Below the pieces are notes generated by a model. That model had not been told where the DNA came from, did not search any database, and worked only from the letters and a program-made list of their open reading frames with translations. A stretch of DNA of 64,000 nucleotides from a virus: the IMG/VR virus record IMGVR_UViG_3300036884_000495, positions 53,625 to 117,624 of that record; one strand, 5' to 3'. This document shows positions 1-64,000 of this stretch, in pieces. Made by a program: the position numbers and the translations under genes. The number at the start of each line of letters is the position of its first letter. Position 1 is the first letter of the stretch.

Positions 1-184
1 GTGCCCGTGAATAGTCCGCAGAAGCAGTAGAGAGTGAGAACGACACGGAGGCCGGGGCGGCCTCCTGTTGTATGTGCGCAAGTTTCGCCATCTGCGCGAA
101 GGGGTCGAAAGCTAACGGCCCGCCCTGTACTTCAGGAGCCATGCCGTATCTCTCGAACATGGCACGCCAGGTAGGCTCCGTCAT
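1..184 (-). CDS. Unknown protein, N-terminal part (runs off window start)
   Basis: The minus-strand reading frame opens with ATG at 184 and stays open to base 1, giving 61 codons (MTEPTWRAMFERYGMAPEVQ...). Its start overlaps the stop of the upstream gene as ATGA, the usual coupling in this genome, which supports the start. The visible part includes FAQMAKLAHIQQE, a K-L-A motif like those in the virion proteins of this phage. I do not recognise a family; the C-terminus lies outside the window. Confidence 0.6.
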   Translation of the reverse strand, partial: MTEPTWRAMFERYGMAPEVQGGPLAFDPFAQMAKLAHIQQEAAPASVSFSLSTASADYSRA

Positions 185-609
185 GGCAGGCCCACCGACT
201 TCGGCGTGTGGTACATCTGCGTTTCTGAGACGGTCTCGTCCATAATGTTCTGGGGTACGAGACCTTGCGCGGCCGCGAGTTGCAGCTTCTTCGCGTCGAC
301 TTTGTACGCCACTGCGAAGGCAACGGAGCCGCCTACGGTGATGTACAGGGGGCGCCCCAGCGCATCGTGTAGTGCCTTGCCATCTACGGCAGGTCTCTTC
401 GAATAAAGATCAAAGTCGCCGCAGGAGACCTGCTGCGCGCGTACTACCTTGTCCGCGGCTTCGAGCTTCTGGTTGTAGTCCTCAACGAGCTGCATGAGCA
501 TGTCGTAGTAGGCGCTGTTGGCTGCTTTGAACTGCATCAGGCGCTGCTTTGCCTGATCAAAGGCAACTACTTCTGGGATGGCGGATGTGGGAACAACGTT
601 GTGGCTCAT
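181..609 (-). CDS. Hypothetical protein, 142 aa
   Basis: A 142-residue soluble protein. The N-terminal half (residues about 15-60) is probably helical (AFDQAKQRLMQFKAAN, LVEDYNQKLEAADKVVRAQ); the C-terminal half is mixed. No catalytic motif, signal peptide or membrane segment is visible. It sits directly downstream of the uracil-DNA glycosylase-like gene and is coupled by a 4-base ATGA overlap to the partial gene at the window edge, so the three look like one minus-strand transcript. Function unknown. Confidence 0.7.
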   Translation of the reverse strand: MSHNVVPTSAIPEVVAFDQAKQRLMQFKAANSAYYDMLMQLVEDYNQKLEAADKVVRAQQVSCGDFDLYSKRPAVDGKALHDALGRPLYITVGGSVAFAVAYKVDAKKLQLAAAQGLVPQNIMDETVSETQMYHTPKSVGLP

Positions 610-1479
610 TCAATACTCCTCGTCGCTGGAGGCAGCGGCGTCGATTTGTTCCATGCTTACGGCTTCACCGGGTAGCGTCTCGCCGAAGACGACGCGTACA
701 TATTCGTTGTAGACCTTGCGTACGTTAGTCATCCCCCTCGCGAATCGATCCTTGGGGCTACCGAGTGCGTTGTCTGCGGCGCTGCGCAGAACGAAGGAGG
801 GGTGAAGTAACGGGATGACTGGGTACTCCACGACGTCTTGTTCGGTGTTCGCGACCCACTCTTTGCGCACCCGGTGGTGCCAAACACCTTTCGGAGTAAG
901 AACGGCTTTGAATCCCGCGCCGGGTAAGCGCAGGACAGTACCGGGTTCTCCAGAGGCGTCTGCGCGTAGGTCCCCAGATTCCATGAGGATCTTCACAGGC
1001 CGGCCCAGGATTGTCTCCGCGGCGGCGCCCCCAAGGGTCACGATGAGGATTGGGTCGACTGTGTAGATCTCTTGATGTAGTCGGTCGAAGCAGGCCGCCC
1101 GCTGCTTGGGGGTGGGTGCTTCGTCTTGATCTACGGGCGTTGACTTGCCGTTGCGCGTGCTAAAGCGCTGATGGCCCTCGTTATCGTATTGGTAGGCGAA
1201 GCTACGGCAGCTCACGGTATTCGTGATGTAAAAGTGGTGCAGTTCGATCTGCTTGAGGATGGTGCGTAGAAACACCCCACTCTTTCCAACAAAGGGGCGC
1301 CCCTCGGCGTCCTCTTCGCGGCCAGGGCCTTCGCCAATAAACATAACCCCACCGGGGGTGCCCTCGCCAAAGACGAAGGCGCCGCCAGTTGATTGTCGTA
1401 CTTCACCGAGATTGCAGGCAGTGCATGCCTCCCACTCCTGGCGAAGTACAGTCAGATTCTTTCGTGCATCAGGTAACAA
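610..1479 (-). CDS. Uracil-DNA glycosylase superfamily protein (family 4/5-like, Fe-S)
   Basis: The protein has the signature of iron-sulfur uracil-DNA glycosylases: a CTACNLGEVR cysteine pair near the N-terminus, the motif GEGPGREEDAEGRPFVGKSG (families 4 and 5 have GEAPG..ED..G.PFVG.AG), ITNTVSCRSF, a further Cys (AACFDRLHQEI) completing a possible four-Cys cluster, and LLHPSFVLR matching the C-terminal H-P-[SA] motif. Known family members excise uracil from DNA. The frame is open further upstream, but those residues are an Arg-rich shadow of the neighbouring gene. I chose a TTG start at 1479 because it follows AAGGAGG by about 8 bases and overlaps the upstream stop by 11 bases. Whether this copy acts on uracil is inferred, not shown. 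Confidence 0.82.
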   Translation of the reverse strand: MLPDARKNLTVLRQEWEACTACNLGEVRQSTGGAFVFGEGTPGGVMFIGEGPGREEDAEGRPFVGKSGVFLRTILKQIELHHFYITNTVSCRSFAYQYDNEGHQRFSTRNGKSTPVDQDEAPTPKQRAACFDRLHQEIYTVDPILIVTLGGAAAETILGRPVKILMESGDLRADASGEPGTVLRLPGAGFKAVLTPKGVWHHRVRKEWVANTEQDVVEYPVIPLLHPSFVLRSAADNALGSPKDRFARGMTNVRKVYNEYVRVVFGETLPGEAVSMEQIDAAASSDEEY

Positions 1480-1924
1480 GTTTCGGTCCTCCTTGCGGGA
1501 TCGTTTGTGCCACCTGGATGCCTGCCTTTTTCGCACGCGCATGCAGCATGGCCGCGAGGACGCGATCGTATAGCTCCTTGTAGCGCGCGCCCTTGTCTTC
1601 CATGTCCGCGAACAGCCGCAAGTTCGCAATCTGGTACACGTTGATGTCGACCGTGCTGTCTTCCTGGTCTACGGGCGTGCACGTGGCTTGGTAGCCTTCC
1701 TGCAGTCCGGGGCCTTGGGGTGTCATCGCGGGGATAAGGACTGCGTTGCAGTGCAGTTCGATGGCGTCGTACACGACGCACGGAACAACGTCGCGTGTGA
1801 GCGCGATGCCATCCTCTTCGTAGATCCGCATGGGAGCAATACGACCGACAAGGCGGCGAGTGCCGCTGTCGACTATTGCCCAAACAAGTTTGTCGTCGCC
1901 TGCATTTTGTTCTTTGATCGCCAT
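1469..1924 (-). CDS. Hypothetical protein, 151 aa
   Basis: A 151-residue protein starting MAIKEQNAGDDKLVWAIVD. It reads as a compact beta-rich N-terminal half (WAIVDSGTRRLVGRIAPM, VVPCVVYDAIEL) and a helical C-terminus (ARYKELYDRVLAAMLHARAKKAG). Its 5' end overlaps the helicase stop by about 50 bases and its 3' end overlaps the glycosylase start by 11 bases, so the three are translationally linked. The start is uncertain because no strong ribosome-binding site precedes it. No family recognised. Confidence 0.68.
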   Translation of the reverse strand: MAIKEQNAGDDKLVWAIVDSGTRRLVGRIAPMRIYEEDGIALTRDVVPCVVYDAIELHCNAVLIPAMTPQGPGLQEGYQATCTPVDQEDSTVDINVYQIANLRLFADMEDKGARYKELYDRVLAAMLHARAKKAGIQVAQTIPQGGPKLVT

Positions 1925-3642
1925 GTGTCGGGAAACCCTATGAGGACTGGTTCATACGGTCCGCCCGCCTCAGTAGGCCAGGACCGCAAGTGGTTTATCA
2001 GTTTACGGGCCATGCCAATGACAGGGCCGATGTTGTCTACGACAGCTAGAAGAACAGGTTGCTTCTTCCCAGGAACGGGCCGTGTGGGCCGCCCTATGAG
2101 CTGCTGTAGTGCATTCGAATCAGAGAACAGCGACGACAGGATGACCGTGTCGAGGCGTGGGTTGTTCATACCCTCCTTGCCGTACTTCATGATGGAGAAG
2201 ATGATGTCGCGTTCTTTTATGAACTTCTGGCGCGTGGCCGGCGGCACCGACTCTGTAAGCATGCCCACGTGCTTTACTTCTTTCGTGAGCTGTTGGATGT
2301 ACTGGCGCTGTCGCTTGGCAAGTTCGTTGTCAAGCTTTACGGCAACTTCGTGTTGCTTTAGCGACTGCAGGCATAGGTTCAAGGAAGCCTGTAGGGTGGC
2401 CGTGTCCGGCCCGCCTGCCGCCTTGGTGATCTGCGCATTGAGTGCCGCTATCTTTCGCTCAAGCTTCTCGCGGTCTCTCTTTTGCAGCAAGATTGGATTG
2501 AGCTGCTCTCCGATATCGGCGAGCGTGGGGAGGGGGATGTCTGTGTACAGCGGGTGTCCCGGGCGTTCCCAACAAGTAGCTAAGTTGACGATTTCTGCGA
2601 CGCTGTTTCCAAGTAGCATCACCGTACGCCCGACGGCATGCGCCTCGTGTACAAGACGTAGCATTTGGTTCATCCGCTCTGGCCACTGCCCGTTGTAGGA
2701 CGTGAGCTTCGAGAGGTGTACTTCTTGGTTGATGTCCATGACCTTGCCAGCCACCAGCGGGTCACGGAGATTGAGTTCGAGACCCGTCCACACGAAGCCG
2801 AAGGACGGCTGCATCAAGGGAGCCAAGTCTTTGATCAAGACAGGGCCTATGTGGCCTTCGGATAGAACATGCAGACCGTCAGAGCGCTCTGGAGTTGCTG
2901 TCAACCCGTAGCGCGCTCCGTAGAACATGTCCGCGGTTTTGGAGAACATAGGCGCCGGACAGTGGTGCGCCTCCTCCCAGAAGATCTGCCCGAACCAACG
3001 GCGCGCTTCTTCTGGGATGGTGTCCGCCCAGTTGGCGATGGAGTGGTATGTGGCGAGTACGAGCCCCTTCTGCCACTCCTTCTTTCCCTGGCCGAAGATG
3101 CCCACACCACCAGGCACGTCGAGGAGGGCCTCTACTTCGCCCATCCACTGGTGCAGAAGGTTGGTGTTGTCGATGATGACGAGCGCGGGGACGCGCCCTT
3201 GTGCGATCTTCTCAAGGGCGATGACGGTCTTACCTCGTCCACAGGCGAGCTGTACAATACCACCGGGTGCACCGAGCATGGCATCTAGACTGCGCTGTTG
3301 GAGCGTCTCCCCCGTGGGCATCAGCACCTTCTTTCCGTCCACTAGCTGCAGTCGGTGATCGAGTTTGATTCGACTTTTGAAGTCGATGGTTTGGTGCGTG
3401 CGCGGGCGGCAATCGATCACGCGGCATGGAAGGCGCGTGGGGTCCCAGTGGTTCCGAGGAAGAAGCAGATGGTGCTGCGATTCTTTCCATAGGTAAAGAA
3501 GCCGCGTATGGCCTTCACCATACGCGGACGCGATCTCGTACGTGAGCGCGCTCTTTACGCTGTTTTGATCGACGTACTTCTTGGGCACCCATAAGAACCT
3601 ATCCAGATAGGCGCATTCTGGGTCCCTTCTTACAATGTACAT
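1873..3642 (-). CDS. SF2 DNA helicase / translocase (XPB- or UvsW-like)
   Basis: A 589-residue ATP-dependent superfamily 2 helicase. Motif I (Walker A) is LACGRGKTVIAL at about residues 132-143. Motif II is EEAHH at 223-227, a DEAH-type box with E in first place. Motif III is LTATPERSD at about 247-255. Motif VI is QLIGRPTRP in the C-terminal RecA-like lobe. Between the lobes is a long charged helical insertion (KRDREKLERKIAALNAQI onward), probably a coiled coil. Such enzymes remodel or unwind DNA in phage replication, recombination or repair; the exact role is inferred. ATG at 3642 follows GGAAGAACC. It sits in a minus-strand cluster with the Fe-S glycosylase, which fits DNA metabolism. Confidence 0.88.
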   Translation of the reverse strand: MYIVRRDPECAYLDRFLWVPKKYVDQNSVKSALTYEIASAYGEGHTRLLYLWKESQHHLLLPRNHWDPTRLPCRVIDCRPRTHQTIDFKSRIKLDHRLQLVDGKKVLMPTGETLQQRSLDAMLGAPGGIVQLACGRGKTVIALEKIAQGRVPALVIIDNTNLLHQWMGEVEALLDVPGGVGIFGQGKKEWQKGLVLATYHSIANWADTIPEEARRWFGQIFWEEAHHCPAPMFSKTADMFYGARYGLTATPERSDGLHVLSEGHIGPVLIKDLAPLMQPSFGFVWTGLELNLRDPLVAGKVMDINQEVHLSKLTSYNGQWPERMNQMLRLVHEAHAVGRTVMLLGNSVAEIVNLATCWERPGHPLYTDIPLPTLADIGEQLNPILLQKRDREKLERKIAALNAQITKAAGGPDTATLQASLNLCLQSLKQHEVAVKLDNELAKRQRQYIQQLTKEVKHVGMLTESVPPATRQKFIKERDIIFSIMKYGKEGMNNPRLDTVILSSLFSDSNALQQLIGRPTRPVPGKKQPVLLAVVDNIGPVIGMARKLINHLRSWPTEAGGPYEPVLIGFPDTWRSKNKMQATTNLFGQ

Positions 3643-3655
3643 GGTTCTTCCGAAC

Positions 3656-4417
3656 CTAGCCGCCCCACGGAAAATGGTCCATCATGTTCGCCGCGGTCCA
3701 GAGCATCCCCTTCAAACCTGCACGCATCATGCTGTTGCACACCATGGGCAGTAGCTTGCCGTTGTAGGGTTCTGGCACCGTGAGATACGCGGGGACTTGT
3801 GCGCCCATTTGCACGTGGTTCTGTGGAACAAACGCCGGCATGTGTGCCTGCGCGGGGTCCACCATGTACGTGGGCATTTGCTGTTGCGGATACATCGCCT
3901 GTGGCTGCTGCGGGTAGGTCGCCTGCGGTACACGCGGTGGTTGCAGCACAGGCTGCGGTTGTTGTACTTGCTGCTGCGTTATCGGCTGTTGTACTTGCTG
4001 CCGGGCGGCGAGTTGTTGTTGCAGGTCCGCTTGTGTGAACGACCTTTGGGGTTGCTGCAGTGGCACCATTGTGGGCTGCGCGTACTGTGTGGGCATCGGC
4101 CGCATTGGTGCAGACGGTAGCGGGGCGCGCGGCAGCTCCCCTATGATTGGCGGAAATCCCACTGTCCTTGTCTGGTTCAATTGTGTCTCCTGACATGCCC
4201 TGTAGTGAGAGCACTGATTTCGTATTGAGCTATTCCCTGTCCAGAATGTTGGGTCTTCCCCTCCTTTGCATTTCACGTTTGTGTCGCTGTGTAGCTGTCC
4301 GAAGCAGACAGGCCCCGTCCACCCACAGTAATTGCAACGGCTCTCCTCCGAGCCGTCGCTCTTGGCTGTGATGTAAACAGTGCTGCATCTGCAGCTCGGA
4401 CACAGTTTGGTTTCCAT
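3656..4417 (-). CDS. Zinc-ribbon protein with Gln/Pro-rich linker
   Basis: A 253-residue protein. The N-terminus has CPSCRCSTVY and SRCNYCGWTG, a typical zinc ribbon with two Cys pairs, followed by further Cys/His (VCFGQL, KCKGG, CSHYRAC) that could form a second site. Residues about 95-190 are low-complexity Gln/Pro-rich (QQQLAARQQVQQPITQQQ) and probably disordered. The C-terminus is short and hydrophobic (MVCNSMMRAGLKGMLWTAAN). ATG at 4417 follows AAGGAGACAC, a strong ribosome-binding site. It is the first gene of the leftward cluster ahead of the helicase. Nucleic-acid binding is plausible from the zinc ribbon only. Confidence 0.75.
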   Translation of the reverse strand: METKLCPSCRCSTVYITAKSDGSEESRCNYCGWTGPVCFGQLHSDTNVKCKGGEDPTFWTGNSSIRNQCSHYRACQETQLNQTRTVGFPPIIGELPRAPLPSAPMRPMPTQYAQPTMVPLQQPQRSFTQADLQQQLAARQQVQQPITQQQVQQPQPVLQPPRVPQATYPQQPQAMYPQQQMPTYMVDPAQAHMPAFVPQNHVQMGAQVPAYLTVPEPYNGKLLPMVCNSMMRAGLKGMLWTAANMMDHFPWGG

Positions 4418-4517
4418 GTGTCTCCTTGGGGCTAGGTGTGCTTGCCTCCATTTCTCTTATGCCCGACGCTTCGCTACTCTTTCTACTGCGTGATTGTGCT
4501 ACTTTGAGGCGAGGCCT

Positions 4518-6119
4518 ATGGAAAAGATCAGCGGTTTAGTCCTGGATGTATTCGACGACCCCAGTGGTCACGTGCTCAAAAGTCTCTACCCGAAGGCGTC
4601 GGATCTCCCGGAGAACGTGAAGACGGCATCGGTCGTTTCGCGGGATCAGCTTGATCAGCTCCCTGACGACGTCTTCGCCCTTGTTTTGCACCAGGGTGAT
4701 ACGACCCTGAGAAAGTATGCCTGTCTTGACAGCGGGCACACGCTGCTGAACATCGGCTACTTCATAATGAATCACGAGAAGCTGCCTTTGGAGGCAATCA
4801 AGACAGCGGCCTCGAATCTTGTTACGGCCTGTCATTGGTACGACATCGAGCCACCAGAGGAGCTGAAGAAGCTCAGTACAGGGAACATCGATGTCATCGG
4901 CCGCCAACGCATCTGGAAGGATACGGACGGCACGACCTACGGCCATGACAACGCCGGCTGGGATCTACACAAGACCGCTGATGTTGTGGGCACTGCGGAT
5001 ATGCCGAACGCCTTCGGCTTGGACGATCTAAAGAGCCGCCTGAAGACGCCTCTATCCTCGCCCAAGACCGCCGCTGACGGCATGACGAACTTGGTGGATA
5101 CGGACGCCGCCACGAGGGGCGACGAGGATACCATCCTCGAACAAGCGTTCGCCATCCCCGGTATGAATCCTGCGGCGTTTCCGCAGGTGAAGACTACGCT
5201 TAGCCCGCATGTGGACGTGACAAACAAGGAGCCGCCGACGCTCATCGAAGAAAAGAAGGCGAGCTACTACGCGCTTCCCTACGAACGCCGCTACCCGCTC
5301 GATAGCTACGCGCAGGTGAAGGCCGCAAGCGCGTACTTCGACGAATACCAGTGCATGCTGGCCCCCGACGATCGGCACACGTTCGCCGTCAACCTTCTTC
5401 GTCGCGCGGAGCCTCTGGAGATCTCGGTGAGCGATGCGGTACAGAACTACGGGCAAACGAAGTACGCGTCGGCGGAGCACCTAGAGGTGTGTGTCGGCCA
5501 GCGCATTCAGCTTCTTGTACCTCTTGCTGACGGCTTCAATGTGCTGTCGAAGATCGCTGAGATTGTGCCTACGCACGCGCACTTCAAGTCCATGGGCTTG
5601 AACGACGCCGATTCCGCGGACATGGCAACCAATTGGCACAAGCTGAAAGCGCATTTGACAGACGCCGATCACCAGAGCTATCAAGATGCTTTCAAAAAGC
5701 ACGATGCCTCAAAGACCGCCAGCGTACATGCACTCGGTTTGTACCGTGACTTACTCGTGCAGCGCCCCCTGCTGGACCCGGAAGTCTTCGCGCGCACCCT
5801 CGGCGAAGTCGATAAGGTAGCCGGCCTCGACGAGTTCTGGGACCACGATGTCATTGACCCCTTTGCATCGACGTTTCACAAGGCGGCGGAAGAGGACGGC
5901 ACGAAAGACGCACTCGTCGTGGGTAACGAGTACATGAGCCTCAAGGCGCTCAAGTACTTCGTCATGCAGAAGCCTGACGTCCTTCGCCGCAAGTTCAGCG
6001 AGGAGTTCGTCAAAGAGTTCCAGGCGGACCCACAGGGCATCTTCGAGTCATTGCCCATCGACCAGAAGATGGTCATCATGCGCATTGTGAATACAGCCAA
6101 TGAAACAACTGCTACATAG
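4518..6119 (+). CDS. Virion-type protein with many KTA motifs
   Basis: A protein of about 533 residues, family unrecognised. It carries repeated K-x-A motifs (ENVKTASVV, EAIKTAASN, LHKTADVV, SPKTAADG, QVKAASAYF, ASKTASVHA, FHKAAEED), the feature shared by most virion proteins here. The sequence is mainly helical and acidic with no membrane segment. The ATG at 4518 is preferred over an in-frame ATG at 4494 because GAGGCGAGG lies just upstream. It opens the first plus-strand block, and the 100-base gap before it separates divergent transcripts and probably holds promoters, though I see no clear consensus. A structural or co-packaged role is inferred from the motif and the portal downstream. Confidence 0.75.
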   Translation: MEKISGLVLDVFDDPSGHVLKSLYPKASDLPENVKTASVVSRDQLDQLPDDVFALVLHQGDTTLRKYACLDSGHTLLNIGYFIMNHEKLPLEAIKTAASNLVTACHWYDIEPPEELKKLSTGNIDVIGRQRIWKDTDGTTYGHDNAGWDLHKTADVVGTADMPNAFGLDDLKSRLKTPLSSPKTAADGMTNLVDTDAATRGDEDTILEQAFAIPGMNPAAFPQVKTTLSPHVDVTNKEPPTLIEEKKASYYALPYERRYPLDSYAQVKAASAYFDEYQCMLAPDDRHTFAVNLLRRAEPLEISVSDAVQNYGQTKYASAEHLEVCVGQRIQLLVPLADGFNVLSKIAEIVPTHAHFKSMGLNDADSADMATNWHKLKAHLTDADHQSYQDAFKKHDASKTASVHALGLYRDLLVQRPLLDPEVFARTLGEVDKVAGLDEFWDHDVIDPFASTFHKAAEEDGTKDALVVGNEYMSLKALKYFVMQKPDVLRRKFSEEFVKEFQADPQGIFESLPIDQKMVIMRIVNTANETTAT

Positions 6120-6127
6120 GCGGCCCA

Positions 6128-6961
6128 ATGCCTACCAATTTCTTCCCGGAGCCCGGCGGCCCTGAAACGAAAGCCGTCGAACAAGTAGCTGCGCGCGGTA
6201 CAAGCGAGGAAACGCCGAAGACCATCGCACGTCTTGTGAACGCACCCTTGGACGGGGAGACGACGCGCGTAAAGGAAACCCTAGAACCGCGCACGCATCT
6301 GGATGTCAAGCCGGCCCCGCGCATCCCCGCGGGCATGAACCTATTCCAGCACCCGGACGCCCACCCATTCGCCTTGGATGTCGCGCTGATGAAGGAGTAC
6401 GGGCCAGAGTGGCTGGAGTGGGAGATGCCCTTGCTCGCCGCGAAGGTCCGCATGGACTTCAAAACACAGAGCATCAGCACCCTGAACATCGACAAGATCC
6501 AAGCGGTGAAGACGCTGCATCTCGTGGACACCTTTTGGTCGGAGTGGCTTGTGTTCAATCCGTGCACGCAGGCGCTGTCTGGTATGCATGCGGAGTTTCG
6601 CGTGCTGAGCGCGCCCACGGTGCCCCAGGCGATGATTGCGGTGGACATCGCGGCGAAGTTGCGAAGTGACCTGCCCTACAGCCTTGAAGTCAAAGGGTTC
6701 TTGTCGGCGGTTCACATTCACGATGGCATGCTTGTACCCATCGATCCGCTCGCCGATTTCGTGGAGGTGGACGCTTCCCGCTATGATGTGGATGTCGCCC
6801 GCGTACGGAAGCTTTGGGAAGGCGTGCGCGCCGCGAACAAGGCGCCCAGTGGGATGACGCCAGAGAACGTACAGCTACAACGAATGCTCGAGGCGCATAA
6901 CATCCTCGAGGATAGCCGGCGGCAGCTCCGCGATCAGCTGCCACTCTTGTACCATGATTGA
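6128..6961 (+). CDS. Hypothetical protein, 277 aa
   Basis: A 277-residue soluble protein. The N-terminal 65 residues are Pro/Thr/Glu-rich and probably disordered (FFPEPGGPETKAVEQVA); from about residue 70 the sequence is compact (LFQHPDAHPFALDVALMKEY, TLHLVDTFWSEWLVFNPC). The C-terminal part is a charged helix (LQRMLEAHNILEDSRRQLRD). It follows the preceding gene by 8 bases and overlaps the next by 8, so it belongs to the operon leading to the portal gene. No family recognised. Confidence 0.72.
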   Translation: MPTNFFPEPGGPETKAVEQVAARGTSEETPKTIARLVNAPLDGETTRVKETLEPRTHLDVKPAPRIPAGMNLFQHPDAHPFALDVALMKEYGPEWLEWEMPLLAAKVRMDFKTQSISTLNIDKIQAVKTLHLVDTFWSEWLVFNPCTQALSGMHAEFRVLSAPTVPQAMIAVDIAAKLRSDLPYSLEVKGFLSAVHIHDGMLVPIDPLADFVEVDASRYDVDVARVRKLWEGVRAANKAPSGMTPENVQLQRMLEAHNILEDSRRQLRDQLPLLYHD

Positions 6962-8129
6962 CCCATTCCTCCTCGAGTACATGCGTCGTGAGATGTGCAA
7001 GGAAGCAATTCCGTTCGCCGTCCCCCCTTCCTTGCGGTCGGCGGCTCAAAACGCCGGCCGATACCTTGCCCCCGCAGCCCAGAGCGCCGGCAAGTACCTT
7101 ACGCAATCCGCAGGGAACATCGGCGCGGGTATGGGCGTGGGCGCAGTTGCTGGCGGCCTTGCCGGTGGTATCCACGGGGCAGTCAAAGGCTATCGAGGCA
7201 ACCCAGAGGAAGAAGGTAGCGGTGGCGTTATCGGCGCCCTTGGCGGTGGTCTGTCTGGTCTGGGTCGCGGCACCCTGGCGGGAACAGCCATCGGAGGTGC
7301 GGCGGGCTTGGCATCCGGCGGCCGCGGGTCGCAACAGGTGCAGCAGCTTACGAGAGGCGCGTACAACCCCCTTGGCATCGCCGCGCGCATGGGACAGCGC
7401 CAACTGCACTCCGTGACCGGGCTCGTTCCAGGAGGGGCGCAGCGGGGCTCTCAGGAGTACATCAAGGCGCTCACGCAGATCAATGCGGGCGGGCTTCAAA
7501 CAAAAGCGCAGGCGCTTGCCACAGCCTCGAATCCGCAGCGGTCCTTTGTGGGTAAGCTTCTTGGGCGTGCGGCGCCTGTTGCAGACCCCGCGCACGTCAT
7601 GCAGGCACACCAAGCATACGATGCCGCTGTACAGGCCGCGCACGCAGGGCAGACAAGCGTCGTGGGCCTGGGACACAATCTCGCGGAGAAGGGCCTACGG
7701 CGTGGCGGCGCTGACATTCTGCACGCGGCTGGTAGCAACCTAAAGCAGCAGGGTGTCGTCGGCGGGGGCCTTATGCTCGCGGGCGCCGCCGCTCCTATAG
7801 CAATGGCGGCAGCCTCTCAAGATGACCCGAACAACCCCACGAAGGGGAGGAACGTAGGGCAGGCAGCAGGCCAAGGAATCGCGGGTGCGCTCACGCCCAT
7901 GATCGGTTCTACGGGCGCACAGCTTATAGGGCGTGGCGGTAGTGCAGTAGGCGGTACAATCGGGTCGGGCATCGACAAAATAGTAGGTGCAGTTCGCCGC
8001 CCTTCTGGTAGTGGTTTTGGTGCAGGTTCAACCACTCCGGGCGCGCAACCCGACTTGGCCTCGCCGCCCGTACAGCGTGAGTACACCAACGCCGCTCTCG
8101 GCAAACCACCTGAAGGTCTCCAGCTATGA
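6954..8129 (+). CDS. Glycine-zipper, membrane-active-type protein
   Basis: A 391-residue Gly/Ala-rich protein. After an N-terminal amphipathic stretch (MIDPFLLEYMRREMCKEA), residues about 60-125 are glycine-zipper repeats (GVGAVAGGLAGGIHGAV, GALGGGLSGLGRGTLAGTA), and a second hydrophobic Gly/Ala segment lies near residues 265-280. Such GxxxG repeats pack as membrane-spanning or self-associating helices. Similar segments occur in at least four other proteins of this window. Its stop overlaps the portal start as ATGA. A virion protein acting on host membranes during DNA entry is possible but only inferred. Confidence 0.72.
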   Translation: MIDPFLLEYMRREMCKEAIPFAVPPSLRSAAQNAGRYLAPAAQSAGKYLTQSAGNIGAGMGVGAVAGGLAGGIHGAVKGYRGNPEEEGSGGVIGALGGGLSGLGRGTLAGTAIGGAAGLASGGRGSQQVQQLTRGAYNPLGIAARMGQRQLHSVTGLVPGGAQRGSQEYIKALTQINAGGLQTKAQALATASNPQRSFVGKLLGRAAPVADPAHVMQAHQAYDAAVQAAHAGQTSVVGLGHNLAEKGLRRGGADILHAAGSNLKQQGVVGGGLMLAGAAAPIAMAAASQDDPNNPTKGRNVGQAAGQGIAGALTPMIGSTGAQLIGRGGSAVGGTIGSGIDKIVGAVRRPSGSGFGAGSTTPGAQPDLASPPVQREYTNAALGKPPEGLQL

Positions 8130-11100
8130 GTTTTTCCTTTGGCAACTTCTCCCTAGGGTCTGCATCGGGCGCAGGGCGATTAGCCGGCGGAATGACCCGC
8201 GGACGCATGCAGGGTGGCAACACTCAAGGGGTCAACTACCCCTCGCCGTTCTTCGATGTAGCGCACACGTATCTGCCGACAACCGTCAAGCAGATGTTCA
8301 AGTTCTGTCGCTACTACTTCATGACGAACCCGTTGATCAACGCGATCGTCTGCAAGCTCTCAGAGTACCCAGTCACGGACATCGTGATCGACCACGAAGA
8401 CCCCGAGGTTGTTCGCCGGTGGACGGAGTACTTCAACGAAACCATTCGCTTTCGGTCCTTTCAGATTGAGTGCGGGCTGGACTACCACGCGTACGGAACA
8501 AGTGCGGTGAGTCTGAGCTTCCCCTTTCAGAAGTACCTCACATGCACCGCGTGTGGCTTCAGCGAACAAGCGCGCAAGATTCGTGAAAACTGGATATATT
8601 CTAGCCACGAATTTCGTCTGACCTGCCCCAAGTGCGGACAGACGGGCGCGGCCACTCCGAAGGACTGGTACTACCGCGATGCCAGCGCCATCAAACCCGT
8701 ACGTTGGAACGCGGAGGATATCGAAGTTAGCTACAACGACATCACGGGTGACTGCACGTACTTCTACACGATGCCGGCCCCCGTCCGTGCAGACGTCACG
8801 CTTGGGAAGAAGGACATCGTAGAAACGATGCCCCAGATCTTCTTGCAGGCCATGCGCCAGGAGAAGGGCGTTGTCTTCAGCAAGGCGAACCTGTTCACGA
8901 TGAAGCGCCCTGGACTTGCCACGCAAGACCGCGGGTGGGGCACACCACTGATTCTGCCAGTGCTGAAGGACACCTTCTATCTGCAGATCATGAAGAAGGC
9001 CCAAGAATGCGTGGCGCCAGGGACTTTGCTGGAAACGCCAGCAGGCTTGCAGCCCGCCGGTTCTTTGGGCGTGGGGGATATTGTCCGTAGCCACACGGGC
9101 GCTTGGCGCCATATCACACAGAAGAAGCTGCGACCTATGCTGGCCGAGAACGGGGATTATGCAGTCAAGTTTTCCATCAGCGGGTTGCGGCAGCTGCCAA
9201 GTACGGTCTCAAATACGCACCCGATATACGTACTGCGCAGGAACCAAAAGAATCGCCGTATAGATACGAAGGAGCACCGGCGCTCAAGCTATATGCTGCG
9301 AAATCCCAGCCTGTACGACCTGCATTTTGTGGACGCCGGAGAGATAGAAGTAGGGCAATATGTCGGGTACCCGATCGCGCGCAGCAAGGATTGTACGGAA
9401 GTAGATCTGGCTTCGTACGCGGGCGACTTCGCGGTTACGGAGAAGTACGTATACAGCGGTGTTAGTCTGGCTACTGCTACGGCTTTCGAAAGCCTAGAGG
9501 CAGGGGAGCGCGTACTTCACAACAATGCAGGGCGTGTAGCAAAGAGGGCTATTGCGGCGGTAGATGCCCCAAAGCGCGCAGAGCGGTGGCTGGAGTTGGA
9601 TGAAGACCTGGCATACATCGCGGGCTGGTACGTGGGTGATGGGAGCATCGGTGCGCGCCGCGTGGACTTCTCTATGGGCCCTGATGACAACGGCGTCGAA
9701 CTAGAGCAAGCGATTGATCGCGTGTTTGGTTGTGTGTGCACGCATACTCCGTCTGAAACTTCTCGCGGATGGAACTTGTGCGCATCCGAAACAATCTTTT
9801 CCCAGTTCTTTTCCAACTGGATTCCTGGGGGTTCGCATGAGAAGCGAATACCGAGAGAGGTACTAGAGGCACCGAATGCCATCGTCCTTGCTTTTTTCCG
9901 TGGGTACCTAGAAGCAGACGGGTGGACGCGCGGTGATGGCAGCCGAATAGCTGCATGCCTTTGTAATGGCGGCCTCGCATATCAGCTGTGGCAGCTGTCG
10001 CTTAGTTTGCGCTGCATAGCCACCGTTTCGGAACGAGAGAGTACGGAGACAACCATCACGAACCGCAAAGGGAAGAAGATGGTGTTAAGTGCCGGGCGTC
10101 CCGTGTTCCAATTCGCGGTGAATACAGCGTCTGCCCGGCGCTTGTGCGGCCTAATGGAGGGGCGTGACGTTGACTCCATTGAAACAGGCAAGAGTGGCTT
10201 CTTTCTGGGGGACTACTTTCTAGGGAGAATCAATAGCGTTGAGTGCGTCCCCTGCTCTGAGGTCATTAGCTTCGAGGTGGAGGAGGAGCACACATTCTGT
10301 CTACCTGGCATGGCCACACACAACAGCATTTTACTCGAGCACATAGTCCCCCTGCGTATCTTGTTCCCACAAGCCGGGTCGGGGACCACAGACCCATTTA
10401 CAACGATCAACCTCTTGGACTGGCGTGATCAGGTGGCGATGGAGATCGCACGCTGGCGCATGGATTGCGTCACACCGGATTCCTTGGTGGAGAGCGCGAA
10501 GGGTATCGTGCGTGCTGACGACGTGTGCGTAGGGGATCAACTACGCAACCATCTTGGGCAGCTATCCACTGTTGAAAAGGTTTGGCGGCGCCCTCTTCGT
10601 GAGGGTGAGCGTGCATACCAAGTCGTTGTTCGGGGATTGTACGGAGCTGTTTCTACGGTGTCTGAGGGCCACCCGTTTATGGCGCGGCGAAAGTACAACA
10701 ACGGCAATGGCCATAAGCTAGGCGATACCACGGAGTTTATTCGCGCAAAGAACCTGCGCGTGGGCGACTACGTTGGGTATCCGATTCCGGAGTTCCCGGA
10801 TCACGATAAGACGCACTTGGATCTGGCAGGGTTTGTGACGAACGCAGCGACCGAGAAGTGGGTTTACTACGACCACCAGGAGACTGCCGTTCCAGATGCC
10901 TTTGAGTACTTAGAGAACTGCGGCTCTCCAGAGAAGAGGCAACCTCTATTGGAGGAAAAGGGTTGGTCTATCAATCAGTACAAAACCGCGCAGATGGCTA
11001 TTCGAGGCGGGCGTACGCCTAGCCGCATCCCGCGCCACGTGCCCTTCGACGAGGAGTTGTGCTGGGTGCTCGGTCTGTACCTGGCCGAGGGCAACACAAC

Positions 11101-14100
11101 GCCGAAGCAGGTATTGTTCGCGTTGCACGCGAAGGAGACTGCGTATATCGACCGTTTGAATGTCTTCTTCAAGAAGAACTTTGATGCCACAGGCTTTACA
11201 GCCGAAAAGAGTGCAGAGGGAATACAGCACGTGTACTCCAGCACGCTGGCCGCGCAGTTCTTTCATGCGCTATGTGCTGGTGTATCTACCACGAAGAGGG
11301 TTCATAACCTTTTGAAGTATGCGGGCGAAGACCGCGTAAGGGCGCTGCTTCGTGGGTACTTCGATGGGGATGGCTGTTACCACGAGAAGGGCGACACCAT
11401 ACATAGGGATGTAACTACAGCAAGTAGGCAACTAGCCGCCGATGTACGCGAGTTGCTCTTAGCGTACGGCATGATCTCCTCGCTAACGTACATAGCGCCA
11501 GCCTCCTACAATATTTGCGGTAGGCTAGGAATGGCACACGGCGCCTACAAGATACAGCTAGGCAGTGATGCTGCTCACCACTTTGACGCGTGGTTAGCGC
11601 ATACAGGTCTCCCCAGCACAGCGCGCTGCACTCTTGGCGTGTTTGCGGACCGATGCTTCTGGCACCGCATAGACGAGATCCGTGAGGTAGAAGCAGCCGA
11701 AGTGATTGGCTTCCAAATGGATCATGCCGCCGTTGTACGTCTGGATGATGATACCGAGGCACACGGTACCTTCTGCTTGTGGGGTAGCGCGTCCTGTAAC
11801 ACAAACTATATTCCGATTCTACCCCTACCCATTGGCAACCAAACCATTGGAGGCGATGGCAAGGCGCTTCTGATGTCCCAAGAGATGCAGATGCAGGGAG
11901 AACAGATCATCATGGGCATGGGGGTTCCGAGGGAATTTTTGCAGGGAGGGATGTGTCTCACAACGGATTCGCTCCTGTGTACCAGCAGTGGGCTTCTTCG
12001 CCTGGACGAGCTCGTTGGTGACATTCGCAAAGGGCAGGTAACCGCAGTACAGACGCATGCTGGCGTACATACCGCGAGTCAGGGGCACGACGTCGGCAAG
12101 AAGAAGGTTTGGCGTGTGACTACGCGAAGTGGCTTAGAGCTCACAGGGGCGGGCACGCATCCGTTGTATGTGCTCAATGCCGATGTATCTGCCGACTTCA
12201 CGCAAATCGAGCAGATAAGCGCGGGTGCACATGTTGGTGTAAAAGTAGGGGCAGAGTTGTGGCCGACAGAAGCCCCGCAACTTCAAGTCTCCCCTGAACG
12301 GATCGGGGGGCGATACGCCAACGTAACGCTGGATACTGTTACGGTTCCCAGTGTATTGACGGCGGAATTGGCCAGACTGCTTGGGTACCTTGTTGCAGAA
12401 GGATCTTGCGTAGAAGATCACCGTATCTCCTTCTCCATCACGGACAAAGATACGGCGGAAGACTTTGCACACTGCCTGTTCTCCGTCTTCGGTATCCGTC
12501 CCGCGGTTGCTGCGGTTTCCTATGCACGCCCCGCCGACGGGAAGCAGATGGTCAAGTACGCCACAGAGGTCGGACGGCAAACCGTGGTGGAGTTGCTGCA
12601 GAAACTAGGTCTAAAGCATTACTCGCAGGATAAGGTAGTACCTACCGTGGTTCGGCACGCGCCGCGCGCGCTTGTTATCGAGTTCTTGCGCGCATACTTT
12701 GATGGTGATGGCGGAGGGGGCACATACGACGGCAGGTCTGTCGTAACAGCTACTTCCACGTCTTGGCGCTTGCTGCAGGAAGTGCAACTTCTGCTACTGA
12801 ATTTAGGTATCGTATCCACTAGATACCCCGCCTATGCGGGGAAGTCCGCGGCTACTCTGCACGTGCGCGCGGAGTTTGCACAAAGGTTTGCCACTGTTGT
12901 TGGTTTCGTTTCCGCACGAAAGCAGGCGCTTACGCTTGACTACAACGAAAGTGCGGTGGTATCCCCGGACAAATTGCCGGGGTTGCGAGAAGCGCTACTT
13001 CGTGCGCGAGAACGACACGTACACGGCTTTGGCAGTTGGAAGTTTGAACCCGTCGATTTGGTACTAGACAAGCACGAGTATACAACCGAAGAAATAGCTG
13101 CCCTTGTGGGCAGAGACTCTTCGACGGTCCGCATCTACATACGCACCGGCAAGATAGCCGCGGAATTGCGTACGGGCGCCTCCGGGCGCTTCTCCTATCA
13201 CGTGGTTTCGCGGGCCGAGCTTCAGCGCTTCTTAGCAGAACATGGCTTAGGGAAGCGAAGATCATTTCGTGTGCACCAATATGCGTACACATACGATCGC
13301 GTACAGAAGATGGACTTGGCAGCGGTACAGCAACTAGAGCCGGCACTACACCAGAACCTGCTAGACAGGGTACAGGAGCACTTCTTCTGGGATGAGGTAG
13401 TTACGGTAGAAGAGCTGGAGCTAGAAGAGTGTATGCAAGATATTGGTGTCGAGGACGTGCACTCGTACCAAGCTGGCGGCATCCTTTGTCACAATTCCTA
13501 TGCGGGAACAAATGTCTCTATGCGTATGCTGGAGAACCAGTTCCTGTCATTCATCGGACGCCAGAAGCAGATGGCGAACTGGGTCATGAACATGGTGGCG
13601 CAGTTCATGGGGTGGCCGAAGGTGAACGTGCGCTTCAAGCCGTTCAAGATGGCCGACGATATGCAGCGCAAGTCGTACTTGTTCCAGCTGAATCAAGGCA
13701 ACAAGATCTCCGATACGACGCTCCTTGCCGATGCCGACTTGGACATCGAGGAGGAGAACGACATCATGTTGCAGGAGGCGTCTCGTCGCCTGGCGGCTGT
13801 CAAGAAACAGCAGCTCGCGATGGCGGAAATCCAAGGCGAGAGCCAAGTCATCATGATGAAGATGCAGGCGCAGGCGCAACAAGCAATGCAGGCCGCGCAG
13901 ACGCAGCCTTCTGCGCCTGGCGAGCCGGGTGTGCCGCAGAACGGCCCCATGAGCCCTGATCAGGTGGGGCAACTCGCGCAGCAGTCCAGACAGGCGCAGG
14001 AGACACCGATGCCTATGCCCCCGGTGCTACCCACGCCGCCCACAGATACCGAGGGTGCCGGTTCCTCTGTGCCCGCGCAGGCGCAAAGCCCGTTGAACAG

Positions 14101-14410
14101 GGGTCAGGACCTTGGTACCGCCCCCGGTGGCGAGCAGATGCCCGTAGACATCATCCAGCTCGCAGACGCGTACGCCAAACAGATCGCACAACTCGACCCC
14201 GACATGCAGGAGTCTGCGCTCAATGCGCTCGCAGCACAGAGCCAAGACCTGGCAGACCTTGTCCAGGAGTTCATGGCCAAACAGCAAGGGCAGGCTGAAG
14301 TAGCCGCCCCCATGTTCGGAGGCGCCACTGGCGGGCCGGCAACGGGCGGTATTGACCAGCGCCCACTACCAGAGAAGCTACCCCCAAGAAGGGCACAGGC
14401 ACTTGTATGA
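8126..14410 (+). CDS. Phage portal protein containing three inteins
   Basis: The 2094-residue precursor contains three inteins; removing them leaves about 696 residues, a plausible portal length. The extein reads as a portal: a helical N-terminal part (TVKQMFKFCRYYFMTNPLIN), a zinc-ribbon-like insertion (CTACGF...CPKCGQ), a core with TLGKKDIVETMPQIFL and GWGTPLILPVLKDTFYLQIM, then the split segments SILLEHIVPLRILFPQ, TNYIPILPLPIGNQTIGG and SYAGTNVSMRMLENQFLSFI. A Gln/Ala-rich C-terminal tail follows. Portals form the dodecameric DNA channel at a capsid vertex. Its start overlaps the upstream stop (ATGA), and its stop overlaps the next start. The portal call rests on overall resemblance and the terminase, protease and capsid genes in the window. 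All three inteins must splice to give a functional product. Confidence 0.8.
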   Translation: MSFSFGNFSLGSASGAGRLAGGMTRGRMQGGNTQGVNYPSPFFDVAHTYLPTTVKQMFKFCRYYFMTNPLINAIVCKLSEYPVTDIVIDHEDPEVVRRWTEYFNETIRFRSFQIECGLDYHAYGTSAVSLSFPFQKYLTCTACGFSEQARKIRENWIYSSHEFRLTCPKCGQTGAATPKDWYYRDASAIKPVRWNAEDIEVSYNDITGDCTYFYTMPAPVRADVTLGKKDIVETMPQIFLQAMRQEKGVVFSKANLFTMKRPGLATQDRGWGTPLILPVLKDTFYLQIMKKAQECVAPGTLLETPAGLQPAGSLGVGDIVRSHTGAWRHITQKKLRPMLAENGDYAVKFSISGLRQLPSTVSNTHPIYVLRRNQKNRRIDTKEHRRSSYMLRNPSLYDLHFVDAGEIEVGQYVGYPIARSKDCTEVDLASYAGDFAVTEKYVYSGVSLATATAFESLEAGERVLHNNAGRVAKRAIAAVDAPKRAERWLELDEDLAYIAGWYVGDGSIGARRVDFSMGPDDNGVELEQAIDRVFGCVCTHTPSETSRGWNLCASETIFSQFFSNWIPGGSHEKRIPREVLEAPNAIVLAFFRGYLEADGWTRGDGSRIAACLCNGGLAYQLWQLSLSLRCIATVSERESTETTITNRKGKKMVLSAGRPVFQFAVNTASARRLCGLMEGRDVDSIETGKSGFFLGDYFLGRINSVECVPCSEVISFEVEEEHTFCLPGMATHNSILLEHIVPLRILFPQAGSGTTDPFTTINLLDWRDQVAMEIARWRMDCVTPDSLVESAKGIVRADDVCVGDQLRNHLGQLSTVEKVWRRPLREGERAYQVVVRGLYGAVSTVSEGHPFMARRKYNNGNGHKLGDTTEFIRAKNLRVGDYVGYPIPEFPDHDKTHLDLAGFVTNAATEKWVYYDHQETAVPDAFEYLENCGSPEKRQPLLEEKGWSINQYKTAQMAIRGGRTPSRIPRHVPFDEELCWVLGLYLAEGNTTPKQVLFALHAKETAYIDRLNVFFKKNFDATGFTAEKSAEGIQHVYSSTLAAQFFHALCAGVSTTKRVHNLLKYAGEDRVRALLRGYFDGDGCYHEKGDTIHRDVTTASRQLAADVRELLLAYGMISSLTYIAPASYNICGRLGMAHGAYKIQLGSDAAHHFDAWLAHTGLPSTARCTLGVFADRCFWHRIDEIREVEAAEVIGFQMDHAAVVRLDDDTEAHGTFCLWGSASCNTNYIPILPLPIGNQTIGGDGKALLMSQEMQMQGEQIIMGMGVPREFLQGGMCLTTDSLLCTSSGLLRLDELVGDIRKGQVTAVQTHAGVHTASQGHDVGKKKVWRVTTRSGLELTGAGTHPLYVLNADVSADFTQIEQISAGAHVGVKVGAELWPTEAPQLQVSPERIGGRYANVTLDTVTVPSVLTAELARLLGYLVAEGSCVEDHRISFSITDKDTAEDFAHCLFSVFGIRPAVAAVSYARPADGKQMVKYATEVGRQTVVELLQKLGLKHYSQDKVVPTVVRHAPRALVIEFLRAYFDGDGGGGTYDGRSVVTATSTSWRLLQEVQLLLLNLGIVSTRYPAYAGKSAATLHVRAEFAQRFATVVGFVSARKQALTLDYNESAVVSPDKLPGLREALLRARERHVHGFGSWKFEPVDLVLDKHEYTTEEIAALVGRDSSTVRIYIRTGKIAAELRTGASGRFSYHVVSRAELQRFLAEHGLGKRRSFRVHQYAYTYDRVQKMDLAAVQQLEPALHQNLLDRVQEHFFWDEVVTVEELELEECMQDIGVEDVHSYQAGGILCHNSYAGTNVSMRMLENQFLSFIGRQKQMANWVMNMVAQFMGWPKVNVRFKPFKMADDMQRKSYLFQLNQGNKISDTTLLADADLDIEEENDIMLQEASRRLAAVKKQQLAMAEIQGESQVIMMKMQAQAQQAMQAAQTQPSAPGEPGVPQNGPMSPDQVGQLAQQSRQAQETPMPMPPVLPTPPTDTEGAGSSVPAQAQSPLNRGQDLGTAPGGEQMPVDIIQLADAYAKQIAQLDPDMQESALNALAAQSQDLADLVQEFMAKQQGQAEVAAPMFGGATGGPATGGIDQRPLPEKLPPRRAQALV
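9008..10324 (+). mobile_element. Intein 1 of the portal gene (LAGLIDADG)
   Basis: This 439-residue in-frame insertion starts with Cys (CVAPGTLLETPAG, block A) and ends ATHN before Ser+1. Block B is STVSNTHPIYVL; the block F region is ISFEVEEEHTFCLPGM. The endonuclease core has two LAGLIDADG-like helices, LAYIAGWYVGDGS and VLAFFRGYLEADG. Splicing would join KKAQE to SILLEH. All canonical splice residues (Cys1, Thr-x-x-His-type block B, His-Asn, Ser+1) are present. It resembles intein 2 of the same gene (VGQYVGYPI versus VGDYVGYPI, then TEKYVY versus TEKWVY), suggesting duplication or a shared source. Confidence 0.92.
10466..11800 (+). mobile_element. Intein 2 of the portal gene (LAGLIDADG)
   Basis: A 445-residue intein beginning CVTPDSLVESAKG and ending SASCN before Thr+1. 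Block B is STVSEGHPFMAR. Endonuclease helices are LCWVLGLYLAEGN and VRALLRGYFDGDG. Splicing would join RWRMD to TNYIPILP. The penultimate residue is Cys instead of the usual His; the terminal Asn and Thr+1 nucleophile are kept. It lies only 141 bases after intein 1, which it resembles. Confidence 0.9.
11954..13495 (+). mobile_element. Intein 3 of the portal gene (LAGLIDADG plus HTH insertion)
   Basis: A 514-residue intein beginning CLTTDSLLCTSSG and ending GILCHN before Ser+1. Block B is LTGAGTHPLYVL. Endonuclease helices are LARLLGYLVAEGS and VIEFLRAYFDGDG. It is 70-75 residues longer than its neighbours because of an extra segment with a helix-turn-helix domain before the C-terminal splicing block (listed separately). 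Splicing would join FLQGGM to SYAGTNV. Canonical residues Cys1, His-Asn and Ser+1 are present. Confidence 0.92.
13079..13249 (+). other. Helix-turn-helix domain embedded in portal intein 3
   Basis: About 57 residues read YTTEEIAALVGRDSSTVRIY followed by IRTGKIAAELRTGASGRFSY and VSRAELQRFLAEHG. This is the layout of a MerR/excisionase-type winged helix: helix, turn, recognition helix, wing, then an AELQRFL helix. It lies between the endonuclease core and the C-terminal splice block. The minus-strand gene at 36414-37115 has a similar N-terminal domain (ITVAEAAKILGTTCRRIQQW). It may add DNA-target specificity to the endonuclease; that is inference. Confidence 0.7.
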
Positions 14411-14450
14411 ACTCGCTCAAGAAGGGCACAGGCACTTGTATGAACTCGCT
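14385..14450 (+). repeat. Perfect 33-bp tandem duplication at the portal/helicase junction
   Basis: Bases 14385-14417 and 14418-14450 are identical (CAAGAAGGGCACAGGCACTT and the following 13 bases). The unit contains the ATGA stop/start overlap, so the duplication supplies two in-frame candidate starts (14407 and 14440) for the next gene and adds 11 codons to its N-terminus. Confidence 0.97.
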
Positions 14451-15924
14451 GATGTCGGCCGCCTTTGTAGATGAATTGGTGAAGATCAGCGGCGTCACAA
14501 CAGAGTTGCAGCCGCATCAGCAACGCGTGGTTGACCGAATACTTCGCCCGGACCAACCTGGCCTGTTAGTGGCGCACGGTCTTGGCTCAGGTAAGACCCT
14601 CACATCGATAGCGGCCCAGGACGCGTTGGGAATGGGCGCGAACGTAGTTCTTCCGGCAGCCCTCCAAGCGAACTACGAGAAGGAGCGCACGAAGCATCTG
14701 GCGTCAGGAACTGCGCAGCCTATCGACATCTCCTCGTTGCAAGCGCTTGCGCGGAAGGGAGGACTTCCCACCGACCATCCGATGACTATTGTAGACGAAG
14801 CGCACAGGGCGCGCGAGGTTGGGAGCAGCACGTTCCAGAACCTACGCGACTCTCTATCGGATACGCAAAAGCGGATGCTCCTAACGGCGAGTCCCTTCTA
14901 TAACCGCCCCAGTGACATCGCGCCCCTCATCAACATGGCCGCAGGGGAGAACGTTCTTCCCAACGATCCTAGCGAGTTCAAGCGCCGGTACATCGCCGAG
15001 AAGGCAGTGCAGCCAACTATGTGGGGCTCGCTGGTTCACGGCGCGAAGCCGGGCGTCGAAGAGATCGTGAACCCGAAGCGGGAAGGGGAGCTGCGAAGCA
15101 CTTTCGGCAAGTGGGTGGATTACCACCCGGGCAGCACGCAAGGGTTTCCGACGGTGGAGCGCTCGGATGTCAACGTCCCCATGACCCCCGAGCAGTTGAC
15201 GGTATACGACGCGATGATGGGAAAGGCGCCGGCGTGGGCCCAGTACAAGGTGAAGCAAGGCCTACCCCCAAGTAAGCAGGAGTCAAAGGATCTCAATGCG
15301 TTTATCAATGCGGTTCGGCAGGTCTCGAATACTACGCGCGGTTTTGCACCGGATCAGGCGCCACAGGAACCAAAGATTGAGAAAGCATTCCAGAACCTTC
15401 AGAGCACGCTGAAGGACAACCCAGAAGCCCGCGCGGTGGTGTACTCGAACTACCTAGAGGGCGGCCTAGACCCGTACAAGGAGCGCTTGCAAGCCGCGGG
15501 CGTCCCCTACGGCATGTTCACAGGGTCGCAGCCCAAAGCCGAACGAGACGCGATGGTGAACGACTACAACGCGGGTAAGCTGCGTGCGCTCCTCCTTTCC
15601 TCGGCAGGTGGCGAGGGATTAGACCTGAAGGGAACGCGCCTAATCCAGGTACTCGACCCGCACTGGAACAACGAGAAGCTGCGCCAGGTAGAGGGGCGCG
15701 GAATTCGCTACGGCAGCCACGCGGACCTCCCCGAGGACCAACGCAACGTACGCGTAGAGAACTACTTGGCGACGCGCCCAGAGCGCACTGGGCTGAGTAG
15801 GATGCTTCTAGGCAAGGACACCGGTGGCAGCGCCGACCAGTACCTACGTACGATGAGCGGAAAGAAGGACGCCTTGATTGACAAGATGAAGGCGCTTCTT
15901 CCAAATCAGCCTCCGGCAAAGTGA
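14407..15924 (+). CDS. SF2/SNF2-like helicase in the virion gene cluster
   Basis: A 505-residue superfamily 2 ATPase. Walker A is AHGLGSGKT at about 56-64. Motif II is VDEAHRARE (DEAH at 130-133). Motif III is LLTASPFYN. The C-terminal lobe has VVYSNYLEGGLDPY, LLLSSAGGEGLDLKG and LRQVEGRGIRYGSH (motif VI). The arrangement resembles SNF2-type helicases. The N-terminus AAFVDELVKISGV matches AFLDELMKIAAAD in the 53797-54198 virion-type protein, hinting at a shared tag. Start is 14407 (overlaps the portal stop) or 14440 (second copy of the 33-bp duplication). Position right after the portal suggests a role at DNA packaging or ejection, or co-packaging; this is inferred. Confidence 0.86.
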   Translation: MNSLKKGTGTCMNSLMSAAFVDELVKISGVTTELQPHQQRVVDRILRPDQPGLLVAHGLGSGKTLTSIAAQDALGMGANVVLPAALQANYEKERTKHLASGTAQPIDISSLQALARKGGLPTDHPMTIVDEAHRAREVGSSTFQNLRDSLSDTQKRMLLTASPFYNRPSDIAPLINMAAGENVLPNDPSEFKRRYIAEKAVQPTMWGSLVHGAKPGVEEIVNPKREGELRSTFGKWVDYHPGSTQGFPTVERSDVNVPMTPEQLTVYDAMMGKAPAWAQYKVKQGLPPSKQESKDLNAFINAVRQVSNTTRGFAPDQAPQEPKIEKAFQNLQSTLKDNPEARAVVYSNYLEGGLDPYKERLQAAGVPYGMFTGSQPKAERDAMVNDYNAGKLRALLLSSAGGEGLDLKGTRLIQVLDPHWNNEKLRQVEGRGIRYGSHADLPEDQRNVRVENYLATRPERTGLSRMLLGKDTGGSADQYLRTMSGKKDALIDKMKALLPNQPPAK

Positions 15925-15932
15925 TGGCTAAA

Positions 15933-15956
15933 AAAGAAGGGGGCAGCCCCTTCTTT
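15933..15956. terminator. Bidirectional hairpin terminator between convergent genes
   Basis: A perfect 10-bp stem AAAGAAGGGG / CCCCTTCTTT with a 4-base loop (GCAG) lies between the stops of convergent genes (15924 and 15959). An A-run on the left gives a T-run for the minus strand, and the right arm ends TTCTTT for the plus strand. This is typical of a shared intrinsic terminator. Confidence 0.85.
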
Positions 15957-15958
15957 CG

Positions 15959-17299
15959 CTACAACGGCGGTAGTAGCGCCTGGTTTTGATCGCACACGAC
16001 AACCTGCCCCCAGTGTGCTGGTTTGCGCGCATGGGATGTTCGCACGATGCACCAGACTGTTTCGAAGCCCTTGGGGGCCTTTGCCGGCGCGGGTCCGTCG
16101 CCGTCTGTGAAGACGACGACAAGGTTCGTACGTGGCAGCTTCTTCTGCACGTACTCGAAGGCGGGGATGAAGTTGGTACCACCCCGTCCGCTGTACTCGA
16201 TGTGTGGCAGGTTCCGAAGGCGTACGCGTTGTACGTGGGCAACCTGTGTATCGCTCTGTATCAGCGTCACTTCGTCGATGCCAAGCTTCTGCATCAACTG
16301 GTAGGTCTCCCCGCGTGCTTGTACGAGCTGCGGCTTGTCCATCGAGGCTGACGTGTCCTCGATGACGACAACCTCGAGTCGTGTGTCTATCAACCCAGGG
16401 CCGATGTAGCCCACAAGTTGCGAGCTGACGCTCGGATTGCGCATGGAGTAGTCGGAAGCTCCGGCTACGATATGCATGGAGCGCTGGAAGATGTGTCGCG
16501 CGACCTTGCGCCAGTTCACCTCTGGCTTCTTGTACCGGTCTTTGATCATCTCCTTGAAGCGCCCGGGCATGTCGCCGCGTGACGGTGAGGCGGCAGCCGC
16601 CTCAATAGCATCCAGCGTCTGCCTGCGGGCGCTTTCTACTTCTGCCTGAGACTTGCCGTAGGCGGCGTCTAGTTCTTGTTCGAGGGTCTCGTCGACGGCC
16701 GCACCGCCAATAGAGCCGCAGGCACCCGAACCTATTTTGGGTTCCCACTTCCCGCCTTGCGCGGAACCCTTCTTTTCTTTGTTCGACCCACTCCCGGACT
16801 TGCCCGGTTGCTGGGTGTTGTTCATCACATCCTGTAGGGTCTTCTGCTGATCGTTCTGTTGCTGTTGGAGTAGCGCGTAGTACTGCTCCAGGGTAAGCGC
16901 GCCGGGGTGCCCAAGCGCTTCTGGGTAGACCACCCAAGAAGGGAGGAACCACTTCTCATCGCGTAGGTTCCAGTTGATCGCCTCGTCGCCAGCAACGTTG
17001 GCGCGCTGCTTGTCTGCTAGGACCTCAAGACGGTCTATGCCGCGTAGCGGGTGTTCGCATTCGTGTACGAGGCAGGAACCGATAGCTTCATCGGTTTGCA
17101 TCTCGGGGTCGTTGAGCAGCCACTCGCCGTTCACGTACAGGACAAGGCCCCGTGTGACGCCCATCGTGGTCTTTGGGGCGTCTACGATTTCGACGGTCAT
17201 CTCCAGCAGGGTGCTGCTGTAGTAATCCGCACGCCATAGGACGTATGCACGCCCCATGGAAAGGCGCGCCAGCGCGCGCCTGACAATGTCGCGACTCAC
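15959..17299 (-). CDS. VWA-domain protein with metallopeptidase-like N-domain (DUF2201-like)
   Basis: A 446-residue protein of two parts. The N-terminal half contains LVHECEHPLRG, an HExxH zinc-metallopeptidase motif at about residues 79-83 (H-E-C-E-H), followed by a possible third-ligand region NVAGDEAINW. A Ser/Gly/Gln-rich linker (about 145-195) and charged helices follow. The C-terminal half is a von Willebrand A domain with the MIDAS motif IEDTSASMD at about 313-321. This matches the VWA-like DUF2201 family that accompanies MoxR ATPases. It starts GTG at 17299, overlapping the MoxR gene stop as GTGA, so the two form a pair. The likely role is a chaperone or remodelling complex; the substrate is unknown. 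Confidence 0.85.
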   Translation of the reverse strand: MSRDIVRRALARLSMGRAYVLWRADYYSSTLLEMTVEIVDAPKTTMGVTRGLVLYVNGEWLLNDPEMQTDEAIGSCLVHECEHPLRGIDRLEVLADKQRANVAGDEAINWNLRDEKWFLPSWVVYPEALGHPGALTLEQYYALLQQQQNDQQKTLQDVMNNTQQPGKSGSGSNKEKKGSAQGGKWEPKIGSGACGSIGGAAVDETLEQELDAAYGKSQAEVESARRQTLDAIEAAAASPSRGDMPGRFKEMIKDRYKKPEVNWRKVARHIFQRSMHIVAGASDYSMRNPSVSSQLVGYIGPGLIDTRLEVVVIEDTSASMDKPQLVQARGETYQLMQKLGIDEVTLIQSDTQVAHVQRVRLRNLPHIEYSGRGGTNFIPAFEYVQKKLPRTNLVVVFTDGDGPAPAKAPKGFETVWCIVRTSHARKPAHWGQVVVCDQNQALLPPL

Positions 17300-18525
17300 G
17301 CCACGAACCTTGTCATCTTCATTACGTTTAGCTTGGCGCAGATATCCATGCAGAGTTCTTCTACTCGGCTATCTGGGTGCTGCAGGTTGAAGCCCGCATA
17401 CAGGAGCGTCTTCAGCGGTTTCATTGCGATGTCGGCATAGCCGACGTTCACCACGCGCAGGAGCAGTTCATAGCAGCGGATAGCGAGGTCAAGCCGTTCT
17501 TGTTCTGGAGCTTGCGTGGCATAGGTTGCGCACGAGGGTAGAACAACGTGCAAGATATCCAGCTGCTTGGGGATAGGCCATTCTGTCGCGTGAAGGACGT
17601 CGCGAGGATGCGGCAGGTTGAACTTCTTGACGAAGGTTGCCCACTCTGCGGCGATGCCCTTACCTACAAGGCCCGCCACAACGTCTGTTTGTACGGTTTG
17701 ATCGAAGCCTAGGCAACGGGCGGTAGTGACGCCGTTGATAGCTTGGTGCCAGGTGCGTGGAGAGGGCCACGCCTTCGATGCGCGCGGGTCGCCGGATTCC
17801 GGCTGATCGAAGAACTTCGAGTGCGTCTGCTCCTTTCCATCCTCGTCTTTTTCGATGATGACCCCACCCGCCGCCTCGAGGAACATACCCGTCAGCGCTA
17901 GTACGGCGCCATAGTGTGCACGCCATTGATCCTTAACGATACTTTCTGCATCGAGTGCGTTTGGCACGCCGGGGTCATCGAGATCTGCCATGTACTCCAT
18001 CCACTGCCGCAACGTGGGCGGCGGGTAGTCGAAGTGGCACACGCGGTTTGCCATGGGCGTCTCGAGGTCGCGACCATTGGCGGCAACATCAGCCGGGTTC
18101 ATTGCGAGGATGATGCGTACGCCAGGAGGAAGAACGTACTCACCGATGGTGCGTTCATTCACGAACGATAATAAAGCCGCCTGGGTGGCAGGCGACGCAG
18201 AAGAGATTTCATCCAAGTAGAGGACAGACTTCTCGGCATCGATGGCGGAGCGTACTTGCTGTAGCGCGCACTCGAGTGAGAAGCCGTTTGGACCCATCAC
18301 AGGGAAGCCACCAATATGCTCGGGCGCTTTGGTAGCTACGAAAATAGGGAAGATAGGCAGCCCCATCAGCCTACTTAGCTGGCGAATACGTGCGCTCTTT
18401 GCGATACCAGACCCTCCGATGACATTGAGGTTGATGCCCCAAGGGGTGGGCTGCATAGGGGCGCCAGGGCCATTGCCCAGAGGCGTGCTCAGACAAACGA
18501 CGGCTATTGATTCGAAACGATCCAT
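17296..18525 (-). CDS. MoxR-family AAA+ ATPase
   Basis: A 409-residue ATPase. The Walker A region is IGGSGIAKSAR at about residues 36-46. Walker B is VLYLDEISSA at 101-110. SFVNERTIGEYVLPPGVRII and AMNPADVAANGRDLETPMAN cover the pre-sensor and sensor-1 regions typical of MoxR proteins (A.NP.....G...L..A...RF). VTTARCLGFDQTV may lie in the lid. Walker A has GIAKS in place of the usual GxGKT/S, which is common in this group. It is followed by the VWA protein with a 4-base overlap; MoxR-VWA pairs act as ATP-driven chaperones for metal insertion or complex assembly in bacteria. The phage role is not known. Confidence 0.88.
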   Translation of the reverse strand: MDRFESIAVVCLSTPLGNGPGAPMQPTPWGINLNVIGGSGIAKSARIRQLSRLMGLPIFPIFVATKAPEHIGGFPVMGPNGFSLECALQQVRSAIDAEKSVLYLDEISSASPATQAALLSFVNERTIGEYVLPPGVRIILAMNPADVAANGRDLETPMANRVCHFDYPPPTLRQWMEYMADLDDPGVPNALDAESIVKDQWRAHYGAVLALTGMFLEAAGGVIIEKDEDGKEQTHSKFFDQPESGDPRASKAWPSPRTWHQAINGVTTARCLGFDQTVQTDVVAGLVGKGIAAEWATFVKKFNLPHPRDVLHATEWPIPKQLDILHVVLPSCATYATQAPEQERLDLAIRCYELLLRVVNVGYADIAMKPLKTLLYAGFNLQHPDSRVEELCMDICAKLNVMKMTRFVA

Positions 18526-18527
18526 AA

Positions 18528-18812
18528 CTACTTTCCTTCAGCAAAAGCACGGACCTCAGCGCAATGTTCTGCACTGAGAGCCGTGACAACACGCCCATCT
18601 TTTATGAGCAGGTAGCCCTCTTTCCCACCCAGGGAAAAGGGTACGTGTAAGCCGCCGGGTGCGTGCACCGCGGTGTGCGCCTGTTCAGCGGCTTCGATAG
18701 CCATAGCTATTTGTTCGACAAGCGCCCTCTCGCCAAGTGAAGAAGCGCCTGGCCAGCGCTCCTTCACTCGCGAGAGTGTGTGTGGGGTGACGTAGTGTTT
18801 ACCCAGACCCAT
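18528..18812 (-). CDS. Hypothetical small protein, 94 aa
   Basis: A 94-residue protein (MGLGKHYVTPHTLSRVKERW onward). ATG at 18812 is preferred because GAGGACGGGC sits just upstream; a longer frame to 18848 has no ribosome-binding site and overlaps the upstream gene more. The C-terminal half has a possible beta strand pair (EGYLLIKDGRVVTAL). It ends two bases before the MoxR start, whose ribosome-binding site (AAGGA) overlaps its last codons. Function unknown. Confidence 0.62.
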   Translation of the reverse strand: MGLGKHYVTPHTLSRVKERWPGASSLGERALVEQIAMAIEAAEQAHTAVHAPGGLHVPFSLGGKEGYLLIKDGRVVTALSAEHCAEVRAFAEGK

Positions 18813-19320
18813 GCCCGTCCTCAAGATGCTGCCAAGTAATCTTCTCAATGAGATGGTCTGTGATTACGTGTGTACACTCCATGCAGTACATGCCTACAGG
18901 CGTGCCACGGATTGGGTCCCACTCTAGGGCCGGAGCACCACTGGGCGCTCTGTCCGAGAGAACAAGTACGCCTTGTTCGGCGGTGCTGACGCATTCCTCA
19001 TAGTCAATAGGCGCTCTGCAGACGTCGCAGTACGCGACACACGCGGCCCCGCCTTCTACGAAAGGCACGTCCTTCTGCTCCCGTGCGTCCCGCAGGTCTC
19101 TCTCCGCGTCCTCCCAGCACTGTTCATGGATCCAGTGGGGTGCCCACAAACGCACCCCTTTGCTGGTCAGGATATCGTTCAGAATGAGCACGCCGTCATA
19201 CCTTGTGGCTTCCTTTATCTGGTAAATCACAAGAGGCACGTGTCCGCACAAGATCTCCTCACAGCGCACGCACTGGAGGCTGTTGCCGTAAATAGCCCGA
19301 GTAACTAACGCCTCCTGCAC
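18799..19320 (-). CDS. Cys-rich hypothetical protein, 173 aa
   Basis: A 173-residue protein with three CxxC pairs (LQCVRCEEILC, YCDVCRAPI, YCMECTHV) and His residues (HWIHEQC, HVITDH), suggesting one or two zinc sites. The GTG at 19320 is chosen because it overlaps the upstream stop as TAGTG; the frame is open further upstream but those residues shadow the upstream gene. An AGGAGG lies just inside the start, so an unusual downstream start cannot be excluded. It belongs to the same minus-strand operon as MoxR/VWA. Family not recognised. Confidence 0.65.
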   Translation of the reverse strand: MQEALVTRAIYGNSLQCVRCEEILCGHVPLVIYQIKEATRYDGVLILNDILTSKGVRLWAPHWIHEQCWEDAERDLRDAREQKDVPFVEGGAACVAYCDVCRAPIDYEECVSTAEQGVLVLSDRAPSGAPALEWDPIRGTPVGMYCMECTHVITDHLIEKITWQHLEDGHGSG

Positions 19321-19919
19321 TAGTTCGGATAGCCGACTTGTGGTAGTTGTTCCCAATCGATTTGCTCCTTGTGGTACTGCGACCACCGTCTGCACATTGT
19401 TGTAAAGCGCGAGTCTGGTCCGAGCCGTGTCTCCGGCGCGACGTCCTCCACCATCTTTTCTAGAAGCAGGAAGTCCCTGCCGTCCGTGTGTACGTAGCGC
19501 GGGATATCCAACGGAGGTAACGGGTTGTACCAGTACCACCCGTTGTCCGCCCACCGGTAGGTAAGCTCCCGCAGATACAAGTCGTCTTCCAGGTCTTCCT
19601 CATCGACACGTAGTCCTTCCCAGCCAGCGTTGTAATCCCCTATCTCTGGGTAAGATTTCATCGTCGGTTCGTGAAGCGCGCCAGGCTTCACTTGTCCGCG
19701 CAGCAGATCAAAGTCGCGGGTGCTCAGAAAGGTCACGACGCCGCGGTCGTCGAAAGCTCGAAGGCGTATAGACTGTGTGTCTTTCGTGGGGCACAGTTCG
19801 TAGTTCACCTTCCAGATACGGTTCTTCTTTATGGGATCGGGGAACACTTTACCCACGTACCCAGACGCGTAGAGGAGCATCCGCGTTCCCGGATGCACCT
19901 CGAGATTACCGAGTGCCAT
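19320..19919 (-). CDS. Hypothetical protein, 199 aa
   Basis: A 199-residue protein beginning MALGNLEVHPGTRMLLYASG. The N-terminal half is beta-rich (GYVGKVFPDPIKKNRIWKV, SIRLRAFDDRGVVTFLSTRD), and the C-terminal half is acidic with many aromatic residues (YRWADNGWYWYNPLPPLD). The ATG at 19919 is chosen over a longer frame because AGGGGGCCGCCC precedes it and the extra 22 residues overlap the small membrane gene upstream. Function unknown. Confidence 0.65.
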   Translation of the reverse strand: MALGNLEVHPGTRMLLYASGYVGKVFPDPIKKNRIWKVNYELCPTKDTQSIRLRAFDDRGVVTFLSTRDFDLLRGQVKPGALHEPTMKSYPEIGDYNAGWEGLRVDEEDLEDDLYLRELTYRWADNGWYWYNPLPPLDIPRYVHTDGRDFLLLEKMVEDVAPETRLGPDSRFTTMCRRWSQYHKEQIDWEQLPQVGYPN

Positions 19920-20016
19920 GGGCGGCCCCCTGTGGTGAAGAGCGTACGTAGTCCATGCACCACCAGGCGATTCCCTGGAGCACACCGACTACGAGCCCGA
20001 TTAGGAAGAAGCTCAC
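19906..20016 (-). CDS. Small single-span membrane protein, 36 aa
   Basis: A 36-residue frame, VSFFLIGLVVGVLQGIAWWC and then MDYVRSSPQGAAHGTR. It starts GTG at 20016, overlapping the upstream stop as GTGA, and overlaps the next gene by 14 bases. Residues 3-20 form one hydrophobic transmembrane helix followed by a short polar tail. The coupling on both sides supports it being real despite its size. A membrane role is inferred; no family recognised. Confidence 0.55.
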   Translation of the reverse strand: MSFFLIGLVVGVLQGIAWWCMDYVRSSPQGAAHGTR

Positions 20017-20123
20017 TGCTTCTCGGTCTCCTCGTCCTGCTCTTGCGGCGAAGGCTCGTCCTGTGTGGCATCTGCATCGAATGTCATGTACAAGTCTGCT
20101 ACGGCATCTGCGAACGTGGGCAT
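20013..20123 (-). CDS. Small acidic protein, 36 aa
   Basis: A 36-residue frame, MPTFADAVADLYMTFDADAT followed by an acidic tail (QDEPSPQEQDEETEKQ). ATG at 20123 is preceded by AGGAGAACACA, a good ribosome-binding site. It is the first gene of the leftward operon running to the VWA gene. The 106 bases upstream to 20229 separate it from the divergent RNA polymerase gene and should hold promoters in both directions; no convincing consensus is seen. Function unknown. Confidence 0.55.
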   Translation of the reverse strand: MPTFADAVADLYMTFDADATQDEPSPQEQDEETEKQ

Positions 20124-20229
20124 TGTGTTCTCCTGTGGAATAGATTGCGTGTGGTGTCCGTCATTATTGTTATGCCTGCTACGTGGTCTTTCTTGTAGAT
20201 AGAACCCTATCGAGGTACGCTATGCAGAC

Positions 20230-23200
20230 ATGGCCTATCTGGACCCAAAGCAGGCGTTTGCGGATCTGAAGACTAACGTTCTTGAGGGGCTCGAGGCACA
20301 CTTCCCGATTACCGGTACGAAGCAGAGCGTGCACCTCGAGGGGCTTGATGTGCGCGAGAACAAGCACGATGTGGGCGACCTGCAGGCGCAGCACCAGACG
20401 AAACTTGACGGGGGTTCGTGGGGCGCTCCGGTGTACGGCACGCTGGCCCTGAAGAACAACGAGACGGGGGCCGTCATAGATCGCAAGACGATCAAGTTGG
20501 CTGACCTGCCGCAGATGACGCAACGACACAGCTATATCGTGGACGGGCAGGAGTACCAAGTCGACAGCCAGTGGCGCCTGAAGCAGGGTGCGTATACCCG
20601 CCGGCGAGATAATGGGCAGTTGGAGACGCAGTTCAACACCCTTGGCAAGAAGGGATTCGACATCACGTTCAACCCAGAGAACAAAGTGTTCTCCATGACC
20701 CGGGGGTCTTCTGAGAACATCCCGGTGTACACGCTAATGAAACACCTTGGGGTAGACGACACCTCCTTGGAGAAGTCCTGGGGCAAGGACATACTCGATG
20801 CGAATAAGAGCGCACGCGGCGTGAACACGGCCCTCGATCGCTTCTACAAGGCGGATAAGAAGAGGGCGCCCGCGACGCCAGACGAAGCAAAGCAGCACTT
20901 CATCGACTCCATGCTGGGGGCAAAGCTGCGCCCGGACTCCACAGAGATCACGCTAGGAAAGCCGTATACGCACGTGAACGGGGACGTGTTCCATGCCGCT
21001 ACGACGAAGATGATCGGCGTGCAGCGCGGCGACATCCCAGAGGACCAGCGAGACAGCTTGGTGTTCAAAGACCTGCGCACGGTGGCTGACATCGCGAAGG
21101 ATCAACTGACAAACTTCAATACGGTGTCCGCGATGAAGAAGCGCGTAGGGCGCAAGATCAATACGGCGACGAGCGTCCGCGAAGTCGTGCGCAGTGACAT
21201 GCTCTCGGCACCTGTTCGGTCCGCCTTCACGGGCAACTCCCTCTCACGCGTCGCAGACCAAGTGAATCCCGTGGAGATGATCACCTCCAGCTTCCAGACC
21301 ACCATCACAGGCCCCGGCGGCATTCAAAGCGACCATCAGATCAGCGAGACGGCAAAGTTGATCTCACCCAGCCACATCGGGTTTCTTGACCCTGCCCACA
21401 CCCCGGAAGGGTGCTTCGATGAGTGTACGGAGGTTTTCACGTCTAGTGGCTGGGTGCCCTGGCCCTCGGTTACGCAAGCTACGTACTTCGCCTGTCTCGT
21501 AGATGATCGCTTGGAATTCCACCTCTCGTCGGAACTACAGGACTACGAATACTCCGGCAGGATGTACGGTTTACGTAAACCGGGCTTTGAGTACCTTGTG
21601 ACGCCTAACCATCGTATGCTTTGCAGGCCCTTGGATGACGGCACTGTTTACCGTGTCGTGCGCGCTGACGAGATGCATGAAAAACCACGCTTCTTCAAAG
21701 CAGGACATGAGCCGTACGTTGGGCAGAATGCTGCGCGCTACGCGCTGCCATACGTGCCCGGTAATAACAGCAGCAAGAATGTAGCGGACGTCGACTTCGG
21801 GGACTGGGCCGAGTTCGTAGGGTGGTTTTTGTCAGAAGGCAGCTGTCGCTACGAGGAGAGCAGCAGTGCGTATATGATAAAAGTGTTTCAGAGCGAGATC
21901 AACACCGCTTGCTGCCGTCGTATTGAGGCCCTGTTAGACCGCCTAGGCTTTACGTGGTGCCTGTCTGAAAGAGAACACGGACGAAACGTCTACACGGTCG
22001 CCACTAAGCAACTCGCATGGTACATGCGGCAGCTGGGTACAGGCCCCTTCGACAAGCATATGCTTCCAGAGATGCATGACTGGCCGGTGCACGCGCGCTA
22101 CCGCTTGATGGAGTCGCTGATGCTCGGCGATGGCCGTCTAAACCACACGCATAAAAAGGCTAAGCAGCAAGGCTACGCGTACACCACAACGAGCCCCGCA
22201 CTCGCCCTAGACGTCGAGCGTGTGATCATATCGTTAGGCTGGGCGGCGCACATTTGTCGCTATGAAGACAAGCGCGAAGAACGCTACAAGGACGTTTACG
22301 AGGTACGGCTTCTTCTACATAAGGAGTCGTCAACAAGAATGAGCTCGAGACGTCGTGGGGAGTGCCCCTATTACACGCTCGATTACAGCGGACGGGTGTA
22401 CTGCGCCACGGTACCTGGGTCGTTTTTGTACGTGCGTAGAAACGGCAAGCACCCCATCTGGCTCGGCAACAGTAAGACGGGAGTAACCTCCCATTTACCG
22501 CTATTCGTGACTAAAGAGGGGAACAGGCCAATGATTCCTGTCTTCAACCTCAAGACGCAGCAGATGGATCGCATCGACCCTGTGACCTTCCACAACTCGA
22601 AGGTGGTGATGCCTGACCAGGTAACTTGGGACAAGAACAAGCCTACGGCGGTGGCGAATACGATTACCATCTCAAGCAAGGGCAATGAGCTGGCCGACGG
22701 TACGCTAAAGGGGTCGGACTACGTGATGCGCCACCCCAGTCAGCTATTCAGCCTGACCACAAACCTAATCCCCTTCTTGAACAACAACTCGGGCAACCGC
22801 GTAAGCTACGCAACCCACCACATCGAACAGGCGATCAGCCTTCACGATCGCGATGCGCCGCTTGTGCAGGTGGGCACGGGCCGCCAAGACGGCATCAAGA
22901 CCTTCGAGGATCTTGTGGGCAGGCAGTCTGCGCACACCTCGCCTACCGCCGGCACAGTCACCGCCATCACCGCCAACCACATCATGGTGACGGGTAAGGA
23001 TGGCGAGAAGAAGATAGGCATCTACAACAACTTCCCCCTCAACGACCCGAAGTCGGTGCTTCACAGCACGCCGGTGGTGAAGGTGGGCGACCAAGTAACC
23101 GCAGGGCAGCTCGTCGCCGATAACAACTTCACGCGCAATGGCACTCTCGCTCTAGGGAAAAACTTGCGTGTCGCCTTTGTTCCGTTGAAGGGCTACAACT

Positions 23201-26200
23201 TCGAAGACGGCGTTGTTATCAGCGAGACCGGCGCGCAGAAGATGTCGAGCGAGCATATGCACAAGCCCTCCACTATCCTTGGCCCTGGCACCATCACAGG
23301 CCTGGATAAGTACAAGGCGCTGCACCCTACCGGCTTCGAGAGGGATCAACTCGCGAAGCTAGGGGACGACGGTATCGTGCGCATTGGGCAGATCGTACAA
23401 CCCGGGGATCCGCTCGTTGTGGCGTCGAAGCCGTATGAGTCCAAGGGGTCGATGTCCCTCTCCAGGATCCGCAAGAGTCTCAGCGCGCAGAACATGGATG
23501 CCAGCTTAGCGTGGAAGACCGACCACCCCGGCGAGGTGGTAGGCGTGCATCAGGATGACAAGGGCAACGTCACGGTCCACGTGAAGACGATTGAACCGAT
23601 GCAGGTTGGGGACAAGATTGCAGGCAGGTACGGCAACAAAGGTATTATTACTGCCGTGGTACCAGACCATGAGATGCCGCATACAATCGATGACAAGGGC
23701 GTGAAGTCCCCGATTGAAATGGCGCTCAATCCCTGTTACGACGACCAGACAGAATTTCTGACGAAGCGTGGGTGGGTGCTGGGTAAAGACCTGCAAGACC
23801 ATGACTTCCTGGGTACTGTGAACCCGCAGACTTTCTGCTTGGAGTACCAGCGCCCCGTAGAAGGCATCTCTAGGCAGCAGTACAAGGGAAAAATGTACTT
23901 CTTGCAGAACAGGGAGCTGGAGCTGTGTGTGACGCCTAACCACAGGAACTTTGTGGCGACACGTTGTACCGACGCTCTTGGCGTCCTTGACCTCGAGTAC
24001 CTGCCGGAGGGTTTATTTAGACTAGAAGAAGCCCGTAGTCATTTCGGGAGAGCACGCAGATTCCTAAAGACCGCACGTTGGGCGGGTGTGGACCCCGGCG
24101 TTATTGTAATTCGCGCTGGCACTCAACGACTCACCGGCCCGAAGCAGAGTAGCCTTACTATTGCATCCGCAGACTTCGCGGAATTTATGGGTTGGTACAT
24201 CTCTGAGGGTTATTGCTCATACAACAAAGCTTCAGGGGCATACGGAATCAATATATGTCAGGCACGCGCGGCCAACCCTAAGAAGCACGCAAAGATCGAG
24301 GGACTGCTTATGCGTCTTGGGCTGGCGTATACGGTCCGCGATACCGAGTTCCAGGTAAGGCACAAGGGGTTGTACGAATACCTTAGGCCGCTAGGTCTGT
24401 GCGCAGATAAGTACATTCCTGAGGATATACAGCAGCTACCCCCTGCGCTTCTGCGCATCTTCTTGGATACGTACCTAGCTGGCGACGGGAATACTAGGTA
24501 TGAACCGGCACGTGGGCACTACAACACACGACGGTTCACAACAACGTCGTCTCGTCTTGTAGACGACCTGCAGATTGTGGCGCTAAAACTGGGCTTAGTA
24601 GTAAACAAGCACAAGCCTACAACCAGGAAGAACAAGCCGGGTGCTCCCTGTTTCGATAGTGCAGTAGGTTCTAGGAACAAAGCGCCCTGGGCTAATTGGT
24701 CGGAGGATACGAAGGAGAACCAAGTAGAGGCGTGGGTCGACTACTCTGGCGTTGTCTACTGCGCGGAGGTTCCAAACCACACGCTTGTTACACGTCGTGG
24801 GGGCACTGTAGTTGTATCTGGCAACTGTGGGATTCCAGGCCGAATGAATATGGGGCAGGTGCTGGAAACAGCCGCCGCCAAGATCGCCCATAAGACTGGG
24901 CAGACTTACATCGTGAACAACTTCGAGCACGGTGTGGATGCCTTGGACAAGGTCAAGAAAGAACTCAAGGCGCACGGCCTGTCTGACACCGAGGTATTGC
25001 ACGATCCCATGAGCGGACAAGAGCTCGGACCCGCACTGGTGGGCATGCAGCACATACTCAAACTGAACTTCCAGATCGACAAGAAGGTTTCCACGCGTTC
25101 GGGCATGCCACTTGATGGTGCCGAGGCGGAGCACTACGACGCGGATACGCTCATTCCTTCTGGCGGCGGCAAGACCGGCGGGCAGTCCATGGGTAACCTT
25201 GGGATGTATTCGATGCTGGCACATGGGGCGACCGCGAACATCCGCGAGATGCAGACGTGGAAGTCAGAAGGTGCCGATCGCAAAGAGCGCTGGGACTCTC
25301 CCCACCACGAAATCTGGAACGCGATTCAGAACGGGGACATCCCCCCTCCGCCTAAGAAGACCTTCGCCTTTCAGAAGTTCGAGGACACGCTACGCGCCGC
25401 GGGTATCGACGTGCAGAAGAAGGGGCACCAGATGCTCCTCACGCCTCTTACCAACCAGCAGGTTCTGAAGATGTCCAAAGGGGAGCTTCCCGAACCCGGG
25501 TATGTGACCTTTGCGAAGCCCGATGCCAATGGCGAACCCACTACACGTAAGGGTGGCTTGTTCGACCCTGTCCTCACTGGCGGGCACGGCGGAAAGAACT
25601 GGACGCACATCGCGCTCCCAGAACCCGTCCCGAACCCCGTGTTCGAGAATGCCATCCAGCGCATCACAGGGCTGACGAAGAAAGAGTACACCGACGTCAC
25701 CACCGGCGAGAAGGCTATCAGCAAGGACACTGGCAAGATCGTTCCCCTTGGCACCAAGAATGCCATCGCAGGCGGTGCAGGTATCGCGCACATCCTCGGG
25801 CAGATGGATGTGAAGGAGGAACTCGCGAAGGCGCAGAAGTCTCTCGATTCGTACAACATCCCTGACAACATCGCCCATAGAGAGGGCACGCAGGAGATCG
25901 ATAAGCGCTCGAAGAAGGTTCGCTACCTGACCGCACTCGACAACGCCGGCATCCATCCGAAGGACGCTTACGTGCTGACGAACCTGCCGGTCATTCCGCC
26001 GTTGATGCGCCCCTCATCATTCCTTCCAAGTGGAGACGTCAATCACGCGGACGTCAACCAACTCTACGCGGCGATCGGTGACATCTCCGGGGCGATGAAG
26101 GACAAGAACTACAAGTTCCTGAGTGACCACGACAAGAAGATAGACCGCGCCAACATGTACGACGGCGTGAAGGCGCTCATGGGCGTGGGTGAGAACTGGG

Positions 26201-28863
26201 GCGACCGCGGGAAGCAACCCAAAGGACTCCTTCTTCAAATCGCGGGGAGTAGCCCGAAGGAGGGCTTCTTCCAAAGTACGCTGCTCTCACGTCGCCAAGA
26301 CATGACGATGCGCGGGACGATCACCCCGGAGCCCGGACTCGGTCTCGATAGCGTGGGCCTGCCGGAGAAGAAGGCGCTCGACTTGTTCCGCCCCTTCGTC
26401 GTCAAGAAGCTGATTGATATGGGTGCTGCAAACACGCCACGCGAAGCACACACGCTCTTGGCGGAGCCGGGCAAGAAAGACCCGATGGTCTACAAGGCCC
26501 TCGACCACGTGATGGCGGAGCGGCCTGTGCTCCTCAAGCGCGACCCGTCGCTGCATAAGCATAGCGTCCAAGCGTTCTGGTCCCAACGTGTAGGTGGAAA
26601 GGCGATACAGATACACCCCCTGGTTACAGGTGGGTTCGGGGCGGACTTTGATGGGGACAGTATGGCTGTGTATGTCCCAATCGGGAAGGAAGCCGTAGAA
26701 GAAGCGAAGAAAATGCTGCCCTCGGCGAACATCTATAACGAGGCGAGCGGCAAGGTGATGTACCAACCGACGTTGGAGTCAAGTCTTGGCCTATTCAAGT
26801 TATCGCGCGTCACGGGAGATGGCAAGCAGAAGTTCGACTCGCATGCGGACCTGCTCAAGGCTGCGCAGACGGGCGCACTAAAGGTTACTGACAAGGCCGA
26901 GGTGAACGGTAAGGCGACAACTGCAGGGCGCATCATGTTGGCCGCTGCGCTGCCTGATGCCTTCCACACGGACATCATGCACAACCTCGATATGCGCCTG
27001 AATAAGAAGGGCGTCGACAAGCTGTATACGACGGTGGCGAAGGAGCACACGCACGACTTCGCGGATGTCTCCTCGAGGTTGATGCGCCTGGGATACGACG
27101 CCTCCTTCGGCGCCATCAAGATTCAGAACCCCAATACGGCGGGAACCGCGGGCGCTGTGGAGAAGGAAGGCGAGAACCCGAAGGGGCACGTACAGTTCCT
27201 GGCTATGGGAACGCACTCCCTTAGTTTGGCCGACTTCACTCCAGACAAGGCGACGCGAGACCCTATCGTGGCGGCTACGCAGACGCAGGTAAACAGCATC
27301 AACGCGCGCAGGGACATCGGAGACAAAGAGAAGGAGCATCACGTGAAGGAGGCGTGGTTCGACGCCACAGAGAAGATGGTGAAGGAGCACGATGCCAAGA
27401 TGGAGAAGCAGCCAAACAACCTGTTCCTCATGCAGCAGGCCGGCGTGAAGCCCTCCCCAGACCAGTACAGGCAGCTGCGCCTCGCGCCCATGCTGATGGT
27501 TGACAGCCTGAACAAAGTCATCGCCAAGCCTGTGACCAAGAGTTACTCCGAGGGCCTCGATGTGGGCTCCTACTGGTCTCAGATGTCTGGTGCCCGGCGC
27601 GGCTCGGTGCTCAAGGTGCAAGAAGTGCAGGAGCCTGGGTACTTCACCAAGCAGCTGATGAACACCACCATGGGCATACAAGTCACGACGCCCGACTGCG
27701 GGACCTCGCAAGGTTTGCACATACCCGTGCATTCGCAGGACATCTTCGATCGCACGTTGGCGCAGGACCACACGTTCGGCGGCGTGACCTATGCGAAGGA
27801 TTCCATCATCACCCCACAGGTGGCATCAGCCATCAAGTCGGCAGACAAGAATGCCACGCTGCTCGTCCGATCCACGATGAAGTGTGAGCATGGCAACGGC
27901 GTTTGCCAGAAGTGCGCAGGACTTTCCCCCACAGGGCAGCACTACGACATCGGCACGAACGTGGGCGTACTTGCTACGCAAGCCCTCGGTGAACGCGCCA
28001 CGCAACTCACACTCAAAGCCTTTCACTCAGGAGGCCTCGCCACGCGCGGGCCCAGTATGGTCAACAGCTTCCTTCGCGTGCAGCAGCTGACGTCGCTGCC
28101 GAAGGAGATCCCCAACGCCGCACGATTGGCAGAGAGGGACGGCACCATCGAAAAGATCGAGGAAGATCCCACAGGGCACATCGCATACATTGGGGGCGTC
28201 GCACACCATATCCCCAACGACCAATTCGGTAACCCGTTGTTCAAGCCACCACCCGGTGAGACAGAGACAGAGGGCCCAGGAGGCCTGAAGTGGGGCGGTA
28301 TCCAGGTGGGCATGAAGGTAAAGGCGGGGCAGTCTTTGACCGATCCCTCGCGTACGGACATCAATCCCCACGACCTTTATCGCGTGACGGGTAATATGTC
28401 AGAAGTGCAGAACCAGATGGTGACCGAACTCCACGACATCTACGGGCGCGAAGGCGTGCGTAGGCAGAACGTAGAGACGGCCATGCGTGGGCTGGGAGAC
28501 CTCACAAGAGTCGTGGATTCTGGCGACCACGAGCACTTGGTCAAAGGACAGTTCACGTCGAGAGCCGCAGTGCAGGTGGCGAACAAGGAGCTTGTAGCGA
28601 ATGGGCTACAGCCGGTGCAGCACACGCCTATACTCAAGGGCATCGAAGTGATGCCGCTCGAAATACAAGAAGACTGGATGGCGAAGTTGAATCACCAGCG
28701 TCTACGTACTAGCCTGCAGGAAAGCGCTTCCCTTGGAGCCGCCTCTAACCTCCACGGCACAAACCCAGTAAGCGGCATGGCGTACGGCGCTCAATTCGGC
28801 ATGACCCAAAAAGATAAGTACGTCCACCCAGAGCTCAAAGACGTGCCGAACTACGCCTACTAA
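20230..28863 (+). CDS. Fused beta-beta' multisubunit-type RNA polymerase with two inteins
   Basis: The 2877-residue precursor leaves about 2160 residues after removal of two inteins. Beta signatures in order: HSYIVDGQEYQVDSQWRLK, HTPEG/SKTGVTSHL (canonical TPEGPNIGLI), GYNFEDGVVISE near 988, GDKIAGRYGNKGII near 1128, ALNP/CGIPGRMNMGQ, and the beta C-terminal clamp YSMLAHGATANIREMQTWKS. Beta' signatures follow in the same chain: THIALPEPVPNPVFE, LTNLPVIPPLMRPS, ITPEPGLGLDSVGLPEKKA, VLLKRDPSLHKHSVQAFW, the catalytic GADFDGDSMAV near 2137, zinc-site residues TPDCGTSQG and CEHGNGVCQKC, and the trigger-loop motif GERATQLTLKAFHSGG near 2587. It would transcribe phage genes. No alpha, omega or sigma gene is seen here. 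The fusion point lies near residues 1740-1790. Confidence 0.95.
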   Translation: MAYLDPKQAFADLKTNVLEGLEAHFPITGTKQSVHLEGLDVRENKHDVGDLQAQHQTKLDGGSWGAPVYGTLALKNNETGAVIDRKTIKLADLPQMTQRHSYIVDGQEYQVDSQWRLKQGAYTRRRDNGQLETQFNTLGKKGFDITFNPENKVFSMTRGSSENIPVYTLMKHLGVDDTSLEKSWGKDILDANKSARGVNTALDRFYKADKKRAPATPDEAKQHFIDSMLGAKLRPDSTEITLGKPYTHVNGDVFHAATTKMIGVQRGDIPEDQRDSLVFKDLRTVADIAKDQLTNFNTVSAMKKRVGRKINTATSVREVVRSDMLSAPVRSAFTGNSLSRVADQVNPVEMITSSFQTTITGPGGIQSDHQISETAKLISPSHIGFLDPAHTPEGCFDECTEVFTSSGWVPWPSVTQATYFACLVDDRLEFHLSSELQDYEYSGRMYGLRKPGFEYLVTPNHRMLCRPLDDGTVYRVVRADEMHEKPRFFKAGHEPYVGQNAARYALPYVPGNNSSKNVADVDFGDWAEFVGWFLSEGSCRYEESSSAYMIKVFQSEINTACCRRIEALLDRLGFTWCLSEREHGRNVYTVATKQLAWYMRQLGTGPFDKHMLPEMHDWPVHARYRLMESLMLGDGRLNHTHKKAKQQGYAYTTTSPALALDVERVIISLGWAAHICRYEDKREERYKDVYEVRLLLHKESSTRMSSRRRGECPYYTLDYSGRVYCATVPGSFLYVRRNGKHPIWLGNSKTGVTSHLPLFVTKEGNRPMIPVFNLKTQQMDRIDPVTFHNSKVVMPDQVTWDKNKPTAVANTITISSKGNELADGTLKGSDYVMRHPSQLFSLTTNLIPFLNNNSGNRVSYATHHIEQAISLHDRDAPLVQVGTGRQDGIKTFEDLVGRQSAHTSPTAGTVTAITANHIMVTGKDGEKKIGIYNNFPLNDPKSVLHSTPVVKVGDQVTAGQLVADNNFTRNGTLALGKNLRVAFVPLKGYNFEDGVVISETGAQKMSSEHMHKPSTILGPGTITGLDKYKALHPTGFERDQLAKLGDDGIVRIGQIVQPGDPLVVASKPYESKGSMSLSRIRKSLSAQNMDASLAWKTDHPGEVVGVHQDDKGNVTVHVKTIEPMQVGDKIAGRYGNKGIITAVVPDHEMPHTIDDKGVKSPIEMALNPCYDDQTEFLTKRGWVLGKDLQDHDFLGTVNPQTFCLEYQRPVEGISRQQYKGKMYFLQNRELELCVTPNHRNFVATRCTDALGVLDLEYLPEGLFRLEEARSHFGRARRFLKTARWAGVDPGVIVIRAGTQRLTGPKQSSLTIASADFAEFMGWYISEGYCSYNKASGAYGINICQARAANPKKHAKIEGLLMRLGLAYTVRDTEFQVRHKGLYEYLRPLGLCADKYIPEDIQQLPPALLRIFLDTYLAGDGNTRYEPARGHYNTRRFTTTSSRLVDDLQIVALKLGLVVNKHKPTTRKNKPGAPCFDSAVGSRNKAPWANWSEDTKENQVEAWVDYSGVVYCAEVPNHTLVTRRGGTVVVSGNCGIPGRMNMGQVLETAAAKIAHKTGQTYIVNNFEHGVDALDKVKKELKAHGLSDTEVLHDPMSGQELGPALVGMQHILKLNFQIDKKVSTRSGMPLDGAEAEHYDADTLIPSGGGKTGGQSMGNLGMYSMLAHGATANIREMQTWKSEGADRKERWDSPHHEIWNAIQNGDIPPPPKKTFAFQKFEDTLRAAGIDVQKKGHQMLLTPLTNQQVLKMSKGELPEPGYVTFAKPDANGEPTTRKGGLFDPVLTGGHGGKNWTHIALPEPVPNPVFENAIQRITGLTKKEYTDVTTGEKAISKDTGKIVPLGTKNAIAGGAGIAHILGQMDVKEELAKAQKSLDSYNIPDNIAHREGTQEIDKRSKKVRYLTALDNAGIHPKDAYVLTNLPVIPPLMRPSSFLPSGDVNHADVNQLYAAIGDISGAMKDKNYKFLSDHDKKIDRANMYDGVKALMGVGENWGDRGKQPKGLLLQIAGSSPKEGFFQSTLLSRRQDMTMRGTITPEPGLGLDSVGLPEKKALDLFRPFVVKKLIDMGAANTPREAHTLLAEPGKKDPMVYKALDHVMAERPVLLKRDPSLHKHSVQAFWSQRVGGKAIQIHPLVTGGFGADFDGDSMAVYVPIGKEAVEEAKKMLPSANIYNEASGKVMYQPTLESSLGLFKLSRVTGDGKQKFDSHADLLKAAQTGALKVTDKAEVNGKATTAGRIMLAAALPDAFHTDIMHNLDMRLNKKGVDKLYTTVAKEHTHDFADVSSRLMRLGYDASFGAIKIQNPNTAGTAGAVEKEGENPKGHVQFLAMGTHSLSLADFTPDKATRDPIVAATQTQVNSINARRDIGDKEKEHHVKEAWFDATEKMVKEHDAKMEKQPNNLFLMQQAGVKPSPDQYRQLRLAPMLMVDSLNKVIAKPVTKSYSEGLDVGSYWSQMSGARRGSVLKVQEVQEPGYFTKQLMNTTMGIQVTTPDCGTSQGLHIPVHSQDIFDRTLAQDHTFGGVTYAKDSIITPQVASAIKSADKNATLLVRSTMKCEHGNGVCQKCAGLSPTGQHYDIGTNVGVLATQALGERATQLTLKAFHSGGLATRGPSMVNSFLRVQQLTSLPKEIPNAARLAERDGTIEKIEEDPTGHIAYIGGVAHHIPNDQFGNPLFKPPPGETETEGPGGLKWGGIQVGMKVKAGQSLTDPSRTDINPHDLYRVTGNMSEVQNQMVTELHDIYGREGVRRQNVETAMRGLGDLTRVVDSGDHEHLVKGQFTSRAAVQVANKELVANGLQPVQHTPILKGIEVMPLEIQEDWMAKLNHQRLRTSLQESASLGAASNLHGTNPVSGMAYGAQFGMTQKDKYVHPELKDVPNYAY
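21412..22470 (+). mobile_element. Intein 1 of the RNA polymerase gene (beta TPEG site)
   Basis: A 353-residue intein starting CFDECTEVFTSSGW and ending HPIWLGN before Ser+1. Block B is LVTPNHRMLC. Endonuclease-like helices are WAEFVGWFLSEGS and RLMESLMLGDGRL. It interrupts the beta motif TPEG|SKTGV, one of the most conserved points of the subunit. The penultimate residue is Gly instead of His. It resembles intein 2 of the same gene (FVGWFLSEG versus FMGWYISEG). Confidence 0.93.
23734..24825 (+). mobile_element. Intein 2 of the RNA polymerase gene (beta NP|GIPGRMN site)
   Basis: A 364-residue intein starting CYDDQTEFLTKRGW and ending VVVSGN before Cys+1. Block B is CVTPNHRNFV. Endonuclease-like helices are FAEFMGWYISEGY and LRIFLDTYLAGDG. 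It splits the beta motif ALNP|CGIPGRMN (canonical NPLGVPSRMN). The penultimate residue is Gly, the terminal Asn is present and the +1 nucleophile is Cys. Confidence 0.93.
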
Positions 28864-30174
28864 ATGTCCAAGAACATCACCAGTCCGAAGACCAACACGA
28901 AGTCCCCGATGGAGCGCACAAGCATGCGCACCTCGTGGACGCAACCTGCAGGGGGCACCGCCGCCTTCATCCACGAGGCGCGGGTTGTGGACTACAACTT
29001 GGTGACGTGGACGGTGGACGTGCGCACGCAGTACGACCAGAAGTTCTATCCGAACATCCAGGTGGGCGGCCCGTACATGCACCCGAATCGTGGTGAGGGC
29101 TTCTATGCGATGCCGGACATCAACGCCAAGTGCCTGGTGTGCATTCCCAGCGACGGTCCGCCGCCATACATCTTCACGTTCATCATGCCGATGGAGACGC
29201 CAGAGGATCCGGCGGGCAGCACCGCCACTACTGCGGCAGCCACGACGGCCGCACAGAGCGCAACGGCGCAAGCCGGAGCAAGCCAAGGTGCTGTGTTCTC
29301 CGGTGGGCGTACACGGGCAAAGCCTGGTGACATGGTTTGGAAGGGCCGCGATGGCAACTTCGTAGTCCTACACCGAGGCGGCGTCCTGCAGATTGGATCA
29401 ACGGAACTCGCACAACGAATCTACATCCCGCTCGGGAACATCATCACGGACATCAGCCAGAACTACGAGCACCATAACTCTGGGGGCTCAATCAACTGGG
29501 GGCTGTCTTCCAGCTACACGGACGACAACGCAGAAACGTCCTTCCTCCAGACGTTTCGAACGTTTGTGAACAACGACATGGCCGACGTGCGCGTAGCCAT
29601 AGGCTACGTCCACCAACCGGTGCCGGAGCCGCCGGGCGGAGAGGCGGCGAACAATGCGGGCATGAACATCGGTGTGGATGCAAATGGGGACGGCACCATC
29701 GTCGCCGAGTTTGTGATCGCCCCCGGAGGCTTCACAACCGAATCGGGAGCACCCACAGGGGACGCCGCGAAGCTGTCGGTCATCCGACTGTTCTTCGACT
29801 CGAATGGCGGCGCATTCCTGCGCGCACAAGCGAGCCTGAACGTGCGCGTAGGCAAGAAGCTACGTCTCGCTGTGAATGACCTCGTGGTCGAAGCAGACAA
29901 CAACATCCAGATGTCCGCGAAAGGATCTGCGCGCATAGCGGGTGCCGCCGGCGTACAGATCACAGCGGCTTCTGGTGCCGTTGTACTCAATGGCGGCGGT
30001 TCGCCCGTGGCCGTTGTGGGGTCCGCGGTAGATGTACTTATCTCCATGCCGATCCCAATCAGCGTAATGGTGGGCACGACGCCGACGACTGGCGTGATCC
30101 TTGGCGGCGCGAAGCTGACAGGGTTTGTAGTGAGCGGATCTCCAACAGTGCTCGCACCCGGACCGGGGGGTTGA
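28864..30174 (+). CDS. Baseplate/tail hub-like protein (gpV/gp5 OB-fold type, tentative)
   Basis: A 436-residue protein. The N-terminal region (about 35-110: AARVV-type strands EARVVDYNLVTWTVDVRTQ, GEGFYAMPDINAKCLVCIPS) resembles the OB-fold of phage baseplate assembly proteins gpV/gp5. The C-terminal third has beta-repeat character (VVEADNNIQMSAKGSARIAG, AAGVQITAASGAVVLNGGGS) like spike or beta-helix segments, ending in a Gly/Pro-rich tail. An Ala/Thr-rich linker lies near residues 118-145. It starts immediately after the RNA polymerase stop, with no clear ribosome-binding site, so translation is probably coupled. The role is inferred from pattern only. Confidence 0.6.
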   Translation: MSKNITSPKTNTKSPMERTSMRTSWTQPAGGTAAFIHEARVVDYNLVTWTVDVRTQYDQKFYPNIQVGGPYMHPNRGEGFYAMPDINAKCLVCIPSDGPPPYIFTFIMPMETPEDPAGSTATTAAATTAAQSATAQAGASQGAVFSGGRTRAKPGDMVWKGRDGNFVVLHRGGVLQIGSTELAQRIYIPLGNIITDISQNYEHHNSGGSINWGLSSSYTDDNAETSFLQTFRTFVNNDMADVRVAIGYVHQPVPEPPGGEAANNAGMNIGVDANGDGTIVAEFVIAPGGFTTESGAPTGDAAKLSVIRLFFDSNGGAFLRAQASLNVRVGKKLRLAVNDLVVEADNNIQMSAKGSARIAGAAGVQITAASGAVVLNGGGSPVAVVGSAVDVLISMPIPISVMVGTTPTTGVILGGAKLTGFVVSGSPTVLAPGPGG

Positions 30175-30175
30175 T

Positions 30176-30808
30176 ATGGCAGTAGGTACCCCAAAGAGTG
30201 GGACGCTCGGTGCGTTCAACGTGGGTTTGGCTACAAGCGTGGCGACACTGGTGCCTCTGGGCGCGCAGGTGGACGCGCTCATTGCTGCGGGCATCGGACC
30301 CTTTCAAGAAGACCTAAGCGCGCGCTTGAATGCTGCCGTAAGTGCGTCGGCGACTCTGAGTGTCGCAGTAGGGAATCCGTTTGCAGGCATTCAATCCGTA
30401 CTGATGTCGCTGTCGGGCATTCAGCAGGCGCTTCAATTGGCGCTCCAGTACCCCACCCCCACGCTGCAGTACAGCGAGCAACTCAGTACGCTGATGGCGC
30501 TGTCTGGAACACTGGCCGCGGAGTTGGGCGCACTTCAGCAGGTGATACAACAGTCCAACCAGATAAAGACGGCGGCGCTGCGAGGCGCAGCTGACTTATC
30601 CGCAGGCGTCAACGCCGGCCCTGCCTTTTTCTTCGACTTCAATGGTTCGCTAGGAGCAGTGGGTGGCGAGCTTGCTAGCCTCTGTGTCGGCGGGCTTATT
30701 GACGGCACCAATACAATAACCCCAACGCAGCAGGTTTACGGGATCGTGCTTCTGAGCTCCGTACCTTCTGTTCAAACCGCACTAAGTGCAATAATCAAGG
30801 CACCATGA
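30176..30808 (+). CDS. Tail/baseplate-region hypothetical protein, 210 aa
   Basis: A 210-residue Ala/Leu/Ser-rich, mostly helical protein with an extended central helix region (SEQLSTLMALSGTLAAELGA, LQQVIQQSNQIKTAAL) containing one IKTAA motif. The C-terminus is hydrophobic (QQVYGIVLLSSVPSVQTALS). It sits between the baseplate-like gene and a large KTA-rich protein, overlapping the latter by 4 bases (ATGA). A tail or baseplate structural role is likely from context. Confidence 0.65.
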   Translation: MAVGTPKSGTLGAFNVGLATSVATLVPLGAQVDALIAAGIGPFQEDLSARLNAAVSASATLSVAVGNPFAGIQSVLMSLSGIQQALQLALQYPTPTLQYSEQLSTLMALSGTLAAELGALQQVIQQSNQIKTAALRGAADLSAGVNAGPAFFFDFNGSLGAVGGELASLCVGGLIDGTNTITPTQQVYGIVLLSSVPSVQTALSAIIKAP

Positions 30809-32910
30809 GCAACGCGCAGCACCTGTTCTTCCAGCCTGATACCGCCTTTGTCGAGAAGACCGCGGGCGAGGTTGACCTTCCTGACGATCCAAATCAATGG
30901 GCGCAGGTGATTCTCCAAGAACTGTACAAGCAGGTGCCGTACATCACGGACTACCAGCCGCACGTGCAGATGGAGCGCACCGATGCAGAGCGCGGGTACG
31001 GACTCGGACACGTGGAGATCCAGAACCAGACGGAGGCTCCACAAGAGACCCCGCAGGATCAACTGGATGCCGCCGGTGTTCGTACCGTGCGCATTCCCTT
31101 CGTTGTACGCGAGAAGAAGTTGTCGCCGTTCGACCTTTTGATCAACGACACAGGCGCTGTGATTCCTCTCACGGAGAACCGCCTTCGCCAGGCCCTCTTC
31201 CGACCGCAGGCCTTCGACGTCACCAGCCGTACGCCCGGCGACCAAAGCATGATCGGTCAGCTCTATCCTCCGTACCGTCAGAACTACGGATTCGGCGGTG
31301 GCGGTATGGCCATGAACGCCGCAGGCGGCATGGGCATCGGCAAAGTCGGGCATGTAACTGCCTTGGAGCAGTTTCTCACGCCTAAGACTGCGGCAGCCGC
31401 GGCTCCCTGCGCATCTGCTGTAAAGAAGCCGGTGGGTGTGGTGAAGCATGGTTCGATCCTCGAAGCCATTCTTCCGACGCTCGATGAGAACGACCGCGCG
31501 CGGTTGGTGGACGAAGTCACCAAGCAGGCACAAGCCTTGTTCGCGCGATCCTCTATTGGGTCTTCTCGCTTTCAAGATGCCGTGTCGTTGGTGCTTGATG
31601 GCGAAGAGAGCGTGAAGAGCGCGGCGTGGGAGCAGTGGCTCAAGGCCGACGTCGTCCAAGTGCAGAAGGTGGCTTCGGGCTACCGTGTGAAGACGGCAAG
31701 CCACCGCTATTGGGATCCGCAAGTATCCGTCGTCGATCGCGGGGATGTGGTCCGCGCATATGGGGCGGAAGTTGCCCTGAACACCGACCTCACGGGCTGC
31801 TGCACGGTTGCAAGCGGCCTCACAAAGATGGCTTCAGAAGAAGCTGTCGTGCCTCCGAGCATCGTCAAGGAACCCGGCGCTTACAAAGTAATGGATTCCA
31901 ACGGGCAGGAGCATGTGGGCTACGTAGTGCCGACGCTTATCAGCGCAGGTGACTTCGAGTTGCCTATCTCGCTCTTCACCAATGGGAGCGTAGTCGCCAT
32001 TCAGAGTGAGATCTACGGGGTGCCCGCGGGCGATATCAGTCTCCCCTTCGGCCCCATCGGGCATAGCGGCGCGTTCTACACGATGGGTGGTTCGGGTGTG
32101 CGCATGCTGTCGCCCGTGGAGCTGCAGGACTCCATCACGCTCGAGGGCCAACCGCGCACGTACAACGGAACGACCTTCGAGGGGTCACCCATTCAGATCT
32201 CCATCCAAGACAACATCACGGACATCACGCCCGTGTCTGAGGGGCGCGTGCTCATTCCCACCTCGTGGAAGTGGCTGGCGCTCGATGGTGCGCAACACAT
32301 TACCCTCGTGAATGGGGACGCAGCGACAGCGTTGCATCCAGAGAACAAGCTCGCCAACGTGTCCGTGATCTCCGACGGCATGTCCTTCTCTCTGGAAGGC
32401 GTTCCGCTGCAGAAGATTGCGAACGACCAAAAGCGCTTCCTCAACTTGGACGACGCCATGTTCCTGCTCGCAGGACTCGGCGTGGACCCGCACTACGGCA
32501 CGCAGAAGCTTGCAGAAGCCATCGCGTACAAGGCGCCTGCGATCATCAAGATTGCACGCGTTGTGGAACGCAAAGAGGACCTCTTCGAGAAGGCGATGGA
32601 CAAGGCCGCAGGAGTCATCGCGTCGGTCGCGGGACTACAGCAGCCACTTCTTCTGAAGGAAGCCGCGAGCTTCCCCGACCCTCAGATGGTGGACACTGTC
32701 CTCAGTCTCGGATTCATCAACCCCGAGAACATCATGACGTTCGTCAGCTACCTGCCCGATCTAGAAGACGCGCAGGAGAAACTCTGCGAACTTCTATTCG
32801 GTGTGCGCCTAGGTTTGTCGAACGTTCCCCAGTCCGCAGTAGAACGCGGCGTGCGTTCTATCGAAGAAGTGATTGAAGGCCTGAAGATTCTCGGCTTCCA
32901 AGGTTCTTGA
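30805..32910 (+). CDS. Large virion-type protein with KTA motifs, 701 aa
   Basis: A 701-residue protein of unknown family with many K-x-A motifs (AFVEKTAGEVD, LTPKTAAAAAP, VQKVASGYRVKTASHRY, LTKMASEEAV, KAAGVIASV). The N-terminal domain (about 25-165) is followed by a Gly/Met-rich linker (NYGFGGGGMAMNAAGGMGIG), a helical middle, and a beta-rich segment (about 350-520: VVAIQSEIYGVPAGDISLPF, RVLIPTSWKWLALDG). The C-terminal helices are acidic. Motif content and location in the tail region suggest a virion component, possibly proteolytically processed. Confidence 0.72.
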   Translation: MSNAQHLFFQPDTAFVEKTAGEVDLPDDPNQWAQVILQELYKQVPYITDYQPHVQMERTDAERGYGLGHVEIQNQTEAPQETPQDQLDAAGVRTVRIPFVVREKKLSPFDLLINDTGAVIPLTENRLRQALFRPQAFDVTSRTPGDQSMIGQLYPPYRQNYGFGGGGMAMNAAGGMGIGKVGHVTALEQFLTPKTAAAAAPCASAVKKPVGVVKHGSILEAILPTLDENDRARLVDEVTKQAQALFARSSIGSSRFQDAVSLVLDGEESVKSAAWEQWLKADVVQVQKVASGYRVKTASHRYWDPQVSVVDRGDVVRAYGAEVALNTDLTGCCTVASGLTKMASEEAVVPPSIVKEPGAYKVMDSNGQEHVGYVVPTLISAGDFELPISLFTNGSVVAIQSEIYGVPAGDISLPFGPIGHSGAFYTMGGSGVRMLSPVELQDSITLEGQPRTYNGTTFEGSPIQISIQDNITDITPVSEGRVLIPTSWKWLALDGAQHITLVNGDAATALHPENKLANVSVISDGMSFSLEGVPLQKIANDQKRFLNLDDAMFLLAGLGVDPHYGTQKLAEAIAYKAPAIIKIARVVERKEDLFEKAMDKAAGVIASVAGLQQPLLLKEAASFPDPQMVDTVLSLGFINPENIMTFVSYLPDLEDAQEKLCELLFGVRLGLSNVPQSAVERGVRSIEEVIEGLKILGFQGS

Positions 32911-32943
32911 TCCACAGCGACGTGCATGCGATATGCTCCTTGA

Positions 32944-33873
32944 ATGATCTCAAGGAGCCCCGCCGAGTACTACATAAAGTACATGATGCTTCTTCCGGCT
33001 GCCATGGCAGACGCGGACATCGTGCGCAAGTTGCGCGATCAGCAGCTTGACTACCCTGGTGCGCAGTATCTGAAGCTACTGCGCGCGTCCCTTACGCCCC
33101 CGCAGCCTTTCTACCCCACGGTACAAACGCACGCGCCCTCGTATAGGTTCCTGCAGTACCACCGTGTGCACAAGCTGTTCTTCCCCGATGAACACATGCA
33201 CAAAGCAGCGTGGTTACTGCAGCATCCGCGAGGGAAAGAAGTCATCGAGTCGCTTCTACTTACGGCGGAAACCCCCGAGAAGATTGTGCAGCGACTCGCC
33301 TACTTGGGATTTCAGACGGTGACGGAGCAAGCGGTCGCGTACTACAAGCACTTCTTCTTGAACCCGGAGCTTGTGAGTCCTATGGAGATGGCGGCGTTGA
33401 TCGTCATCCGCGTGGAGGACATACTGCTTGAAGGGGATGACAGGGAGACGCAGATCCGGTACAAGGCAATGAAAAGCGCCATGTACTCGGACCCCCGTTA
33501 CCGCGCCGTGACGTCAGTGAATAAAGAGACGGCCGCCATGGGCCTGCAACTACGCCACGGGGTAACTCCAGATCGTGTGGGGTTCAGTAAGTTGCTGACG
33601 TCCATACAGCAGACAGGGGCGACGGCGGTACTCGAGGCTGTCAACCGAAGGGGGCCCAAGGATGCACAAAACGCACGGGACTATATGTCTGTAGTAGATA
33701 TCGCCTCTCGCACATTGAAAGAGATGGGTGACGGGGATGGGAACTTTAGTAAGGCAATCATAGCCCTCGGTACGGACAAGCGCGAGGTGCCTGGCGTTCT
33801 GCAGATGACAGAGGGTAACTACACAGACGGCGTGAGTACGGGCACAGGAGAGAAAACAAATGCAAGCAAGTGA
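32944..33873 (+). CDS. Hypothetical protein near the terminase; small-terminase candidate
   Basis: A 309-residue mainly helical protein (SPAEYYIKYMMLLPAAMADA, EKIVQRLAYLGFQTVTEQAV). The segment around residues 95-130 could form a small helix-turn-helix-like unit. It lies two genes ahead of the large terminase, a position where small terminase subunits often sit, but no signature proves this. The C-terminus is polar (MTEGNYTDGVSTGTGEKTNA). It overlaps the next gene by 14 bases. No good ribosome-binding site precedes the ATG. Confidence 0.62.
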   Translation: MISRSPAEYYIKYMMLLPAAMADADIVRKLRDQQLDYPGAQYLKLLRASLTPPQPFYPTVQTHAPSYRFLQYHRVHKLFFPDEHMHKAAWLLQHPRGKEVIESLLLTAETPEKIVQRLAYLGFQTVTEQAVAYYKHFFLNPELVSPMEMAALIVIRVEDILLEGDDRETQIRYKAMKSAMYSDPRYRAVTSVNKETAAMGLQLRHGVTPDRVGFSKLLTSIQQTGATAVLEAVNRRGPKDAQNARDYMSVVDIASRTLKEMGDGDGNFSKAIIALGTDKREVPGVLQMTEGNYTDGVSTGTGEKTNASK

Positions 33874-34345
33874 ACAGAACATCGGAATCCTCGGCGTCGA
33901 TGGCAGGGACGACGTACATGAAGCCTTCCAGGGTACGTATGACCCCAACGACCCAAAGCACATGGCGCCCATACCTTTGGAGTTTGTGCCCACGAAGCTT
34001 CGGTACTTCAATGCGGAACACACAGTATCCGGGGGCAACATCGTCATTCACTTCTACGTATCCGATAACGTGCGAACGCAGTGGAAGATGGACTACATCG
34101 AGCACTGGTGGCTGAACGACTTCGCTACCAATATGAGTACGGTGGCGCAGGAGCACTTCGAGGCCACCGTTCCGCGCATCTTGGCGAAGTACACCCACGA
34201 AGCTGCGAGTTGGTGGTTCAGGGCACAGGGGTATGACTATCTTCTCGATGTAGCCGGCTTTCTTCGCGCTTTCTATGAGCGGCTTGACGAAACGATTCAC
34301 TCTTCGCTTCAGCAAGGAGCCGCTGCTCCAGTGGGTACGGCTTGA
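33860..34345 (+). CDS. Hypothetical protein, 161 aa
   Basis: A 161-residue protein rich in aromatic residues (YIEHWWLNDFATNMSTVAQE, AASWWFRAQGYDYLLDVAGF). It starts ATG at 33860 after CAGGAGAG, a good ribosome-binding site, inside the end of the preceding gene. Its last 128 bases are overlapped by the antisense gene at 34218-34613. Family not recognised; context is terminase and packaging. Confidence 0.68.
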   Translation: MQASEQNIGILGVDGRDDVHEAFQGTYDPNDPKHMAPIPLEFVPTKLRYFNAEHTVSGGNIVIHFYVSDNVRTQWKMDYIEHWWLNDFATNMSTVAQEHFEATVPRILAKYTHEAASWWFRAQGYDYLLDVAGFLRAFYERLDETIHSSLQQGAAAPVGTA

Positions 34346-34613
34346 GCGAAAACTCCACACTGGCCTTGCCGATCTTGACGTACTTCGCGAGCCACCCAAC
34401 GTCCAGGGCGGCCGACCGGATGATGCCTCGAACGGTCTTGTGCATGCTGTGTGGCAAGTCCTTGTGGGCCAGCGTGGCCCTGTGCTCGCACTTCTCCGCG
34501 TCGGCTTTGATCGACCAACCCCCGGGGAAGTGCGGACCGGCACTATTCAACCACACCCACACAGCCATCAGCGCCCCTTGTGGGTCGTCGGTTTCTTGAG
34601 GTTCCATGGGCAT
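34218..34613 (-). CDS. Antisense hypothetical protein, 131 aa
   Basis: A 131-residue protein on the minus strand filling the gap between two plus-strand genes (34346-34605). The central part reads as real protein (LMAVWVWLNSAGPHFPGGWS, DVGWLAKYVKIGKASVEFSL), and the codons show the G/C third-base bias of this genome. ATG at 34613 is preceded by AGGAAAAGGTAGGG. It overlaps the terminase start by 8 bases and the upstream gene by 128 bases, so transcripts would be antisense to packaging genes. CEHRATLAHKDLPHSMH carries Cys/His that could bind metal. Function unknown. Confidence 0.62.
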   Translation of the reverse strand: MPMEPQETDDPQGALMAVWVWLNSAGPHFPGGWSIKADAEKCEHRATLAHKDLPHSMHKTVRGIIRSAALDVGWLAKYVKIGKASVEFSLKPYPLEQRLLAEAKSESFRQAAHRKREESRLHREDSHTPVP

Positions 34614-36408
34614 CCCTACCTTTTCCTACTTTCGAGACCACGACGTAGCACCGTACGCACCAAGCGACGACCTCGATGATACATGGTACGACGAGGAGGT
34701 CTGGGCGCCGCCCGGAGGACAGGCAGAAACACCCTTTGCCGAGTCACCACATCGAGAGCTAGACATAGGCGACGTACCTATCATCGACCCGTCGCAGTTC
34801 ACAGAGCGTGCCTTCAGGATGCCACTAGAAGATGGGACAGGCTATGGACCCTTCTCGTTCGAGGGCCGTAACCACCTTCAGCGCATCTACGATACGCCAG
34901 CACGACGCATTTTGCTGTGTTGCGGCAGACAAGTAGAAAAATCGACAATGCTTGGAAATCGCGCAATAGCGTACTGCGCCCTTGTCACGGCAATGCGCAT
35001 TCTGTACGTCAGTCCGTCGCAAACGCAGGCGAAGACGTTCAGCAACGACCGTATCAAGGAGCCGATAGAGACAAGCCCTATCCTGCGCCGGTTCGCCGCG
35101 GATATGATCTCGCAGAACCTCCTTGAGAAGCAGTTCGTAAACCGCTCGAAGATCACGCTTCGCTACGCCTTCCTCAATGCCGATCGAACTCGAGGAATTC
35201 CAGCGCATCAGCTATACATCGACGAGGTACAAGACATCCTTCGTGACAACATCCCTGTCATCGAACAGTGCACCTCCCACGCCCCTGACAGGTGGAAGGG
35301 CTTCGTCTACGCCGGTACCCCGAAGAGCCTAGACAACGTCATAGAGGAGTACCGCGCGAACCAAAGTACGCAGGGGGAGTGGGTGGTGCCCTGTGGCTGC
35401 GGCAACTGGAACATCCTCGGGGAAAAGAACATAGGCAAGAAGGGTCCAATCTGCGCACGCTGCGGTAAAGGTATAGACCCACAAGGCCCGCGTTGTGCCT
35501 GGGTATGGATGGTCACCCCTGATGCAGAACGCGTACGCGTCCCGTGGGAAAGCTACCGCGTCTCGCAGTTGATGGTGCCCTGGAAGATCCGCAACTGGAA
35601 CGAGGTACTTCACGACTACGAGCACTACCCGCGTGCGCAGTTCATGAACGAGTGCTTGGGTATCTCCTACGAAGTAGGCACACGTCCCATCACCCAGGCG
35701 CAGGTTCGAGCACAGTGCATAGAGTATTCGATGTCCGAACTGGATTCGCTGCAGGCGCGGTCCAATGCCGAACCCTTCTTCGCGGGTATCGACTGGGGTT
35801 CCGGCAGCAACAGCTACACGGTGCTCACGCTTGCAACGTACGTGGATAACCGCTTCCGCGTGGTGTACATGCACCGGTTTGTCGGCGAGGACACAGACCC
35901 AGACATACAGATCGCCAAGATCATCGACATCTGTAAGCGCTTCCACGTTGCGCTGATCGGCGCCGACTATGGTTATGGCTTCGGCATGAACAGCCGCCTA
36001 GTGCGCGAGTTCGGCACCAATAGAGTTCACACCTTCCAGCACATGGCGCGTATCAACAAGCGCGTAGTCTGGGACCCCAAGATGCTGCGCTGGAAGATTC
36101 ACCGCACAGAGGTGATGAGCGCCATCTTCGAGGCAATCAAGAAGGGCAAGGCGCAGTTCCCCCGCTGGGAGGAATTCCAGAAGCCCTTTGCAGAGGACTT
36201 CACCAACATCTACAGCGAGTACAACGAGAAGCTTCGTATGATCATGTACGACCACAAGGCGGGGAGTCCCGACGACTCCTTCCACTCGTTCATGTTTTGC
36301 TGGCTTGCTTCCATGATTATGATACGACGCCCGGACATCATCGCACCCTCTATCGAGATAGATGGCGTGCCCGTTTCCTCTTATAGTGGAACGACGAACC
36401 AAGGGTAG
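34606..36408 (+). CDS. Terminase large subunit (packaging ATPase/nuclease)
   Basis: A 600-residue terminase. The Walker A region is CCGRQVEKST at about 105-114. Walker B is LYIDEVQD at 203-210, followed by the coupling motif AGTPKSLDN at about 236-244. A CGCGNWN...CARCGKG zinc-ribbon-like insertion lies at about 263-289. The C-terminal RNase H-like nuclease has FAGIDWGSGSNSYTVL (first Asp about 396), IGADYGYGFG (about 454) and SPDDSFHSF for the third acidic site. It cuts and translocates DNA into proheads through the portal. ATG at 34606 follows TTGAGGTTCC. It is intein-free, unlike portal, protease and RNA polymerase. Confidence 0.93.
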   Translation: MGIPTFSYFRDHDVAPYAPSDDLDDTWYDEEVWAPPGGQAETPFAESPHRELDIGDVPIIDPSQFTERAFRMPLEDGTGYGPFSFEGRNHLQRIYDTPARRILLCCGRQVEKSTMLGNRAIAYCALVTAMRILYVSPSQTQAKTFSNDRIKEPIETSPILRRFAADMISQNLLEKQFVNRSKITLRYAFLNADRTRGIPAHQLYIDEVQDILRDNIPVIEQCTSHAPDRWKGFVYAGTPKSLDNVIEEYRANQSTQGEWVVPCGCGNWNILGEKNIGKKGPICARCGKGIDPQGPRCAWVWMVTPDAERVRVPWESYRVSQLMVPWKIRNWNEVLHDYEHYPRAQFMNECLGISYEVGTRPITQAQVRAQCIEYSMSELDSLQARSNAEPFFAGIDWGSGSNSYTVLTLATYVDNRFRVVYMHRFVGEDTDPDIQIAKIIDICKRFHVALIGADYGYGFGMNSRLVREFGTNRVHTFQHMARINKRVVWDPKMLRWKIHRTEVMSAIFEAIKKGKAQFPRWEEFQKPFAEDFTNIYSEYNEKLRMIMYDHKAGSPDDSFHSFMFCWLASMIMIRRPDIIAPSIEIDGVPVSSYSGTTNQG

Positions 36409-36413
36409 AGCAG

Positions 36414-37115
36414 CTAGCGCACATGACTATTGATCTTTCGAATGACATCGGTCGCCGCCTCCGGGATAACCCGCTGCGCGTACTCTTCGCCGCGGCTCTG
36501 CGTGATGTAGAAGAATGCGGTCTGGCGCAAGGCACGCCGCGCAGCTGCCAACTCCACGTAGGCGTCTTTGATGTCCTGATCGTGGAGGCGGAGTCCGCAG
36601 TTCTTGTACATCTCTTCCGCGAGGGTCAGGAAGGGAGCCCATGGCTCGGGGTTATCGGTGTAGAGTTCCACCAGATGGAGCGTCTCTTCCTGCACGCCGA
36701 AAAAGAGGGCGCACCAATCGAGAACAGCGAGAACTTCGGTGGGTGGTTTCTTCGCCGCGTAGCAGGCGCGTTCAACCAACGCTACGATTTCCGCTTCGTC
36801 GTTGCTGATGACGGGGGGCCGCAGAAGCAACACCCGCTCCAGGCGATCAAGACGGCGCTCAAGGCCTGCGCGGATGTATCGTTCGGCGAGCAGCGCCCTG
36901 TGCAACTGAGGAACCGTGACCGGCTCTTCGCGTGACTTCGCGAATGCGTGGACTTCGGCGGCGTATAGCCTCGAGTGAAAACCACGGTCAGCAACACGGC
37001 ATAGTGTCCCAGCGCGCATCCATTGCTGTATGCGACGGCAGGTAGTCCCTAGAATCTTAGCGGCTTCTGCTACTGTGATGAGCGCACCGTTCGTTCCTAT
37101 GTTTTCTGCGGGCAT
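36414..37115 (-). CDS. HTH (MerR/excisionase-like) DNA-binding protein, antisense
   Basis: A 233-residue protein starting MPAENIGTNGALITVAEAAK. The N-terminal 55 residues form a MerR/excisionase-type winged helix: VAEAAKILGTTCRRIQQWMR as helix-turn-helix, then GTLCRVADRGFHSRLYAAEV as wing and AEVHAFAKS helix. The rest is helical and acidic without a known domain. ATG at 37115 follows AGGAATATC; a longer frame upstream is ignored because it reads into the divergent gene. The 21 bases between the divergent starts contain TTATACAAT, a -10-like box. It is a candidate transcription regulator of the head-gene operon that starts next to it. Confidence 0.78.
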   Translation of the reverse strand: MPAENIGTNGALITVAEAAKILGTTCRRIQQWMRAGTLCRVADRGFHSRLYAAEVHAFAKSREEPVTVPQLHRALLAERYIRAGLERRLDRLERVLLLRPPVISNDEAEIVALVERACYAAKKPPTEVLAVLDWCALFFGVQEETLHLVELYTDNPEPWAPFLTLAEEMYKNCGLRLHDQDIKDAYVELAAARRALRQTAFFYITQSRGEEYAQRVIPEAATDVIRKINSHVR

Positions 37116-37136
37116 GATATTCCTATTGTATAAGCC

Positions 37137-38108
37137 ATGAGCGAGTACGACCTCCCAGCACAAACGTTTTTACAGCAGTCATCCGCTCGCGCCGTCAGCG
37201 GCGAGGAGCTTGAAACGTTCGGTAAACACGCTGCCGACTTGTACGGAGCGGGCACTAGCCCCACGCTCAATGAGGCGGTTGTAGAAACCATCAAGAGCGC
37301 AGGCCTCGCGCCCGAACAAGTTCGTCGCGTTGTGGAGTTTGCTAACACCCACGCGTTCATAACAGAGTTCAAGAAGGAGGGCACGGCGAACAAGTACGTT
37401 GTGTTCGACGGCGGCCCTGCAGAAGTCAACTCCGTCCTCCAAGACCTCAATGACGGCGGTGGCGGAACGGTCTTCGACCGCGGCACGCTGGACTACTCCC
37501 ATACACCGAAGGTGAAGACGGCCTCTGTAGGGGGCATGAACAAGACAGCCTCTGCGCATAACGCGGCGGACGATGTGCTCGCACAAGCCTTCGCAGTCGA
37601 CCAGCAGGCTTCGCCCCTCCCCTTCGCCAACCCGCTCGGCGACGTGCAGGACATGCGCGACAAGCTTGCAGGCGTGCGCGATGCGCTGACCTCTGAGATC
37701 GGTGCGCTCGAAGTGGACTTGCTCTCCGTGTCCGAGGACATGTACCAGCAGGTGAAGCAGGCTGCTCTTGGGGGTACGTCTCTCGGGTCCATCCTGCAGG
37801 CGTGGCACCAAGCAATGGAGCCCGCTCCCGAGTTGGTGAAAGCTGCCTTCGCTTTTCTTAGCCCTCGATTGCAGCACGATGTCTTCCACTCTTGGGATGC
37901 GCTCGGCGCTTCTATCGAGAAGACAGCCGGCGTGAACTTGATGGTCAACGATAAGCACCCACTCATCGTCTCCTTTGACGTGTACAGCGACATGGTGACG
38001 AAGCTCGCACACTTGCGTGCCTCGCAACAGGAAGCGCTGGAAGGAATCGAGCAACTCCTTACCTTCGAACGCGACGTTCAGAAGCATTACGGCGAGGCAG
38101 TCCGATGA
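37137..38108 (+). CDS. Virion-type head protein, KTA-containing, 323 aa
   Basis: A 323-residue mainly helical protein with KTA motifs in its middle (KVKTASVGGMNKTASAHNAA) and near residue 255 (IEKTAGVNLMV). The N-terminal domain (about 1-115) appears globular and separates from the C-terminal helices by the motif-rich linker, consistent with proteolytic cutting. It opens the plus-strand operon leading to the prohead protease and overlaps the next gene by 4 bases. The ATG has no clear ribosome-binding site and sits close to a TATAAG-like box, so the leader is very short. Family unrecognised. Confidence 0.72.
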   Translation: MSEYDLPAQTFLQQSSARAVSGEELETFGKHAADLYGAGTSPTLNEAVVETIKSAGLAPEQVRRVVEFANTHAFITEFKKEGTANKYVVFDGGPAEVNSVLQDLNDGGGGTVFDRGTLDYSHTPKVKTASVGGMNKTASAHNAADDVLAQAFAVDQQASPLPFANPLGDVQDMRDKLAGVRDALTSEIGALEVDLLSVSEDMYQQVKQAALGGTSLGSILQAWHQAMEPAPELVKAAFAFLSPRLQHDVFHSWDALGASIEKTAGVNLMVNDKHPLIVSFDVYSDMVTKLAHLRASQQEALEGIEQLLTFERDVQKHYGEAVR

Positions 38109-38647
38109 ATCCAATCGATGCGTACTTGATGACGAAGCAGGCAGACGAGGGTGGTTGGAAAGCCGGCCTTCGCAATGCTGCCCTCACTACCGGCGCAGGC
38201 CTGGCTCTTATCGGAGCCCCCGTGGCGGCGCACGCAATCTACAACGCCGCTGCCAAGTCCTCGCGCTTCAACAACATGATGGCGCAGAACGAGGACCTGC
38301 AGGCCTTGCATGACCAGGACCCGAAGAAGTTCCAGTCGATGTACACCTCCCTGCACAACGTGGCCCCCGACTATGCGGCCGACCCGTACATCGCTGGCGC
38401 GCACATGCGCAAGATGGTGGCCTCGCCCAATACTGCGGGCTTGATGCTTGCAGAGGCGCGCGCTGGTGCCATGAAGCAGCCAGAACAAAACGCCCTTGTG
38501 AAGGCAATGCAAGGCATGGCGCCTGGTGTGGCAAAGGGCTTTGTGGACACAGCGATGCACACGCCCGACCCGCCCGACCCGCAGGCAGCGGCGGAAGACA
38601 AGTTGCGGGGACTTAAACCGCAATACGACATTAATAAGTACCAATGA
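38105..38647 (+). CDS. Hypothetical virion-type protein with hydrophobic segment, 180 aa
   Basis: A 180-residue protein. The N-terminus MNPIDAYLMTKQADEGGW has a KQA motif; residues about 24-47 are hydrophobic (AALTTGAGLALIGAPVAAHA) and may span a membrane. The remainder is helical with many Met/Ala, ending in a Pro/Asp-rich tail (PDPPDPQAAAEDKLRGLKPQ). It overlaps its neighbours on both sides by 4 bases, placing it in the operon between a KTA protein and the prohead protease. Function unknown. Confidence 0.7.
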   Translation: MNPIDAYLMTKQADEGGWKAGLRNAALTTGAGLALIGAPVAAHAIYNAAAKSSRFNNMMAQNEDLQALHDQDPKKFQSMYTSLHNVAPDYAADPYIAGAHMRKMVASPNTAGLMLAEARAGAMKQPEQNALVKAMQGMAPGVAKGFVDTAMHTPDPPDPQAAAEDKLRGLKPQYDINKYQ

Positions 38648-41454
38648 TCAAGGTCAGTACCTTCCTTCGACAGAATGAGCTTGGGTATACGGCGATACCG
38701 CTCTTCGGGTCGAGGGCTTCCGACCGCGAGTTCGAGAAGACAGCGGGCGCACTCCAGCAGCCAGTAGCCACGTACATTGCGAACCTGCGGCCTAAGCAAG
38801 GCGCGCAGTACGTACTCGTGAATGCACTCGGAGCCAGCGAGTACTTCGGCTCGAACATAAATGGAGATGCATTTCCCGAGGCGGGTTTGATCCACAAGCC
38901 GCCGGGATGGACTGACAACCCTGTTGTAGATCGCGCCCTCGCAGCAGACTGGGCATACGGCTTTCCCTCGTTCTACAACGCACACCCATTTGCCCATCAC
39001 CGCAACAAGGATGCAAGCAGGGCGTACGGGGAGGTAGAACTCGCGCTCTGGAACGACCCTATGAAACGGGTCGAGCTTGTTGTGCGCGTGGACTACGACA
39101 AGTGCCTGCAGTACGGCGGCACTCCTGTCTGGGACAAGCTACAGGCTGGCCAGTTTGCCGACGTCAGCATGGGCTGTTTGCCTGCCGGTTCCTTGGTCAC
39201 AAGAGCAGACGGCACTCAATGCTCTATAGAAGACATACAACAGGGTGAGCACGTACTTACACACCTAGGGCGAAGTCAGCGTGTTGTGGATACCATGAAG
39301 TACCACCATGCCGGGAGCATCTTTCGTGTAAAGGCATACGGCTTTCGTCGGGAGCTAGTACTGACTGGGAATCACCCCCTGTGGTTGGTTAGTGGCGATC
39401 AACTGGCGTGCACGCCGGTGTCTACTTCTTCGCGCCCGTGGCGTACAAAGAAGCGCGCACCTAAGCAGCGCCACTGCACACCATTCGTAAAAGAGAATAG
39501 TAGTGGGTGTAGTAAATGCAGTACCGTGCCCGACTACACTTTCGCCTGGCGTCGGACAGATGAAGCCTGCGTAGGGGACTACTTAGCTTTTCCGGTACCT
39601 GCCGGACAGGACGACACGTTACAGTCGGTAGATCTTGCGCGCTTCTTGGGTTACTACTTGGCAGAAGGCAGCGTCGGTAACTACAATGCCCGCCCGTTAG
39701 AGCAGATTAACTTCTCACTGAACTTCAACGAGAAAGAGATAGCTGACGACATAGAGGCTATGGCGCGTCGGCTTGGGAGCACCGTGTGCTGGCACTCTGT
39801 ACGACCAGAAGCGGGGTCTCGTACAGTTAGTGTGGTCTCGAAGAAGCTCGCAACAATGTGCCTGCAGTGGTGCGGTGCGGGCGCCGTAACAAAGCAGCTG
39901 TCGAGAGAAGTACTATTTGCGCCCACCAGTACGCTGCTACCGCTTCTAGGCGCCTACCTAAACGGGGATGGCGGAACGTACGAAGGCTCCGCGTACTTCT
40001 CCACGTCATCCGAGCAGTTATCCAATCAGCTGTTTATTGCGCTTGCTCGGTGCGGCATCATTGCCTCCGTAAATAAAATAGATCACCACCCTTCTGAGAA
40101 GTCCCTCGTCCGCCACGATACTGTCGAATACCAAGTGTGGGTAGGTACGGACTTTTCGTGGATGCTGGGTCCGCACACGCTGAAGCCGGTTAGGCGCTCC
40201 TTGAAGCACCGAGGACAGCGCTTCTTCTACGTGAAAGATGGCGTGACGTATCTCATGTCCCCCATCATGGAGATCAGCGAAGACGCCTACTGTGCCGACG
40301 TGTTCAACTTCTCTGTAGAAGAAGAAGAGAGCTACGTAGCGGAGGGCCTGGCCGTACACAACTCAAAGGTCCCGTTCGATACCTCGTCCATCACACTGGA
40401 TTGGGACGCGTACAACAAGGCGAAGGCCACCTACGATCCCAAGAGACACAAGAGTCCCGGTCAGGCCATCCTCGAAGTGCACAAGAAGACACCCATCAAG
40501 GGGGTCTCCATTACTCGGGATGACTACGACGAGTACTGCCTGAAGTACATGAACCGCATCTTGCCCGACGGGCGCAAGGTGTTCGTGTACAACGACTACC
40601 CGCGCTTCTTCGACATCTCCTTTGTGTTCATTGGGGCCGACCGTACCGCGAAGGTGATGGTCTACATCGCACGGAGCGGCTCTATTGAAAGCGAGCCTAG
40701 TACAAAGGTAGCTGCGGCCCTCGGGTACACCGAGGACGTGTTCGAGAAAGCCGCCAGCGTAAAGGACGCCAAGGACAAGAGTGCGGAGATGGACAAGGAA
40801 GTCCTCCCCGTACCAGAAGCTGCCAAGGCAATCCCGCTGATGACGAAGAACGAACAAGACCTGCCGAGGGACATGCTCAATGCGCTGTCAGCGGTGCCGC
40901 TTGCCAATGCGCTCAGTACTGTGAGTGGCCTGGGCATGGTTCTACGCCCACGCGAGTTCCAGCGAATCATCCTTGTGCAATCCGGTAACGCGCCCATGGC
41001 GGACGCCCTAGAGAACAAAGGCGTCACGTTTCCGCAAGTGGGTGAGTCTGCACCATGCCCAATGTCGCCTGACTCCTTCATGCCAGCACTCGCGCGTTTG
41101 CTCATGCCGATGTTCGAACAACGAACAGCACTCGCACCCGCAGTAGAACGACGAGTGACCGTCATCTGCGCCAGTCCAGAAGAAGATGTGAAGCCCCCTT
41201 CTTCCCATAGCTCGGACCTACTCCGTAAGATCGGTGCAGCTTACAACGGGTACAGGGACAAGGTCTTGGACATCGCACCACACTGCCAGAACCTACTTCA
41301 GAAGACAGCAACCGCACGAGACTATGATCTGGTGAAGGTTGCTGCCGCTGATCCCAGCGACACGTTCACACCCCTCTCGTACTGTTACCTGCGCGACGCC
41401 TTCAAGAACGAGATCGTTTGCGAAGATATCGGGCAGGGTGCTACAACTAACTGA
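38644..41454 (+). CDS. Prohead (capsid maturation) serine protease with one intein
   Basis: The 936-residue precursor yields about 540 residues after intein removal. The N-terminal 250 residues resemble assemblin-fold prohead proteases: GSNINGDAFPEAGL (compare N-x-NGD/NGR-x-[FY]P in this group), a putative catalytic His in FYNAHPFAHH (114-119), and the putative nucleophile Ser175 in FADVSMG, matching the [VL]S[IVM]G motif of HK97-type proteases. The other extein half continues SKVPFDTSSITLDWDAY. The C-terminal 250 residues are helical with motifs VFEKAASVKD, LQKTATARD, LVKVAAADP, possibly self-cleavage sites. It would cut scaffold and head proteins before DNA packaging. The exact catalytic residues are inferred. 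Confidence 0.82.
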   Translation: MIKVSTFLRQNELGYTAIPLFGSRASDREFEKTAGALQQPVATYIANLRPKQGAQYVLVNALGASEYFGSNINGDAFPEAGLIHKPPGWTDNPVVDRALAADWAYGFPSFYNAHPFAHHRNKDASRAYGEVELALWNDPMKRVELVVRVDYDKCLQYGGTPVWDKLQAGQFADVSMGCLPAGSLVTRADGTQCSIEDIQQGEHVLTHLGRSQRVVDTMKYHHAGSIFRVKAYGFRRELVLTGNHPLWLVSGDQLACTPVSTSSRPWRTKKRAPKQRHCTPFVKENSSGCSKCSTVPDYTFAWRRTDEACVGDYLAFPVPAGQDDTLQSVDLARFLGYYLAEGSVGNYNARPLEQINFSLNFNEKEIADDIEAMARRLGSTVCWHSVRPEAGSRTVSVVSKKLATMCLQWCGAGAVTKQLSREVLFAPTSTLLPLLGAYLNGDGGTYEGSAYFSTSSEQLSNQLFIALARCGIIASVNKIDHHPSEKSLVRHDTVEYQVWVGTDFSWMLGPHTLKPVRRSLKHRGQRFFYVKDGVTYLMSPIMEISEDAYCADVFNFSVEEEESYVAEGLAVHNSKVPFDTSSITLDWDAYNKAKATYDPKRHKSPGQAILEVHKKTPIKGVSITRDDYDEYCLKYMNRILPDGRKVFVYNDYPRFFDISFVFIGADRTAKVMVYIARSGSIESEPSTKVAAALGYTEDVFEKAASVKDAKDKSAEMDKEVLPVPEAAKAIPLMTKNEQDLPRDMLNALSAVPLANALSTVSGLGMVLRPREFQRIILVQSGNAPMADALENKGVTFPQVGESAPCPMSPDSFMPALARLLMPMFEQRTALAPAVERRVTVICASPEEDVKPPSSHSSDLLRKIGAAYNGYRDKVLDIAPHCQNLLQKTATARDYDLVKVAAADPSDTFTPLSYCYLRDAFKNEIVCEDIGQGATTN
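39175..40362 (+). mobile_element. Intein in the prohead protease (after VSMG)
   Basis: A 396-residue intein starting CLPAGSLVTRADGTQC and ending GLAVHN before Ser+1. Block B is VLTGNHPLWLV. Endonuclease helices are LARFLGYYLAEGS and LLPLLGAYLNGDGG. The block F region is CADVFNFSVEEEESYVAEG. All splice residues are canonical. It is inserted two residues after the proposed catalytic Ser of the protease (VSMG|SKVPF), so the precursor should be inactive until spliced. Confidence 0.94.
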
Positions 41455-41536
41455 TCGGCACACGCCAGCGTGGAGAAGGGTGCTCCCCTTCAAGGAACAC
41501 GTACTCTGACCCTCGACTCACATGGAGACCAATACA

Positions 41537-42313
41537 ATGTCAGGAATGAATCCCACGCTCGCAGCGATGTACAACACGCACAACTACGGCAGCGCTGTTC
41601 ACCAGGAACAAGTGAAGATCGCGCACCTCGAACTCTTTGCGAAGTCGGCCGCTGCGCTGAACATCGACCTGGGCTCGCTCGACCAAGCAAGCCGCGAAGC
41701 TCTCTATGGGGAGTTCCGCAACAAGCTTGCGGAAGAGGGCGGCGAGCCCCCGGAAGCTCTCGAAGCCGAGGGTGAGGAAGAAGAAGCCGCGGGCGAGGCG
41801 GAGAAGGAAGAAGGCGAAGAGAAGGTCGAGAAGGCTGAGGAAGAAGAGAAGAAAGAAGCTCAAGCCCAATTCGCCGCCATGAAAGACTGGCAGTCGAAGG
41901 TCGCCGAAGCTGACTTCCTCGGACGCCAAATGGCCCACGCCTTCACCGACGAGCGCAACAAGATTGCGGCGGCCACCAAGGTGGGCGGCAGGACCAAGCG
42001 CGCCTCTGAAGAAGAGATCAAGAAGGACGAGGAAGAGATCAAGAAGGACGAGGAAGAGATCAAGAAGGACGAGGAGAAGAAAGAGGCTGCGGCCTTCGAC
42101 CTCCAAGCCGCTCGTCTCGCCGTCAAGACCGCGAGCGCCGGTGGCTGGAACGAGCAGCAAGCTGCTCAACGCCTCGAGGCTCTCTTCACGCTCGGACTCT
42201 TGCCCGCAATGTCCAAGACGGCGTCAGCCACGACGTACCCGCAAGCCTTGAACATCCGCGCACTCGAACTGCTCGAAGCCGCCTCGTATCCCATCGACTG
42301 GTCGAAGGTCTGA
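41537..42313 (+). CDS. Scaffold-like acidic/coiled-coil head protein
   Basis: A protein of about 258 residues. ATG at 41537 is preferred over 41522 because GGAG lies about 9 bases upstream. The middle is extremely Glu/Lys/Ala-rich (EGEEEEAAGEAEKEEGEEKV) with a triple EEIKKDE repeat, expected to form long helices. KTA-type motifs flank it (LFAKSAAALN, LAVKTASAGG, AMSKTASATT). Charged helical composition, position directly after the prohead protease and upstream of the capsid gene all fit a scaffold or internal core protein removed by proteolysis. This assignment is inferred. The 82-base leader contains a small hairpin (GAAGGG/CCCTTC at 41475-41491). Confidence 0.7.
   Translation: MSGMNPTLAAMYNTHNYGSAVHQEQVKIAHLELFAKSAAALNIDLGSLDQASREALYGEFRNKLAEEGGEPPEALEAEGEEEEAAGEAEKEEGEEKVEKAEEEEKKEAQAQFAAMKDWQSKVAEADFLGRQMAHAFTDERNKIAAATKVGGRTKRASEEEIKKDEEEIKKDEEEIKKDEEKKEAAAFDLQAARLAVKTASAGGWNEQQAAQRLEALFTLGLLPAMSKTASATTYPQALNIRALELLEAASYPIDWSKV
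42011..42073 (+). repeat. Three perfect 21-bp tandem repeats (EEIKKDE)
   Basis: The 21-bp unit GAAGAGATCAAGAAGGACGA+G occurs three times in a row (42011, 42032, 42053), encoding EEIKKDE three times in the charged helix of the scaffold-like protein. Identical DNA suggests recent expansion and copy-number variation between relatives. Confidence 0.97.
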
Positions 42314-42320
42314 GGACAAC

Positions 42321-45300
42321 ATGGCACAGGGATTTCGTAAGCGCGCAGATGCTATCGGCTCTGGAACACCAGACGCCAGTACCGCACCTGCGCGCATGGC
42401 GCCTGTGCCCCAGCCCGCTGTGGAGAACAAGCCCGCTCCGGGACTAAAAGGACCGACCGGGCTTGGCGGGCGCACCACTTACTCGCGCGTGAACACAGGG
42501 CTACCCCCGACATCCGATATGGGTGCATCCGCGATGAAGTCTGAAGCGCCTCGAGGACTTGAATTTTTACCTAAGACTGCCGCACAGGAGATTATTATGA
42601 AGACGACCAGTGGACGACCGTCACTGCAAGACTTGGTCAAGACCGCGATGGCGGGTGCAGTGGGCCGCGTCGATGTTAGCCTCGAAGCCGCACGGCAGAT
42701 CGCCAATGGCGGTGGAGCGCCGCCTACTCAAACCAAGACGGCCAGCGTGAAGGCCGCAGCGTCGATTCCGACGGGCTCTGTGACGAAGCTTGCCTCCGCG
42801 CTCGACTACGTGGCACGCCAGATGAACCCGAAGCTTGCTGCCATTGAACTCAGTGGCGGTTCGGAGTCTGGCGTCGGCCCTGGTGAAGGCCCCGGCGCGC
42901 TCGAAGTGATGGAATCCAACGTGGGTGGCGAGAACATCGACGCCGGCGAGGGTGGCAGGGCGCGCGAACAACCGCCGCTCAATCCCGCACAACAGAAAGA
43001 TCCCACGCGTCCCTCCGACCCCGGCACCGGGATGGAGACGAACGACGCCATGGAGCACCCCGAACAACCGGTGGAGCCCATTAGCAATGAGAAGACTACG
43101 CTGACAACCGAGGGGCAGAAGGCCGCCTCGGTGCACGCAAACAACTTGATCACACTCGGTCTCGCCAAGATCGCATACGATGCGCACGGCAGGCCCCGTC
43201 TTGTGAAGACCGCCCTGGAGCTTCCGGGTACCACACGCTTCGCAGACTTCCCGAACCACCTTGACGTGCGCGGCATCGCGGAAGGTCTTGGTGGTGCGGC
43301 CGTTGGTGGTGCTGGCGGTGCGGCTCTCGGACATGCACTTGGTGGCGACCTTGCGGGCGGTGCAATCGGTGGTGGTGTCGGCGGTCTCGCCGGCGGCGCC
43401 CTCGGGCAACTTGCACTCAATCGCTACACCGGCGGACATGGGGCGGCTGTGGGTGGACTAGCGGGCGGTCTCGCGGGCGGTCTGGGTGGCGCAGGTATCG
43501 GACGCCTGGTGCGCGGGCAGCCGCAACCCAAAGAAGCTTCCTTTCGGAAGACCTCAGCACCCGTGCAGCTGCCGCTGGACACCGGGCATCTGGCATTGGA
43601 TACGCGTGGCCTTGGTGAAGGTCTTGGTGGTGCGGCCGTTGGTGGTGCTGGCGGTGCGGCTCTCGGACATGCACTTGGTGGCGACCTTGCGGGTGGTGCA
43701 ATTGGCGGTGGTGTTGGCGGTCTTGCCGGCGGCGCCCTCGGGCAACTTGCACTCAATCGCTACACCGGTGGACACGGAGCGGCCGCAGGTGGCGCGCTCG
43801 GTGGTCTCGCAGGTGGTCTCGGTGGTGCAGGTATCGGTCGCTTGGTGCGCGGACAACCGCAACCCAAAGAAGCCTCTCTTAGGAAGACGGCTGGCGCACA
43901 TAAGCAGGCGGACTTTGCGGGTACTGCGGGCAACGTCGCAAACACTGCTGGCGGTGCTGCACTGGGTACAGCCACAGGCGCGCTGAAAGGTACTGCTGTT
44001 GGGGGCCTAGCGGGCGGCCTCGGTGGTACATACTTGGGTTCGCGTATTGGCGGCAAAACCATGACAGGTAAAGTTATCGGCGGCATTGCCGGTGGCTTGC
44101 TTGGCACTGCTGCTGGCGGCGCTGTTGGTGCTGGTGTCGGCGGTGTCTCCGGCGGCCTTGCGGGGGGCCGTAAAGGTCTCATTCAGCAACAACCCAAGAT
44201 GGCATCCGTCAAACGCGCAGGGGAACACTCTGATGTGGAGACGCACTTGGGTCGTGCAGGCGGCCTTGCAGGCGGCCTTGCAGGCGGCGCGGGCGGCTGG
44301 CATGGCGGCGAACAACTGGCGAACGCAGTTGGTGTCAATAATCATAACGTAAAATCTATCGCTGCCGGTGCGGGTATGGCGGTGGGCGCGCTCGGTGGTT
44401 ACCACGCAGGCAAACATCTCGGGGGCCTTGCTGGCAAAGTCGTGGACAAGGGCATCACGGAGGGGCACAAGTCCCTCGATAAGAAAGAAGCCTCGGCGCG
44501 TATCAAGCAGGCAGCTGCTTTGATGGCGAAGATTGCTTTCGACGATGCACTACAAGATCAGGCTGCGCGCCACGCTGTGGTGCAAGGTGGCACAGGGTTG
44601 GGCGCGCTTGGTGGCGCGCTAATGGGCGGCCATCAAGGGATTGCCGAAGGCCCTGGCGGATACGCTCTGGGGGGCCTTGGCGGATACGCTCTGGGGGGCC
44701 TTGGCGGTGCCGGTATGATTGGCGGCTTGACTGGTTTGGGTGAGGGTGGTCTTGGCGGTGCAGCCCGCGGTGCAGGCGGCGCTATGGTTGGCGCAGGCCT
44801 TGGGAGCGCTACGGGTTTCTTGGGTGGTGGCGCAGTCGGCGGCGTTGCTGGTGGCCTTCTGGGTGCGGGCATCGGCGGCGTGCACGGTGCCATCACGCAG
44901 CGGTCGCTAGCGGGAGCCGGACAAGGCGCCTTAGCCGGCGCGGGTACAGGTGCTCTTCTTGGCGGTACAGCGGGCGCCAGCCTGGGTATGGGCGCCGGCA
45001 TGATGGAGGGCGCTGGAACAGGGTACGACATAGCACAACACTCGCAGCGCCTGATGGATCGCTCTGGTGCAGACCTGGATGCACGTGAAGCTGCTGAAGC
45101 GGCGAAGCAGGCGTCTGCTTACGCCCGCAACTTGGCGGCACTTGGTCTGTCGAAGCAGGCAGAAGATGCCATCAACCCCGCGCAGATTTCAGCCGGGCGT
45201 ATCACAGACATCGGACCCAACCCTCCTGACGGAGCGACAGAGAGCGGCGAGGGACAACCCTCGGAACCGAGCGACGTCACTTCGCAGAAGCGCTTGATTG

Positions 45301-45638
45301 ACTCCAACCAAGCAGCGATCAACTACACCCGCCGTGAGGCAAAGGCAGATCCGAAACGAGATCTTGGACAGGTTCTCAATGAGCCGGCCCTTTCGTCGAG
45401 CACGGATAGCACGCTTCGCTCCGTCCTTGAGCACACGGAGTCTGCCGGTGCGAAGATCGCCAGTGCAAGCCTCACCAAGGTGGCCGCGGCGCGCGCCATC
45501 CTGAACAAGTTGGCACAGGCACAACCCACAAAGGTGGCCGCCGGTGGCAAGAAAAAGAAGTTGTCCATGATGGGCGGGGGTGGGGCACCCAACAACCCCC
45601 AAGCAGCATCGGGTTTCAACGCAGCAAGCAGGATGTAG
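42321..45638 (+). CDS. Giant glycine-zipper virion protein, 1105 aa
   Basis: An 1105-residue protein dominated by Gly/Ala zipper segments (GGAAVGGAGGAALGHALGGD, GAGVGGVSGGLAGG, GGYALGGLGGYALGGLGGAG) separated by K-x-A motifs (LPKTAAQ, LVKTAMAG, QTKTASVKAAAS, VTKLASALD, LVKTALELPG, LRKTAGAHKQ, MAKIAFDD, LSKQAED, AKIASASLTKVAAARAI), the densest set in the window. The zipper blocks could be membrane-inserting helices; motif sites between them would let a protease release separate peptides. The C-terminus is Lys/Gly-rich (KVAAGGKKKKLSMMGGGGAP). It lies between scaffold-like and capsid genes, so it may be an internal head protein injected with DNA. Role inferred. Confidence 0.78.
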   Translation: MAQGFRKRADAIGSGTPDASTAPARMAPVPQPAVENKPAPGLKGPTGLGGRTTYSRVNTGLPPTSDMGASAMKSEAPRGLEFLPKTAAQEIIMKTTSGRPSLQDLVKTAMAGAVGRVDVSLEAARQIANGGGAPPTQTKTASVKAAASIPTGSVTKLASALDYVARQMNPKLAAIELSGGSESGVGPGEGPGALEVMESNVGGENIDAGEGGRAREQPPLNPAQQKDPTRPSDPGTGMETNDAMEHPEQPVEPISNEKTTLTTEGQKAASVHANNLITLGLAKIAYDAHGRPRLVKTALELPGTTRFADFPNHLDVRGIAEGLGGAAVGGAGGAALGHALGGDLAGGAIGGGVGGLAGGALGQLALNRYTGGHGAAVGGLAGGLAGGLGGAGIGRLVRGQPQPKEASFRKTSAPVQLPLDTGHLALDTRGLGEGLGGAAVGGAGGAALGHALGGDLAGGAIGGGVGGLAGGALGQLALNRYTGGHGAAAGGALGGLAGGLGGAGIGRLVRGQPQPKEASLRKTAGAHKQADFAGTAGNVANTAGGAALGTATGALKGTAVGGLAGGLGGTYLGSRIGGKTMTGKVIGGIAGGLLGTAAGGAVGAGVGGVSGGLAGGRKGLIQQQPKMASVKRAGEHSDVETHLGRAGGLAGGLAGGAGGWHGGEQLANAVGVNNHNVKSIAAGAGMAVGALGGYHAGKHLGGLAGKVVDKGITEGHKSLDKKEASARIKQAAALMAKIAFDDALQDQAARHAVVQGGTGLGALGGALMGGHQGIAEGPGGYALGGLGGYALGGLGGAGMIGGLTGLGEGGLGGAARGAGGAMVGAGLGSATGFLGGGAVGGVAGGLLGAGIGGVHGAITQRSLAGAGQGALAGAGTGALLGGTAGASLGMGAGMMEGAGTGYDIAQHSQRLMDRSGADLDAREAAEAAKQASAYARNLAALGLSKQAEDAINPAQISAGRITDIGPNPPDGATESGEGQPSEPSDVTSQKRLIDSNQAAINYTRREAKADPKRDLGQVLNEPALSSSTDSTLRSVLEHTESAGAKIASASLTKVAAARAILNKLAQAQPTKVAAGGKKKKLSMMGGGGAPNNPQAASGFNAASRM
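43281..43886 (+). repeat. Direct repeat of ~270 bp (336-bp period) in the glycine-zipper gene
   Basis: Bases 43281-43550 are repeated, with scattered silent and conservative changes, at 43617-43886. Both copies encode a GLGGAAVGGAGGAALGHALG block followed by ALNRYTGGHGAA and LVRGQPQPKEAS. The spacing is exactly 336 bases (112 codons). Internal gene duplication explains the second zipper. Confidence 0.93.
44655..44702 (+). repeat. Two perfect 24-bp tandem repeats (GGYALGGL)
   Basis: The 24-base unit starting GGCGGATACGCTCTGGGGGG occurs at 44655 and 44679 without change, encoding GGYALGGL twice in the glycine-zipper protein. Confidence 0.95.
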
Positions 45639-45646
45639 GAGGCGAC

Positions 45647-46033
45647 ATGGCACAGAAACTAGATCAAACCAAGGTCGCTCAAGTGCTCCGCGATGGGGCG
45701 ATCGCCCTTACCAAGGTGGCGGCTGAGCGTGATGCATACGCAGTAGCCAACGAGAAGTTGGCCGCTGAAAACAACACACTTCGTCTCCGCATGGAGGCGG
45801 AGAAGGTGGCGATGGACATGCACGATAAGGGCATTCATTCCAGCGTCCCCTTCGAGCGGCTCGTCGAGCAACTTGAGAAGAGGGCACACGCAGACCCGCA
45901 TGGGTTTGCTGTGACTCGCGAGGCTGTCGGCCTCACGGGTCCGGACATGAGCAAGACCGCCTCGGTCGCCAGCGATGTACAAGCGCCGTCCGGCTCGGAC
46001 TTCGAGCGCTTTATCTTCGGAAACGTCGGCTAA
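45647..46033 (+). CDS. Coiled-coil head-region protein, 128 aa
   Basis: A 128-residue protein whose residues about 10-60 form a heptad-like helix (RDAYAVANEKLAAENNTLRL). K-x-A motifs appear at ALTKVAAERD and DMSKTASVASD. The C-terminal 20 residues are DVQAPSGSDFERFIFGNVG. ATG at 45647 follows GTAGGAGGCGAC, a strong ribosome-binding site. It precedes the decoration-like and capsid genes, so a minor head or scaffold role is likely. Family not recognised. Confidence 0.72.
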   Translation: MAQKLDQTKVAQVLRDGAIALTKVAAERDAYAVANEKLAAENNTLRLRMEAEKVAMDMHDKGIHSSVPFERLVEQLEKRAHADPHGFAVTREAVGLTGPDMSKTASVASDVQAPSGSDFERFIFGNVG

Positions 46034-46068
46034 CACAAGCAACAATAAGCAATAGGAGAATCTGCAAG

Positions 46069-46611
46069 ATGACTACGCTACGTGAGAACTTCAAGCCGGT
46101 GACCGATGTCATTCCGACAATCCGCCGCGACTTCCCCCTCTTCGATCCGTCGCTCGCCGACCCGATGAACGCGCATTCCCTCCTCGATGGGGAGTGGATG
46201 ACGCTGGATGCGGGTACCGGTAAGCTGATTCGCTCGGCAGACGTCGCCAGCGTCGGCAACTCTGCGGGCAACAACTTCTCGTGGCCTCTGTGGGCAGAGA
46301 ACGGCCGCTACGACATTCAAGCGATGTCCGATCGCAAGTGTCCGATCATTTGGTTGAACCAATGGGAGTTCGAGACCCGCATCTACGACGCGGCGGCGAC
46401 CATCGGCAGCGGCGCGGCGATCAGTGCGCGCTTCCAAGGCGTGAAGGTTGCCAGCATCTCGCTCGGTGGCGTTTACGGTGTGCGTACCCTCAGCGGCCTT
46501 GTGGGCGCCGGCGCTGCCGGAGCCGACGCAGACCAAATCGTCGCACGTGTGACCCGCCTCCCCGCAGAAAACAGCGGCTGGCTCCGCATCCGCGGTGGGA
46601 TGCTTTACTAA
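46069..46611 (+). CDS. Capsid decoration-like protein, 180 aa (tentative)
   Basis: A 180-residue beta-rich protein with Gly-rich loops (SLLDGEWMTLDAGTGKLIRS, ASISLGGVYGVRTLSGLVGA). Such composition and the position immediately upstream of the major capsid gene are typical of head decoration or stabilisation proteins, though no signature proves it. It lacks KTA motifs. ATG at 46069 follows AATAGGAGAATCTGCAAG. The 36-45 base spacers on each side contain strong ribosome-binding sites, suggesting high expression. Confidence 0.6.
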   Translation: MTTLRENFKPVTDVIPTIRRDFPLFDPSLADPMNAHSLLDGEWMTLDAGTGKLIRSADVASVGNSAGNNFSWPLWAENGRYDIQAMSDRKCPIIWLNQWEFETRIYDAAATIGSGAAISARFQGVKVASISLGGVYGVRTLSGLVGAGAAGADADQIVARVTRLPAENSGWLRIRGGMLY

Positions 46612-46656
46612 GCCCCCGCGTAACAGCAACTCAAAAGGATTAAGGAGACTACTAAA

Positions 46657-47778
46657 ATGTCATCGGCCCGTACTGTCAATGATCTGTTCAATACACGCCT
46701 GGGTGAGCCCGGCGGCAAAGAGAAGCTAGCTGCCTACGGTGGCAGCTATGTTCGCGATCGTCTTCGCGAGGTTTCGTTCGTTCGCAAGATCCTCCCCCCG
46801 GAACAGGTCACGCGTACGGACTGCCAACGCTCCACCAAGCACGACACGCTCGTGAAGCTTGTGGACGTGGAGCCCAAGAGCCGCGCGATGGCGATCTCGT
46901 TCCGCGGCCAACCCACGGCGCGCTTCATCCGCGGTGAGCGCGCAGAGATTGCGTTCTTCACCATCTCCTCGGAAGTCTTCCAGAAGACGGAGCAAGAACT
47001 CCTCGCCTACGAAATGCCCATCACCAAGGTCATCGAAGAGAACTCGGTGAAGGACATCCAAGAGATCGAGGACCGCGAGTTCGTCATCCACATCGAGTCC
47101 GCCGTCCAGGCGCTCCAACAGGAAGCGAACGGCGGAATCATCACCACGCTCAATGCGACTGCGCTCCAGGGCTTGGCGCCTCCCATCGAGTTCTCGGTTC
47201 GTAAGGGTGAACTTGCACGCGCTTCAGCCACCAACGATGCAGTGGTTCGCCCCCTGCAACGCAAGGACCTTGTTGAAGGCTTCAAGTTGATCGACGGCAA
47301 TCGCCTCCGCTGCGAGCGCTTCCTCCTCACTGAGGTGGACTTCGACGACGTGCTGTCGTGGACCGTGGAAGACAACGGCGATCGTATCCAATCGGAAACG
47401 ACTGTCGACGGCTACAAGTACAACCTCTTGATCGGACGCCCGTACATCCGCACTGTCAAGACGGACATCCTCCGCCGTGGCAACGTGTACTTCTTCACGG
47501 CACCCGAGTACTTCGGCAAGTTCTACGTCCTGAACCAGACCAAGTTCTACATCGACAAGGTGGCGAACATGATCACGTTCCAGGCGTGGGAAGACATCGC
47601 CATGGCGGTCATCAACATCGGTTCGGTTCGTAAGATCGAACTCTACTCGGCAGACGCCTCGCCGAACAACGCGGACACGCTGCTCTCCAACTTCATCCCG
47701 ATGGCAGAAGACCAACTCGGAGCGATCAACAATCGCGTGGGTGACGGTCTGAAGTTCCCCCAGGTGAACTCGAACTAG
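46657..47778 (+). CDS. Major capsid protein
   Basis: A 373-residue protein with features of HK97-fold capsid proteins: an N-terminal arm (MSSARTVNDLFNTRLGEPGG), an extended-loop-like beta segment (AMAISFRGQPTARFIRGERA), a long spine helix (EIEDREFVIHIESAVQALQQ), and a C-terminal domain ending with VANMITFQAWEDIAMAVINI. AAGGAGACTACTAAA before the ATG is a strong ribosome-binding site, and a terminator follows, both expected for a highly expressed capsid gene. The arm contains EKLAAYGG, a K-L-A-A site where a short N-terminal cut could occur. Its order after protease, scaffold-like and decoration-like genes is standard. Confidence 0.85.
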   Translation: MSSARTVNDLFNTRLGEPGGKEKLAAYGGSYVRDRLREVSFVRKILPPEQVTRTDCQRSTKHDTLVKLVDVEPKSRAMAISFRGQPTARFIRGERAEIAFFTISSEVFQKTEQELLAYEMPITKVIEENSVKDIQEIEDREFVIHIESAVQALQQEANGGIITTLNATALQGLAPPIEFSVRKGELARASATNDAVVRPLQRKDLVEGFKLIDGNRLRCERFLLTEVDFDDVLSWTVEDNGDRIQSETTVDGYKYNLLIGRPYIRTVKTDILRRGNVYFFTAPEYFGKFYVLNQTKFYIDKVANMITFQAWEDIAMAVINIGSVRKIELYSADASPNNADTLLSNFIPMAEDQLGAINNRVGDGLKFPQVNSN

Positions 47779-47819
47779 TACTCGCCTGTGGGTGTATACC
47801 CGCGGTGTTAGCCCATGAC

Positions 47820-47859
47820 GAGGGCACCGGCGCCGGTCGTCGGTGTCCTCTTCTTGTTT
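47820..47859 (+). terminator. Terminator after the major capsid gene
   Basis: Stem GAGGGCACCG (47820-47829) pairs with CGGTGTCCTC (47841-47850) with one G-T wobble and an 11-base loop, followed by TTCTTGTTT. It lies 42 bases after the capsid stop and before the next gene, consistent with a partial or full intrinsic terminator. Confidence 0.75.
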
Positions 47860-47875
47860 GGAGTAAGCTAATCCT

Positions 47876-48400
47876 ATGGAACCTCAAAAAGTCTTCTACA
47901 TTCACAACACCACACGAGACCCCGCTACTCGTTCCCAGCGTCGTGGTCTTTGCGGCCCCGAGAGCAGCACGAAGAACCTCTTTATCGGTGGTCACCTTCG
48001 CGTAGTTCGTGGTCGGCCCTCCCCCGTCACCGAATCCTTTGTGCGCGCGAACCGCATTGACCTTGCGGACAAAGAAGCCAAGGGACTGGTTGTTGTGTAC
48101 ACGCACAACAGCAAACGCGTGAACCTTGAGACGATGGAACCGCGCCTCAACGCCCCTCCTCCCCCAGTACATTGCGAAGATGTTGTGGTGGTCGAGTCCG
48201 CGGACGACACGTCGTCGTTGATTCCAAACGACGAGATCTCCTGCGCAGACGACGCTCCTCTCAAGATTCTTGCAGAAGAAGCGCAGACAGGTGGCGAGCC
48301 GGAGGAAGTGCCGATGCCCTCTGAGGAGCCCGCTACTAACCCCGAAGTGTCGCTGCAAGAAGAACGATCGAATCCCTTTGGGAAGAAGCGACGACGGTAA
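47876..48400 (+). CDS. Hypothetical protein with acidic disordered tail, 174 aa
   Basis: A 174-residue protein. The first 90 residues may be folded (VFYIHNTTRDPATRSQRRGL, KNLFIGGHLRVVRG); the rest is acidic, Pro/Glu-rich and likely disordered (EEVPMPSEEPATNPEVSLQE), ending in a basic SNPFGKKRRR. The stop overlaps the next start by one base. Upstream GGAG is 12 bases from the ATG, a weak site. It follows the capsid terminator and begins the neck region. Family unrecognised. Confidence 0.65.
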   Translation: MEPQKVFYIHNTTRDPATRSQRRGLCGPESSTKNLFIGGHLRVVRGRPSPVTESFVRANRIDLADKEAKGLVVVYTHNSKRVNLETMEPRLNAPPPPVHCEDVVVVESADDTSSLIPNDEISCADDAPLKILAEEAQTGGEPEEVPMPSEEPATNPEVSLQEERSNPFGKKRRR

Positions 48401-48909
48401 TGGCTGCGCGGCTAGACAGCGTCCAAGCTATGAGCCCGGTCATGCAGGCATTCGTGCAGACCATTCGGCTCTTCATGCGCGATCACCCACAACTGAATCG
48501 GTTGGTGAAGGGCGAAGAGTCCAGCGATCGCATGGTGGCTTGGGCTGTTGTAGACGCCCTGTCTGACTTCAACGGAACGCCACCGCTCATTGGTACGTTC
48601 CGTCTTGAAGACCTCATTATGCGGAACCAGCAAGCGCTCCTCACGCGCATGGTGACCTGCTCCCTACTTGAGTCCGTGGGCCTTCTTCAAACACGCAACC
48701 ACATCAACTACTCCAACGGCGGCATCAACGTCGGCGTGAACGACAAGACACCCCTCATCATGAACTGGCTCCAGTACTTCAAAGGTACAACTGAGCAGAT
48801 GAAGTTGCGGGTCAAGACATCGTTCAACATCGAGCAGATTCTTGGGCCGACCAATCAAGGCGTTCACAGCGAGCTCTTTGCGATAAATTGTTCCTACCTA
48901 AGCTACTAG
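48400..48909 (+). CDS. Neck/head-completion-type protein, 169 aa (tentative)
   Basis: A 169-residue protein with a helical N-terminal half (AFVQTIRLFMRDHPQLNRLV, RMVAWAVVDALSDFNGTPPL) and a more extended C-terminus (IMNWLQYFKGTTEQMKLRVK). No KTA motif. Its position between capsid and tail genes suggests head completion or neck function; no signature identifies it further. Confidence 0.65.
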   Translation: MAARLDSVQAMSPVMQAFVQTIRLFMRDHPQLNRLVKGEESSDRMVAWAVVDALSDFNGTPPLIGTFRLEDLIMRNQQALLTRMVTCSLLESVGLLQTRNHINYSNGGINVGVNDKTPLIMNWLQYFKGTTEQMKLRVKTSFNIEQILGPTNQGVHSELFAINCSYLSY

Positions 48910-48918
48910 GAGTTTCTC

Positions 48919-49398
48919 ATGTTGAAGTTTCTTGAGTTCGACGTCATCAAGGACATGGAGTGCACCCTACAGGGTGGCATCTGGGGTGGCAGAAACATAG
49001 CTAGCCAGAACAAGGGCCGCATTCCAGGGCTGGATGGGAAGACGCTTATTTTTACGGTGCCTAGCTTGACCATCACCTTTTCAGATACAGTTGGCGAGGG
49101 GCTGACTCCGCAAGAGATTGTAATGCAGATCGTGACCGCGGATCACTCCATCGTCCCCTTCTGGCGCGATCAAAACCTGCACATGGTACGCGCTGCCTGG
49201 GAGGGTGCGGGGATTACGTTGTCGTGGTCAGGGACGGCAAACCCTATCTTCGGATTTAGCTCCGCAACCGAGACCGCGGGCACGTATTACAACGGACCTA
49301 GTGGCGAACTGCCGCGCGTGTTGGAGACCAACAATAAGAGTCGGTTGGACGGCTACTACGCGCTGGTTGAGATAGCAAACCCGGCGCGGCCCCGATAA
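48919..49398 (+). CDS. Protein carrying a sheath-type beta module, 159 aa
   Basis: A 159-residue protein. Residues about 40-115 (LIFTVPSLTITFSDTVGEGL, TPQEIVMQIVTA, then GITLSWSGTANPIFGFSS) closely parallel a segment of the tail sheath (DITLAFSDPAGSGLTPATVV, EQIN, then LATTFGIG), with the same order of strand, S-D-x-x-G-x-GLTP turn, helix and terminal FG. It therefore seems to be a stand-alone copy of a module that occurs three times in the sheath. ATG at 48919 follows TAGGAGTTTCTC. Likely a neck or tail structural protein. Confidence 0.72.
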   Translation: MLKFLEFDVIKDMECTLQGGIWGGRNIASQNKGRIPGLDGKTLIFTVPSLTITFSDTVGEGLTPQEIVMQIVTADHSIVPFWRDQNLHMVRAAWEGAGITLSWSGTANPIFGFSSATETAGTYYNGPSGELPRVLETNNKSRLDGYYALVEIANPARPR

Positions 49399-49422
49399 CA
49401 CCAGACAGCGGAGAAGTTTGAT

Positions 49423-51600
49423 ATGAACACATTCGAACGTGCCCTCTTCGGCGAAGAAGTACAGATCCCCCTCCACGAAGCAAGCTCCTTCTTCTTGGAC
49501 ATGCGTAGGCCCTCTGTGAAGACAGCGAGTCGCATGTCCAAGACCGCGGGCTGGGAAGACCCGCCCGATGAAACAGGTGTACTCGAGGGGCAGTTCGAAG
49601 TCCCCGTCGAGAGCGCCGTGAACTTGATGGGCAATGCCGCCATGCTGCTCCTGCGGCTGATGACGGCCGGTCTTATCTACGCCGAGAGCATCCGCGGCGC
49701 CTTTGCGGGCGAAGTGAAGAGCGCCTTGCGTGGCAGCGAGTGGGACCACAAGCAAGCCTTCGAGTACTTGATTGGTCGCATGAGCGTTCTCGCCGGCGCA
49801 CCACACGTGCCTGAAGTTGACATGCCTCCTCCCAGTACGGAACCGATTGCTGTCGCACAGCGAATGATTCGCGCCGAGCAAGAGATGCTCAACGCCTACC
49901 ACGAGCTGTGTGCCGTCCTCGGTAAGAATCCGATGAAGGAAAAGATCAAGTGCTTCATGGGGCAGTGCCAACAGCACCTCGACGCCTACTGGATGGCCAT
50001 CCCCCCGGAGTACGGCGAAAAGCCGATGACTCCTCAGCCCCCTGTGACGTTGGCGCACAACGAAGAGAACGAGACCCCAGAACAAGAGGCGGTAGAGAGC
50101 CCCGAGTTCGAGGCCGCCGAACAAGCGGCAGGTGTCGAGCAGCCGCAAGAAGAAGCGCCAAAGACTGCCGGCGCTACGTTTGCACAGTTGGCTGCCCTCA
50201 TGGTGAAGGTGGCGAAAGAGGGCGTCTCGGACGCCGACCTCAAAGAGACTGGCCGTCAGCGCGCGGTCACCACCATCTCTGCTGAACACCATCGCGAGGC
50301 CGCTCGTCGCGGAGAGCGCGTTGGCCGTACTGCAGGTATGATCGCCGGTGCCGCTGGGGGTGGTGCACTGGCGCACAAGATCAGTAAGGGCCATCCCATT
50401 GCGACCATCGCGGGTGCTGCCCTTGGCGGTACTGCTGGTCGACATATTGGTGGTGAGCTTGGTACGGAGACGGACATCGCACGCCACAAGAGCGCCAGCG
50501 CGTACAAGACAGCGGCCGCTCACATGGTTGCTTGGATCAAGCAAGCCGACGATGCCGTTGCAGGCATGCCGGAAGCCGAAGCGCCGATGGCCTCGCCGAC
50601 GGACAACGCGGAACTTGCTCCCGTCAACTACATGAACGCGGAGATGATGGGGCAGAAGGCGCAGAACAAGGTCGAAGCCGCCTTCTATCGACAGAAGGTA
50701 CAAGCCGCCCAACAGCAGGCGCAACAAGCCACACAGGATGCCCAGCAACAAGTGCAAGCCATACAACAACAGTCCGCGCAGGCGATGGCAGATGCCGCAC
50801 AAGCAGACACCAAAGTGAAGGCGGCTCTCGATGAAGCCGTCAAGGCGCGCGACGAGGCATTGATGCAGACACAGACCGCGGCGCAGATGCGTATGGCTAC
50901 ACAGAACCTCCGCATGCAGTTGATGCAATTGGCGTCTGCCGATCCTACGGAACAAGCGGCGTTGAGCCTAGCAGCAACTACTGGCGGAGCCGCAGCAGCG
51001 ATGGCGCCTGGGGAAGCCCAGATGCCGGATGCCGGCCTCGCTGGCGGGCCTCCGAATCCTCCCGCGGCTGGTGACGGTGGCGGCGGTCCTCCGGGTGGGC
51101 CGGCAGGCGCAGCCCCAGATCAACAGACAGCACCCGGCGCCGCCCCTCCCGCAGGCTCGCCGGACATGAACGCCAATGCAGGCGCCCCGGGTCCCGACCC
51201 CAGCCTGGCCGACCCCACTAGTCAGCTCTCAAACAAGACGGGCGCCGCCCGCCATATGAAGAAGACAGCAGGCCCTATCGGCGGTGCTATTGGCGCGGGT
51301 GTGGGAGGCATTCACGGTGCAGTCAAAACACGCCTTGGAATCAAGGCAGGACTAGCCCCTGTGGAAGCCCGTATTGCGGAGTTGCAGGGGGCGCAGGACG
51401 GTAGCTATGGGCAGGCCGCCGCGCTTGCCAATGCCAGGTCGCTGCACGCTCAGCGCGGGCTCGCCATTGCGTATCCTGCACGGGTTACTGCGGGCAACGC
51501 CTTACAAGGGGCGATCAACGGCATGACTCTCGGTAACGGTGCCGAGAACCTGGTGAGGGGGATGCCCGGTGTGATCGATAAGTTCAGAGGAAAGAAGTAG
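49423..51600 (+). CDS. Virion-type fusion: ferritin-like helical domain, KTA motifs, glycine zipper
   Basis: A 725-residue multidomain protein. Residues about 60-190 look like a four-helix ferritin-like bundle: GLIYAESIRG, EWDHKQAFEYLIGRMSVLAG, AQRMIRAEQEMLNAYHELCA and MGQCQQHLDAYWMAI supply Glu/His at spacing seen in bacterioferritin-like folds. KTA motifs surround and follow it (RPSVKTASRMSKTAGWED, APKTAGATFAQ, HKSASAYKTAAAH, MKKTAGPIGG). Then come a glycine zipper, a Gln/Ala coiled coil (AAQQQAQQATQDAQQQVQAI), a Pro/Gly-rich linker and a second zipper. Metal binding is unproven. It probably belongs to the virion. Confidence 0.72.
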   Translation: MNTFERALFGEEVQIPLHEASSFFLDMRRPSVKTASRMSKTAGWEDPPDETGVLEGQFEVPVESAVNLMGNAAMLLLRLMTAGLIYAESIRGAFAGEVKSALRGSEWDHKQAFEYLIGRMSVLAGAPHVPEVDMPPPSTEPIAVAQRMIRAEQEMLNAYHELCAVLGKNPMKEKIKCFMGQCQQHLDAYWMAIPPEYGEKPMTPQPPVTLAHNEENETPEQEAVESPEFEAAEQAAGVEQPQEEAPKTAGATFAQLAALMVKVAKEGVSDADLKETGRQRAVTTISAEHHREAARRGERVGRTAGMIAGAAGGGALAHKISKGHPIATIAGAALGGTAGRHIGGELGTETDIARHKSASAYKTAAAHMVAWIKQADDAVAGMPEAEAPMASPTDNAELAPVNYMNAEMMGQKAQNKVEAAFYRQKVQAAQQQAQQATQDAQQQVQAIQQQSAQAMADAAQADTKVKAALDEAVKARDEALMQTQTAAQMRMATQNLRMQLMQLASADPTEQAALSLAATTGGAAAAMAPGEAQMPDAGLAGGPPNPPAAGDGGGGPPGGPAGAAPDQQTAPGAAPPAGSPDMNANAGAPGPDPSLADPTSQLSNKTGAARHMKKTAGPIGGAIGAGVGGIHGAVKTRLGIKAGLAPVEARIAELQGAQDGSYGQAAALANARSLHAQRGLAIAYPARVTAGNALQGAINGMTLGNGAENLVRGMPGVIDKFRGKK

Positions 51601-51609
51601 GAGTCTGTC

Positions 51610-52893
51610 ATGCTCGATGCGTTTCTAGGTGTACTAGTCAAGAAAGCCTCCGATGAGCAGGCTGTGGACAAACTTGCGCACGCGATGGAGAGCCTCCCTA
51701 TGGAGGATCTTCAGAAGCTTGCTTCTGGTTTCAACACCAAGCAGGCCTTTGGCTGCGGCGAAGACGAAGACTTGAAGTGGCTCTCGTCCTACGAGGACAC
51801 CCCCCTGTACGACAAGGCGATGGCGCTCCAAGAAGAACTCCTCAAGGTACAAGCTGCGCGCATTGAGAGTCGCATGGCGCGACCAGAGCCCTCCCCAGAC
51901 TTCTACCAGCAGGAGGACATGATCCGCCTGCACAAGCGCATGCTCGACCTCGAACTCTCCAAGCTTCGTCACACAGAAGACGCGGGTGGCGAAGAAGAAC
52001 TTGAGGAAGAAGAGGCCGAGGTTCCTCCCGCAGAAGACAAGCCGATCGACGAGAAGGCAGCCGCTGCCAACTTCGATAACTGGCTTACGCAGGATGCGAA
52101 GGCAGATTGGTTGCCTAAGACAGCAGGTATTGGCGGCATGATGGGCGGACTTGCCGGCGGCATTGCCGGCAGTCACTATGCGGGCAAACTTGGAGGCGGT
52201 CTCGTCTCCAAGACCCTCGGAGTCAGCGCGGGCCTTGGCAAGAACATCGCAGAAGGTGTTGGCGGTATGGCGGGTGGCATGGTCGGCGATGCTGTCATGG
52301 GCAACAAGCAAGCAGCCGCTTACTTCGACTACGCGGGGCGTGCGCTTGCACACTCTGAGTACGGGAAAACAGCCGCGGATGAGAACGCCCTCGCGACGGC
52401 AATAAACAAGAAACACGAGGAGCTGCGCTCACAGTACGGAGACGACATTCCCCGAGATACTGCGCGTTGGAATGCATACCATGAGGATACTGCCATACCT
52501 TTGCTTAGGAATGGGCAGGCGATGGCAAAGGCTGAGTACGGTAAGAATCGCTCTGCAATGGGTGGTGTACAAGGCGCTCTAGTAGGGGGTGCGCTCGGCG
52601 GCCTGGGTGGCTACGCTCTTGGGCGTGGTGAAGGTATCGGAGGCGCGGGTGCGCTGGGCGGCGCGCTAATGGGCGCTGGCATTGGCGGCGTGGCTGGTGA
52701 CGCTTGGAACGAATCCTCGGCACATGGTAAGGGCGTAGCCGCAAGCAAGCCTGTGATGGATGCGCTGAGAACACACGGGAGCGTTGACGGAGACCCTGTG
52801 CGCGACTACCTCATGGGTTATAGCGCCAAGAGCATACCGGACACATATAAAACCGCAGCAGTTCGCATGGTGAAAGCCGCGCTAGGCCGCTAA
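51610..52893 (+). CDS. Virion-type protein with KTA motifs and glycine zippers, 427 aa
   Basis: A 427-residue protein with the same architecture as its neighbours: K-x-A motifs at the N-terminus (VKKASDEQ, LQKLASGFNTKQAFG), an acidic helical segment (GGEEELEEEEAEVPPAEDKP), then LPKTAGIGG followed by a glycine zipper (GGLAGGIAGSHYAGKLGGGL), another motif (EYGKTAADEN), a second zipper (GGALGGLGGYALGRGEGIGG), and YKTAAVRMVKAALGR at the end. ATG at 51610 follows GTAGGAGTCTGTC; the stop overlaps the next start by one base. Probably an internal or membrane-interacting virion protein. Confidence 0.75.
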   Translation: MLDAFLGVLVKKASDEQAVDKLAHAMESLPMEDLQKLASGFNTKQAFGCGEDEDLKWLSSYEDTPLYDKAMALQEELLKVQAARIESRMARPEPSPDFYQQEDMIRLHKRMLDLELSKLRHTEDAGGEEELEEEEAEVPPAEDKPIDEKAAAANFDNWLTQDAKADWLPKTAGIGGMMGGLAGGIAGSHYAGKLGGGLVSKTLGVSAGLGKNIAEGVGGMAGGMVGDAVMGNKQAAAYFDYAGRALAHSEYGKTAADENALATAINKKHEELRSQYGDDIPRDTARWNAYHEDTAIPLLRNGQAMAKAEYGKNRSAMGGVQGALVGGALGGLGGYALGRGEGIGGAGALGGALMGAGIGGVAGDAWNESSAHGKGVAASKPVMDALRTHGSVDGDPVRDYLMGYSAKSIPDTYKTAAVRMVKAALGR

Positions 52894-53792
52894 TGCCAAC
52901 CCTGGAAGTACGTAAGGTCCGCATCCTCTCGTTGTCCCTCGACTACAACCAGATCACCTGGGAGGTCGGGGACACGACCGAGGATGTTTTGGACTACACC
53001 TTCCAGGTGTTTCGCGCCGAGTCCGTCTCAGGGCCTTACGAGCCCATCTCGAAGGAGCTCGAAGACATCTTCTTGTTCATCGACAATCTGGTGAAGGTGG
53101 GGAACATCTACCGCCAGTACCAGTACAAGATTCGCACGCGCCACAAACCTTCTGGCAACACCACGGACACAGAGCCGTTCCAGAAGGCACCCGAGCCTAC
53201 GCTCATCGCAGAAGAACTGCGGACGCATCTCAATATCCTGATGCACGAATTCATTGGGCGGCGGTGCTGGCTGCTGCCTATTCGTACCTTCGGACAACGT
53301 TGTTCTTGTTGGAATGCACGCCTTCAGAAGCGACGTATCAGCGGCTGCCGTCAGTGCTACGACACCGGATTTATTCGGGGCTACTACAAGCCGATTGAGA
53401 TCTGGGTGAGCATAGATCCCACGCCCGCAGTACAGCAGCCCACCAACAATGGACGGCTGCAACAGCAGTCAACGACAGGACGCATGTCCTTCTACCCACC
53501 GGTGAAGCCCGATGACGTTCTTGTGGAAGCCGAGAACATCCGGTGGACCATACGCAGCATCACGCCGACACAGGAGCAGCGTACAACGGTCACGCAGGAA
53601 CTTCAGATGTCCCGCATCGAATCGACGGACATCGAGTACCTCATTCCCATAGATCTGGGCGTACCCATGCAGGACATCTTGTACACGCCCTCGCGGAACT
53701 ACACGAACCCGTCGACGCTGGACACAGACCAACCCGACGAACTAGACTACCCAGGCATCTTCACGCTTTACCCCAACCCTACGTATCGGTGA
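52893..53792 (+). CDS. Neck/connector-type protein with FN3-like and zinc-knuckle parts
   Basis: A 299-residue protein. Residues about 1-95 look like a fibronectin-III/Ig-type beta sandwich (LSLDYNQITWEVGDTTEDVL, YTFQVFRAESVSGPYEPISK, YQYKIRTRHKPSGN). A compact Cys cluster follows (GQRCSCWNARLQKRR, SGCRQCYDTGFIRGYY), a zinc-knuckle-like unit. The C-terminal 130 residues are beta-rich (NIRWTIRSITPTQEQRTTVT). Location just before the tail sheath suggests a neck or tail-terminator role. No KTA motif. The specific role is inferred. Confidence 0.68.
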   Translation: MPTLEVRKVRILSLSLDYNQITWEVGDTTEDVLDYTFQVFRAESVSGPYEPISKELEDIFLFIDNLVKVGNIYRQYQYKIRTRHKPSGNTTDTEPFQKAPEPTLIAEELRTHLNILMHEFIGRRCWLLPIRTFGQRCSCWNARLQKRRISGCRQCYDTGFIRGYYKPIEIWVSIDPTPAVQQPTNNGRLQQQSTTGRMSFYPPVKPDDVLVEAENIRWTIRSITPTQEQRTTVTQELQMSRIESTDIEYLIPIDLGVPMQDILYTPSRNYTNPSTLDTDQPDELDYPGIFTLYPNPTYR

Positions 53793-53796
53793 GGAC

Positions 53797-54198
53797 ATGG
53801 ACCAGACAACCAGCAACGCCTTCCTAGATGAACTGATGAAGATTGCCGCCGCAGATGTAGACGCTGCGACGGACTATCAGTCCGCTGTTACTCCTGACAA
53901 GCAAACGCCGCCGATGTACCGCCAGCACCCTGCACTGGATGTAGCCGCCGGTCTGGGTGGCTTCGCCCTGGGTGCGGGTATCGGCTATGGCGGTGCGCAC
54001 TTGGCGAACCGAGGCATCCAGGCGCTGGGTGGAGAGCCCCTCTCGCCTAGTACCGTAGGTGTGATCGCACCCGTTGCGGGGCTCGCCTCCGGTATAGGCT
54101 TCTCCTACCTTCAGCACAAGATCATGCAGCGGCTACACGAGCACGCGGAGAAGGGACCGACACGAGATGAGCAACACCCCACGGATACCGGGTTTTGA
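53797..54198 (+). CDS. Small glycine-rich membrane-type virion protein, 133 aa
   Basis: A 133-residue protein. The N-terminus SNAFLDELMKIAAADVDAA shares the F-[LV]-D-E-L-x-K-I motif with the helicase at 14407. Two hydrophobic Gly/Ala helices follow (GLGGFALGAGIGYGGAHLAN and GVIAPVAGLASGIGFSYLQH), then a charged C-terminus. It overlaps the next gene by 32 bases. Membrane interaction is probable from sequence. Confidence 0.7.
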   Translation: MDQTTSNAFLDELMKIAAADVDAATDYQSAVTPDKQTPPMYRQHPALDVAAGLGGFALGAGIGYGGAHLANRGIQALGGEPLSPSTVGVIAPVAGLASGIGFSYLQHKIMQRLHEHAEKGPTRDEQHPTDTGF

Positions 54199-55099
54199 AC
54201 AACAGGATGTCTTTCCGGGTAGCTTCAAGTACACGCCTATCGAGGCGCTGCGAAACCTATTCGTAGGCTTCCTTCAAGGCTTGTTCGGTGCCGCGCCTGT
54301 AGGGTGTTACCACTGGGAAGAGGACCGACAGGTCACGCAGATCATCATCCAGGACGAGGCGCCCGTACAAGAGGAGACGCTGCAACAACGTCCTCTGCTT
54401 GTCATCACGCGCGGCCCCCTCCAGTTCTACTCATTCGGCATGGACGACCTCCTTGAGTACGACGCTGCGATCAACCGCAAGACCAAGAGCATCCTTGTAC
54501 CGGGTACCATCACCATCAATTGCTGTTCACGCGCCTCTATCGAGGCAGAGAACATCGCCTGGGTGGTGGGGGAACACATCTGGCTTCTGCGCGACATACT
54601 GATTCAACACGGGTTGTTCGATACCGGCAGGCAGATTCAGATTGGTGCGCCCACGCCCGCAGGCTCGCTCATCGCCGACGACAACGGCAACAAGTGGGTG
54701 GCTGTCTCTGTGAGCGTGCCCTTCCAGTTCGTTCGTACAAGCTCCCGCACACCGCTTGGAGATGCGATTGTACAGAACATTGTGAATCGTGTGGACATGA
54801 AGTTCCCGAAGCAAGGCAGCACCGGCGGGCCGCCTCAGTACAACAGCCACGAGCAGAACCTGAATGTGACGACGCGCCCCGCGCCTACGCTCATAGAGGC
54901 CCCCGATGCGCGCGGAGGTACAGCGTCGTTCTCGCAGAAGGCGAGCTTCTTGCCGAAGCAAAGACACCCACTCGATCCAAGTCTAGAGGTAACGGTGCGG
55001 ACTGTTCGCCCGTACAGGCCGGGCGTTCGCCCGAATTATACCGCGCCCACTGGTTCGGTTCCCATACCGTATACAGGCGTGGAAGAATCCAATAAGTAG
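54167..55099 (+). CDS. Neck/tail-completion-type protein, 310 aa
   Basis: A 310-residue protein with a hydrophobic helix near residue 30 (ALRNLFVGFLQGLFGAAPVG), a beta-rich middle (LLVITRGPLQFYSFGMDDLL, ILVPGTITINCCSRASIEAE) and a Pro-rich C-terminus (RPYRPGVRPNYTAPTGSVPI). It immediately precedes the tail sheath. Tail-terminator or neck function is plausible from position but no signature proves it. Confidence 0.66.
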   Translation: MSNTPRIPGFEQQDVFPGSFKYTPIEALRNLFVGFLQGLFGAAPVGCYHWEEDRQVTQIIIQDEAPVQEETLQQRPLLVITRGPLQFYSFGMDDLLEYDAAINRKTKSILVPGTITINCCSRASIEAENIAWVVGEHIWLLRDILIQHGLFDTGRQIQIGAPTPAGSLIADDNGNKWVAVSVSVPFQFVRTSSRTPLGDAIVQNIVNRVDMKFPKQGSTGGPPQYNSHEQNLNVTTRPAPTLIEAPDARGGTASFSQKASFLPKQRHPLDPSLEVTVRTVRPYRPGVRPNYTAPTGSVPIPYTGVEESNK

Positions 55100-55132
55100 T
55101 CGATCACTGCATGAAAGGAGCGCGCTACTAAT

Positions 55133-58100
55133 ATGGCGGCCACTGCATCCTCCCTCCCGCGCCCCGGTGTTCAAGTCATCCAACAGTTCCGGGCGGTCTC
55201 GCCCACGGTCATTACACCCACCCTCGTTCCTAACGTGGTTGGCGTCTGTAAGCAGATCGTAGACTTGTTGGTTTCTGATGGCGCCGGCGGACAGCTTCTG
55301 AATTCGGACGCACTCATAGACCTCCCTGCGTTCTTCATTTCGGCGCATGCCACAGGCACCCCCCCGGTCTATACGGGCCTCGATGGGGAAGAGTTGGTGC
55401 TGAGCATCAACAATGCGCCAGACATCACCCTGGCTTTCTCTGACCCCGCGGGCAGCGGGCTCACGCCGGCGACGGTGGTGGAGCAGATCAACACGTTGCT
55501 GTCGCAGCAAGGTGTGACGTCAGCGACCGCCATTCTTCTGAGTGCGACCACTTGGGAGTTCGCTACGCTGGGCAAAGGACAGTTCGAATCCATCCTTGTG
55601 GACACCGGCACTTCCCCCTCGTTGGCGACGACCTTTGGCATCGGCATCGGCAAGACCTACGCGGGCATCGGCAACTACGATCAGTTCGCGACGACCATCC
55701 CCGAGGTGGCGTTCCCCGATCCGCGTAGCAACCTTTCCGAGCTTGCTATCGAGGCGGCTACTGTGCGCGTATTTCTGTCGACCGGAAACGGTACTGACAT
55801 CAAAGAAGCACGTCGAACGGAATCTTTTCTTCGCCGAGGCAGCGTCCAAGAAGCCGCCACCCTTGTGACCACTACGGACCTCTCCAGCCTCCAATATGGA
55901 AGCGGACTAGGCACGTACACGAATACCTTCGGCACGAAGACGCTGATTGTGGTTGACGACGGCGGCGCTGCCCAGACGATCACCTTTGCCAATCCGCTGA
56001 GCGACGACGCTGTGCTCTCCCAGATCAACGCGCAGTTGTCTGGTGCAGAAGCCACAATGGATACCGGACACCACTTGGTGTTGACCGACGATCTGACAGG
56101 CGCCGCGAGCTCCCTCACGGTGGTTGCAACCAGCACGATCCTATCGGGCGGTATCGCATTCTCGGCGCTCACCAGTACTGGCGTCAGCATCGCTGCCGTC
56201 GATTCAGGCGCAGGCGGCGCATACACGTCAGTCCTCGAGTTCGCAGGCGCGAACTTCACGGCAGCCGCTACGCACGCCGTGCTTACTGGGTCCGCAGCGC
56301 CCACCCTTCCCCCTGTTGCGGGGTCGACACTGGTTATCAGTGACGGCAACCAGCCGCAGACCATTACGTTCGCCGGCACAGAGTCGACCTTCTCGCTCTT
56401 GAAGGCGGCCATAGAAGCGGTTGTGGGCGCGGCAGCGGGCGGCAACATCACGGTGACCGAAGCTACAGGCGTCATCTTCACGAACAGCACCTATGAGGGG
56501 GATGAGTCCATCATCCACGTCATCGGCGGCACCGCCCTCTCGCATATCGACCCGGGGGTTACACCCACGATCATTGCTGGCATCGACGTGCGCGGCAACC
56601 CCTACGCCCCTCGGCCGGGCGACGAGATCTGGATCGACGGCGTTCTCTACGCGCTTGTCAACAAGGTCGCACCGGGTGGCAACACCGCGCGATTGAGCAT
56701 CAATAAGCAGGTGCCCATCTCCGCGAACGTGGGTACGTACTACTTCATCCAAGCTAAGAACCTCGTGTTCCCTGCGTTGGTGGGGCGTCCTTACCCAGAC
56801 CTCACACTTGATCTCGCAGACAACGTGACCGTCAAACCCAGCATCCTGCGCGACTACGCCGGCACGCCTGTGAACGTGACGACCCCGTTGTACCTGTCCT
56901 ATCGTGCAGTCCGCGAGGATACGACCGCGATCGCAAATGACCCCGGTCTTCTTCGCTTTGACAACACGACCGACTTGGAGGCCGCTATTGGGCCTATCAC
57001 CGCAGAAAACCCCTTGGCTCTGGGCTTGTACTTCGCCCTGATCAACGGGCCGGGCATTCAAGTTACGGGCCTCGGCGTCGACGCAGTCACCGACCTTGCG
57101 CCTTTCGGTACGGTGGAAGCGTACACACGCGCCGCCGAATTCCTAGAGGGCTTCGAGGTGTATGCCATCGCCCTTCTGACTCACGATGAGAGCGTCGCGC
57201 AGGTGTTCAACACCCACGTGCAGTTCATGTCGGAGCCCACCTCGCGCGGGGAACGCATCGTCTTGTGGAATCCCAAGATGCCGGCCAACGCACTCAACGC
57301 CCTGGTCGCCAGCGGCACCAATGGAGATGCACTGGGAACTGCCATCTTCGACACGAAGGTGGTCAACGTCTCCACCCTCTTGCAGAACGCGGGCATCTCT
57401 CCTGTCGGTACCATCCCGGTTGCTGCGGGCGTCTTCCTTGAGGTGGCGACCAGCAGCCTCTTGTACTCCGTCAAGTCCATCAGCGGTGCGCAGGTCACGG
57501 TCCGTACAACGGCCGTCGAATTCGCAAACGGCTCGAATGATGACAACTTCTACGCGGAGACAACGTTGCCGTTGCCCCTCATCGCGTCGACGTTCTCCAT
57601 CCAAGTACGCGGCAAGAAGTTGGTGACGTTGGCAGGTACTCCTGACAGGGACGCCATTGCCAGCACCGTCAACGAACTGGGTAAGTCCTTCGGACAACGG
57701 CGCTTCTGGATGACCGTCCCCGATCGCTGCGCAGCGACCCTCGGCGGCGTCGAACAGATCATCGACGGCTTCTACATGGCAGCTGCCACCGTGGGCGCCA
57801 TCGGACAGCAACCCCCACAACAAAGCTTCACCAACTTCCCCATCACAGGCTTCACGCGCGTGATTGGAAGCAACAGTGCAAGCGGCACCAAGGGCGCAAG
57901 CTTCAGCGAGAAACAACTCGATGTCATGGCAGGAGGTGGCGCGTACATCTTCATCCAAGACTCCACGGCCTCTCCCGCCTACGCACGCATGGCGCTCACT
58001 ACAGATCTCACCAGCGTGGAAACGCGCACAGACTCCATCACCAAAGTTGTCGACTTCACCGCGAAGTTCATGCGCTCCTCGCTCAAGAACTTCATCGGGC

Positions 58101-58306
58101 GCTTCAACATCACACAAGGCTTCTTGGACTCGCTCGGAACAACTATCCAAGGCTTGTTCGGATTCCTCACGGAGACCGGCGTTCTGATCGGCGGCTCTCT
58201 GAACAACGTCATTCAAGACGAGAACAACCGAGACACCGTCCTACTGGACACCGTTTTGGACGTTCCGGTGCCCTGCAACTACCTCAGGCTCACGTTAGTT
58301 GTCTGA
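55133..58306 (+). CDS. Contractile tail sheath protein (oversized, with repeated modules)
   Basis: A 1057-residue sheath protein. The N-terminus LPRPGVQVIQQFRAVSPTVI and the C-terminal domain (FMRSSLKNFIGRFNITQGFL, GVLIGGSLNNVIQDENNRDT, CNYLRLTLVV) match tail sheath proteins, which are usually about 400-700 residues. The extra length is explained by three related beta modules beginning near residues 87 (LVLSINNAPDITLAFSDPAG), 270 (LIVVDDGGAAQTITFANPLS) and 399 (LVISDGNQPQTITFAGTEST), each followed by a helix with an IN/IE pattern and strands. The modules probably decorate the outer surface of the tail. The tube gene follows after a terminator-like hairpin. Confidence 0.88.
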   Translation: MAATASSLPRPGVQVIQQFRAVSPTVITPTLVPNVVGVCKQIVDLLVSDGAGGQLLNSDALIDLPAFFISAHATGTPPVYTGLDGEELVLSINNAPDITLAFSDPAGSGLTPATVVEQINTLLSQQGVTSATAILLSATTWEFATLGKGQFESILVDTGTSPSLATTFGIGIGKTYAGIGNYDQFATTIPEVAFPDPRSNLSELAIEAATVRVFLSTGNGTDIKEARRTESFLRRGSVQEAATLVTTTDLSSLQYGSGLGTYTNTFGTKTLIVVDDGGAAQTITFANPLSDDAVLSQINAQLSGAEATMDTGHHLVLTDDLTGAASSLTVVATSTILSGGIAFSALTSTGVSIAAVDSGAGGAYTSVLEFAGANFTAAATHAVLTGSAAPTLPPVAGSTLVISDGNQPQTITFAGTESTFSLLKAAIEAVVGAAAGGNITVTEATGVIFTNSTYEGDESIIHVIGGTALSHIDPGVTPTIIAGIDVRGNPYAPRPGDEIWIDGVLYALVNKVAPGGNTARLSINKQVPISANVGTYYFIQAKNLVFPALVGRPYPDLTLDLADNVTVKPSILRDYAGTPVNVTTPLYLSYRAVREDTTAIANDPGLLRFDNTTDLEAAIGPITAENPLALGLYFALINGPGIQVTGLGVDAVTDLAPFGTVEAYTRAAEFLEGFEVYAIALLTHDESVAQVFNTHVQFMSEPTSRGERIVLWNPKMPANALNALVASGTNGDALGTAIFDTKVVNVSTLLQNAGISPVGTIPVAAGVFLEVATSSLLYSVKSISGAQVTVRTTAVEFANGSNDDNFYAETTLPLPLIASTFSIQVRGKKLVTLAGTPDRDAIASTVNELGKSFGQRRFWMTVPDRCAATLGGVEQIIDGFYMAAATVGAIGQQPPQQSFTNFPITGFTRVIGSNSASGTKGASFSEKQLDVMAGGGAYIFIQDSTASPAYARMALTTDLTSVETRTDSITKVVDFTAKFMRSSLKNFIGRFNITQGFLDSLGTTIQGLFGFLTETGVLIGGSLNNVIQDENNRDTVLLDTVLDVPVPCNYLRLTLVV

Positions 58307-58318
58307 TGCCGTTAGGTA

Positions 58319-58349
58319 GAATCCTTCGAGGGCGGGGATTCTTCCCCTC
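58319..58349 (+). terminator. Weak terminator-like hairpin after the sheath gene
   Basis: Stem GAATCC (58319-58324) pairs with GGATTC (58336-58341) with an 11-base loop, followed by TTCCCCTCTTCTTTT. It lies in the 74-base gap between sheath and tube genes. The stem is short, so attenuation is more likely than full termination. Confidence 0.5.
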
Positions 58350-58380
58350 TTCTTTTAGCCATAGAAAGAGAAGCTGAGCA

Positions 58381-59190
58381 ATGTCTGGGAACTTCAGTGA
58401 CTGGTCACCATATAATTCGTACGTACAATCCGGATTGGTTGACGGTCAATACGTCAACGCCGGATTCATGCTGCTTGCTGCGGGTCCGCCGCGCATCTCC
58501 AACATCGGAGGAGCGGCGTCTTTCGCGCAAGCGATTAGCGGCAACGGGCAGGCAGCCAACCAGATTGTGTTGCCGATCGGCGTGCTCCAAAGTTTCAACC
58601 TTGGGCACAACCGGCAGTTCAGTCGCATCTTCGAAATCGGCTCCGAGCGTTCCTACTTCATCTCAGGGCGCACGGTCGGTCAGCTCGGTCTTGGTCGCGT
58701 GTACTACCACGGGGCTTCGCTGCTTCGTATCTTGTACGCCTACTACCAGGATGCGATCGGACCGACGGTTGTCCCCTCGATGTGGCCGAACGCAGGTTCG
58801 AAGACACAGAGCAACCCGCACGACGTCATCATCCCTCCGGGGTATGAGAACTTGTTCTTCAACCTGGCCTCCGACTTGTTCGCGCAACCAATCGGTATCT
58901 TGATGTACGTCCGCGACTGCAATCAAGACGCACTTGGCGCCCTCTACTTCGAGGCGTGCTACTTGCCGAACCACTCCATCGCCACGGACAGCCAGGGTGT
59001 TCTTCTTCAAGAGAACGTCGCCGTGCAGTTCGAGCGCGCGGTGCCAGTGGCTATCAGCCAGCTCACGCTCATCTCGTCGAACTCCAGCAGCAATGCAGGC
59101 GGCGGGAACTTGTCGAGTACCTACTTGGGTATCCCCGACGCGCCTACCCGCAACGGTGGCGGACAAACCACAATCGCAGGAACGGCATAG
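58381..59190 (+). CDS. Tail tube protein (probable)
   Basis: A 269-residue beta-rich protein directly after the sheath, the normal place of the tube gene in contractile phages. Segments such as FSRIFEIGSERSYFISGRTV and GLGRVYYHGASLLRILYAYY resemble tube proteins, which start with an origin/identity strand and a GxxRSYxIxG-type turn. LFFNLASDLFAQPIGILMYV is another conserved-looking block. The C-terminus is Ser/Gly-rich (NSSSNAGGGNLSSTYLGIPD). ATG at 58381 follows AGAGAAGCTGAGCA. Confidence 0.75.
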   Translation: MSGNFSDWSPYNSYVQSGLVDGQYVNAGFMLLAAGPPRISNIGGAASFAQAISGNGQAANQIVLPIGVLQSFNLGHNRQFSRIFEIGSERSYFISGRTVGQLGLGRVYYHGASLLRILYAYYQDAIGPTVVPSMWPNAGSKTQSNPHDVIIPPGYENLFFNLASDLFAQPIGILMYVRDCNQDALGALYFEACYLPNHSIATDSQGVLLQENVAVQFERAVPVAISQLTLISSNSSSNAGGGNLSSTYLGIPDAPTRNGGGQTTIAGTA

Positions 59191-59202
59191 TAGGAGTCAC
59201 CG

Positions 59203-59622
59203 ATGGCTACGCTCATTCCGTTTCAAGCTTCTCTCGATGTGCAGTCACCTCTCATGCAGGGGCTGCCCAATGCGGACTTGCCCCTCCAGTTCGTTGCACA
59301 GTTCACGCACAGGGCGGACTTCCGCATCGAGGAGACGGGCACAGGAACAAAGACCCTGGACCTGGGCTCTCTTGGTACGAGTGGCGGGAACGGGGCGAAG
59401 TTCCTCCTCATCTCCATCGACTACGACTCCAGCTCCGCGGCTTTGCCGGTGCGAGTGTCCTTGGGTCAGGGTGGTTCTACACCCCCTACTCCCACGCCTA
59501 TCGAAGTCTCTCCAGGCGGCTGGATCTGCCTGGCAAGTCCTCGTCCTACCGTCACAGGTGTCATCGACGTGACCATGGCGTGGTCAAGCAGCTTCCACGG
59601 TTATGTGTGGGTACTGGGGTGA
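59203..59622 (+). CDS. Hypothetical tail-region protein, 139 aa
   Basis: A 139-residue beta-rich protein (FRIEETGTGTKTLDLGSLGT, AKFLLISIDYDSSSAALPVR, GVIDVTMAWSSSFHGYVWVL) of the small beta-sandwich type. A TAGGAGTCACCG ribosome-binding site precedes ATG at 59203. It follows the tube gene and precedes membrane/coiled-coil proteins. Family unrecognised; probably a minor virion protein. Confidence 0.7.
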   Translation: MATLIPFQASLDVQSPLMQGLPNADLPLQFVAQFTHRADFRIEETGTGTKTLDLGSLGTSGGNGAKFLLISIDYDSSSAALPVRVSLGQGGSTPPTPTPIEVSPGGWICLASPRPTVTGVIDVTMAWSSSFHGYVWVLG

Positions 59623-59625
59623 TCT

Positions 59626-60048
59626 ATGTACTACGAAGGCACGGACAAGACAGCAGAGATCGCCGCAACAGCGGCGAGTGTCATCATCAAGGATAGTATC
59701 CTTGGCTCGCTGCTGCTCGTGGCCGTCGTAGGCATTGTCTTTCTGATTCGTCGGCTACTCGCGGTACAAGACCTGCGGGTAGTCGATCAAGTGCGCTCCA
59801 ATGAGATCATGGAGCGGTCTCGTGAGAAGACCGTGGTTCTCATGGAGCATGTGTCGAAGGCGTCGAATGAGGTGAACTCCGCCCTCGATCGCTTTACAGA
59901 CGTACAAGCAGATACCGTCAAAGCTGTCAGCGAACTACGCGTGGCGCTTATGAATCTGCAGAACACAATGGACAGTGTTATACGGGACGCGGTTCGCGGG
60001 CGCTCCTCTGGAGGTTCTTCCTCGTCACCCTCTAATCGGCAAACGTGA
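59626..60048 (+). CDS. Single-span membrane protein with coiled coil, 140 aa
   Basis: A 140-residue protein. After a short N-terminus with a DKTAEIAAT motif, residues about 24-43 form one transmembrane helix (ILGSLLLVAVVGIVFLIRRL). The remainder is a long amphipathic helix (SNEVNSALDRFTDVQADTVK, AVSELRVALMNLQNTMDSVI) and a Ser-rich tail. The shape resembles phage lysis or membrane-anchored accessory proteins, but no lysozyme or holin signature is seen nearby. Confidence 0.7.
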   Translation: MYYEGTDKTAEIAATAASVIIKDSILGSLLLVAVVGIVFLIRRLLAVQDLRVVDQVRSNEIMERSREKTVVLMEHVSKASNEVNSALDRFTDVQADTVKAVSELRVALMNLQNTMDSVIRDAVRGRSSGGSSSSPSNRQT

Positions 60049-60087
60049 ACCACAAGTAGCAACTTGCGGGGAGGGGGGCAGGGGGCC

Positions 60088-60654
60088 ATGAGTGTGTTCG
60101 TTATCTTCTACAAGCTGCTGGGCCGCGTGCCCGTAGAGTCGGACCTTCGTTTTGAACGAAACATTCAGGCCGTTGAGGATCAGCTCCCGGAATTAGAACG
60201 TCTGCAGGCAAATTTAGCGGCCATCGGCAGAAAAGTGACGCAGGCTAAGAGTAGAATACAAGCATCTACTGTGTCCTCGGGTGAGTCTGGCGAGCACCCA
60301 CAACGAGGCACGAAGAAGCCGAAAGAGAGAGCCGCTATGTCGAATGGAAACGAAGGGCCTGTGAAAGACTGTCCGTTTGGTGGAGTACGCGAGTCGCAGA
60401 TCCTGCGGCGTAGAGACCTACTGGATCTCACAACCGCGTTCCAGGAATCCTTCGCACCCATAAAGGACTTGGTACAGTACCAACAGCGCCAGGGTTCTGT
60501 TTGTGATCGCCTGCAGTACTGGATCGTTGTCCTCGTCGCGGTAACGGTCGTGGGTGTTGTGATGCAGGTAGCGGCCCTCGCTGTACTTGCGCACACGGTG
60601 TTCAGTGCGCAGCCCTCCCCTTCTTCCGCCCCGACCGCGCACCTGATACCGTAA
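60088..60654 (+). CDS. Membrane protein with C-terminal span, 188 aa
   Basis: A 188-residue protein starting MSVFVIFYKLLGRVPVESDL. ATG at 60088 is preferred because GGAGGGGGGCAGGGGGCC precedes it; a start at 60064 lies inside that site. Residues about 25-60 form a coiled coil (VEDQLPELERLQANLAAIGR). A polar linker and a second helical stretch (LLDLTTAFQESFAPIKDLVQ) lead to a C-terminal transmembrane helix (WIVVLVAVTVVGVVMQVAAL). An internal Met (MSNGNEG) could start a shorter form. Function unknown. Confidence 0.66.
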   Translation: MSVFVIFYKLLGRVPVESDLRFERNIQAVEDQLPELERLQANLAAIGRKVTQAKSRIQASTVSSGESGEHPQRGTKKPKERAAMSNGNEGPVKDCPFGGVRESQILRRRDLLDLTTAFQESFAPIKDLVQYQQRQGSVCDRLQYWIVVLVAVTVVGVVMQVAALAVLAHTVFSAQPSPSSAPTAHLIP

Positions 60655-60658
60655 GAGG

Positions 60659-61495
60659 ATGCGCAAGCTAGCCGACGACTACGCGTTCCCACAGATGCCG
60701 CAACGGATGTTGTCACGGCTGCCTCCGTTGCCGCTCTCTATGGGCGCACGCGTAGGCTTGTCGCTGATACAAGACCCAGAGCGTATCGAGGACCTGCGTG
60801 CGCAGGCGAACGCGCTCACGCAACAACTGCGGATGAATGAGGAGATGCGCATGTCCCAAACCGTTGAAAACCTTGGTGGCCCGGGTTCCGGGCGGGCGCG
60901 CTACATGCGTGCCGTGATGACGACCCCTTACGCCGTCAGCCCCTTGATGCCGTACATGCAGCACGGGATGATGGGGCAGCTCCCTCCGGGAGTGGGCGCC
61001 ACGCACACAATGCCTACCGAACTGGATCTGCGTGCAGGCGAACCAGATCCCGAGATGACTGCCTTGGACCAGGGGATTACGAGCACCGCCTCTGTGAAGG
61101 TGGCGGCCGCCATCGGTAGAAGCCTGGCGATGAAGATCGCCAACCCATATCCGCCCCAGTACGAACAGCAGCAACAGTATGAGCCCCAGTACGAACAAGA
61201 GCCGCAGCAACAGTACGTGAACGCTGTGCAGGCTCCAGAAGCAGGTACGCTCGGCGCTGTGGGGCAGCATCTTCGCGGAGCCGCAGGCGGGCTGGGGACA
61301 GTACTCGGAGAGACTGCCCTGGCGGGTGGACACGCACTACTGGCGGCTGGTAAGGGAATAGGGAGCGTAGCGAATCGGGTGGCTGGGCACGCCCGCAACT
61401 ACATGGAGACGGATACCCCTGGTGGGCGTCGGTGGGGAACAGGTGCTACACCCGCTGCCTTCACCAACGAATACGGCCAGCCTGTATACGGCTAG
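60659..61495 (+). CDS. Virion-type protein, Gln/Tyr-rich with glycine segment, 278 aa
   Basis: A 278-residue protein starting MRKLADDYAFPQMPQRMLSR. K-x-A motifs occur at the start (MRKLADD) and near residue 145 (TASVKVAAAIGRSLAMKIAN). A low-complexity QYEQQQQYEPQYEQEPQQQY stretch follows, then a Gly/Ala helix region (HLRGAAGGLGTVLGETALAG). It is the last gene of the long plus-strand operon. The motif content suggests a virion protein; family unrecognised. Confidence 0.72.
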   Translation: MRKLADDYAFPQMPQRMLSRLPPLPLSMGARVGLSLIQDPERIEDLRAQANALTQQLRMNEEMRMSQTVENLGGPGSGRARYMRAVMTTPYAVSPLMPYMQHGMMGQLPPGVGATHTMPTELDLRAGEPDPEMTALDQGITSTASVKVAAAIGRSLAMKIANPYPPQYEQQQQYEPQYEQEPQQQYVNAVQAPEAGTLGAVGQHLRGAAGGLGTVLGETALAGGHALLAAGKGIGSVANRVAGHARNYMETDTPGGRRWGTGATPAAFTNEYGQPVYG

Positions 61496-61504
61496 ACCCT
61501 GAGA

Positions 61505-61860
61505 GATTCTGTATCTGAGAGTGATCTGAGAGCTGTCTGAAAAGGGGAGGCGGGTACCATTTTATTTTCTGTGAGGTATCAGCTCCCTCTCAGTTCTCTA
61601 AATTCACTCTGGTGAAATCCGAGGAGGAGGACCACTTTAATTTCTGTAAGACATCAACTTAATTAAAGTACTCAGAGAGTATCTATAGATCCAAATGTTA
61701 AGTTGATATCTAATGGAAATTAAAGTGGTCCTCCTCCTCGGAATCAGTCAGGGAGAGTAGAGAGTGAACTGGGGTTAGTTGGTGTCTCCCAGAAAATAAA
61801 TCGATACCCCCCTCCTCCAAATCACTCTCTGTGAAAATTCACAGAAAGAGATACAGACGT
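61505..61860. repeat. Giant AT-rich imperfect palindrome in a gene-free region
   Basis: The 392 bases from 61496 to 61887 hold no gene. They form an imperfect inverted repeat centred near 61681. The innermost part includes ATCAACTTAA (61653-61662) versus TTAAGTTGAT (61698-61707). A perfect 27-bp arm pair is listed separately. Farther out, GGAGGCGGGTACC...TTTTCTG (near 61545-61570) matches the reverse complement of CAGAAAATAAATCGATACCC (from 61791) at 22 of 26 positions, and TCTGTATCT (61508) matches AGATACAGA (61849). The region is visibly AT-richer than the coding DNA and lies between convergent genes. It could be a bidirectional terminator, an origin or a packaging or structured-RNA element. 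Confidence 0.85.
61618..61742. repeat. Perfect 27-bp inverted repeat (core of the palindrome)
   Basis: Bases 61618-61644 (TCCGAGGAGGAGGACCACTT, then TAATTTC) are exactly complementary to 61716-61742. They flank a 71-base loop that itself contains the ATCAACTTAA inverted repeat, TACTC/GAGTA and the palindrome ATCTATAGAT (61681-61690). As RNA or single-stranded DNA it would form a very stable hairpin. Confidence 0.97.
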
Positions 61861-61887
61861 CAGGTAACCGATCACCAGTGTCTGCTC

Positions 61888-62599
61888 TTAGAACGAATTC
61901 CGCCACCAGCCTGCTTCCTCTGGTAGCTCGAAGTTCTCCAGGGAGATCTCCTGTCCCTCATTGGGACCCCAGGGAACTTCTTCTTCCTCGGAGTCGTCAC
62001 CGTCTGACTTCGTCAACAACTTTGTGGGTGGTTCGTTGCCAGATGGCTTCGAAGTGTTGGAGTGCGAGACAAAGGTCGGCGTAGCTTGGTTCAGGAGCGT
62101 GCGCTCTTCCTCCGTCAGATCCTGCCAGGTCTTGCTCTTGTTGATCAGGGCCACGAGCAGCGGCAGTAGCTCGTGAGCGTAGTCCTCTGGATGCTCCACG
62201 TAGTCGGCTAGCAGCGCCCGCGGGTCTTCGATCAACGCCGTGAACAAGTTGTTCGACAGCTGCGAACTTTCCGGGAGCTCGGCGAGCGTCTCTTCGAAGG
62301 GTCTCGGCATCACAGCCAGTTGCCCCAGAAAGTTCTGGTAGATAGGCTGAAAGACGGCGGGCCGCATACGTCCTTGCAGCATTCGTTCGAGCGAGTTCGT
62401 AGCTCCCCAGGATCTCTTCTCGGTGCTCGGTGAGGAAGCACTCAAGGATGGAACCGAGGATGTGGGCCAGGTTGATGGGCGATTCATTGTTCTCGATCCG
62501 ATGATAGTTGAGAGCCAGAAGCATGCAACACGCGGTCTTCCACAAGCTCGCCGGCAGTACGATGCCTAGTGTGCGCAGTTGTAGTTCGTCGTCATTCAT
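61888..62599 (-). CDS. Hypothetical protein, reading frame changes internally (apparent +1 shift)
   Basis: The start at 62599 (MNDDELQLRTLGIVLPASLW) reads convincingly for about 70-90 residues (MLLALNYHRIENNESPINLA, SILECFLTEHREEILGSYEL). In that frame the rest, to 61997, turns Arg/Ala-rich like a shadow. In the frame ending at 61888 the later part is convincing (FQPIYQNFLGQLAVMPRPFE, YAHELLPLLVALINKSKTWQ, EEEEVPWGPNEGQEISLENF), whereas its upstream part is not. A +1 change somewhere about 62300-62420 would join them into one protein of roughly 235 residues. Alternatives are a sequence error, a broken gene, or a second gene starting at an internal ATG (after AAGGACGT). Confidence 0.55.
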
Positions 62600-62690
62600 G
62601 GCCGTTTCTTTCTATCGTGCGTAGTGCGTACAAAACTACAGGGGAACGCGGTACAAGAACAACGTATGTTTCAATCGACCGTTTTTGTAC

Positions 62691-62719
62691 TTGCACAAGG
62701 TATAGATCGGTCTTATACG
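62691..62719 (+). promoter_or_regulatory. Sigma70-like promoter
   Basis: TTGCAC (62691-62696) and TATACG (62714-62719) are separated by exactly 17 bases, 20 bases upstream of the ATG at 62739. This is the best match to a bacterial housekeeping promoter that I see in the window. It would let host polymerase transcribe the 62739-63645 genes. Confidence 0.7.
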
Positions 62720-62738
62720 TTTACAAGTACGGCGAGCT

Positions 62739-62999
62739 ATGCAATACAAAGCTGTCACTGTCCTCAAATCAATCCCGTTGTGTGCCGACGATGCGCGGTT
62801 CACAGGGAGAGTGGAGGTGGTCCGAATCTCCTCGGACCGCAAGCCTACAACGATAGGAATGCGCCTATTCGTGGGCGAGCACAATCACTATGTCATCGTA
62901 CCTCGCCACAGGACCGCGGAGATCATCTCGGCCCTCGAACAAGCAAGCAAGGAAGCATCAGCGGCCTATTTACAGCTGATAAAGGATATGAACCCATGA
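62739..62999 (+). CDS. Hypothetical small protein, 86 aa
   Basis: An 86-residue protein (MQYKAVTVLKSIPLCADDAR, then GRVEVVRISSDRKPTTIGMR), beta-rich in the first two-thirds, with a C-terminal helix (EIISALEQASKEASAAYLQL). It sits just downstream of a sigma70-like promoter, and its stop overlaps the start of the basic protein gene as ATGA. A longer reading in another frame through 62624-62996 is rejected. Function unknown. Confidence 0.72.
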   Translation: MQYKAVTVLKSIPLCADDARFTGRVEVVRISSDRKPTTIGMRLFVGEHNHYVIVPRHRTAEIISALEQASKEASAAYLQLIKDMNP

Positions 63000-63439
63000 C
63001 TGACGACGCCCTCACTACGTTCAAGAACAAACTCACTGCCGGCGGCTACGCAGTAGTCACAGGCGCCCGCCGTGCGATCGGCAAGTTCCGCAACATCACC
63101 GATGCGGACAAGGCAAAGATGCACGACCTCGCCAACAAGCACTTCAACGTGCTTCCCGGCAAGCCCAAAGGCGCATCGGCGCCCGTGGTGGCTGCGAAGC
63201 CCGCCGCGAAGAAACCTGCCGCCCCTGCACCGAAGGCATTGCCCCCGGTGAAGAAGGCCGCTGTCGCCCCGAAGGCACTGCCAGCCGCAAAGGCTGCTGC
63301 GCCCAATGTCGCCGCGAAGAAGGAGGTGGCGCCCAAGGCAGCCCCAAAAGCGCCACGCGCAAGCCGCAGCCAGAAGCCGTCTGTGCCGGTGAAGTCCTCG
63401 TCGCCAGCAAAGCGGCAGACGCGAGCCACGAGCAAGTAA
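62996..63439 (+). CDS. Histone H1-like Lys/Ala/Pro-rich basic protein
   Basis: A 147-residue protein. The first 55 residues (MTDDALTTFKNKLTAGGYAV, VTGARRAIGKFRNITDADKA) form a small globular part; the remaining 90 are Lys/Ala/Pro repeats (KPAAKKPAAPAPKALPPVKK, AAVAPKALPAAKAAAPNVAA), ending KRQTRATSK. The composition is that of histone H1 C-terminal tails and bacterial H1-like proteins, which bind DNA without sequence preference. ATG at 62996 overlaps the upstream stop. A role in DNA condensation or transcription silencing is inferred. Confidence 0.78.
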   Translation: MTDDALTTFKNKLTAGGYAVVTGARRAIGKFRNITDADKAKMHDLANKHFNVLPGKPKGASAPVVAAKPAAKKPAAPAPKALPPVKKAAVAPKALPAAKAAAPNVAAKKEVAPKAAPKAPRASRSQKPSVPVKSSSPAKRQTRATSK

Positions 63440-63456
63440 TAACAGTTGATCGCGCG

Positions 63457-63645
63457 GTGGTAACCCTTCGCGCGATCAACGAGCTTGGCAACATCGACGT
63501 GACCGAGGAGTTGAACAGAGCGCGCGAAGCCATCGGCAACGTGCTGAGTTCCATCAACAGCGCCACGAAGGCCCTCGAGAAGACCACAGCAGACTCGATG
63601 GCACATGTCTCGCCGAACGGCGTGAACATGATGCCACTCTGTTAG
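63457..63645 (+). CDS. Hypothetical small helical protein, 62 aa
   Basis: A 62-residue reading frame (GTG start, VTLRAINELGNIDVTEELNR, then REAIGNVLSSINSATKALEK), predicted helical, ending MMPLC. The start is uncertain: no ribosome-binding site is visible and the frame stays open upstream across the end of the basic-protein gene. The stop overlaps that of the convergent minus-strand gene. Confidence 0.5.
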   Translation: MVTLRAINELGNIDVTEELNRAREAIGNVLSSINSATKALEKTTADSMAHVSPNGVNMMPLC

Positions 63646-64000
63646 CTACTGCCCCTGCTTCTCGTCGGAACCCAGAGAAGACCGAGGTAGTCACTATCAG
63701 TCTTCTCTGTGGGGTCCCCTAAGATGTCTACGTTGCCGTGGCCCTCGATGGGGATGTGCCACGACTGCGTACCGTGTGGGGACTCAAAGATAACGACGAC
63801 AGATGCCTCGCGCTGCTCCACAACGAGCATGGCGTAGGCGTCCGCAGCCCGCAGAAGCCTCTGAAGCTCTGCGGGCCTTTTCTTTTTATCTACAGGAAGG
63901 TCGAACGGCACCATCCCCGCCGTCTTGTGCCCGTGATAGTCGATGGCCTTCTCAGGCCACACCAGTACGAAGGGATCGATCTTCGACTGAGAAGCCCACG
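63642..64000 (-). CDS. Hypothetical protein, C-terminal part (runs off window end)
   Basis: A minus-strand frame open from the window end to TAA at 63642, giving at least 118 residues (WASQSKIDPFVLVWPEKAID onward). It reads as a folded domain with helix (PAELQRLLRAADAYAMLVVE) and strands (ASVVVIFESPHGTQSWHIPI). A GTG at 63962 is in frame, but the upstream residues look coding, so the true start is probably beyond the window. Family unrecognised. Confidence 0.65.
   Translation of the reverse strand, partial: WASQSKIDPFVLVWPEKAIDYHGHKTAGMVPFDLPVDKKKRPAELQRLLRAADAYAMLVVEQREASVVVIFESPHGTQSWHIPIEGHGNVDILGDPTEKTDSDYLGLLWVPTRSRGSS

Follow-up and report, generated by a model that had tools for sequence, protein, structure and literature searches.

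The stretch of DNA analysed here (the window) comprises 64,000 nucleotides of a viral record that is itself a 117-kb fragment. On its plus strand lies an ATG-started open reading frame (ORF) of 2877 aa, without internal stop, which encodes the precursor of a fused beta-beta' RNA polymerase (RNAP; Table 1). The original prediction, that the beta and beta' motifs follow each other in one frame, is borne out by the length of this ORF and by the motif positions, all the named motifs being found inside it in the expected order. Pfam, NCBIfam and PDB profile searches all place beta before beta' along the chain, and the Pfam matches of the window protein run from beta to beta' (Rpb2_6, 1.1e-44; Rpb1_2, 3e-22; Rpb1_5, 1.2e-14; Rpb2_3, 1.3e-6). 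Against the bacterial beta and beta' (rpoB/rpoC) equivalog models, its intein-free relative L041 gives matches of between 1e-84 and 1e-148, in every case below the membership cut-off.

AlphaFold2 models were built for L041, which is 71-75% identical to the window protein over the three exteins, in two pieces (residues 1-645 and 555-1500). The first model (pLDDT 88.6, pTM 0.85) matched bacterial beta (Foldseek 4.8e-41, TMq 0.78), and the second (pLDDT 85, pTM 0.75), which spans beta and beta', matched in the PDB the cyanobacterial beta (2.4e-30) and gamma/beta' (8.9e-29) chains. The bacterial folds of both subunits were thus recovered by Foldseek from the two models, the last third of the chain (660 residues) being assigned by HMM only. 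The homology excludes chance, as does the recurrence of the fused frame in about a hundred further viral loci, although some of these overlap as fetches from a single contig. On the evidence of its sequence, we consider it confirmed that the window gene is a real, phage-encoded one-chain beta-beta' RNA polymerase with the full catalytic set.

The reading frame contains two inteins (residues 395-747 and 1169-1532), both starting with Cys, ending with Gly-Asn and followed by Ser or Cys. Once they are removed (353 and 364 aa), ...HTPEG is followed by SKTG... and ...NP by CGIPGRMN..., which leaves 2160 aa, in accordance with the length predicted after splicing, and the spliced chain is indeed shorter than bacterial beta plus beta'. 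The insert of the relative L043 lies at the site of intein 1 and is 59% identical to it, and the sites of both inteins are empty in most relatives, L041 included; since relatives carry or lack inserts at exactly these sites, the intein borders are confirmed. In other relatives the insertion sites are GDK, GNKG, DFDGD or the trigger loop, which indicates that inteins in the RNAP gene favour catalytic motifs. Intein/LAGLIDADG segments are also seen near the virion module in two further window genes (8126-14410 and 38644-41454); predicted inteins are thereby present in at least three genes of this phage.

Alignment with E. coli rpoB/rpoC shows that the C-terminus of beta joins the N-terminus of beta' directly, without linker or frameshift; when a patescibacterium is included, the beta C-terminal 'LGINIE' is seen to pass within a few residues to the beta' 'ASPDMIRSWS'. 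Residues 1-18 of bacterial beta' have no counterpart in the window protein; neither has zinc-binding domain 1, which is deleted in all six relatives aligned as well. The alignment that includes the patescibacterium shows that the second zinc site, the bridge helix and the trigger loop are retained. Across 67 non-redundant fused sequences, no variation is seen in the aspartate triad, the two beta lysines or the histidine of the trigger loop (67/67). A frameshift between the halves or a loss of catalytic residues, either of which had been named as counter-evidence to the prediction, is thus absent. The clamp-helix hairpin and the flap-tip segment keep their shape, with changes at the residues shared there by E. 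coli and the patescibacterium; some of these clamp-helix and flap-tip residues are presumed to contact sigma.

Table 1. Features of the fused polymerase gene and its surroundings (window positions)
Feature	Position	Strand	Basis or remark
Upstream intein-bearing gene, homologue of Arash gp204 (annotated portal)	8126..14410	+	conserved upstream of RNAP
Fused beta-beta' RNA polymerase precursor ORF	20230..28863	+	2877 aa; 2160 aa without the two inteins
Extein 1, beta N-terminal part, ends ...HTPEG	20230..21411	+	splice borders; L041 beta fold
Intein 1, 353 aa, at TPEG^S; starts C, ends GN, next residue S	21412..22470	+	same-site relatives
Extein 2, beta middle	22471..23733	+	motifs
Beta middle motifs in extein 2	GYNFEDG 23191; GDKIAGRYGNKG 23608	+	motif search
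Intein 2, 364 aa, at NP^C, LAGLIDADG domain	23734..24825	+	PF14528, 2.8e-12
Extein 3, beta C-terminus then all of beta'	24826..28860	+	motifs, alignment
Beta/beta' junction KKGH^QMLL	25426..25431	+	spliced residues 1016/1017; alignment with E. coli rpoB/rpoC
LPVIPPLMRP motif, 5' of clamp-helix hairpin	25984..26013	+	motif, alignment
DFDGD, catalytic aspartate triad	26644..26658	+	invariant, 67/67
Second zinc site, DCGT ... CEHGNGVCQKC	27694..27930	+	Cys in 63-65/67
Trigger loop GERATQLTLKAFHSGG	27988..28035	+	His invariant, 67/67
436-aa gene, ATG directly after RNAP stop	28864..30174	+	conserved next gene, no assigned function
Terminase large subunit, downstream, same module	34606..36408	+	homology, conserved order
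Probable major head protein	46657..47778	+	phrog_2522, 8.7e-11

A scan of viral contigs yielded 39 loci with the same fused gene, and a profile scan, whose results overlap with this set, yielded 288 relatives, of which 80 were kept. The fusion is intact in every complete relative from both scans, the proteins being mostly of 2020-2260 aa without inteins, and the near-complete relatives have genomes of about 165-200 kb. One polymerase locus per record was observed in this record, in 16 relatives and in two cultured relatives, Vibrio phage D69 and Salmonella phage Arash. In these two isolates, beta is fused to the N-terminal part of beta' (1525-1527 aa) and the C-terminal third of beta' is a separate gene (606-609 aa), the cut lying near the point where cyanobacterial rpoC1 ends and rpoC2 starts; their polymerase genes are annotated as hypothetical or as 'subunit beta'. 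A near-identity search of a phage collection gave no match. Other tailed phages, referred to here as the split type, have separate genes for beta' (~905 aa) and then beta (~1010 aa), many of them with two beta' loci and a Gp23 capsid.

A phylogeny of 43 taxa (IQ-TREE) was computed with beta and beta' cut at the real junction, and with split-type contigs in place of the original sequences of the multimeric-RNAP-encoding Caudovirales (mReC) of Weinheimer and Aylward 2020 (PMC7481178). The fused type groups with D69 and Arash (UFBoot 94) and, when L154 is added, with full support (UFBoot 100), the split type standing apart. All the phage polymerases compared group apart from bacteria (UFBoot 100), the deep order being uncertain with long branches. 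The phylogeny places the fused clade among phage sequences, apart from both bacteria and the split type. The polymerases of Staphylococcus phage SA 1306 and of the Acinetobacter 'phage' MD-2021a were rejected as relatives: both branch with bacteria, the latter gene lying inside a ribosomal-protein operon. In the records OR844998.1 and CAKLQH020000005.1 (L046 and L047), filed as phages, the polymerase genes fall among the bacterial ones and seem to be contamination from a host.

Several contigs binned with bacteria also drew attention. Two close fused-type relatives, L123 and L124, are found in bacterial MAG bins (Deltaproteobacteria and an unnamed bacterium), which is possibly a host hint, or a misbinned phage. 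The fused beta-beta' polymerases encoded by five unannotated Thermotogota-binned contigs (L135, L138, L140, L143, L144) are very small, at about 1260-1380 aa, and that of L143 has Rpb2_6, Rpb1_2 and Rpb1_5 matches in one chain; these enzymes may belong to phages or plasmids. Further fused beta-beta' genes (1660-2306 aa), outside the clade of the window in the tree, are present on the MAG contigs L130, L131, L136, L141 and L145, whose sources are Jettenia, Nitrospirae, Desulfobacteraceae, Lentisphaerae and UBP16.

The genes flanking the polymerase keep a conserved order: portal homologue, RNAP, the 436-aa gene, genes of 210, 701, 309 and 161 aa, and terminase. In D69 and Arash too, the portal homologue is just upstream of the polymerase. 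No over-represented motif of the 4+4 spaced type was found in 30 upstream regions of the record.

The original prediction also held that no alpha, omega or sigma gene is present. For alpha and omega this stands in 19 records (the window record, 16 relatives, D69 and Arash), where neither gene gave a match and the positive controls worked. For sigma, it can be said of the 117-kb fragment only, where no such gene was found, near-complete relatives being longer (about 165-200 kb). In 8/18 relatives, D69 and Arash included, a match to sigma-70 region 2 or 4 exceeds the cut-off. These sigma genes are of unlike types, and in D69 and Arash they lie about 9-10 kb from the RNAP gene. Because of the sigma genes in relatives, the suggestion that the polymerase 'works alone' is not established. 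Their presence in several members also differs from the situation in the phiKZ group of jumbo phages, in none of which a sigma factor was found in a published survey (PMC7824862). In another lineage, Cobetia phage Carin-5 (L237, 3799-4389) has an annotated sigma gene that precedes its split-type beta' gene by about 12 bases, a candidate for a dedicated phage sigma serving a phage polymerase.

As the best explanation of these data, we propose the following course of events, which as a whole we favour with moderate confidence. Both inteins would excise and the chain would fold in cis into the usual crab-claw, so that the alpha-driven assembly of beta with beta' would be unnecessary; these steps, up to the one-chain core, are strongly suggested by the spliced sequence. 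The polymerase would be made together with the products of the portal-terminase-capsid genes and would most likely be packaged and injected, transcribing the early phage genes. Its promoters would be chosen by a phage sigma-type or lineage-specific factor, and not by the host sigma, since the residues by which the bacterial clamp helices meet sigma are not kept. It could also be that the sigma genes of the relatives serve the host polymerase, or that small unrecognised subunits replace alpha or omega.

Packaging in the virion appears probable from the position of the gene and from the precedents of the crAss-like gp66, P23-45 gp96 and the phiKZ virion polymerase (vRNAP), although the two polymerase genes of Arash are not annotated as structural when many Arash genes are. 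The one-chain polymerase could instead be a non-virion enzyme that transcribes middle or late genes, the early ones being left to the host polymerase, a possibility that we take seriously while judging it the lesser one. The non-virion polymerases (nvRNAP) of AR9 and phiKZ are used in this way beside a virion enzyme (PMC7598289), the sigma genes of relatives such as D69 and Arash would fit a promoter-specific use in the cell, and the RNAP genes of Arash carry no structural annotation. However, the gene lies inside the portal-terminase-capsid module and adjoins the next gene, so that it is probably itself transcribed late, and there is no second polymerase to transcribe it. Packaging is the role that we prefer.

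Partly overlapping with this question of use is one of classification, namely whether the window polymerase is a plain member of the published mReC clade, the Caudovirales with full-length beta and beta'. The window record does come from a tailed phage in which beta and beta' are full-length, the same kind of gene is concerned, the phage polymerases compared stand apart from bacteria in the tree (UFBoot 100), and the published search criteria would leave room for a fused protein. Nevertheless, we find membership unlikely: the mReC major capsids all matched PF07068 (PMC7481178), and this Gp23 family was matched in 0/19 fused or D69/Arash records (17 fused-type plus these two) against 7/13 of the split type. 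Moreover, together with D69/Arash and L154 the fused clade stands apart from the split type (UFBoot 100), it has one polymerase in the order beta-beta' where the split type has two in the order beta'/beta, and the text of that paper describes no fusion (PMC7481178). It is the split-type phages that fit the published mReC. A recent capture of a host rpoBC operon, fused afterwards, would account for the bacterial gene order and recalls the fused rpoBC of some bacteria (NCBIfam NF007172 and NF011417 match), but is highly improbable given a best score of 495 against a membership cut-off of 5372, the branching of the clade with phage sequences far from bacteria, and the absence of zinc domain 1 from all the fused sequences aligned. 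Least credible of all is a degenerate, inactive remnant: two inteins do interrupt catalytic motifs, yet they look intact, the frame is full and the active site is invariant in all relatives.

More broadly, and only tentatively, we suggest that a large clade of tailed phages of about 165-200 kb uses a self-sufficient bacterial-type polymerase made as one chain, which virions would carry and phage sigma-like factors would guide, and that the fusion came first and the splitting seen in D69 and Arash later. If true, this order of events would run against published work in which the split state of phage polymerases is taken as the older one, and a splitting near the cyanobacterial split site would bear on the origin of split phage polymerases. 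In bacteria, assembly of the core polymerase goes through alpha and includes omega. A single chain with a complete bacterial active site, from phages without alpha or omega genes, would give structural and assembly studies a minimal core found in nature, and with the isolates D69 and Arash the questions of packaging and sigma can be addressed directly by experiment.

Polymerases with two barrels in one chain are already known in phages, and some of those of the crAss-like, P23-45 and YonO types are virion enzymes (PMC10770324, PMC7281927). Fused derivatives inside the cellular-type clade appear in a published dendrogram, and a divergent viral beta/beta' gene, possibly fused, has been published from hydrothermal mats, in a text without a word on fusion. 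We found no published description of a fused bacterial-type polymerase clade in phages; what appears new here is this clade, complete, bacterial-like, in beta-beta' order, with one polymerase per genome and a sigma in several members. With mReC it shares the tailed phages and full-length, alignable beta/beta' outside the bacterial tree (PMC7481178), whereas the separate beta' and beta genes, the frequent two loci and the Gp23 capsid of mReC-like split contigs are all lacking in the fused type. D69 and Arash share the fusion of beta to the N-terminal part of beta' and differ in the separate C-terminal part. The phiKZ-type vRNAP and nvRNAP are likewise two-barrel enzymes without alpha or omega, but with beta and beta' each in pieces and two sets per genome (PMC7598289), neither of which holds for the fused type. 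Bacterial fused rpoBC (NF007172, model length 2890) is also one chain in the same order, but is a longer, bacterial core enzyme, the equivalog score being here 495.5 against a cut-off of 5372. Finally, the window RNAP has both barrels in one chain like phi14:2 gp66 of the crAss-like phages, P23-45 gp64/gp96 and YonO (PMC10770324, PMC7281927), and like the crAss/YonO/QDE-1 type in general; in contrast to the crAss-like, P23-45 and YonO enzymes, which are highly divergent and poorly recognised by cellular models, the window RNAP can be matched over its whole length to bacterial beta and beta'.
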